Part shown: positions 1 through 32,117 of the stretch, in pieces | Layout: each line of letters starts with the position of its first letter | Position numbering within the stretch: position 1 is the first letter of the stretch | Assembly: GCA_023136265.1 (NCBI GenBank) | Contig: JAGLRN010000009.1 | Span: forward strand, 1-32,117 | Direction of reading: 5' to 3' | Length of the DNA: 32,117 bases | Origin: Thermoplasmata archaeon | Lineage (GTDB): Archaea > Thermoplasmatota > Thermoplasmata > RBG-16-68-12 > JAGMCJ01 | Made by a program: the position numbers and the translations under genes | Notes under the pieces: generated by a model | What the model was told of the DNA's origin: nothing | What the model saw: only the letters and a program-made list of their open reading frames with translations | Database searches by the model: none

Positions 1-1
1 G

Positions 2-313
2 GAGGGCTATGTCGTCTTAGCACCTGGTGAAGACGATGTCACTGTCAGAGAGATCGTATGCTCCAACGGAAGGTCATTTGACAGGATCATGGCGTTGGTG
101 GAGGCCGGAGCGGCAGAGAAATATGTTCTCACCTATCTTCAGACGTCGAGGCTAGCACGGAGGAGGTTCGAGAGAAGGGGCTACAAGTTCAATCGCACAA
201 CGTGGGGGCGGGTCATGGTCGCGCCCCTCGTACGAGGGCTCACCAACAAGAAGATCCGTGAACTCTACGACTTCGGCGGGGCCTTCTGCATGATGGCATT
301 GGACACATTCTAG
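2..313 (+). CDS. C-terminal part of an unidentified protein, possibly a GNAT-type acetyltransferase
   Basis: The frame is open from base 2, so the gene begins before the window and only its last 103 residues are visible; the first ATG inside (base 89) is probably internal. The tail has a run around RRFERRGYKF followed by VMVAPL and ends in LDTF. This resembles the end of GNAT acetyltransferases, where an arginine-rich stretch, a 'GY/GF' turn and a final strand follow the acetyl-CoA site. That assignment is inferred from a weak resemblance, because the diagnostic acetyl-CoA loop lies outside the window. It is followed by a 132-base gap holding the sepF promoter. Confidence 0.5.
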   Translation, partial: EGYVVLAPGEDDVTVREIVCSNGRSFDRIMALVEAGAAEKYVLTYLQTSRLARRRFERRGYKFNRTTWGRVMVAPLVRGLTNKKIRELYDFGGAFCMMALDTF

Positions 314-401
314 CAAGAGCACGCGAGGTCTGAGTCGACGTCTTGTCCTCCCTTCCCGATAAAACCCAGTCGATATTTTCTCCCCCTCCAGTCACGATAC
401 T

Positions 402-409
402 ATTATATC
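402..409 (+). promoter_or_regulatory. TATA box of sepF
   Basis: ATTATATC lies 36 bases before the sepF ATG. A start of transcription about 26 bases downstream (near 431) would leave a leader of about 14 bases that contains GAGGG just before the ATG. The same octamer stands before the FtsZ-like gene at 25022. Confidence 0.55.
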
Positions 410-445
410 GAAGGTTCACGATATCCGCCTCATCAGAGGGATAGG

Positions 446-829
446 ATGAGCTTCATCAAAAAACCGTTCAAGAAATTCAGGGAAGGGGCAGTCAAGGAGA
501 CGGACCAGTACATCGATTTGGGCGATATGACCTTCGAGGACGTTCCGACGACACTCGGTACGGGCGTCAAGTCGATGGTGAAGGTGGCCGAGGTCTACAG
601 GTATGAGGACATCAATGAGCTCACGGCCCACGTCTATAACGGTAACATACTCATTGTGGATTATAACTCGATAGCAAACGATGAACTGGCTCTCAAGAGG
701 ATAACGAACGAGCTGAAGTCCGTGGCCCGCGACACCGGTGGGGATGTGGCAGGCATCGGCAAGGGCATCCTGATAGCGACGCCCGGCGGAGTCAAGGTGG
801 ACCGCCACAAGCTCAGAGGGAGCTACTAG
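446..829 (+). CDS. sepF: Archaeal SepF cell-division protein
   Basis: This is a 127-residue protein of the SepF/DUF552 family, which in archaea anchors FtsZ to the membrane at the division site. Residues 1-13 (MSFIKKPFKKFRE) form a short basic, amphipathic segment of the kind that serves as the membrane anchor. A linker follows, and then the compact SepF domain from about residue 44 (VKVAEVYRYED) to residue 120, including NGNILIVDYNSI and the glycine-rich GDVAGIGKG turn. GAGGG a few bases upstream and the TATA box at 402 support the ATG at 446. Its last 17 bases overlap the end of the convergent KaiC-like gene. A divergent FtsZ-family protein is encoded at 25054, a possible functional partner. 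Confidence 0.9.
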   Translation: MSFIKKPFKKFREGAVKETDQYIDLGDMTFEDVPTTLGTGVKSMVKVAEVYRYEDINELTAHVYNGNILIVDYNSIANDELALKRITNELKSVARDTGGDVAGIGKGILIATPGGVKVDRHKLRGSY

Positions 830-1604
830 ACAGGGGCCTTACAGAGAACCTTCCGTTTTCGAATCTGAGTTCATGGTAGTCCATCGAATGTTCTGTGTGC
901 CTCAGCTTCGCGCATCTCAGCTTGAGCCCGACTGAGCCTTCCCGCAAGCAATGGAAGCCCACATGAAACAGTCCGTCGGCGATAGAATCCTCACTATTGG
1001 GATATCTTCCCTCTTCTCCTTGGTCGAATATGAACAAACTCGTGATTCCCAGGTTCCTGAGGAACGCGAAGAAATGGAACAGCTCTCTATGAGGATCGTC
1101 CAGCTCCGCTAAGGAGTAAAGGCCTGTTAGGGAGTCTATGACGAGGAGGTCCACTTTGCGGTACCTTTTCCTCTTCGTGATGAAGTCCTTGAGCACCCCT
1201 ATCCAGTCTCCCGTCTCCTCTATATCCCCGTGCTCAGTTCTCAGCCTTCCCACGTCAACGATGAAATCCGAATCCTCGCTCAAGCCCAGGGATCGCATTG
1301 TCTCTTGCAGGCTCTCTTTCGTCTCCTCAAGCGAGATGTAGAGCACGTGAATGCCATTCTCGCTATTGCGCCTCAGCAGGTTGAGCGCGATGGACGTCTT
1401 CATAGCACCGGAGGGGCCTGAAAGGAGACATACGTGGCCCCGAGGGATGCCGCCCCCGATTAGGTCATCGAAATCATCTATGTACGTCCTGATCCTCGCA
1501 GCAGGCGCTTCCTCTCGTCCTTCAAGAGTCTCGAGCCTCCTCTGCAGCTTGGCGAGCTGCGCCTGTATCTCCTTGACCTCCTCTCTCAGGGTCTTTCCGG
1601 GCAT
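813..1604 (-). CDS. KaiC/RecA-superfamily ATPase with N-terminal coiled coil
   Basis: This 263-residue soluble protein is a single-domain KaiC-like (RAD55/GvpD-type) P-loop ATPase. Residues 5-30 form a charged, heptad-like coiled coil. The ATPase core follows, with Walker A GPSGAMKT at 63-70 and Walker B DLLVIDSL ending near D157. The residue before the Walker A lysine is Met rather than the usual Gly, as in the paralogue at 4437. Such proteins are numerous in archaea and are usually thought to be signalling or regulatory ATPases; the partner here is unknown. The ATG is preceded by GGGAGAGGAGG. Its 3' end overlaps sepF tail to tail by 17 bases. Confidence 0.85.
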   Translation of the reverse strand: MPGKTLREEVKEIQAQLAKLQRRLETLEGREEAPAARIRTYIDDFDDLIGGGIPRGHVCLLSGPSGAMKTSIALNLLRRNSENGIHVLYISLEETKESLQETMRSLGLSEDSDFIVDVGRLRTEHGDIEETGDWIGVLKDFITKRKRYRKVDLLVIDSLTGLYSLAELDDPHRELFHFFAFLRNLGITSLFIFDQGEEGRYPNSEDSIADGLFHVGFHCLREGSVGLKLRCAKLRHTEHSMDYHELRFENGRFSVRPLSSSSL

Positions 1605-1678
1605 CCTCCTCTCCCTTATGTGCCACGGTCCCCTCGCGAAAGAGCGAACCTCGACTGTCCATGTAATGGGTCTGTGGG

Positions 1679-1686
1679 AATTTATC
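1679..1686 (-). promoter_or_regulatory. Probable TATA box of the KaiC-like gene (minus strand)
   Basis: On the minus strand this reads GGATAAATT. It would give a transcription start near 1657 and a leader of about 50 bases before the ATG at 1604. The next gene's promoter points the other way from 1757, so the two genes are divergent with about 200 bases between them. Confidence 0.35.
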
Positions 1687-1756
1687 CTTTTCCTATGCTG
1701 GCTACGTTACATTTTTCTAAAGAATGATAATCACCGCCAAGCTTTCCCCCGAAATG

Positions 1757-1764
1757 TTTATATA
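1757..1764 (+). promoter_or_regulatory. TATA box of the DUF6015-like gene
   Basis: TTTATATA is a strong archaeal TATA sequence. The predicted transcription start near 1786-1790 falls 11-15 bases before a TTG start codon at 1801. This argues against the much longer open frame that runs upstream from 1351 through the divergent gene. Confidence 0.6.
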
Positions 1765-1800
1765 GACTCATTCACCAATATATACGAGCGGGGTATCAGA

Positions 1801-2223
1801 TTGGCACTTACAACAAAGTTGGGTAGAGGCGTAGCTGGCACTCTAACCGTGGATTATCTTACCAAGGCCATCAGAAACAGCATCGATAGGGAGGGAATGA
1901 AGGACGAGGATGCTAGGGACATCGCGCACCGCGTGATGAACTTTTTTGGATACAGCGAGAGAATAATAGACAACATCCTGGAACCTGAGGACAGGGATGC
2001 TTTCTACATGCTCGAGGACTCAGGTCTTCTGACGACGGAGAGAGAGGAGACCACGCTCTACGACGGGAGGGAATGGAGGATACACTACTGGCTCTTCCGG
2101 AAGGAGAAGATCCTCGAACTTGTGAGGTCCGCCGAGGAGAGAGAGATCCTGCAGGAGGACAACCCCTCGATATACGATGACGTTCCGGAGAACATCTGGG
2201 GCACAAGAAAGGAGAACGAATAG
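1801..2223 (+). CDS. Small protein resembling DUF6015 of Thermoplasmatota
   Basis: The protein has 140 residues if translation starts at TTG 1801, chosen because the strong TATA box at 1757 implies transcription begins only just upstream. It has an acidic helical core with conserved-looking phrases (VMNFFGYSERIIDN, LEPEDRDAFYMLED) and then a strand-like region, GREWRIHYW. From memory this resembles DUF6015, a family found repeatedly in Thermoplasmatota with no known function; the match could not be tested here. There are no membrane segments, cysteines or nucleotide-binding motifs. The open frame upstream of 1801 contains no credible start and is antisense to another gene, so it is not included. 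Confidence 0.75.
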   Translation: MALTTKLGRGVAGTLTVDYLTKAIRNSIDREGMKDEDARDIAHRVMNFFGYSERIIDNILEPEDRDAFYMLEDSGLLTTEREETTLYDGREWRIHYWLFRKEKILELVRSAEEREILQEDNPSIYDDVPENIWGTRKENE

Positions 2224-2268
2224 GCGGGCATCTCAGGACAGGCATTCACGACAAGAAGAACCTCTGGA

Positions 2269-2466
2269 TTATCCGCCCGTGTTTTCGAATGAGGTGCATA
2301 CCGAGAGAGGCGGGCATCCACATCCTGCCGTCCCTGTACTAGTAGGCGGGAGGTCCTCCTGAAGCAGATCCTTCAGTTTCCTGCCTCTTGTCACCATGAC
2401 CGCATTGATGTTGCGGTATTCGATCTCCATCAGTTTCCTGAGCGCCCCTTCGGTGTCAAACGGCAT
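2269..2466 (-). CDS. Possible small hypothetical protein with C-terminal cysteine cluster
   Basis: This is a 65-residue frame from ATG 2466 (a TTG at 2478 would add four residues). It has a helical, charged N-terminal half (EGALRKLMEIEYRNINAVMV) and a C-terminal GTAGCGCPPLSVC with three cysteines that could bind a metal. Codon use looks like that of the neighbours, and it fills most of the 347-base space between 2223 and 2571, which otherwise holds only the helicase promoter. There is no clear ribosome site and only a weak TATA-like stretch upstream. It may be a real gene or a chance frame. Confidence 0.4.
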   Translation of the reverse strand: MPFDTEGALRKLMEIEYRNINAVMVTRGRKLKDLLQEDLPPTSTGTAGCGCPPLSVCTSFENTGG

Positions 2467-2538
2467 CGTTGAACGCAAGAGCGCGCTACCGCAGTGAATA
2501 GTTCCGGTGGTCCAGTTTCACCCACCTCCCGCACTTCC

Positions 2539-2546
2539 ATTTATAG
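2539..2546 (+). promoter_or_regulatory. TATA box of the XPD-like helicase
   Basis: ATTTATAG is centred 28 bases before ATG 2571, giving a transcript that starts within two or three bases of the start codon, in effect leaderless. Confidence 0.55.
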
Positions 2547-2570
2547 AACCCTTCAACAGCAGTCAATTGG

Positions 2571-4487
2571 ATGCGTTTTCCCTATAGTTACCGCAAGCAC
2601 CAGAAGGACATCATCCAGGCCATCGAGAGTACCCTCCAAGGAGGTCACGTTGTCCTGCAGTCAGGGACGGGATCTGGGAAGACCGTCTGCGCGCTGTATC
2701 CGGCGTTGAAGCTCGCGACATCGGATGACAAGAAGGTCCTGTATCTTGTGAGGACGAATTCCCAGCAGAGGCAGGTCATCATCGAGATGCGCCGCATCGG
2801 CGGCGTCTTCGGCATGGGCTTCCAGGGAAGGCATTCGACCTGCTTCGCCGTCAGGAACAATCCACGTCTGAGGGAGGGTAACCCCGAGGAACTGATGAGA
2901 TATTGCAGTCACAAGAAGGCAAGGACTGTGAGGAGAGAGAGGGGCGGATGCAAGTACTACTCCAACCTGCTGAACGCAGACCTGAAGGAGATCGAGGATT
3001 GGGCCAAAAGGAGGATCCCGACGATGGAGCAGTTCTTTGGCAAGTGCAGGAGTCTGGGCATATGTCCCTACGAGACATCCAAACTCCTCATTCCCTCCGC
3101 TCACTTGGTCGCCTGCCCCTACGTCTACTTCTTCGATTATGGCATCAGATCGGCCTTTCTTGAGTGGATGGGAGTCGACACCAGGGACATCGTTCTGGTT
3201 GTTGACGAGGCCCATAACCTGCCGGAATATGCGAGGGACATGCGGTCCGCCCGCCTGACGCTCCATTCCCTCAGACTGGCCATGAGGGAGGCCGAGAAGT
3301 TCGGGGACGCCAAGATGCTTGGGACGACGACGGTGAAAGGGTTCTGCGACGTGCTGTACGACACGATTCTCCGCTTGGTGGCGGACTACGTGGAGGAGGA
3401 CGACGGCCTGCTCCCGCCGAATCAGCTCGAAGAGGACCTTATGCACAAGCTCACTCTTACATCGATACAGCTGCAAGCCCTGTTCAACAATCTGATGAGC
3501 TACGGCGAAGTGATAAGACGGAAGAGGGAGGAGGAAGGCAAACTCCCCAGATCGTTCATCTTCTCCCTAGGTGCCTTTCTCAGTTTCTGGACATCCATGG
3601 ACGCATCGTCCTACGTCAAGCTCGCCAATGCCGGTGACGCCTTGGGGATCGAGGGATACTGCCTGGACCCGTCGCACATCGGAGAGATGGTAACCGAATG
3701 CCATGCATCGGTGCACATGTCGGGGACGCTCGAACCGCTCGTCCAATACAGGGAGACTCTGGGCCTGCCCGAATCGACGACCTTGGCGACGTTCCCCAGC
3801 CCATTCCCCTCGGAGAACCGGCGGGTCCTCTATGTCGAGGATGTGACGACGAGGTACGAGGAGCTCCGCTCGAGCGAGGAGATCGTCCCTCGACTGAAGA
3901 GCCATATCCTGAACCTCGTGGAGAGCATCCCGCGCAACATCGTCATCTTCTTCCCCAGCCACGACAGGCTGGAGGAGTTCCTTGATGTGGGGGCGGCGGT
4001 CTCGAAACCCCTGTTTGTCGAGAGAAGAGGCTCGACGCATGACGAACTGATGGAGACCGTGGACGGCTTCAAGACAGGCTCTGGCGTACTGTTCGCGGTG
4101 ATGGGTGGGAGGATCAGCGAGGGTCTGGACTTCCCGGACAAGGAGCTGGAGATGGCCGTGCTAGTCGGCATCCCGTACCCGAAACCCACCGCCAAGCAGA
4201 AGGCACTGCTCAGGTACTTCGATCTCAAGTTCGACAAGGGCTGGGACTATGCTGTGAAGGCCCCCGCGACGAGAAGGATCCTCCAGTGCATAGGAAGATT
4301 GATCAGGAAGAAGAGCGACATCGGCGTCGCGGTGATACTGGACAAAAGGGCAGAATCATTCCAAAGCAAGATAGAGAACCTCGTCCCGACCAATGATCCA
4401 GTAGAAGAAACGAAGAAGTTCTTTGCGGAGAGAGAACTACTCCGTGATGGCGCTGGTCACCATGAAGTGCTCGTCGGACCGCATTAG
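2571..4487 (+). CDS. xpd: XPD/Rad3-family Fe-S DNA helicase
   Basis: This 638-residue superfamily 2 helicase has the length and layout of archaeal XPD, a 5'-to-3' DNA helicase linked to nucleotide excision repair. Walker A (SGTGSGKT) is at 31-38 and the DEAH box at 212-215. Between them lie the cysteines expected for the 4Fe-4S cluster: C91, C112, C127 and C159 or C165. The C-terminal helicase domain contains SGTLEPL, GRISEGLDFPDKELE and the arginine-finger motif QCIGRLIRKKSDIG at about 572-585. DinG-type bacterial helicases share this plan, but the four-cysteine insertion and archaeal context favour XPD. The ATG is leaderless from a TATA box at 2539. The last 51 bases overlap the convergent KaiC-like gene. 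Confidence 0.9.
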   Translation: MRFPYSYRKHQKDIIQAIESTLQGGHVVLQSGTGSGKTVCALYPALKLATSDDKKVLYLVRTNSQQRQVIIEMRRIGGVFGMGFQGRHSTCFAVRNNPRLREGNPEELMRYCSHKKARTVRRERGGCKYYSNLLNADLKEIEDWAKRRIPTMEQFFGKCRSLGICPYETSKLLIPSAHLVACPYVYFFDYGIRSAFLEWMGVDTRDIVLVVDEAHNLPEYARDMRSARLTLHSLRLAMREAEKFGDAKMLGTTTVKGFCDVLYDTILRLVADYVEEDDGLLPPNQLEEDLMHKLTLTSIQLQALFNNLMSYGEVIRRKREEEGKLPRSFIFSLGAFLSFWTSMDASSYVKLANAGDALGIEGYCLDPSHIGEMVTECHASVHMSGTLEPLVQYRETLGLPESTTLATFPSPFPSENRRVLYVEDVTTRYEELRSSEEIVPRLKSHILNLVESIPRNIVIFFPSHDRLEEFLDVGAAVSKPLFVERRGSTHDELMETVDGFKTGSGVLFAVMGGRISEGLDFPDKELEMAVLVGIPYPKPTAKQKALLRYFDLKFDKGWDYAVKAPATRRILQCIGRLIRKKSDIGVAVILDKRAESFQSKIENLVPTNDPVEETKKFFAERELLRDGAGHHEVLVGPH

Positions 4488-5144
4488 CGTGAAGTAGCCT
4501 CGGTCGTGGTTCGTCCTCCTCATCTTGACGCACCTTATCCTCAGCTGCACGTCGGTCTCCCCGACCTCATACTGCCTGAGGTATAGGATACCATCCGACA
4601 GGAAATCCTCTTGATAGGCGACAAGCCTGTCCGAGCCCATCGGTATCTCGGAGATGAGGAACGTTGTCGATCCCAGCTCGCGAAGGAATCCGAAGAAGTG
4701 GAAAAGGTCCCTTCTCGGGTTGGTCAGCTGTGCCAGAGAGTACAGGGCTGCGAGAGAATCAATGGCAACCATGTCGAAGTGGCTTTCTCTGACCCTCTGC
4801 TCGATGTACTTGGTGAGTATCTCGATCCAGTTCTTTGTCAGCTCCTCTTCCTTGTGCTCCATTCGGATCTTGGCCACATCCAGTACATACAGCTCCAGCT
4901 CGTCGATGTTCTTCATTCCCAGGTCCTCCATGGCGCCCTTCAGGGAGTCGTGTCCCTCCTCTAGGGCTATGAAGAGACCCTTGGATCCGTTGTGCTTCAC
5001 GTTGTTGTAGAGGATGCTGAACGTGAGAGAGGTCTTCATCGTCCCTGGCGTACCGCACACGAGCACGACGTGGCCTTTCGGTACGCCACCTCCAAGCGCC
5101 TTGTCGAACCCATCGACGTATGTTGGAATCCTCTCTAGACTCAT
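4437..5144 (-). CDS. KaiC/RecA-superfamily ATPase, second copy
   Basis: This is a 235-residue paralogue of the ATPase at 813. It lacks the N-terminal coiled coil but has the same core and similar phrases (HFFGFLRELG; LRIRCVKMRR against LKLRCAKLRH). Walker A GTPGTMKT is at 31-38, again with Met before the lysine, and Walker B FDMVAIDSL has its aspartate near 129. These features place it among single-domain KaiC-like archaeal ATPases, a family with mostly unassigned roles. A TATA box (5168-5175 on the minus strand) puts the transcript start at the ATG, so it is probably leaderless. The 51-base tail-to-tail overlap with the XPD gene means transcription of one could interfere with the other. Confidence 0.85.
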   Translation of the reverse strand: MSLERIPTYVDGFDKALGGGVPKGHVVLVCGTPGTMKTSLTFSILYNNVKHNGSKGLFIALEEGHDSLKGAMEDLGMKNIDELELYVLDVAKIRMEHKEEELTKNWIEILTKYIEQRVRESHFDMVAIDSLAALYSLAQLTNPRRDLFHFFGFLRELGSTTFLISEIPMGSDRLVAYQEDFLSDGILYLRQYEVGETDVQLRIRCVKMRRTNHDRGYFTLMRSDEHFMVTSAITE

Positions 5145-5167
5145 CTCTCAGTAATCTTCGTCCAGAG

Positions 5168-5175
5168 ATATTTAA
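5168..5175 (-). promoter_or_regulatory. TATA box of the second KaiC-like gene (minus strand)
   Basis: TTAAATAT on the minus strand is centred about 27 bases before ATG 5144, consistent with leaderless transcription. Confidence 0.55.
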
Positions 5176-5248
5176 CCGTGTTGTAGTGGTTATCAATTCT
5201 GCGAACCAGCTACACTCAGAATGGGAGGTCTTGGGGGCACTCATTACG

Positions 5249-5256
5249 GTTTTATG
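5249..5256 (+). promoter_or_regulatory. TATA box of carS
   Basis: GTTTTATG is centred 27 bases before ATG 5279. This selects that ATG over the longer open frame starting at 5120, which would overlap the divergent promoter. Confidence 0.55.
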
Positions 5257-5278
5257 CCCCGATGATATTACCATCTTG

Positions 5279-5842
5279 ATGGACATCCCTCTGATTCTCG
5301 CTCAGGCATTCTGGTTCTTGATTCCCGCTTACGTCGCCAATCCTACCGCCGTGCTGTTCGGTGGTGGCAAGCCCATGGATTCCGGTCTGAGGTTGAAGGA
5401 TGGGAGGAGGCTCCTCGGTGACGGGAAAACATGGAGGGGATTCGCAGGCGGGATACTCTCCGGCATGCTCATCGGGGGGATTCAGCACGCGTCCGCATGG
5501 GCTGCGGGAGCATCGCAGTTCGTTTTCGGCTCCCCGCTCCAGGCCGCCCTTCTGATATCTCTCCTTACCTGTGGAGCCCTTCTGGGCGACATCCTGGGAA
5601 GCTTCATCAAGCGCAGAGCGGGGATCGAGAGAGGAGCCAAGACACCAGGTCTGGACCAGTATGATTTCCTCATCGGAGCGACGATTCTCCTGATCATTCT
5701 CGAGACGGGGTGGTTCTTGAGGACTTACGTCCTTGACGGCGCCATCATAGGTTTGATATTCATAGTCCTCATTACCCCTCCGATGCATCGAGCTGTCAAC
5801 GTCCTAGGGTACAGACTCGGCAAGAAAGACGTCCCGTGGTGA
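5279..5842 (+). CDS. carS: CDP-archaeol synthase (CarS/DUF46)
   Basis: This 187-residue integral membrane enzyme would transfer CMP from CTP to the unsaturated archaetidic acid precursor, giving CDP-archaeol for polar lipid synthesis. It has about five hydrophobic segments. The family motifs are visible: GDGKTWRGFAGG at 47-58 and LGDILGSFIKRR at 102-113, followed by PGLDQYDFL, which together form the metal and CTP site of the CDP-alcohol synthase fold. Length matches archaeal CarS (about 170-190). The start at 5279 is leaderless from the TATA box at 5249. The stop codon overlaps the ribosome-binding site of the next gene, so the two are probably co-transcribed and translationally coupled. Confidence 0.9.
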   Translation: MDIPLILAQAFWFLIPAYVANPTAVLFGGGKPMDSGLRLKDGRRLLGDGKTWRGFAGGILSGMLIGGIQHASAWAAGASQFVFGSPLQAALLISLLTCGALLGDILGSFIKRRAGIERGAKTPGLDQYDFLIGATILLIILETGWFLRTYVLDGAIIGLIFIVLITPPMHRAVNVLGYRLGKKDVPW

Positions 5843-5847
5843 GTATA

Positions 5848-6486
5848 ATGGCTTTGTGTGAGGTTTGCGGTATCAGGGAGGCAAGGAATGAATGCATCAG
5901 CTGTCACAGATCGGTGTGCGGCGACTGCATCATAGCCATCGCAGGTGTCTGTGTGAAGTGTTCTAAGCCCGACGTGAGCGACTTGGTGAACGATCTGAAG
6001 AACACCAAAGCTCTGCAATTCGGCAAGTTCACCCTCGCTTCTGGCGAGGAGAGTGATTACTACATCGACATAAAGAAGGCGATTACGGAAACTAGGGTGC
6101 TGAAGAAGATCGCGGATAAGATTGCCCCGCACGCGGTAGGTGCGGACAGGATCGCAGGCGTCGAGCTCGGGGCCGTGCCAATCGCTGTGGCGGTAGCTAT
6201 GAAAATCGACAGACCGTTCATCATCGTGAGAAAGAAGAGGAAAGAGCACGGCACGGGAAAGATATTCGAGGGAGAACTGGTCAATGGGGACAATATCCTG
6301 TTCGTCGAGGACGTGACCACGACAGGCAACAGCCTGAAGAAGGCCATTGTGGAGCTCAGGGCGGAAGGGGCCATCGTGGAGAAAGCAGTTGTGGTCGTTG
6401 ACAGAGAGGAGGGCGGCCAGGAGAACCTAGGGGAAATCGGGGTCGAGCTCATACCCCTGGTCAGATCGACGGATTTGCTCGGCTAG
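5848..6486 (+). CDS. Orotate phosphoribosyltransferase-like protein with N-terminal zinc finger
   Basis: A B-box-like zinc-binding segment sits at residues 1-38, with CxxC pairs C4/C7, C16/C19 (followed by H20), C24/C27 and C35/C38. It is joined to a type I phosphoribosyltransferase domain (residues 45-212). The PRPP loop is at about 151-162 (FVEDVTTTGNS), and KKRKEHGTGK near 129-138 matches the flexible catalytic loop of PyrE, so the expected reaction is orotate plus PRPP to OMP. ATG 5848 is chosen because GGTGA overlapping the carS stop lies five bases upstream; GTG 5836 would begin inside carS. The zinc finger is unusual for PyrE and may mark a regulatory paralogue rather than the main pathway enzyme. 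Confidence 0.8.
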   Translation: MALCEVCGIREARNECISCHRSVCGDCIIAIAGVCVKCSKPDVSDLVNDLKNTKALQFGKFTLASGEESDYYIDIKKAITETRVLKKIADKIAPHAVGADRIAGVELGAVPIAVAVAMKIDRPFIIVRKKRKEHGTGKIFEGELVNGDNILFVEDVTTTGNSLKKAIVELRAEGAIVEKAVVVVDREEGGQENLGEIGVELIPLVRSTDLLG

Positions 6487-6500
6487 AACAACCGCGATTG

Positions 6501-6508
6501 TTTTAAAT
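6501..6508 (+). promoter_or_regulatory. TATA box of the clostripain-like gene
   Basis: TTTTAAAT predicts a transcript starting near 6530, which coincides with the second and third ATG codons (6530, 6533) rather than the first (6521). The mature start may therefore be three or four codons inside the longest frame. Confidence 0.5.
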
Positions 6509-6520
6509 ACTGGGCTGAAA

Positions 6521-8605
6521 ATGATTTCAATGATGAAAAGGGTTCTGGCTCTCTTTCTCATTCTGACTTTCCTACTTGCAGGTCTCTCACTGACCCAGGA
6601 GGGTAGAGCCCAGGGTACGAAATGGACGATAATGGTCTATATGGCGGCTGACAACAATCTGGAGGACATGAGCGTTCATGATTTCGAGGAGATGTCTCAG
6701 ATAGGCTCCACAGAGAATGTGAAGATTGTTGTTCAGTACGATAGGAAGCCCGGTGAGCCTGATGCCAACCCGGATTGGACCACAACGAAGAGGTTTCTGG
6801 TTCAGGAGGGCGACGAACCTCTCCCTAGCTACCAGATAGAGGACATCGGGGAGGCCGCCATGGACGATCCCAACACGCTCGTGGACTTCGTGGACTGGGC
6901 GATGAGCGGCTTTCCAGCGGACCACTACTTCCTCGTCCTATGGGACCATGGACTAAGCTGGCAGGGTCTGGTCAAGGACGAATCGAACTCGTCCAATTAC
7001 CTGACAACACCAGAACTCGGAGCAGCTCTCCAGCAGATTGTTGCGGACAACGGTGGGAGAAGGCTCGACATCGTGGGGTTCGATACGTGCAGAACCACGC
7101 TGGAGATAATGTACGAGATCAGGGACTATGTTGACTTCATCGTCGGCTCGGAAAAGGACGAGGACGCCCGCGGGTGGGCGTACGACGGCTTCCTCGGCCC
7201 TCTCGTTGCAGATCCATCCATGACACCCTTGGAGCTTTCAAGAGAGGTCGTGGACTCATTCATCGAGGAGTACGAGGGGCTGAGCTCATATTCCGCCATT
7301 CTCTCCAGCATCAATGCGACCAGGATCGACAGTCTGGTCGAATCGCTGGACGACCTCGTCTGGGATATGTACCATTTCATTCCATACTTCGGTGAAGAGA
7401 TAAGGGCCGCTTGGAACGACACAGAGAAGTACGAGGTAGACGAAAGGGACCTTTTTGACCTGGCGGACGAGCTCATCAACCACGTCGACAACGTCAGGAT
7501 TGAGCGAAAGGCCGAGGTGGTGAAATCCCACGTCCTCTTTGCGGTCGCGTACGAGAGACACTGGGACAATGAGCAGGACGCCAAGGGGGTCAGGCTCATC
7601 GACGCCCATGGGATATCCCTGTCATATCCCACCTCACAGGTGCTGACGTCGTACAACGACCTCGCTTTCAGCATTGACACGCTCTGGGACGAGTATCTGG
7701 ACTATTACCTGGTGTCTGGGAAGAACGTCTCGTTCCTCGATGTCGTTGGAAGCAACCTGGACTTGAATGGTGACTCCCTCAATGACACAATGGCCGTCAC
7801 GCTTACGAGCGACATTGATGGCTATGTGGAATATGAGATTCACAGATCCGACGAGTTCGTGAAGGAAGGCCGCGTGGACGTGACGACAGGGGAGCCCGAG
7901 ACGATCGTCTACAGTCCGTTGGTCCCTGGCTATTACAACTACTACTTCTATCTCTTCAATGATACTGGGTATCTCAGGAACTACACAACAATCATGTCGA
8001 ACGAGATGTCCAGGGATCCCGTCCTGTACGAGGAGGCTCTCTGCGTTGAGGGGATCATCGCTGTTTATGGAAGGGCGAGGGACGAGAAGGGCGGAAACCT
8101 GGCGGACGCAACCATAGTCATGAGGAACGTCGACACGTCTGAGACACTTGAGGCAACGACGAACGAGAGCGGATACGCCTTTGAGATAGTCTTCCCCAGA
8201 TGGATGCAGGCCGGGGACACAGTGGAGATAAACGCCTCGTATGAGGGGAGGGTCGGAGGAGTCTCGTTCGTGGTTCCCAGAAGTCCTCTGGATATGTCAT
8301 ACGACGTTGTCGTAGACGTCGGAGCCGTTAGCGGGCAATTCGACCTGGCCCTCATCATTCTGATCTTGGCGATAGCCATCGTTGCGTCCGTGGTACTGAC
8401 ATCACGCCTGGTGAGACCGAAGGGTATGGAGACGGGGCCGGAAAGGTCAGATGTCCCGCGGCCGTCCAATGAGTGTGGGATATGTGGTGCGGAGATCAAC
8501 CTGGGCACATTCTCGGTTCAGTGCTCGAGCTGCGGTTCCGTGTATCATTCCGCATGCGTGAAGGGCAGGAAAAGGTGCCCGTCGTGCAGGAAAGCACTCA
8601 TCTGA
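6521..8605 (+). CDS. Membrane-anchored clostripain-like (C11) cysteine protease with cytoplasmic RING-like zinc domain
   Basis: This 694-residue exported protein starts with a signal peptide (about residues 5-30). The C11 protease domain begins at WTIMVYMAADNNLED (35-49). The catalytic pair is visible: His143 in LVLWDHGLSW and Cys190 in VGFDTC. Middle regions are beta-rich, with a carboxypeptidase-regulatory-like segment near 510-590. A transmembrane helix lies at about 608-628, followed by a C-terminal zinc module with C652-x2-C655, C668-x2-C671, H676, C679 and C686-x2-C689. By topology the protease is outside the cell and the zinc module inside. Clostripain family proteases cleave after basic residues; the substrate here is unknown. 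The TATA box suggests initiation at 6530 or 6533. Confidence 0.85.
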   Translation: MISMMKRVLALFLILTFLLAGLSLTQEGRAQGTKWTIMVYMAADNNLEDMSVHDFEEMSQIGSTENVKIVVQYDRKPGEPDANPDWTTTKRFLVQEGDEPLPSYQIEDIGEAAMDDPNTLVDFVDWAMSGFPADHYFLVLWDHGLSWQGLVKDESNSSNYLTTPELGAALQQIVADNGGRRLDIVGFDTCRTTLEIMYEIRDYVDFIVGSEKDEDARGWAYDGFLGPLVADPSMTPLELSREVVDSFIEEYEGLSSYSAILSSINATRIDSLVESLDDLVWDMYHFIPYFGEEIRAAWNDTEKYEVDERDLFDLADELINHVDNVRIERKAEVVKSHVLFAVAYERHWDNEQDAKGVRLIDAHGISLSYPTSQVLTSYNDLAFSIDTLWDEYLDYYLVSGKNVSFLDVVGSNLDLNGDSLNDTMAVTLTSDIDGYVEYEIHRSDEFVKEGRVDVTTGEPETIVYSPLVPGYYNYYFYLFNDTGYLRNYTTIMSNEMSRDPVLYEEALCVEGIIAVYGRARDEKGGNLADATIVMRNVDTSETLEATTNESGYAFEIVFPRWMQAGDTVEINASYEGRVGGVSFVVPRSPLDMSYDVVVDVGAVSGQFDLALIILILAIAIVASVVLTSRLVRPKGMETGPERSDVPRPSNECGICGAEINLGTFSVQCSSCGSVYHSACVKGRKRCPSCRKALI

Positions 8606-8635
8606 AACACTTTCATCAACCCCTCCCTTCTGGGA

Positions 8636-8644
8636 CTTTAAGTA
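8636..8644 (+). promoter_or_regulatory. TATA-like box of the two-repeat HARP-like gene
   Basis: CTTTAAGTA predicts transcription from about 8665, leaving a short leader with GGGGTGA (8667-8673) directly before the GTG start at 8677. Confidence 0.45.
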
Positions 8645-8676
8645 GGCGGAGAGCAACTCCTCTATAGGGGTGAAAC

Positions 8677-9174
8677 GTGAAGCAGGTTCTAATCACTCGG
8701 AAGGGGGACGAGGTTTCCATCAAGTTTGACTATGAGAGGAACCTAGTGAACGTCGCGAAGGGTCTGGAGAAGAGAAGGTTCGATTCGGAAACGAAGGAGT
8801 GGCTTGCTCCGCTTCATCACTACAAGTATGTGGTGAAGGAATTCGAAGCGGCGAACTGTCTGCTGAGGGTCGACCCGAGCATTGAGGAACTGCTGATAAA
8901 CAAGGTGGACATCGAGAAGAAGTTGCCAGTCGTTCACATAAGGAGCAGCTCTGCTGAGTACCAGATCTCCTTTGAGTACGATGAGCAGATTGTGAGAACG
9001 ATGAAAGCACTTCCCGAGAAGCGATTCGATTCCGTTCTGAAGATGTGGGCGGTGCCCATAAGGGATCGGGAGAAGACGCTCGAACAGATACTCTACAGGC
9101 TGGAATTCGTGGATTGTGAGGTGTCACTCGAAGGAGACCTGGCAGACCCAAACGATATTGGGAAACATACTTAA
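8677..9174 (+). CDS. Protein of two HARP-like repeats
   Basis: The protein has 165 residues from a GTG start, chosen for the GGGGTGA ribosome site four bases upstream. It consists of two copies of one module 82 residues apart: F17/F99, Y19/Y101, K28/K110, L30/L112, RFDS at 34-37 and 116-119, W42/W124 and P45/P127. The pattern (aromatic strand, helix, R-[YF]-D, then W-x-x-P) resembles the HARP domain of SMARCAL1-type annealing helicases, which binds fork DNA. No helicase domain is present. It ends 47 bases before xseA, so a DNA-processing role is plausible. The HARP likeness is judged from pattern alone; the gene itself is secure. Confidence 0.7.
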   Translation: MKQVLITRKGDEVSIKFDYERNLVNVAKGLEKRRFDSETKEWLAPLHHYKYVVKEFEAANCLLRVDPSIEELLINKVDIEKKLPVVHIRSSSAEYQISFEYDEQIVRTMKALPEKRFDSVLKMWAVPIRDREKTLEQILYRLEFVDCEVSLEGDLADPNDIGKHT

Positions 9175-9218
9175 ATCCACCTCTCTTTCCTTTGCTGAAG
9201 CTGGAGATGTGAGGAGGG
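9170..9218 (+). promoter_or_regulatory. Promoter and ribosome site of xseA-xseB
   Basis: CTTAAATC at 9170-9177 overlaps the stop of the preceding gene and predicts transcription from about 9199. GGAGGG at 9213-9218 lies three bases before the xseA ATG. Confidence 0.5.
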
Positions 9219-9221
9219 AGT

Positions 9222-10457
9222 ATGCCCGAAGAGGCTCAGAAGATATTCTCGGTGACCGAGGTCACAGACACTATCCGCAATCTACTGAGAGAAGAACCCT
9301 CTCTGATCGGGGTCGCTGTCAGAGGGGAGCTGAGCAACTACGGGAAGTCGGCGCAGGGTCATTGCTACTTCACGCTCAAGGATGAGAACTCCTCCCTGAA
9401 GTGCGTCCTGTTCAGAGGCGACGCGGAGCGTCTTGGCATCGACCTGGAGGACGGCCAGAAAATCGTTGCGCTCGGGGACATCGACGTCTACCGACCGTCC
9501 GGATCCTATCAACTGATAGTGAGGGAGATCAACATCGAGGGTGTCGGCGAACTGTACCTGAAGTTCCTTCAGCTCAAGAAGTTCTTGGAGACGGAGGGCC
9601 TTTTCGCCGAGGAACACAAGAAACCTCTCCCGGCATTTCCCGCCAAGATAGGCGTTGTCACATCCGCGAAAGGAGCGGCATTTCGCGACATCGTGAAGGT
9701 CCTCGGTAGGAGATTCCCGCTGGCGGACATCATCCTTGCGCCATCGCTTGTTCAGGGAAGCGGTGCCCCGGAATCCATCGTCTCCGCAATTGAAATCCTG
9801 AACAGGTACGACGGCATCGACGTCATGATAGTCGGCAGGGGCGGCGGAGCCTTCGAGGAACTCGCATGCTTTAACGACGAATCTGTGGCGCGCACCATTT
9901 TCGATTCCCATATCCCCGTGGTTTCTGCTGTCGGACACGAGACGGACTTCACAATCGCTGACTTCGTGGCGGACAGGAGAGCGGCCACGCCCAGTGCGGC
10001 CGCCGAACTCGTGGCTCCTGACATCACAGAACTGCAAACATCTGTCGATACGTACAGGGAAAGCCTGGTCTGGGGTCTCAAGAACATGCTCGAGTCGAGA
10101 AAGAGGGATATTAGGAGGTTGGAGTCGGGACTCTCGTCGGATGTGGTCCTCGACCAGATAAGGACGCACTCTCAGGGGCTCGATGACCGCTTCCTGCAGA
10201 TGAGCCGGGCTCTGAAGTCATTCCTGAGCATTCGGAGGGAAGGTCTGAGGAAGCTGGGGGGTATGCTCGGGACCGCTGACCCGCTGGCAACACTAGACAG
10301 GGGGTATTCCATCGCGCTTAGGCTCCCGGACAAGAACGTGATCGAGACGATTGAGTCCATCAACTTGGGTGACGACGTTCTTGTCATGGTAAGGGATGGT
10401 GAGATTTACTGTGTCGTGAAGAACTTGAAGGAGGTGGAAAGACGACCGAGGAAATGA
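9222..10457 (+). CDS. xseA: Exodeoxyribonuclease VII large subunit
   Basis: This 411-residue protein is slightly shorter than bacterial XseA (about 450). An N-terminal OB fold covers residues 8-105 (VAVRGELSNY, GHCYFTLKD, IVALGDIDVY). The catalytic domain includes IGVVTSAKGAAFRDI at 143-157, the glycine-rich GRGGGAFEEL at 205-214 and GHETDFTIADFVADRRA at 238-254, all hallmarks of the family. A helical C-terminal arm follows, which in bacteria binds several small subunits. The enzyme degrades single-stranded DNA from both ends without metal. Its last four bases (ATGA) overlap the start of xseB, giving translational coupling. ExoVII is mainly bacterial and patchy in archaea, so acquisition by transfer is likely, though codon use does not stand out by eye. 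Confidence 0.95.
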   Translation: MPEEAQKIFSVTEVTDTIRNLLREEPSLIGVAVRGELSNYGKSAQGHCYFTLKDENSSLKCVLFRGDAERLGIDLEDGQKIVALGDIDVYRPSGSYQLIVREINIEGVGELYLKFLQLKKFLETEGLFAEEHKKPLPAFPAKIGVVTSAKGAAFRDIVKVLGRRFPLADIILAPSLVQGSGAPESIVSAIEILNRYDGIDVMIVGRGGGAFEELACFNDESVARTIFDSHIPVVSAVGHETDFTIADFVADRRAATPSAAAELVAPDITELQTSVDTYRESLVWGLKNMLESRKRDIRRLESGLSSDVVLDQIRTHSQGLDDRFLQMSRALKSFLSIRREGLRKLGGMLGTADPLATLDRGYSIALRLPDKNVIETIESINLGDDVLVMVRDGEIYCVVKNLKEVERRPRK

Positions 10458-10663
10458 CATTTGAGGACGCTCTGGAACGGTTGGAGAACATCGTGGACAC
10501 GCTTTCCAAGGGGAAGCTCTCACTGGACGAGGGAATGGAGAGATTTGAGGAGGGAATCCGACTCTTTCGACTCTGCGATGAGAAGCTGAGAAGCGCGGAG
10601 CAGCGAGTCTCGGTTCTGACCCAGTCCCAAGAGGGCGTCGAGGAAAGACCGTATGATGAATGA
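10454..10663 (+). CDS. xseB: Exodeoxyribonuclease VII small subunit
   Basis: This 69-residue helical protein has the XseB signature: MTFEDALERLENIVDTL, then LSLDEGMERFEEGIRL and a terminal helix. Its length is typical (about 70-80). In the enzyme several copies coat the coiled-coil arm of XseA and are needed for activity. The ATG overlaps the xseA stop as ATGA. It ends 25 bases before the stop of a convergent gene. Confidence 0.93.
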   Translation: MTFEDALERLENIVDTLSKGKLSLDEGMERFEEGIRLFRLCDEKLRSAEQRVSVLTQSQEGVEERPYDE

Positions 10664-10688
10664 GCGGGAGGCCTAGAGCAACCGAGCG

Positions 10689-10997
10689 TCACCGCTGAGA
10701 GAGCGCTCCAAGCGAGCGAAACTCCTCTCGTAGGAGTTCCATCTCCTTCTCGATGGTCTCTCCTTCTGCTGTGCTGCATTTGCCCCAGTACCGCGAGTGT
10801 CTGGGCCTCTCCCAGTCTATATGGACCTCCAGTATCCGCGGACCTCTCTCGTTCTCTCTGAATATCCTGAGGTGGAATCTGGGGTACCTCGTCTTGAATA
10901 TGGGTCTGGTGGCGACGATCTCTTCCGTCGACTCCACTATCCAGTATCCCTTCTTTCGGAGTATGTTGAGCAGTTCTACGATCTCCACTTCGTCCAT
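10689..10997 (-). CDS. Small hypothetical protein downstream of polB2
   Basis: The frame gives 102 residues from ATG 10997; a TTG four codons earlier (11009) is less likely. It alternates strands and helices, with IVELLNILRKKGYWIV near the start, a tryptophan- and arginine-rich middle (EVHIDWERPRHSRYWGK) and an acidic final helix. There are no signal peptide, membrane segments or zinc pairs. It follows the polymerase gene by 56 bases on the same strand and may be read from the same transcript, although a TATA-like GCTATAACTT near 11049-11057 could serve it alone. The function is not recognised. Confidence 0.6.
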   Translation of the reverse strand: MDEVEIVELLNILRKKGYWIVESTEEIVATRPIFKTRYPRFHLRIFRENERGPRILEVHIDWERPRHSRYWGKCSTAEGETIEKEMELLREEFRSLGALSQR

Positions 10998-11053
10998 TTT
11001 CTCGCGCAAGGCGAATCAGCTCTTCTCGCTCATCTTTCTGCCCGCTTATCAAG

Positions 11054-13243
11054 TTATAGCTGGTCTTCGGTCATGAGCCTGGCGATTCTCTCCCGATCGT
11101 AGCCAAGAGGCTGAAGGAGCGTCTCGCCCATTCGACAGAGAAGCTCGACATACTTCGCCTTATCGTACGCCTCCCCTCCTTCCAACAAGTCAGCGATTCT
11201 CAGTCTCTCATCCGCAACTTTGCTCTCGCTGTCCAAAAGGACGAATCGAATCACCTCACCGGGGTGGACCTCCACGTCCTCCCCCTTCAGCTGGGTGAGC
11301 GCGGCGACCTGATTGTTGAAGACGCTATACTCCTCCAAGCTCCTCGAGATTCTCAGGGTGAGGATGAGGTCCTCAAGGTCTACGTCCCCCCTCCAGACCC
11401 GCCTAACCCATTTCCTTAGGACCTCCAGTGCCTCCGGGACGTTCTCCTTGAACTCCTTGACGTTCTCTGCCTTAGCAAACACATCCAGCATCTCCATCTG
11501 CGCCCTCTTTACCAGTTCACACGTGTCATGCCTTCTAGCCTCTATCCCACGAATCTTCATCTTGCCGTCCTCGAACATCCCGTAGTAGCGGTTCATGGCC
11601 CCGACATCGAACGTCTTGCAGGGCAGGAAAACGATCCATTTGTACACCCCCTCCCGCTCAACGGGGATTCCTATGTGTCCGGATACGTGCTCTATGAGCT
11701 TCTGCTCATCGCCCTTGCCCCTCAGCCAGAGGGAGTCGACTATGCCGTGAAGCACCTCGAAGCCATGCTGGTCGGCGATCTCCGCGGATTTGAGGAGGAT
11801 CTCGCGACCGTAGGCGGTTATGGACTCATGGCATTCTATCTTCCCGTATCTCGCGTTGCGGTAGCCCGTGTAGCCGAACGAGCAGACGAGAAGCCATTTC
11901 AGAATGTCCGATTTCTCTTTCGCCCTCTCTTCCCCTCTCTCCTTTGCCAATCTCTTGAAAACCATCCGCCTCCTTATCACGGGGGACAGAACGCGGGGAA
12001 TCAGCCCGATCTTCTTCTCACAAACATGGTACCCTATTTCGGGAACTCTGTGATTTGAGTCCGGGCAGCACTCGCACAGGACCGTTTCAGGCGATATGTT
12101 GAAGCGGGCCATTATGCTGGGGTACAGCGACGTGAAGTCTATCTCCAGGACATCCTCGTGAAGGCCTACCTTGGGCTCGAAGATGAAGCCGCCCTTATCG
12201 CATACGAGCAGCTCCTTGGCGGTCTTGAACTCCTCGGGCAGGTTCTTTTTCCACATCACTGGGTGCCCGTCTCTCAGGGCCTGATTGACCTGCATGGCGG
12301 ATATGGCGGTTCCGGGGGACAGTTTGGCGATCTCCTGCGGAGGGATATTGGAGATCCTCGCGAGATCTATGAGGCCGTAGAGCCCGCTCTCCATGTGCAG
12401 GAAGGAGCTTCCCATGTCTATGTGTATTCTCCCCCTCAATGTGTACTTCGGCGGTCTGTACAGAATGCGACCGTAGCTGAAGTACGACTTGCCCTCTCGG
12501 TGCGGGTTGACGAGGTTCGCCTCCCGCCCGAGCTGGAACTCCTCGAGAACATCGTTCTCAGCGGCCCGCCTGTAGAGATAGGGAAAGAGGAAGGAATCGC
12601 CGTTCCTGGTGAGCACGACGTCCGGATCGACCACGCCCATCCTCTGAGCGAGCTCCAGAAGCATCTCCCGCTCGTCGCCTCCTCTTACGATCCTATTGCC
12701 CAGTTTGATGCTGTGGATGGAATCGCTGAACCTCTTGATCTTTGAGCGACCGTGCACCCTGACTCCCATCTCCACTTGACTGAGCCGAGGGACGTCGTAG
12801 TGGATTGCCCATTGCTCATCCAGAAGAATGAAGTCGCGCACGATCTCGAGGAAGGCCATGGGGAAGACTCCCTTCTCCAGAGTGTACCGCTGGCTCAGTC
12901 GGATGTCCACATTGTAGAGGCTGAAATCCCTGTAGCGACCGCGGAAATCGATCTCTCCCGCGAGATATTTGAGGTCCGAGTAGGTCGCAGGCGTGATGTT
13001 CAGGACATCGAAGAGCTCCTGGCTTCCAAGTCTCAGCTTCCTTCTTTCGAATGAAACATCTCTTACGGGAACGGAGCCGAGCCAGTCCTTGATTCTTTTG
13101 AGCTTCCTCTTCTCGCCGTGCACGTAGAAATTGGGAAAGTAATCTGCATCGACTATCTTGTCCACGCCACTCTCCGTCTTCAACCAACAGACCATGTGAT
13201 TCTTGTCGTAGTCCGGGTAGACATCGAACAACCAACCTCTCAT
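11054..13243 (-). CDS. polB2: B-family DNA polymerase homologue of the PolB2 (inactivated) type
   Basis: The protein has 729 residues from ATG 13243, which overlaps the upstream stop (ATGA); the open frame to 13354 only runs back into that gene. Motif A is normal (D369-F-T-S-L-Y-P-S-I). Motif B, usually KxxxNSxYG, reads K449-W-L-L-V-C-S-F-G, losing the Asn. Motif C, usually YGDTDS, reads H499-G-I-V-D-S, losing the first catalytic Asp. The exonuclease domain is also altered: the ExoI region is RLSQVEMGV (about 153-161) without a DIE triad, and ExoII is N214-G-D-S-F-L where F-D is expected. This matches the archaeal PolB2 family, described as inactivated, though a crenarchaeal member (Dpo2) has been linked to damage-induced mutagenesis. 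It shares a transcript with a RadA-like gene. Confidence 0.9.
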   Translation of the reverse strand: MRGWLFDVYPDYDKNHMVCWLKTESGVDKIVDADYFPNFYVHGEKRKLKRIKDWLGSVPVRDVSFERRKLRLGSQELFDVLNITPATYSDLKYLAGEIDFRGRYRDFSLYNVDIRLSQRYTLEKGVFPMAFLEIVRDFILLDEQWAIHYDVPRLSQVEMGVRVHGRSKIKRFSDSIHSIKLGNRIVRGGDEREMLLELAQRMGVVDPDVVLTRNGDSFLFPYLYRRAAENDVLEEFQLGREANLVNPHREGKSYFSYGRILYRPPKYTLRGRIHIDMGSSFLHMESGLYGLIDLARISNIPPQEIAKLSPGTAISAMQVNQALRDGHPVMWKKNLPEEFKTAKELLVCDKGGFIFEPKVGLHEDVLEIDFTSLYPSIMARFNISPETVLCECCPDSNHRVPEIGYHVCEKKIGLIPRVLSPVIRRRMVFKRLAKERGEERAKEKSDILKWLLVCSFGYTGYRNARYGKIECHESITAYGREILLKSAEIADQHGFEVLHGIVDSLWLRGKGDEQKLIEHVSGHIGIPVEREGVYKWIVFLPCKTFDVGAMNRYYGMFEDGKMKIRGIEARRHDTCELVKRAQMEMLDVFAKAENVKEFKENVPEALEVLRKWVRRVWRGDVDLEDLILTLRISRSLEEYSVFNNQVAALTQLKGEDVEVHPGEVIRFVLLDSESKVADERLRIADLLEGGEAYDKAKYVELLCRMGETLLQPLGYDRERIARLMTEDQL

Positions 13244-13494
13244 TTCTCTGTGCTCCGAACTCTCTCTTTGAGGGTCTCTATCTCCTTCTGCAGTTCGAGT
13301 ATTATGGACATGAAGATGCTCTCCATGGGATCGATGCGGTTTGCATACGAGCAAGCGGACGAATGCGCCCGCGCCTTGTTCATGAGCTTATCGAACACCT
13401 GTTTGTCCTTTGGTCTCAGGGCCCTCTTGTACTGCCCCCATCCGGATATGGCGGATTCGAGAAGCAGTCTGAAGGTAGGAACAGTTCTTCCCAT
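13240..13494 (-). CDS. Small conserved archaeal-type protein in the polB2 operon
   Basis: The protein has 84 residues and begins MGRTVPTFRLLLE. It continues with a conserved-looking helical core (WGQYKRALRPKDKQVFDKL, ARAHSSACSYANRIDPMESI) and ends in a coiled-coil-like KEIETLKERVRS. Small proteins of this kind occur in many archaea without an assigned function. The start is well supported: GAGGTGA lies four to five bases upstream, straddling the stop of the preceding gene. Its TGA overlaps the polymerase ATG. The placement between a RadA-like protein and PolB2 suggests a structural partner of one of them; that is inference. Confidence 0.8.
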   Translation of the reverse strand: MGRTVPTFRLLLESAISGWGQYKRALRPKDKQVFDKLMNKARAHSSACSYANRIDPMESIFMSIILELQKEIETLKERVRSTEK

Positions 13495-13498
13495 TTGA

Positions 13499-14248
13499 TC
13501 ACCTCACTAACGGCTCTTCCGCAGCCATGTAAACCTTGTCCTCCACATACTCTGCCAGAGTGGTCTGATTGTGAGCCACCGGGGCGTAGCTCATCCACCC
13601 CTCCTCCCTCGGCAATACGACCCTAATACACCGAACACCGTTCTCGAACCTCACTACCTTGTCCGGCTCGGTGTAGAGCAACCTTCTCAGGGCGCTCCTG
13701 CGGTACATATTGCTCAGCTTGTAGTTGGTGACGAGAGTGATGGTGTTCCACCGCTTCGTCAGCTCTCTCACCGTGGAGAAGCCCTGCCGGACGAGTTCCA
13801 GAGCTTCTGGCCACCACAGGTCCTCGTCCAGGTAGAGCGCCGGGAAGCAGGAGACCACCAGCATGCCCGCCCCGCTCTCCTGTATGCGGTCCTCCAGCCT
13901 CTCTCCTATCAGCGTGGACATCTGATATGCGGTGAAGGATCGGGAAATATGGACCTGGCTCAGCACATGCTCTCTGTCCACGCCGAACCGCTTGGCTAGA
14001 TTGGCGAGGATGAAAGGGTCGATGGAGTTGCCACCATCCAGAAACACGACCGGAAGATCGTGTCTCATTATCTCCTGAACGCAGAGCAACGAGACGAAGT
14101 CGAAGAGGAACTTCGAAGCGCTGTCTATGAAGCTAACACTCGATGATCTGAAGGCACCAAGGAACTCGTCCAGCGGTCTCAGGGTGGACGAGACGTCTCT
14201 CTCGATTCTCTGGGCTTCCAGAACAAGGCTCTTCGCAATCGCTCGCAT
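13499..14248 (-). CDS. RadA/RadB-like RecA-superfamily protein with degenerate P-loop
   Basis: This 249-residue protein aligns by eye with the RadA core. At the position of the Walker A loop it reads FIDSASKFLFD (40-50) in place of GxxGxGKT. Then comes VVFLDGGNSIDPF (67-79), matching RadA's IDTENTFRPE strand, and HISRSFTAYQM matching the ARAFNSNHQ helix. The Walker B strand is GMLVVSCFPALYLD without the usual acidic-serine ending. It therefore keeps the fold but probably cannot bind ATP in the normal way. The ATG has GGGGGAGA five bases upstream and a TATA box at 14282. It is the first gene of an operon with the 84-residue protein and PolB2. Confidence 0.75.
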   Translation of the reverse strand: MRAIAKSLVLEAQRIERDVSSTLRPLDEFLGAFRSSSVSFIDSASKFLFDFVSLLCVQEIMRHDLPVVFLDGGNSIDPFILANLAKRFGVDREHVLSQVHISRSFTAYQMSTLIGERLEDRIQESGAGMLVVSCFPALYLDEDLWWPEALELVRQGFSTVRELTKRWNTITLVTNYKLSNMYRRSALRRLLYTEPDKVVRFENGVRCIRVVLPREEGWMSYAPVAHNQTTLAEYVEDKVYMAAEEPLVR

Positions 14249-14257
14249 ATTCTCCCC

Positions 14258-14708
14258 CTATGGTGAAAAAACGGTATGTGAACATATAACGCAAATCGGA
14301 GGGGAGGGGAGCGAAAGTATCGCGCCCAAAAGCGACCCTATCAGTCCGAGGAGGATGCCCGCGGCAACGTATGAACCAACCACGGCGAGACGAGAATATC
14401 CCAGGCCCCTGAGAACGCCAATCTCCCTGCGCTGGCTCGCGACCAACCTGGAGAAGGCGGAGTAGACGACAAGGAAGGCAACAAGGAGGAAAATGAGCGC
14501 GATCGACCCAGTGAACTCCTCACCGTATCTCATCCGCGAAGTTCATCTCATCGTACTTCTGGTTGAGCGAATCCCTGGTGGACGGAATCATGTTAGCCAT
14601 CCCTGCGAACATCATGGATTCCATGGTGATCAGAAGGACGCTTCCTATGGCTCTCTAGCGCATTCGGAAAACGTCTCTCCTCATCTTCCGGCCCAGCTGG
14701 GACAAATC
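14258..14708 (-). pseudogene. Broken FtsX/MacB-type ABC permease
   Basis: Directly after the ATPase stop, the minus strand reads the start of a permease ([17 protein letters not shown]), then an in-frame TAG near 14657, then RAIGSVLLITMESMM and SLNQKYDEMNFADEIR before a TGA at 14520-14522. In the next frame the typical last part follows (TGSIALIFLLVAFLVV, FSRLVASQRREIGVLRGLG, a final membrane segment), which is cut off near 14300. The whole remnant is about 150 codons where a permease needs about 400 or more. It therefore carries a nonsense mutation, a frame change, a large internal deletion and a lost end. The neighbouring ATPase remains intact. Confidence 0.8.
14282..14290 (-). promoter_or_regulatory. 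TATA box of the polB2 operon (minus strand)
   Basis: The minus strand reads GTTATATGT, predicting transcription from about 14260 and a leader of about 12 bases with a GGGGGAGA ribosome site before ATG 14248. It lies inside the 3' end of the degraded permease gene. Confidence 0.55.
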
Positions 14709-15417
14709 AGGTTCCCCTATCACCGCCCATGAGAATTCTCTGTATCTGTCCGGATCTGAGGAAGATCGAGCGGTCCGCGATCTCGGACGCCGACTCCAGA
14801 TGAGTAACGGAGATTATCGTGGTGCCAGTCTTCCTGTTCAGGTCCAAGAGAAGGTTCCATACTATGTCTCCGGTCTCGGCATCGAGATTGCCCGTCGGCT
14901 CATCGGCGAGCAGTATCTTGGGCTCCTTCGCGAGTGCGCGGGCCACGGCCACTCTCTGCTGTTCCCCGCCGCTCAGCTGCGACGGGTACTTGTCTATATG
15001 GTCCTTGAGGCCAACCATCGTCAGGTATTTCACAGCACGTCTGCCGACCTCTTCAGAATCGCGAATTGATGTCGCCAGGCCTATCTCCACGTTCTCCCTC
15101 GCCGTAAGGGCCGGGAACAGGTTGAAGAACTGGAAAACGAGGCCGACTTCGTGGGCCCTGAACTTCGTTCTCTCTCTGTCCGGAAGGCTCGATACCTCTC
15201 TGCCCCCAACAAGGACCTTGCCCTTTGTCGGAACGTCAAGTGCGGATATCATGTTCAGCAGCGTCGTCTTCCCAGATCCGCTCTGGCCCAGAATGACCAC
15301 AAACTCTCCCCTCTCGATCTCAAAGGACACATCGTTCAGCGCACGCGTCACATTCTCTCCGTAGGGATAGTCCTTGTGGAGGTGCTCGACCCGGACAATC
15401 GGCTTCTCGTTCGTCAT
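14707..15417 (-). CDS. ABC transporter ATP-binding protein, LolD/MacB type
   Basis: The protein has 236 residues with all ABC ATPase motifs: Walker A GQSGSGKT at 44-51, Q-loop in [12 protein letters not shown] (91-102), signature LSGGEQQ at 148-154, Walker B ILLADEP at 168-174 and the switch histidine in SVTHLES. The sequence between is of the type that works with FtsX/MacB permeases to drive lipoprotein or peptide transport or membrane signalling. The partner gene immediately downstream is a wreck, so this ATPase is probably an orphan unless it serves another permease. A TATA-like ATTAATATC near 15445-15453 (read in reverse complement) supports its own promoter. Confidence 0.92.
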
Positions 15418-15462
15418 TCCAATCGCCTACCTGAAAACGGCTTGGATGATATTAATTGTGGG

Positions 15463-16356
15463 CTAGCCGAAGCTCTGGAGCGTGAACTGCTCCTTTATCC
15501 TGATTTCCTTTTCCTGATGCGGAATTCCCAATCTGTCCATCAGATAGAAGGCGTTCTTCGCGGCCTTGGCCTTTCCGTGGTTGTTGAAGTAGATCCTCGT
15601 CTTCTCAGCCCTGGAGTCGAACTCCTTGATCGTTGGAACCCACTTCTCTAGCTCCTCCTCTTTGTAGAGGTAGTCGTACCTGTTGATTCTGTGGTCCTTG
15701 ATTTGCTTCTCTCCTTTCCACCAGATATCGTAGTTCTTTCCGTGGAACCGTATGTAGGCATGGTCGGCCGTTGACGTATCGGTGCGCGGGAAATACGGAC
15801 TGTCCAGGCTGCAGACCGCGACGTTCTTCGAGGATATGAGTTCCTTGACGCTGGGAAGGTAGTCGTACCCGGAGGAATCCAGCCAGGACTTGTGTCTGAA
15901 CTCAACGACGTAGTCGTATTTGTCCGTGTCCAGGACGTCCAAGACGGTCTCGAGGCGCTTCAGGCCGCCCTCGCCCTCTTCGACCTTGAACCTCGGAGAA
16001 AGCTGGATCAGCACAGAGGCCAGGAGATTCTCATCCGCCAGGGGCCTCACGACAACACCCTCGAACTCTTTGGCGGCACTCGCGGCGCGCTCCCCGTCCT
16101 TCAGAATCCTCATATGGGTGACATCTTTGTGCATCTTCAGGGAGAAATCGAAATCATCCATCCTCTTGCCCTTGGCGATCCACGCCTGAATCGTTCTCTC
16201 CCCTGGAACCGCGTAGTACGTGCTGTCGATCTCGACGGTCGGGAAGTACCTTCCATAGTATTCCAGCCACCCCCCTCTCTTGTCCCTCATGGACTCAGGA
16301 TAGAACGCGCCTATCCAATCCTTGTAGGACCAGCCGCAGGTTCCTATCCTAATCAT
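15463..16356 (-). CDS. DUF72 (YecE-family) protein
   Basis: This 297-residue TIM-barrel-like protein belongs to the widespread DUF72 family, whose biochemical role is not established. It opens with MIRIGTCGWSYKDW, the standard first strand of the family, followed by a YYGRYFPTVEIDSTYYA segment. Later come EFRHKSWL and AYIRFHGKN, both typical. ATG 16356 is chosen because the TATA box at 16380-16387 makes it leaderless; the open frame extending to 16410 would begin upstream of that transcript. The neighbouring ABC genes and membrane protein give no functional clue. Confidence 0.9.
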   Translation of the reverse strand: MIRIGTCGWSYKDWIGAFYPESMRDKRGGWLEYYGRYFPTVEIDSTYYAVPGERTIQAWIAKGKRMDDFDFSLKMHKDVTHMRILKDGERAASAAKEFEGVVVRPLADENLLASVLIQLSPRFKVEEGEGGLKRLETVLDVLDTDKYDYVVEFRHKSWLDSSGYDYLPSVKELISSKNVAVCSLDSPYFPRTDTSTADHAYIRFHGKNYDIWWKGEKQIKDHRINRYDYLYKEEELEKWVPTIKEFDSRAEKTRIYFNNHGKAKAAKNAFYLMDRLGIPHQEKEIRIKEQFTLQSFG

Positions 16357-16379
16357 GGTCGTCAGCACGAATCGGAGAA

Positions 16380-16387
16380 TATAAAAA
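16380..16387 (-). promoter_or_regulatory. TATA box of the DUF72 gene (minus strand)
   Basis: The minus strand reads TTTTTATA, centred 27 bases before ATG 16356. Confidence 0.6.
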
Positions 16388-16425
16388 GATTGGCCAGAGG
16401 GGGAGGTCAAACTGTCCCCGCATCC

Positions 16426-16995
16426 CTAGCGGGGATGTCTATATCTGTCGTGCCCCCGAATCGCGTATGTCTGAACCAACGCTCCGCCAACGAAGGCAAG
16501 CCCGCCCATCGAGAGACCGAAGTTCGCATCTCCCGTAAGGAGCCAGAGGCCGACTCCGATCAGGATTCCGCCGATTAGCGCGGTGATCACGCCGATTATC
16601 TCCTCGATGAAGTAGTACGAGATCGCGAAGACGATTACGAGCACGATGAAGGCCACGACGAGTCTGCTGTCCAATGGGGCTGTTCCCAAGGCGAGGAAGA
16701 ACACACCCCCAGCGAGGAGACTCGCTAGAAATGCCAGGCCTATCTTGACCATGGCGCCAAGGAGCATACTACCGACGATCGCGAGGATGAGCGAGAGGAC
16801 CATCGCTACTATCCAATCACCAAGAATTGACCCGATCGCGTAGCCGATGGTCCCGCCGATGAAGGCGCCAATGAGGGACATCAGGGACCCCCAGATGATT
16901 CTGCCCGCAAATGCCATGCCGACACCAACGAGGATGAGAATCACACTGATGATGAGGACCGCCGTATCAGGAAGCCCGCCAATGGCCACGACCAT
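16426..16995 (-). CDS. Glycine-rich polytopic membrane protein
   Basis: This 189-residue protein is made almost wholly of hydrophobic helices, about seven, with small-residue packing motifs such as GAFIGGTIGYAIGSILGD and GGILIGVGLWLL. The arrangement resembles TMEM198/DUF4203-like proteins, but no family is certain. The tail GHDRYRHPR is short and basic. A TATA box at 17020-17028 on the minus strand makes ATG 16995 leaderless. It is divergently arranged with the radical SAM gene, the two promoters lying about 30 bases apart. Confidence 0.75.
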   Translation of the reverse strand: MVVAIGGLPDTAVLIISVILILVGVGMAFAGRIIWGSLMSLIGAFIGGTIGYAIGSILGDWIVAMVLSLILAIVGSMLLGAMVKIGLAFLASLLAGGVFFLALGTAPLDSRLVVAFIVLVIVFAISYYFIEEIIGVITALIGGILIGVGLWLLTGDANFGLSMGGLAFVGGALVQTYAIRGHDRYRHPR

Positions 16996-17019
16996 TGAGA
17001 GGAAGAAGAACCACCCCTT

Positions 17020-17060
17020 GTTATATCCTTTTGCCTCGACATACCAAGCAGGATTATAAG
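17020..17060. promoter_or_regulatory. Back-to-back TATA boxes of two divergent leaderless genes
   Basis: GTTATATCC at 17020-17028 (minus strand GGATATAAC) serves the membrane protein starting at 16995. ATTATAAG at 17053-17060 serves the radical SAM gene starting at GTG 17082. Both are about 25-29 bases from their start codons. Confidence 0.6.
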
Positions 17061-17081
17061 GTTCAGACCGTATGGAAACCC

Positions 17082-18710
17082 GTGAAGATCACAATCCTCG
17101 ACGGCTACGTGGATGAGCCGTCTTGTCTTGGCGTTCCACCGTACATCTCGCCCTATCCTCGCTACGTTGCAGGAGCCGTCCTTTCCTCTGACAGTGAGTA
17201 CGAATACGTCACAATCGAACAGTTGCGGAAGGGGGGGCACCTCTCAGGCGACGCCCTGGTACTGATCGCCGGACCCGTTGTGCCGGGGAGATACCTCCGC
17301 GGGATGCCCATCTCCTCCAAGGAGATCGTCAGCATTTGCGGGGACTTCGAGGGAACCCGCATCCTTGGAGGCCCCCTTGCGCGCTTCGGCATGTACGACC
17401 GAAGGATCGAGGACGTCTTCGACATCATCGCCAAGAAGGATCTGGATGCACTCCTGAGCGACTTCCTTTCTGGCGGGAGGGCGAAGCACAGGAACCGAGG
17501 AATGGAGGAGTGGAGGCAATGGTCGATTCTCGGCTCCGAGGTGGTCAAGGAACACCCCGACTTTCCCCAACCGCTGATCGCAGAGCTTGACAGCTGGCGG
17601 GGGTGTGTCCGATATCTTTCCGGCGGCTGCTCCTTCTGCATCGAACCCCTCTACGGCAAGCCCCAGTTCCGAGAGGCGGAGAACATTGTCGAGGAGGTGA
17701 GAGCGTTGTACTCCGCGGGAGTGCGCAACTTCCGTCTCGGGGGACAGTCGTGCGTGTTCTCCTATCTTGCAGAGGGCGTGGGGGAAACAGAGACGCCTGT
17801 TCCGAACCCGAGCGCGATCGACGGATTGCTCAAGGGCATAAGGAAGGCCGCGCCAGATCTCCACGTCCTGCATACGGACAACGCCGATCCAGCAGTGATC
17901 GCGGCCCATCCGAGAGAATCGAAGGAGGTCGCGCGTCATCTGGTGGAGTACTGCACTGGTGGGAACGTGCTTGCGTTCGGTGTGGAAAGTGCGGATCCGG
18001 AGGTCATCGCTGCGAACAATCTCAACACCAACCCAGAGCAGGCGAAGGCCGCGGTTGAGCTGATAAACGAGGTGGGGTCGGGGAGGAGCCCCACCGGTCT
18101 CCCACACCTCCTTCCGGGGATCAACTTCCTCTCCGGGCTGAAGGGCGAAAGGAAGGAGACCTTCTCGATGAACTTCGCGTTCCTGAAGGGACTGCTGGAC
18201 GAGGGGCTGATGATACGGAGAATCAACATCAGGCAGGTCCTCCCCGTTCGCGGGCGGTTCGCCGTCAGGAAGCACTACCGGGAATTCAGACGCTTCAAGT
18301 CAGAGGTCCGGCAGGACATCGACAGACCGATGCTCGTGAGGATCCTTCCAAAGGGGATTGTGCTCAGGAGAGTGTACTTGGAGATCTGGAAGGGAAGAAG
18401 CACGTTCGGTCGCCAGATAGGAACGTATCCGATCCTCGTGGGGCTCCCCTACAAGGCCGAACTGAACAGGTTCGTGGACGTCTGTATATTCTCTCATGGC
18501 TTCCGGAGCGTGACCGGGACCGAGTTCCCGTTGGCAGTCAATGACGCATCGCTAGATGCACTGGCTTCCCTGCCAGGAATCGGAAGGAAAAGGGCAGCGA
18601 GGATCGTGAGGGCCAGACCGCTCAGGAGTCCTTCTCAGTTCCATGAGGTCATGGACGACGAGGCCGTAGCCGCTGAGATCGTGCGGTTCCTGAAGTTCGA
18701 ATCAGAATGA
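17082..18710 (+). CDS. Radical SAM protein with C-terminal helix-hairpin-helix (COG1031 type)
   Basis: The protein has 542 residues from a leaderless GTG (TATA box at 17053). An N-terminal domain of about 160 residues (SCLGVPPYISPYPRY) precedes the radical SAM core. Its cluster motif is C175-x7-C183-x2-C186 (RGCVRYLSGGCSFC), rather than the common Cx3Cx2C. Downstream come FRLGGQSCVF, LAFGVESADPEVI and LPGINFLSG, typical of the barrel. The last 50 residues carry a helix-hairpin-helix (LASLPGIGRKRAARIVRA), a DNA or RNA contact motif. This architecture matches COG1031 proteins of archaea, whose reaction is unknown. The last nine bases overlap the end of herA. Confidence 0.88.
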   Translation: MKITILDGYVDEPSCLGVPPYISPYPRYVAGAVLSSDSEYEYVTIEQLRKGGHLSGDALVLIAGPVVPGRYLRGMPISSKEIVSICGDFEGTRILGGPLARFGMYDRRIEDVFDIIAKKDLDALLSDFLSGGRAKHRNRGMEEWRQWSILGSEVVKEHPDFPQPLIAELDSWRGCVRYLSGGCSFCIEPLYGKPQFREAENIVEEVRALYSAGVRNFRLGGQSCVFSYLAEGVGETETPVPNPSAIDGLLKGIRKAAPDLHVLHTDNADPAVIAAHPRESKEVARHLVEYCTGGNVLAFGVESADPEVIAANNLNTNPEQAKAAVELINEVGSGRSPTGLPHLLPGINFLSGLKGERKETFSMNFAFLKGLLDEGLMIRRINIRQVLPVRGRFAVRKHYREFRRFKSEVRQDIDRPMLVRILPKGIVLRRVYLEIWKGRSTFGRQIGTYPILVGLPYKAELNRFVDVCIFSHGFRSVTGTEFPLAVNDASLDALASLPGIGRKRAARIVRARPLRSPSQFHEVMDDEAVAAEIVRFLKFESE

Positions 18711-20243
18711 GAAGACCTTGTCCACCCTCTGGGCGACCGTATCCATTTCCTCGCTCGTCATGTTGTCCCCATCGAGGATGTTCTCTCTCACATTCTCTGG
18801 GGTGTAGTTCATGATATCAATCACGGTCGGGATGCGTATGGCGTCTCCCACCATCGCAACCGTCCTTGCCGGTATCGTCGCAACGATGCTCTCCCACACG
18901 GACCTGTCGGGGACGCCCGCAAGGGCCGATGCGAGATCCGAAGGCTCCTTCAGCGACAAGATGAGTCTGTTGGCCAGCTGGCTTCTGACCTCATCGTCGA
19001 TCTTGGCGGGTCTCTGGTCCACAAGGGCGAGTATGAGGTTGAACTTCCTGGTCTCCCTGGCAAGCTTGTTGAAGATCGTGTAGGGCGCGATTTGCGGAGC
19101 CAGGAACTTGTGCGCTTCCTCGAGGAAGAGAACAAGGCGGGGAAAGTCCTCACTCCTCTCCGTGTACCGATCGAACAACCTCCTCGTGAGCACGTTGGCG
19201 ACGAAGAGGTACACCATCTGGTCTGTCCCGTATTCGCCGAAATCCAGAACGACCGACCTCCCCTCGCGGATGAGAGAGATGAGCTGTTTGAAAGCATCCT
19301 TCCCGCCATGCCTGATGAACGTGAACCTCCGCATTCTCCCCATCCTTCTCTTGAGGGCGCTCAGGACACTCGGGTGAACCTTGTGCCCCCACTCCTCGAG
19401 GTCCGCTTGCCTGATCGCGGAGACGATGTCTCCCTTTCTCGACCTGTTAATCTCGTAGATGGCATCGATCATGTTGCGATTCAGGTCCTGGAACGCAACG
19501 ATGAGGTCCTCGGGCCTTATCTCACTTGGATTGATGATGAAGGGCACGGCCTCCTTGTTCTTCGGGTCAAGCGAGAACACCTTCACCCTCTCCGGGAAGT
19601 AGTACTTCAGGCCCTCCGTCTTGTCCGTTCTCGAATATACGCCATACTCACCGTGCATGTCGAAGATCAGGACGCTTCCTACTTCCTTTGACAGAATGCC
19701 GATGCACACGAGCTTGTTGAGGACGCTCTTCCCCATCCCAGTTCTCCCGAAGATCCCGAAAGGCTTCTCGGTAAGCTTGCTGAAGTCGATATGCACCATG
19801 AACCTCTCCACGCCGCGGATAGAGCCCAGGGGCGCGGAGAAGTCGCTTCTCTGATAGATTTTCTCGACATCTCTCAGGCTCGCGTGCCTCGCGACGGAGA
19901 AGTACGGAGGAATGGTCTGAGGCTCGGACAGCTTATGGGTCCCTCTGTGTATGAGCTGAATCGGCCTTAGGTTCGCCTTCGAGTAGAATATCCTCCCGCT
20001 GAAGCCCTCGTGGGTCTCGCTCAACGGGACAATGGAATCCCTCATCCCCGACCCCGCCAACCTCTCCGCGATCTCGACGGACTGGTTCACGATGTCGTGG
20101 ACCATGCAGTAGAAGTCGTACGTCCGGCCCTCGACGACGACCGGGTACCCGATTCGGAGGGTCTCCGGATTGTCCAGGCTTAGCTTGGCCACCAGACCTC
20201 CGAGCACTGAGGCCGAAACGACCTCGCCGATTTCCTCGTTCAT
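18702..20243 (-). CDS. herA: HerA DNA-translocating ATPase
   Basis: This 513-residue FtsK/HerA-type hexameric ATPase has an N-terminal HAS-barrel (residues 1-100: EIGEVVSASVLGGLVAKL, GYPVVVEG). Walker A GRTGMGKS is at 166-173, IFDMHGEYG follows, Walker B with its glutamate is in LVLFLEEAHKF, and an arginine-rich LARETRKFNL stretch comes after it. HerA works with NurA to resect DNA ends after Mre11-Rad50 action, leaving 3' single strands for RadA. The ATG overlaps the nurA stop as ATGA, so the two partners are translationally coupled. It is the last gene of the four-gene operon. Confidence 0.95.
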   Translation of the reverse strand: MNEEIGEVVSASVLGGLVAKLSLDNPETLRIGYPVVVEGRTYDFYCMVHDIVNQSVEIAERLAGSGMRDSIVPLSETHEGFSGRIFYSKANLRPIQLIHRGTHKLSEPQTIPPYFSVARHASLRDVEKIYQRSDFSAPLGSIRGVERFMVHIDFSKLTEKPFGIFGRTGMGKSVLNKLVCIGILSKEVGSVLIFDMHGEYGVYSRTDKTEGLKYYFPERVKVFSLDPKNKEAVPFIINPSEIRPEDLIVAFQDLNRNMIDAIYEINRSRKGDIVSAIRQADLEEWGHKVHPSVLSALKRRMGRMRRFTFIRHGGKDAFKQLISLIREGRSVVLDFGEYGTDQMVYLFVANVLTRRLFDRYTERSEDFPRLVLFLEEAHKFLAPQIAPYTIFNKLARETRKFNLILALVDQRPAKIDDEVRSQLANRLILSLKEPSDLASALAGVPDRSVWESIVATIPARTVAMVGDAIRIPTVIDIMNYTPENVRENILDGDNMTSEEMDTVAQRVDKVFSF

Positions 20244-21244
20244 CTAAGATCCCTGCTTGCTTGGTCAAGGTATTCATGGAACGCCCCCCGTCTCTCCCCT
20301 TCCACGTGCGTCAGTCCGCCAATGATCTCTTCGACAGGCATTCCCTCCTCGACACCTACGTGGAGCAGAACCTCTTCGTACACCTCCCTGAACTGCCTGA
20401 TCGTCACTGCGAACCTATGGGCTTCAAGGAGCGGATAGGGGTATCCTGGACACAGTCCCGACCTGGCATAGTGAGCGAGGTTCGAGAAGACGAAGGACGG
20501 GTCGTCCCTGAACGTGCCAACGTCAATACGGAACCACTTCGGTGAATCGGGATGAAGTTTGGCGAAGTAGACGTCACCATGAAGGAATCCCCTGTGCTTC
20601 TCCTCGTATCCGCTGGGCACCCTCACAAATGCCATACCGTTCTTTCCATTCAGGAGTTCCTCGTCCGTCTTCACCCCGCCGAAGGCGTGAGAATACGAGT
20701 CCTTGGAGATGCCTACGAGGATGTTTCCTCGTCTCTCGCACTCCTCCCTGGTCTCGTGCAGATGGTTGGACTCCTTGTGAAAGGACGCAAGCGTGCCGTC
20801 CACGGCAATGATGGCACCCTCTCTCTCCCGCGCCATCCGGAGAGTGAGCTCCCCCTCCAGGTGGTGCCTGAACTCGTTCATCATCGCCCGCGGATGGTCT
20901 CCTGACAATCTCGTCGCCTCGAAGAGCTGCATGTGAAGATCGCTCTGTCTCTCGACCACGTGCCTTTCAGTCGAGATGAGGATGGGAACATCCAGTCTCT
21001 TGTTGTCCACCAGCCTGTAGCCGTCATCCCTGAAGACATAGGCAAGACCACCGACCCTCACGATTGCGAGCCACATGCTTGATATGTTCAGCAGGAATGA
21101 GTAAGAGCCGTCAACAGCAATCATCTCTCTCACGGTCCGAGAACGATCGAAGTTCACAAGCTCACAGTCCCTTAGGACATCCGGTCCATTGTTGCGATAG
21201 AGAGCGACGTCTCTCATACGGTGTCTCAACCCCTCCAACAGCAT
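20240..21244 (-). CDS. nurA: NurA nuclease
   Basis: This 334-residue protein has the NurA nuclease plan: the first catalytic motif MIAVDGSYSF (41-50, with Asp45), a second IIAVDGTLASF in the middle, and later LHPDSPKWFRIDVG and the C-terminal helical part. NurA is a Mn-dependent 5'-3' exonuclease and endonuclease that forms a complex with HerA. Its ATG follows the rad50 stop without a gap (TAGATG), and its stop overlaps the herA start, both signs of coupled translation within one operon. Confidence 0.93.
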   Translation of the reverse strand: MLLEGLRHRMRDVALYRNNGPDVLRDCELVNFDRSRTVREMIAVDGSYSFLLNISSMWLAIVRVGGLAYVFRDDGYRLVDNKRLDVPILISTERHVVERQSDLHMQLFEATRLSGDHPRAMMNEFRHHLEGELTLRMAREREGAIIAVDGTLASFHKESNHLHETREECERRGNILVGISKDSYSHAFGGVKTDEELLNGKNGMAFVRVPSGYEEKHRGFLHGDVYFAKLHPDSPKWFRIDVGTFRDDPSFVFSNLAHYARSGLCPGYPYPLLEAHRFAVTIRQFREVYEEVLLHVGVEEGMPVEEIIGGLTHVEGERRGAFHEYLDQASRDLR

Positions 21245-23557
21245 CTACGACACTACCTCGATTCTCGACTCCTGCTCCGGTGTCATGTGCACCCTGATTT
21301 TACCGGGGAACTTGTCCGCTACCTCCGCAAGATGTGTGATAAGAATGACCCTGTCGAAGAACTCTCCCATTTTGAAGAGCTTGTGAATGAACAGGTCCCT
21401 GTTCGATTCCGTATCAAGGGACCCAAGGTCGCCCTCATCGATGAAAAGGGTCTTCATCCGTCCGTAGGTGCGGCCGACCTGTGGGAGGCCCGCCAGCTGT
21501 TTGGCTATCGCGAACCTGAGAGCCGCGTTTATCTGCGTTCTCTCACCACCGCTGAACTCTGCGACATCGTGCCAATTGCCGTCGACACCCTCCACCTCGA
21601 TCTTCACCCCGTACTCCCTCTTCGCCTCATGGGTCTTGAGACTGACGCGCGTGAACCGTCCGTCCGTGAGGTCAACGAGGTTCTGCGAGGTCTCGATTTC
21701 GAGCTCTGGCAAGAGCTGGTTGATGGCGTACATAGCCACACCTCTCTTGTGGAAGATTTGATCCTTCAGGATGGCGAACGTCTCCAGATTCGAGCGTCCC
21801 TCATCGAGGATCCTCACCTTCTTTTCCATCTGCTTCTTCTCCTCTTCGAGATCTCCGAGTCTCCTCTGAAGGCTCTCTATCTGGACCTCCTTGCCTCGCA
21901 CTTCCCTTTCGATCTCGCTCTTGCTCGTCTTGAGGCTCTCGAAGTCCCTCCTCGCGTTCTGGTACTTCTCCTCGTCTGAGGCGAGCTTCCTGAGCTTCTT
22001 CCTGAGCTCTTTGACCTCTTTCTCGCCTTGTCCGAGCCTTTTCTTCAGATCCTCTAGGAGCTTTCCCACATCTCCGACCTCATCGAGCTTCCGACGGACA
22101 TCCTTCAGTCTGGTCTTCTTCCTGCCCATCTCGGTGATCGTCTCTTCCAGCATCTTCAATCGGTTCTTCGCATCGTCATCGAAGCTGAGCTTCTCGAGTT
22201 CTCTGTCCACCTTCTCCGTGGCAGTCCCCATCTCCTCGATTCTTTTCCGGTGTCTTTCTTCCAGGGCCTTGAGGTCCTTCTTTAGCTGGCCGACCTGGCT
22301 CTCAATTTCACTGAGGACAAAGGAGTCCTCGTTTATCTCCTGGACCTTGTTGTTCACGTCTTTCATGTGCTTCAACGCGTCCTCTCGCTCGCCCCGAATC
22401 TGGCTGATGACGTCCTCTTGTCCAGTGAGCCATCCTATCTCCCTCTCTATCCTCGATATCCTCTCTTCGAGTGCACCTTCAGTGCGCAGAAGTCGGAATG
22501 CATGGTCCTTGTCGACAGTCGTGGAGAGAGCGGCTATCCTTCCCTCGGAGAGGTTCAGCCTCTCGTTGAGCCTCGATTTCTCTCGCCTGAACTCCTTCGT
22601 AGCATCTCCCAGAGACTTCCTGTGCACTCTTCTCTCTTTCTCGAGGCCTGCTGCCAGGTGACCGATTTCCTTCAGTTGAGTCCTCTCTTCAATGAGCTTC
22701 TCATGGTCCTTCGTTTCGTCCTCGAGCCTCTTGACCTCCTCCCTCAGCTCGGTGGACTTCTCACCCGCTTTGGTGACCTTATCTATCTCTCGTTGGGTGC
22801 TTGAGACGCGTCTTTCTTTGTCCTCAAGGGAGGCCTTTGCCGAGATGAACGCCTCGTGCTCCCTCTCAAGGTCTTTCAGCTTCTCCTTGTCCGCGACAAG
22901 CCTCTTCTCCACGCCGACCAGCTTCTCGTGGAGAGCTTTGACTTCCCTTTCGGCGGCTTTCGCCTCCTCCTTCACCTCAGGGATTTTCGAGAGACGCTCT
23001 CTCAAGAACTCAACATCATGCTCACCGATTTCAATATCATGGCGAATCTGATCGTAATCGGTCTTCGCTTGCGCCTGAGCCTTCTCGAAAATCTCCAGTC
23101 TGAAGAGCTTCTGGAATATCCGGAGACGCTGGGAATCGCTCTCCGCGCCCAGTTCCTTCATCTCCTCCTGCCTCACGAATGTGGAGTTCCTGAAGCCGTC
23201 ATAATCCAAGCCGACCGTGTCTCGGACTATGCTCTCCAGTTCCGGGATGGTCCCAGATATCTGAGACCCGTTCTTGTGTAGATTGAGATATGGGGAACCC
23301 TTCTGCGTGAAGCCCCTCTCGATCTCGTAGAGTCCCCCGCCCTGCGCGAAGCGAATCTTCACATAGCCACCAGGTTTGCATACGTCCGATATCCCTATGC
23401 CCGAGATGTCCGTCCTCGACGTCCTCTTGTAAAGGGCAAAGGTCACAGCGTCAAGAATGGAGGTTTTTCCCGAACCAGTCCTCCCAGTGATGACCGTGAA
23501 TTTCTTTGGAAATCTCAACATCGAGGTTCCACCCACATACCGCATGAAATCTTTCAT
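21245..23557 (-). CDS. rad50: Rad50 ATPase lacking a zinc hook
   Basis: The protein has 770 residues counted from ATG 23557. Walker A is G-R-T-G-S-G-K-T (25-32), the signature FSGGERTQ is at 668-675 and Walker B LFIDEGD lies near 704-710, followed by LGSLD; about 450 residues of charged coiled coil separate the halves. The only cysteine is in SDVCKPGG near residue 60, so the CxxC zinc hook that joins Rad50 coils is absent. The coordinate given is the first standard start, but it cuts off the first beta strand of the head. The frame is open 58 codons further, and a CTG at 23671 with GAGGTG before it would restore the strand (see findings). It sits between mre11 and nurA. Confidence 0.9.
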   Translation of the reverse strand: MKDFMRYVGGTSMLRFPKKFTVITGRTGSGKTSILDAVTFALYKRTSRTDISGIGISDVCKPGGYVKIRFAQGGGLYEIERGFTQKGSPYLNLHKNGSQISGTIPELESIVRDTVGLDYDGFRNSTFVRQEEMKELGAESDSQRLRIFQKLFRLEIFEKAQAQAKTDYDQIRHDIEIGEHDVEFLRERLSKIPEVKEEAKAAEREVKALHEKLVGVEKRLVADKEKLKDLEREHEAFISAKASLEDKERRVSSTQREIDKVTKAGEKSTELREEVKRLEDETKDHEKLIEERTQLKEIGHLAAGLEKERRVHRKSLGDATKEFRREKSRLNERLNLSEGRIAALSTTVDKDHAFRLLRTEGALEERISRIEREIGWLTGQEDVISQIRGEREDALKHMKDVNNKVQEINEDSFVLSEIESQVGQLKKDLKALEERHRKRIEEMGTATEKVDRELEKLSFDDDAKNRLKMLEETITEMGRKKTRLKDVRRKLDEVGDVGKLLEDLKKRLGQGEKEVKELRKKLRKLASDEEKYQNARRDFESLKTSKSEIEREVRGKEVQIESLQRRLGDLEEEKKQMEKKVRILDEGRSNLETFAILKDQIFHKRGVAMYAINQLLPELEIETSQNLVDLTDGRFTRVSLKTHEAKREYGVKIEVEGVDGNWHDVAEFSGGERTQINAALRFAIAKQLAGLPQVGRTYGRMKTLFIDEGDLGSLDTESNRDLFIHKLFKMGEFFDRVILITHLAEVADKFPGKIRVHMTPEQESRIEVVS

Positions 23558-23667
23558 CTCGACCTCTTCTATGACGAAACCATCAGATGTAGTGACTTCC
23601 TCAATGCTCTCAGCGTGCTCGGGAGCCTCCTCCTTGACGTCCTCGGCCTCGAAGTATTCCAGAGTCC

Positions 23668-24861
23668 TCAGGACAGCACCTCTCTCAGTATCTGGTCTCC
23701 TTCTCTGAGGATGGGATCGTGTTTCTTGTGGTCAGAGTAGTTGAGATCAACGAAGTCTTTGAAGAGCCTGTACGGGTCCAGTGTGAATTCGGACAGGCTC
23801 ACTTTCTCCACGCCCTCCTCAATCCATCTGATTTGGTACGTGAACGCGGGACGCAGGAAATCCGCTATCGCGTTCTCATCGATTCTCTCCCGCGCTCCCT
23901 CTCCGACTGAGATCCTGACTCTGAGCATCTTCTCGCTGACATTGACTGGCAGGCTGTTCAGTATGTCCTTCGTGGGATTGTCGCTGCCGGCGAGATCAAC
24001 TTCCACATCAACCATGTCCCTGACTGGAAGGTCGATGAAGCTCCACTTCCTCTCTTCGGGATTCACGGACACGAAACCCTTGGCATCCAGGCGCTCTCCC
24101 CAGTCTATTCTCTCTGGGGCACCTGTGTACACAATCGGAGGCCGGTTCCCCATGACCTGGTGCAGGTGTATGTGGCTGAAGAGCGCGAGGTCGACCGTCT
24201 GCGGAATCATGTCCTGAGTGAATGAGAACTCATCTGGCAGGATCTCGATGTATGTCGTGCTGCTTATCTTCGCCCCTTCCACGTAGTAGTGACCGAGGAG
24301 GATTTTGTAATCCGCATCCATCTCCTTCGCTCTCTTCTTCATCCATTCTTTCCAGAGCCTCCTGGACAGCTCATAGCTCTGCTCCCTCGGGATGTCCTCG
24401 TTCAACTTCTCCTTGACCCACTCGACAATCTGTTCAGGATGCAGGTAGGGGAGAACAAGGAAACCCACTCGAGCAGATCCGAGCTCGAGAATCCTGACCT
24501 CGGGTTTCCTGAACACAGTGACGTTAGGATACCCACGGAAGTCCTCTATGGAGGTCCCTCGCGCCATGCTTCGCGGCTGGTCGTGGTTCCCCGCGAGGAT
24601 CCACACGGGGATTCGGGCGTCCCTCAGCGGCTCGATTACGTCCGCCCTCACCAGTTCCCTGAACGCAGGGCTCACGTGCGTTCGGTCGAACAGGTCTCCG
24701 AGGATCGCGAAGAGGCCCGCGCCCTTCTCAATCGCATACTTCGCGGCCCGCGCGAAGTTCTTGTGCAGGTCCATCGCTCGCTCGGAAATCCCTGTCTCTG
24801 GATTCACGTTGTATCCGAAGTTCATGCCTTCGTGAACATCACCAGTAGCAACAATCTCCAT
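23668..24861 (-). CDS. mre11: Mre11 nuclease
   Basis: The protein has 397 residues from ATG 24861 and is a metallophosphoesterase with all Mre11 motifs: GDVHEG (D8, H10), GDLFDR (D56), GNHD (91-94), GHYYVEG (H191) and the SHIHLHQ pair (H230, H232). These residues bind two Mn ions for double-strand-break end processing with Rad50. A capping domain and a C-terminal helical region (LDPYRLFKDFVDLN), which binds the Rad50 coil, follow. A TATA box at 24886-24893 puts the transcript start near 24863, so the ATG is nearly leaderless; GTG 24873 is the alternative. It is first in the order mre11-rad50-nurA-herA. Confidence 0.95.
   Translation of the reverse strand: MEIVATGDVHEGMNFGYNVNPETGISERAMDLHKNFARAAKYAIEKGAGLFAILGDLFDRTHVSPAFRELVRADVIEPLRDARIPVWILAGNHDQPRSMARGTSIEDFRGYPNVTVFRKPEVRILELGSARVGFLVLPYLHPEQIVEWVKEKLNEDIPREQSYELSRRLWKEWMKKRAKEMDADYKILLGHYYVEGAKISSTTYIEILPDEFSFTQDMIPQTVDLALFSHIHLHQVMGNRPPIVYTGAPERIDWGERLDAKGFVSVNPEERKWSFIDLPVRDMVDVEVDLAGSDNPTKDILNSLPVNVSEKMLRVRISVGEGARERIDENAIADFLRPAFTYQIRWIEEGVEKVSLSEFTLDPYRLFKDFVDLNYSDHKKHDPILREGDQILREVLS
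23669..23682 (-). promoter_or_regulatory. Candidate ribosome site and CTG start for rad50
   Basis: The minus strand reads GAGGTG, five bases, then CTGA. The CTG (23671-23669) is in the rad50 frame and overlaps the mre11 stop TGA, in the same manner as the ATGA overlaps of xseAB, polB2 and nurA-herA. GAGGTG also precedes the 84-residue gene at 13494. This would add 38 residues to Rad50. Confidence 0.4.
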
Positions 24862-24885
24862 CTCGAGTACCACAACGTCTGGAAG

Positions 24886-24893
24886 TTATTTAA
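24886..24893 (-). promoter_or_regulatory. TATA box of the mre11-rad50-nurA-herA operon
   Basis: TTAAATAA on the minus strand is centred 28 bases before ATG 24861. Confidence 0.55.
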
Positions 24894-24963
24894 GGGTTGA
24901 TTGGGGGAGGATGAAAGGTCAATTGCAGGTTTAGAGGGGGTGGAAGAAGTAGGCTTGTCGAGA

Positions 24964-25041
24964 CGATATAAGTAATCCTCCGACGGTCCCACCGTTGCGC
25001 GGTCTTGAGCGGTTCCCGCAAATTATATCATCCTTCGACGG
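24964..25041 (+). repeat. Duplicated TATA-plus-downstream block before the FtsZ-like gene
   Basis: ATCCTCCGACGG at 24975-24986 recurs as ATCCTTCGACGG at 25030-25041 (11 of 12 identical, 55 bases apart). Each copy is preceded by a TATA-like run (GATATAAG at 24965 and ATTATATC at 25022). The second TATA box fits a leaderless GTG at 25054. The first copy contains an ACGGT-CCC-ACCGT hairpin. This may be two tandem promoters or a repeated operator next to the TATA box. Confidence 0.4.
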
Positions 25042-25053
25042 CTTTTCTCTCCT

Positions 25054-25971
25054 GTGCCAGGGATTAGCAGGTTCGGGGAGACCGAGGATCATGAGCGGGT
25101 ACGCGTGTCCATCGTCGGGTGCGGGGGCGCTGGCTGCAACATGCTCCACGAGATCCCTCCGATTCCCGGGTTCGAGCCCATCGCTGTCAATGACGAGCCG
25201 CATCCCTCGATGATTGGCATAGGGCGAAGGGCCTTCGTGAGCAGGGAGGGGCTGAAGGGAATAGCGGAGACCGAGAAAAGGGGGCGGCGGGAACTCTATA
25301 CGGATGTAGAGAAGACGATCGAACGGGAGATCGAGGGCTCCGATGTCGTCTTCATCCTCAGCGGCCTGGGTGGTTACACTGGCACGTGGGCTTCGCCCAT
25401 AGTTGCATCGGTAGCGAAGCACTGTAAGGCGCTCGCTGTATCGCTCGTCAGCCTCCCTTTCACGGTGGAGGGGATTGTGCGCCGCGGCGTCGCCAACGAA
25501 GGGCTCAACGTTCTCAAGAACCGCTCGGACGTGGTGATAACGTTCTCGAACGACGAGCTCCTCAAACTCGCGCCGAATATTCCCCTCCTGCGGGCGTTCG
25601 AGGCCGTGGGCAGGCTCATTGGCAAGCCCATCGCCAGCCTGGCGTCCGTGCTCACACGAGGGGACATTCCCCACCTCAAGTCCGTTCTGAGACGCGTGGC
25701 CGAGATGAGAATGGGCATGGGGGAGGGGACCGGCCAACACAGGAACTTCGTCGCTGTCGAGGACGCGTTCACATCCCCTTGGTTTGATTTCGATCTGAGC
25801 GGGACCAAGGAGGCGATCCTCTTCCTCTCGAGTCAGTACATAGATTCGGACGATGTGGATGAGATCGCGCATGAGGTCACTCTCAGGGCTCCCAACGCGA
25901 ACATCACGTGGGGGAGCGTGGAGGAGGATATCGGGGAGAAGATACGCGTCTCGGTGCTTCTGGGGCTCTGA
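25054..25971 (+). CDS. Divergent FtsZ/tubulin-superfamily protein
   Basis: This is a 305-residue FtsZ-fold protein from a leaderless GTG (TATA box at 25022). The first nucleotide loop is normal (VGCGGAGCNM, 21-30), and VNDEPH matches the N-x-D loop. The tubulin signature, usually GGGTGTG, reads G106-G-Y-T-G-T-W112. The T7 synergy loop, usually NxDFAD, reads R202-G-D-I-P-H207, losing both the Asn and the second catalytic Asp. Between them, LPFTVEGIVRRGVANEGLN and FSNDELL align well with FtsZ. It probably binds nucleotide weakly or in a modified way and cannot hydrolyse GTP in the standard manner. It is distinct from canonical FtsZ1/FtsZ2 and CetZ; a regulatory or scaffold role is inferred. Confidence 0.8.
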   Translation: MPGISRFGETEDHERVRVSIVGCGGAGCNMLHEIPPIPGFEPIAVNDEPHPSMIGIGRRAFVSREGLKGIAETEKRGRRELYTDVEKTIEREIEGSDVVFILSGLGGYTGTWASPIVASVAKHCKALAVSLVSLPFTVEGIVRRGVANEGLNVLKNRSDVVITFSNDELLKLAPNIPLLRAFEAVGRLIGKPIASLASVLTRGDIPHLKSVLRRVAEMRMGMGEGTGQHRNFVAVEDAFTSPWFDFDLSGTKEAILFLSSQYIDSDDVDEIAHEVTLRAPNANITWGSVEEDIGEKIRVSVLLGL

Positions 25972-26016
25972 AGATTTCAGGCAACGCCTACGTTCCTGGG
26001 GCTCAGAATGCAACCA

Positions 26017-26538
26017 TCATCCGTCTGATCCCCCGGTCAGTATTTGTCTGTCGATTTCTGAAAAGACACCGTCCAACGCCTCAATGTCCACGTCATCTTT
26101 GTGGCGCACAACCACTTCAATCTTCCTTTCGGCAGGGATTCTCCGAACACCCACCTCGAATCCCTCTTTGGGAACCTCGTAGAGCACCACATATGAAATG
26201 CGTGGCAGACCTCTGCGGACGACATCATCTGAACGTTCGTACTCGCAACCCATTGTGTTCAAGGCAGCCTGGATGCGACTTGAGGCATATTCTATGGGTA
26301 TCTCGCCGAAGTTCCGGGAGTATCTCTTCTTGGCGTCCAGCATCATAGGCTTCATCAGAATGAAGCCCAGGGCAACGTCTACTGGTGCGAGGATGGGAAT
26401 CATCCAGTACATGTCGATCCAGGCGCCACTCACCCAAAGAAACCATGATACAAACAAGAACATCAGTGGGGCACCGATGGTGATGAGGTAGAAATTCACT
26501 ACTGCCATGCGGTAGAAGTTATCCCATTTCTCGTCCAA
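26017..26538 (-). CDS. Membrane protein with two helices and a cytoplasmic alpha/beta domain
   Basis: The protein has 173 residues from a TTG at 26538. Two transmembrane segments (NFYLITIGAPLMFLFVSWFL and MIPILAPVDVALGFILM) are followed by a charged domain of about 100 residues with alternating strands (RISYVVLYEVPKEGF, KIEVVVRHKDD). The start was moved from ATG 26574 because the TATA box (26573-26580) lies on that ATG, whereas GGAGGGG (26544-26550) sits five bases before the TTG. No family is recognised. It stands alone, convergent with the FtsZ-like gene. Confidence 0.65.
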   Translation of the reverse strand: MDEKWDNFYRMAVVNFYLITIGAPLMFLFVSWFLWVSGAWIDMYWMIPILAPVDVALGFILMKPMMLDAKKRYSRNFGEIPIEYASSRIQAALNTMGCEYERSDDVVRRGLPRISYVVLYEVPKEGFEVGVRRIPAERKIEVVVRHKDDVDIEALDGVFSEIDRQILTGGSDG

Positions 26539-26543
26539 GGAAT

Positions 26544-26580
26544 CCCCTCCTTGAATCGAAACTGTCTTCCCCATATAAAA
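26544..26580 (-). promoter_or_regulatory. TATA box and ribosome site defining a TTG start
   Basis: The minus strand reads TTTTATAT (26580-26573), predicting a transcript from about 26551 that begins with the perfect ribosome site GGAGGGG. The spacing to TTG 26538 is five bases. Any ATG upstream would lie outside the transcript. Confidence 0.6.
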
Positions 26581-26659
26581 GCAAGTTGACCGTCCAATAT
26601 CAGCTCCAATGCCAGGGACAGCATTTCGCCACTCAGCTGCTGTCGATACCCGATTGGGT

Positions 26660-27445
26660 CTAGTTGTACACGAACCACGTCTGTGACGAGCCTACCCACA
26701 CCCAGTAGCCCTCGCCCGCTACCATCATGTCCGTGTCCGCCAGATGTACCAGATGGAATGGTGGCGTGTCACCGTAACCGTCGACCATCTTGTAGTCCAC
26801 ATCCGCCAGAGCCTCTTGTATTTGCATGGCCATGAAGCTCGGATATCCGACAAAGTTCCATTGATGATTCAGATGGATTTCCGTGACATCAGGGACCAAT
26901 CCCGCAACGACCAGACGGTCGTCCTTCGTCAGCTGAATCCAGAAGCCCATCTGGTGATTGATATGGTAGAGATCTCGATAGGTCTTGAACGTCCAATAGC
27001 ACTTCCAGTGGTCCTTCTGGTCGGACGACTTGTAGTAGCGGACGTGGTTGTAGCTTCCAGAAAGGCTGCCAAGGACTACTTCCAGTGCCTCATTTGCTTG
27101 GACTAGTGGGACTGAGGCTATTCTCTTGCCCGCTTCCATGAACCTCACGAACTTGCCCGCCTGTCCTCTCCATTTCTCCCTTCCATCACTATGGTTTGAC
27201 TGCACGTAGAAGAAGTAGTCGGACAAGTCGCCGTCTCCCCAGCCCGCCAAGGTCAGGGAAGTCGTTCCTGGCGGGAGCTCCGTGAGGGAGTGATAGCCCG
27301 TCCCGCCGGAATCATATGAGTCGCTCCAGTAGACCACGTAGTTGACGACATCGTCGAAACCTTGGCCATCATCCAAGGACAGCTCCCATTCTATTGTGAC
27401 ATCCTCCAGATTGCCTCCTGTGAGGATAGCTCGAAGGAGAACCGG
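26660..27445. repeat. Direct repeat copy A (C-terminal module, repeat-protein gene)
   Basis: About 785 bases match 29433-30218 at a constant offset of 2773 bases. Checks at the stop codon, at the ACTTCCAGTG site (27001 and 29774) and at GGAATCATATGAG (27308 and 30081) all give the same offset, so there is no net insertion or deletion. Differences are mostly single substitutions. It encodes the last 261 residues of the protein. Confidence 0.85.
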
Positions 27446-29290
27446 GGGGGCAGAATCCACCATCAGGAACGAACAAGGTGACGAATTCCAATTGGCCGAA
27501 GCGTCACTGGCGGAGATGACGCAGGAGTAGTCTCCTGCTCCAGAGTAACTCCTCTCGAAGTAGTGTCGCCCACTTCCTGAGTCGTATAGCATCGAGAAGT
27601 TGCCAACCGGCAGGTCGTCAGGGTCGAGGATATCCACCCAAACGCCATCGAGCTGGAAGTTGTCCCAGACAATTGCAGTGATGTTCACAGGATGAAAGAC
27701 CTTCTGGGGACTGGGTGTTGCCCGAACGTCAGAGATAGTTGGCGGGTCGTTGTCAATCGTGTCACGCTGGAACTGATCGTAGGTGTACGAGTTCGTGTCA
27801 TAGTAGGCCCTTTCGAGCTTGTTCCCGTAGACATCGTATGAGAGCAGCGTCAGGTTGTAAGGGCCATCGATCCCGCTATTGTAGATGTCTGTCCCGTCCA
27901 GCCAGAGCGGCAGGACATTCGCTCCCGTCGTGAGATAGCTCGTGTTCTCCGTCAGGGTGATGAAGGTGGTGTGGGAGGAGTCGAAAAGCCTGCCAGTGAC
28001 TCGATATGTCCCCGAAACGGATGCGTTTATGGAGATGTCCGCAACGAGATAGTTGTAGTACGTGTCCGCATCCGTATCCAATCCGTAGTCGCTGTGCGGT
28101 GGCGAGAAGACGATCGGCGGCTCGCAGTCGAAGTCACTGCTCTGGTAGCCACCTGTCTGGTGCTCGTCCGCATCTGCGGGCGTCCCATCGTCGAGATGGA
28201 TCTCAACATCCGCATAGTAGAACACCCCATATCCTGATTGACAGATCTCGCATCCCAGGAAGTCCAGGTCCACCTGCACGGTACCCGTGTTGAGGTTCGT
28301 GTAGTTCGAGGCGCTGGTGATGTAGTTGAATTGACTCTTGTCCCAGAGGTCGCCACTTACCGTGTAATAGCCAGACTCGTTGACCTGTATCTCAAGAGTG
28401 ACCCTAAGGTAGTCAAACTCCGTGTCCCCGTCCATGTCGATTCCCGTGTCGGAATGAGGGGGGACGAAGCGGGCGTACAGCCCCTCGAAGTCCGTGTGCA
28501 GGTACGCAGCGGTTGTGTGAGTGTCTTCCGCGATGACCTGAGAGGGACCCTTTATGATCTCGAGTTTGAGCAGGTACGGCCCGTCGTAGCCCTTCCCGCG
28601 GATTTTGTATCCGTACATCCTCAGCTCCACCGTGTGATCACCTGTGGAAAAGTAGCTCTGATTCTCGTCCTGAGCGATATACCACGTATCCATCGAGTCT
28701 TTCAGGTTGCCCTTGATATTGTAGGTGTCAGCCGTGTAGACCGTGATATTAACTTGTGCCACGAGGTAATCATACAGTGAGTTCGAGTTCGTGTCCAAAC
28801 CATAATCGTAGTGCGCAGGATCGAACACCACCGGTGGATGCTGGAACTCCGTGTAGAGATAGCTGTTGGTGAGGGCGGTATCCGTGTCTAGTGTGTTCCA
28901 CATAGTATCGTAGAGAGCGAGGTTGACCGTGTACGGACCGTGTTCGCCATGGTTGTATATGTCGATACCTTCGAAGTTGATGGGAATGACATGCGAGCCC
29001 ACGTCCAGGAATCGAGTGATGATGTCGGGGTTCGTGATCAGGCCTCCGCCGCCATCGCGGAGGTTGCCGTCGATCAGATAAGTATCGGCCTCATCTATCT
29101 GGACAGAGGCGTTGAAAACGAGATAGTTGTAGTAGCTGTCTCCGTCGGTATCAAGTCCGTAATCGCTGTGTGGAGGAGCAAAGTCGCCACTTGCAGCCGA
29201 TACACCAATCAAACCGAGGAAAGCGGGCATGACCCAGAGAATCACAATGAGAACAAGGCTCGTCTTCAAAATGACTCTCCCCCTCTGCAT
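26660..29290 (-). CDS. Large exported protein with four tandem repeats and Ig/FN3-like domains
   Basis: This exported protein has 876 residues from ATG 29290, chosen for the GGGGGAG site six bases upstream (29305 would add five). A signal peptide (about 10-35) is followed by four repeats of about 119 residues. Each opens with a PPHSDYGLDTDGD-like, calcium-loop-like acidic motif and then YYNYLV; in the longer numbering they start near residues 45, 164, 283 and 403. Next come an Ig-like domain (about 521-620), an FN3-like domain (VTIEWELSLDDG, YVVYWSDSYDSGG) and a module ending in WVWVGSSQTWFVYN. The last 261 residues are nearly identical to those of the exported protein upstream. No anchor helix is seen; a cell-surface or adhesive role is inferred. 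Confidence 0.85.
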   Translation of the reverse strand: MQRGRVILKTSLVLIVILWVMPAFLGLIGVSAASGDFAPPHSDYGLDTDGDSYYNYLVFNASVQIDEADTYLIDGNLRDGGGGLITNPDIITRFLDVGSHVIPINFEGIDIYNHGEHGPYTVNLALYDTMWNTLDTDTALTNSYLYTEFQHPPVVFDPAHYDYGLDTNSNSLYDYLVAQVNITVYTADTYNIKGNLKDSMDTWYIAQDENQSYFSTGDHTVELRMYGYKIRGKGYDGPYLLKLEIIKGPSQVIAEDTHTTAAYLHTDFEGLYARFVPPHSDTGIDMDGDTEFDYLRVTLEIQVNESGYYTVSGDLWDKSQFNYITSASNYTNLNTGTVQVDLDFLGCEICQSGYGVFYYADVEIHLDDGTPADADEHQTGGYQSSDFDCEPPIVFSPPHSDYGLDTDADTYYNYLVADISINASVSGTYRVTGRLFDSSHTTFITLTENTSYLTTGANVLPLWLDGTDIYNSGIDGPYNLTLLSYDVYGNKLERAYYDTNSYTYDQFQRDTIDNDPPTISDVRATPSPQKVFHPVNITAIVWDNFQLDGVWVDILDPDDLPVGNFSMLYDSGSGRHYFERSYSGAGDYSCVISASDASANWNSSPCSFLMVDSAPPVLLRAILTGGNLEDVTIEWELSLDDGQGFDDVVNYVVYWSDSYDSGGTGYHSLTELPPGTTSLTLAGWGDGDLSDYFFYVQSNHSDGREKWRGQAGKFVRFMEAGKRIASVPLVQANEALEVVLGSLSGSYNHVRYYKSSDQKDHWKCYWTFKTYRDLYHINHQMGFWIQLTKDDRLVVAGLVPDVTEIHLNHQWNFVGYPSFMAMQIQEALADVDYKMVDGYGDTPPFHLVHLADTDMMVAGEGYWVWVGSSQTWFVYN

Positions 29291-29309
29291 GACACTCTCC
29301 CCCATGGAT

Positions 29310-29346
29310 GTTAACTGGGTCTCAATCCCATGGCTGACTTATATTC
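29310..29346 (-). promoter_or_regulatory. TATA box and GTTAAC site before the repeat-protein gene
   Basis: The minus strand reads GAATATAAG (29346-29338), predicting transcription from about 29317. A single GTTAAC at 29310-29315 sits on that start point, the same hexamer that occurs four times before the paralogous gene at 31475. Confidence 0.45.
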
Positions 29347-29432
29347 TTTTCCCACTCTGAGTGTGTTTTTGTTTTCAGAGCATGAAGCGATATGATGCCG
29401 CTTCCAGTCACTTCTCGGAGTGGGCCCCCGCT

Positions 29433-30218
29433 CTAGTTGTACACGTACCAAGTCTGCGGCAGGTCCACCCACACCCAGTAGCCCTCGCCCGTTAACATCA
29501 TGTCCGTGTCCGTCAGGTGTGTCAGATGGAATGGTGGCGTGTCGTCGTAGCCGTCGACCATCTTGTAATCAACATCCGCCAAAGCGTCCTGCACTGGCAT
29601 GGGAGTGAAGCACGGGTAGCCCACGAAGTTCCACTGGTGGCCGAGCCGAATCTCCGTGACCTCAGGAACGAGTCCCGCAACAACGAGATGATCGTCCTTC
29701 GTTATCTGGATCCAGAATCCCATCTTGTGGTTGATGAAGTACAGATCGCGATGGTGCTTGAACGTCCAGTAGGACTTCCAGTGATCCTTCTGATCGGACG
29801 ACTTGTAGTAGCGGACATGGTTGTAGCTGCCCGTCAGGGATTGCAGGACGGTCTCGATCGTCTCATCGTCCTGCACCAGCGGTACGGAAGCGATCCGCTT
29901 CCCCGCTTCCATGAACCTCACGAACTTGCCCGCCTGGTCCTTCCAGTTCGTGTATCCGTCCGTGTCGTTCGCCTGCACATAGAAGAAGTAGTCGGACCAG
30001 TTGCCGTCTCCCCAACCCGCCAAGGTCAGGAAAGTCGTTCCTGGCGGGAGCTCCGTGAGGAAGTGATAACCCGCCCCGCCGGAATCATATGAGTCGCTCC
30101 AGTAGACCGCGTAGTTGACGACATCGTCAAAGCCCGAGCCGTCGTCGGAGGACAGTTCCCACTCTACGAGCACGTCCTCGAGGTCGGTTCCCGTCAAGAT
30201 CGCTCTCATCAGGTCTGG
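29433..30218. repeat. Direct repeat copy B (C-terminal module, PKD-protein gene)
   Basis: This is the second copy of the module at 26660-27445, encoding the FN3-like domain and the GKRIASVPLVQ...WNFVGYP domain at the end of the PKD protein. Confidence 0.85.
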
Positions 30219-31475
30219 CGGGTCCGGGCGCGGGTCCAGGACCACAACGATTATCGTGTCCGTGCCCGTGAGATTGTCATCGTCCATGACCGTGAGCGTG
30301 GCGTAGAACTCTCCCGCTTCGAGGTACGTGTGGTTCACTGTCACTCCGCCGGCGCTGTCACCGTCACCGAAATCCCAGGAGTAGTCGACTATGAATCCGT
30401 CGGGGTCGTATGAGCCGCTCCCGTCGAAGGTGACGACCTCCCACATGAATACGACCTTGTTGTCCCCGGCGTCGGCCACCGGCGGCAGCTTCATTGCTCT
30501 GCCTGTCTCCACGCCCATCGTGAAGTCGTACATGCAGTCGTTCGTGTCCGAGCCTGGGAGCGGGTATCGGTGAATCTCGTACCCCTCGTAGGGGGCGTAC
30601 GCGTCGGGCATTATCGTGTTGTCCGGCTCTCCGTAGTGGGTCCCGTTCCAGCTGCCATTGAACTCGACCCTGTCCACGACAACGTCCCTTCCCGCGAATG
30701 GTGCGCCCGTTGAGTTGGGATTCTCCCAGACGAGCTTGATCTCGTCGCCGTCTGGGTCGAGGTAGTCCGCGGAACCCAGGTCGACGTAAAGGTAGCCCGC
30801 AAGCGACGTCTCCCCCGTAAGGTCAATCCGTGTTCCGTCGTGGATCTGCCCATCGTTCTTCTCCAGGTAGTAGTGTCTCATCGGCATCCCAGGAGGCGCG
30901 TAGATGTACAGGTACTGGCTCCCCTGGTCCGTCGGCATCGTGGTGATGTTGTTTATCTTCGGCAGTGTTGGCGGCTGGGTCGACGCAACGGTCAGGTCCA
31001 TGTACTCAGCGACGAACGTCCGCCAGGTCGCATTCTGTTCGAATATCCAGCTTGAGGCGTTCGACCCTGGCGAAGCGCCGAAGTCGGTCATGTCCCCCCA
31101 GACGTACATGATGTCGTCAACGCCGTGATCGCCGCCCTCTTTGATCCAGGGAGTGTCGGGATCGGAGGGAATCGTGACTTGGTTACCATTGGTGTCCACG
31201 TCATACTTCCCGGATCGATTCCCAGGGTCCGGGTCCAGTGCGTCGTAGAAGGTCACGTTCCATCCGTACATGACGCCGTCGATCCACGCGGTCACCAGCT
31301 GACCGGAATCCAATCGCACGCCCTGCACGTCGTACGCATGGCCGTATGCGTTGTGAGGAACGGGAATCGCCGCCATCGAGTTCATCACAAGCGGATTCAC
31401 TGACACCACAATGAATGCGAAAATCACAAGCCCACAAATCGAGGTTCTGCCCACAAACCTTCGGTTCTCCACCAT
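29433..31475 (-). CDS. Exported PKD-domain protein sharing the duplicated C-terminal module
   Basis: This is a 680-residue exported protein. A signal peptide covers about residues 9-36 (RTSICGLVIFAFIVVSV). A long beta-rich domain without a recognised family follows (37-330; tyrosine- and tryptophan-rich, with several NxT/NxS glycosylation sequons). A PKD domain lies at about 332-416 (GSGSYDPDGFIVDYSWDFGD, NHTYLEAGEFYATLTV). The last 261 residues, FN3-like plus a terminal module ending in WVWVDLPQTWYVYN, are shared with the protein at 26660. ATG 31475 has GGAGGGA six bases upstream. There is no transmembrane anchor, so it is either released or held by the shared end module; a cell-surface role is inferred. 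Confidence 0.85.
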   Translation of the reverse strand: MVENRRFVGRTSICGLVIFAFIVVSVNPLVMNSMAAIPVPHNAYGHAYDVQGVRLDSGQLVTAWIDGVMYGWNVTFYDALDPDPGNRSGKYDVDTNGNQVTIPSDPDTPWIKEGGDHGVDDIMYVWGDMTDFGASPGSNASSWIFEQNATWRTFVAEYMDLTVASTQPPTLPKINNITTMPTDQGSQYLYIYAPPGMPMRHYYLEKNDGQIHDGTRIDLTGETSLAGYLYVDLGSADYLDPDGDEIKLVWENPNSTGAPFAGRDVVVDRVEFNGSWNGTHYGEPDNTIMPDAYAPYEGYEIHRYPLPGSDTNDCMYDFTMGVETGRAMKLPPVADAGDNKVVFMWEVVTFDGSGSYDPDGFIVDYSWDFGDGDSAGGVTVNHTYLEAGEFYATLTVMDDDNLTGTDTIIVVVLDPRPDPPDLMRAILTGTDLEDVLVEWELSSDDGSGFDDVVNYAVYWSDSYDSGGAGYHFLTELPPGTTFLTLAGWGDGNWSDYFFYVQANDTDGYTNWKDQAGKFVRFMEAGKRIASVPLVQDDETIETVLQSLTGSYNHVRYYKSSDQKDHWKSYWTFKHHRDLYFINHKMGFWIQITKDDHLVVAGLVPEVTEIRLGHQWNFVGYPCFTPMPVQDALADVDYKMVDGYDDTPPFHLTHLTDTDMMLTGEGYWVWVDLPQTWYVYN

Positions 31476-31552
31476 CAGATTCCCTCCGGTGAGTTCTCGA
31501 TGAGGCTACGACTACTTAGTTTTTTCCCGTCTGGATGGGGGAGCCTGGCCCA

Positions 31553-31639
31553 AGGTTAACCTTGTTTGAAGTTAACTTCGAGAGTCCATGCGGCGCAACT
31601 CGACGACTCCCCTGGCGGTTAACCATGGGTATGGTTAAC
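31553..31639. repeat. Two pairs of GTTAAC palindromes upstream of the PKD-protein gene
   Basis: GTTAAC occurs at 31555, 31571, 31618 and 31634. Each pair is separated by exactly ten bases (16 start to start), and the pairs are 63 bases apart. Several sites extend to larger palindromes (AAGGTTAACCTT, GAAGTTAACTTC), and the second pair forms an eight-base inverted repeat, GTTAACCA/TGGTTAAC. They lie about 80-165 bases before ATG 31475, within the 216-base gap to the GNAT gene, and probably bind a dimeric regulator. Confidence 0.6.
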
Positions 31640-31691
31640 TTTCCGTGAAGCCTGCTGGAAGGTGCGGGAGCCTCTCCTCGATTCCGACCGC

Positions 31692-32117
31692 TCACCGTTC
31701 GATTCTCTTGCCCAGGAAGTGCCTCTCGGGCGTGAACCCCGTTTTCTCGTACATCTTCATGGCGATTGGATTGTTGACCGCAACCTCCAGCTTGACCGCC
31801 TCGAGGCCTCTCATGATGCAGAAGTCCTCCGCCGCTTTCAGAAGCATGCTCGCCACTCCCGATCTTCGGAACCGCTCCTCCACGAAGATGTCATAGATGA
31901 AGCCGTATCCCGCAGGGGAGAATATGTTCTTGGTCTCTCCGACGACTGTGTATCCCGCAAAATCACCATTCTCATCCTCCGCCACGTAGATCTTGTTCGC
32001 CCTGTCCTTCAGCACAGGCTCGATGACCTGGAGGGACGTCTTTCTCCATTTTGTGTAATCACATCCTCTCCTCTCGCTCTCGGGTATGTCCCGCCAGACC
32101 GTCTCAACGCTCCTCTC
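31692..32117 (-). CDS. GNAT family N-acetyltransferase, N-terminus cut by window end
   Basis: The frame is open through the right edge of the window, so at least 141 residues are visible and the start lies beyond; the GTG at 32015 is internal. The GNAT fold is clear: YIDDIFVEERFRRSGVAS-like strand and loop (exactly IYDIFVEERFRRSGVASML), where RRSGVA is the acetyl-CoA pyrophosphate loop, then LEVAVNNPIAMKMYEKTGF, the last strand and helix. These enzymes acetylate amines such as protein N-termini or small molecules; the substrate is not predictable here. It reads toward the paired palindromes, which separate it from the PKD-protein gene. Confidence 0.88.
   Translation of the reverse strand, partial: ERSVETVWRDIPESERRGCDYTKWRKTSLQVIEPVLKDRANKIYVAEDENGDFAGYTVVGETKNIFSPAGYGFIYDIFVEERFRRSGVASMLLKAAEDFCIMRGLEAVKLEVAVNNPIAMKMYEKTGFTPERHFLGKRIER

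Follow-up and report, generated by a model that had tools for sequence, protein, structure and literature searches.

In Sulfolobus (Saccharolobus) islandicus and S. solfataricus, the Dpo2 polymerases roughly equal the replicase in nucleotide incorporation, have no exonuclease activity, and proficiently extend mismatched and lesion-containing primer ends (PMC8764526). Sulfolobus Dpo2 produced in E. coli was weak or formed aggregates. Targeted mutagenesis induced by damage depends on Dpo2 alone in Sulfolobus (PMC7390963), and the dpo2 operon is induced about 20-fold by NQO (PMC10470591). For the operons that encode such PolB2 polymerases with the small protein PPB2 and the RadA relative iRadA, high-confidence models of a heteropentamer exist for 40 homologous complexes, and an MGRT arm is the defining PPB2 motif (PMC11791011). 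The genes enriched near PolB2 that the main text of that paper lists are orc1/cdc6, lexA, SRAP, and DUF72, with PolY not among them.

Here we describe a PolB2 locus from the phylum Thermoplasmatota, in a stretch of 32,117 nucleotides referred to as the window. The reading that we favor, at a probability of about 0.83, is that the window encodes a putatively competent translesion polymerase without proofreading, in one tightly packed operon with PPB2 and iRadA.

Results and Discussion

A PolB2 gene with an intact reading frame

The polymerase gene occupies positions 11054-13243 of the minus strand, a strand that an earlier sequence-only reading left unstated; it begins with an ATG at 13243 and ends with a stop codon at 11056-11054, and the plus strand across the same stretch has several stops. 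The predicted 729-residue product matches the Pfam DNA_pol_B (E=5.8e-30) and exonuclease (6.7e-10) domains, its best PDB profile match has E=2e-90, and the best-scoring solved relatives are the archaeal PolB3s of Pyrobaculum calidifontis (5MDN) and Pyrococcus abyssi (4FLT). The closest named relatives are from Thermoplasmata MAGs, with 94% and 93% identity. We aligned 85 PolB2 rows drawn from 293 Thermoplasmatota genomes, haloarchaeal plasmids, and MAGs, and in a tree built by a quick method 77 of them form a group apart from Pol II and the PolB3-like enzyme of the host (support 100), this outgroup consisting of only two rows on long branches. The window protein is placed among the Thermoplasmatota rows, and the haloarchaeal PolB2s fall inside the PolB2 group. 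The open reading frame is thus a PolB2 polymerase of an already known type, and its proposed identity as a B-family homologue, its assignment to PolB2 (through the HxxxD motif C, the intact motif A, and the tree), and its Thermoplasmatota host all hold up. An AlphaFold2 model made from six sequences is too poor for metal-site geometry (mean pLDDT 50, pTM 0.37), and its Foldseek matches are PolBs with TM scores of 0.2-0.3 and an rmsd of about 27 Å.

The distribution of the family is patchy, with matches at E<=1e-60 in 103 of the 293 sampled genomes, as might be expected if the gene were a decaying pseudogene or remnant. However, the frame is intact, dN/dS relative to the two closest relatives is 0.13-0.14, the partner genes are constrained too (0.17-0.21 for iRadA and 0.10-0.13 for PPB2), and the promoter is conserved, so that we regard decay of the gene as scarcely credible.

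The polymerase site is replaced but strictly conserved

Both the polymerase and the exonuclease motifs had been described as eroded from the sequence alone, and the individual substitutions on which that description was based are borne out. Motif A (D369-FTSLYP; 12119-12139, minus strand) is followed by a Ser, giving DFTSLYPS, and opens with the retained aspartate D369, which along with P375 is present in all 85 rows. In motif B (K449-WLLVCSFG; 11873-11899, minus strand) the K, F, and G are likewise present in 85/85, but relative to the solved PolB3s V453 occupies the place of the Asn and F456 that of the Tyr; in every row the Asn column holds V, L, or I. Motif C (H499-GIVDSLW; 11726-11749, minus strand) has HGIVDS in place of YGDTDS, and residue-level alignment with the YxDTD of the solved PolB3s pairs H499 with the Tyr, I501 with the first Asp, and D503 with the second; H499 and D503 occur in 85/85 rows. 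In the same motif B and C columns, both E. coli Pol II and the PolB3-like enzyme of the host show the canonical residues.

What does not stand is the conclusion that the polymerase motifs are eroded. Residues D369, K449, F456, H499, D503, R426, K563, N463, and A464 are invariant in all 85 rows, and conservation across the protein peaks in motif B plus the stretch downstream of it and in motif C, at 3.5-3.65 bits compared with a mean of 2.29. Ahead of motif A is a D(K/R) motif, D349-K350, whose D is found in 85/85 rows and is followed by R or K in 78/85. With the low dN/dS, these patterns indicate that the odd polymerase site is a family-wide replacement, strictly conserved and without decay, and it looks as though the site was re-shaped in the ancestor of the family and has been held since.

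The absence of the first motif C Asp and of the motif B Asn from all 85 rows, like the earlier sequence-based predictions of an "inactivated PolB2" (PMC4104785), would fit a catalytically dead polymerase that serves as a structural or regulatory subunit with iRadA at stalled forks or origins. We consider this improbable, because the remaining catalytic residues are invariant and motif C is among the tightest segments, neither of which a dead scaffold would need, and because activity has been shown for crenarchaeal homologues that share this motif C (PMC8764526). The view that action with a single motif C aspartate is unresolved is out of date. In Dpo2 the retained second Asp is the metal ligand and the His has been suggested to stand in for the first (PMC8764526); the alternative that the D(K/R) motif replaces it has been withdrawn by its own authors (PMC11791011). 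In a competent polymerase of the window, D369 and D503 would coordinate the metals and His499 would occupy the motif C Tyr position, and given the homology and the conserved active site its role is most likely that of an extender, as for crenarchaeal Dpo2. The broken appearance of the polymerase is thus a family trait under strong selection, and its surroundings could matter more.

An intein (PF14890, 7.9e-12) lies inside motif B of a PolB2 that is otherwise close to the window's (locus L007, 5001-7691). Motif B intein sites are usually found in active, essential polymerases. Relatives also occur in viral sequences: the polymerase of Leptospira phage genomes KF114879, KX656785, KF114880, and KF114878 has about 32% identity with the window's PolB2 across 92% of the length of the latter, and a viral contig (L093, 3741-6379) has a PolB2 relative beside phage capsid and adaptor genes. 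An 83-codon open reading frame preceding the latter is a candidate PPB2, but a gene at L093:2994-3638 that we entertained as iRadA encodes an SU10-adaptor-like phage protein.

The exonuclease site has decayed

The description as eroded is apt for the exonuclease. The acidic residues of the ExoI DIE are replaced (by G160 and R162 in our alignment), ExoII reads NGDSFLF with L219 at the Asp position (the F-L for F-D already pointed out), and no ExoIII Asp is left in either the residue-level alignment to the solved PolB3s or the 85-row alignment. The exonuclease-like region averages 2.01 bits and its catalytic columns vary freely, the ExoII Asp being present in 7/85 rows. D142 was suggested as a surviving ExoI Asp by the P. 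abyssi alignment, but the Pyrobaculum and MAFFT alignments put ExoI at residues 157-163, and since D142 varies across rows it is not counted as such. Judged from these columns, the exonuclease site is decayed, and only the exonuclease carboxylates drift.

Operon partners and neighboring genes

PolB2 is the third gene of an iRadA-PPB2-PolB2 operon, and the sequence-only description of the operon as a defined one is upheld by a 4 nt gap between iRadA and PPB2 and by an ATGA overlap of the PPB2 stop with the PolB2 start. PPB2 (13240-13494, minus strand) encodes 84 amino acids beginning MGRTVPTFR. The iRadA product (249 amino acids; 13499-14248, minus strand) is a RadA/Rad51 relative with degenerate ATPase motifs (Pfam Rad51, 7.9e-6; RadA chains, 4.8e-5), and its structural model (pLDDT 65) matches DMC1/RadA ATPase cores with TM scores of about 0.6-0.66. 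Alignment to RadA chains shows IDSASKF at the Walker A place and Ser133 at that of the Walker B Asp, and with both sets of residues replaced iRadA looks ATPase-dead. Near its C terminus is a PCNA-binding-like motif, QTTLAEYV (13544-13567, minus strand), and many relatives have a QxxLxx[FY] pattern in the equivalent position, in agreement with the clamp motifs reported for iRadA (PMC11791011). Both partner genes adjoin PolB2 in most relatives. This is the PolB2 mutasome operon of Makarova 2014 (PMC4104785) and Timinskas 2025 (PMC11791011), and the three products most likely form a PolB2 mutasome.

A DUF72 gene (15463-16410, minus strand; Pfam DUF72, 1.5e-55) is a same-strand neighbor and a candidate member of the transcript; the neighborhood is conserved, with DUF72 upstream of iRadA in L003, L005, L006, L007, and others. 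Between an ABC ATPase gene and iRadA lies a truncated FtsX-type permease fragment (14258-14533, minus strand), which looks like a remnant, as the gap is much shorter in the relative L003. Downstream of the operon and convergent with it are genes for the bacterial-type exonuclease VII subunits XseA and XseB (9222-10663, plus strand). HerA-like, NurA-like, Rad50-like, and Mre11-like genes stand in a row at 18702-24873 (minus strand), for which no ACTTTC-TATA element of the kind described below was found; in Sulfolobus, DNA damage induces the homologous operon along with dpo2 (PMC10470591). Elsewhere on the minus strand, two KaiC-like ATPase genes (813-1604 and 4437-5144) flank an XPD-like helicase gene, and two adjoining genes (26660-29305 and 29433-31475) encode secreted-type proteins with very similar C-terminal regions, one having a PKD domain.

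A conserved ACTTTC element upstream of the operon

Two lineages with 63% identity between their PolB2s share a conserved region 5' of iRadA, which in the window contains the hexamer ACTTTC (14313-14318, minus strand), conserved upstream of PolB2 operons, and a TATA-like box, TTATAT (14284-14289, minus strand), starting 29 bp after the start of the hexamer. In scans for which gene starts were approximate and loci without a recognized iRadA were searched upstream of PPB2, 30 of the 76 operons have ACTTTC upstream compared with 3.6 expected, a count reached in none of 200 resamples. It is the top-ranked hexamer, present in 20/32 non-redundant lineages, with its reverse complement in 0/32. The hexamer is usually embedded in AATACTTTC[AG], and in most cases a TATA-like box follows at 23-29 bp.

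Control PriL regions outside the host genus lack the element (0/15), as do the regions upstream of 27 orc genes (0/15 second orc copies and 0/12 initiator-like orcs), and an autoregulated Orc1-2-like regulator was rejected on that count. A wider regulon was also rejected, as ACTTTC-N19..24-TATA occurs twice in the whole host genome (at the operon and at PriL), compared with two occurrences of a reversed control pattern. The PriL match is just upstream of the gene for the primase large subunit (L095, 1501-1556, on host contig C29); it is kept in the two nearest relatives (L098 and L099) and absent further out, and the site is therefore weak.

These data suggest that the operon is probably switched on after DNA damage through ACTTTC. 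This hexamer, identical to a crenarchaeal damage element, gives a concrete handle on how a euryarchaeal phylum may respond to DNA damage. We put forward more tentatively that ACTTTC/ANTTTC governs the Thermoplasmatota mutasome as part of an ancient or transferred cross-phylum damage regulon, and that in most species this mutasome may be independent of PolY.

PolB2 without a Y-family polymerase

The host genome encodes PolD and a PolB3-like enzyme, and no Y-family polymerase gene was found in it (92% complete) or in five close relatives. Similarly, PolY was not found in 49 of the 74 PolB2-bearing Thermoplasmatota genomes that are at least 90% complete, several of them single-contig, although MAG incompleteness limits what such absence means. 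PolB2 and PolY show no association across the phylum (PolY in 34/103 compared with 53/190; Fisher p=0.42), but in genus g65 of family f25 9/9 PolB2-bearing genomes have a same-strand PolY gene downstream on the same contig, at a distance of about 1-1.5 kb. At one such locus (L082, 1820-6511) the order is a PPB2 open reading frame, PolB2, and a convergent iRadA, with PolY just beyond, and L083 (also f25, g65) is a further example.

In the absence of a Y-family inserter, the two-polymerase scheme derived from Sulfolobus cannot apply unchanged to this host. The lack of PolY in the host, its five relatives, and these 49 genomes could mean that in such lineages PolB2 does both insertion and extension at lesions, aided by iRadA and PPB2. 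This also seems unlikely, as the Dpo2 of Sulfolobus is a poor inserter opposite lesions (PMC8764526), insertion could be the task of another enzyme (PolD, the PolB3-like enzyme, a PolX-like enzyme, or primase), and an unsystematic look found no residue difference marking the PolY-less lineages. Thermoplasmatota lineages with PolB2 and no PolY, together with a genus with PolY beside PolB2, make the inserter-plus-extender model testable by comparison.

In the reading that we prefer, that of a translesion polymerase without proofreading, DNA damage would probably induce the operon through ACTTTC, iRadA and PPB2 would anchor PolB2 at the ends of stalled primers, where iRadA may touch PCNA through its C-terminal QxxLxxY motif, and PolB2 would then extend the mismatched or lesion-blocked termini.

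Comparison with known systems

The window PolB2 shares its fold family with the PolB3s 5MDN and 4FLT, but those two have YxDTD at motif C, an Asn in motif B, and exonuclease motifs, as active proofreading replicases do.

The promoter element resembles the Sulfolobales ANTTTC element in hexamer, orientation, and position upstream of TATA, and homologues of the element-bearing genes are damage-induced in Sulfolobus, where ANTTTC is a damage-response element (PMC5817253, PMC9738581). The Sulfolobus upsE element is exactly ACTTTC (PMC5817253), and ANTTTC is both the UV-inducible promoter motif and the DDRE bound by Orc1-2 (PMC9738581). However, the Sulfolobus element spans -44 to -39 and its TATA box about -30 to -26, a spacing of roughly 14 bp (PMC5817253), whereas in Thermoplasmatota it is mostly 23-29 bp, placing ACTTTC about one helical turn farther from TATA. 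In addition, the promoter of an Orc1-2-type regulator is expected to carry a Sulfolobales DDRE, but the orc promoters here have no ACTTTC. We therefore describe the element as DDRE-like rather than as a member of the DDREs, and both differences make common regulation with Sulfolobus a tentative proposal.

With respect to the mutasome operons of PMC4104785 and PMC11791011, the window differs in having no adjoining orc1/cdc6, lexA, or SRAP gene, and in the ABC-transporter gene and FtsX remnant between DUF72 and iRadA; it agrees in gene order, the PPB2 MGRT arm, the inactive RadA, the clamp-like motif of iRadA, and the DUF72 neighbor.

Relative to Sulfolobus Dpo2 the window PolB2 is longer, with more of the exonuclease-like domain left, and PolD is present in its host, where no Y-family polymerase was detected, whereas Sulfolobus has Dpo4 and lacks PolD. 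The proposed link of crenarchaeal PolB2 to translesion mutagenesis is well founded, Dpo2 being needed for damage-induced mutagenesis (PMC7390963), and it is the Dpo2 of S. islandicus and S. solfataricus that the window PolB2 most resembles, in the HxxxD motif C, the intact motif A, and the degenerate exonuclease (PMC8764526, PMC7390963), and in sharing an operon with iRadA and PPB2.
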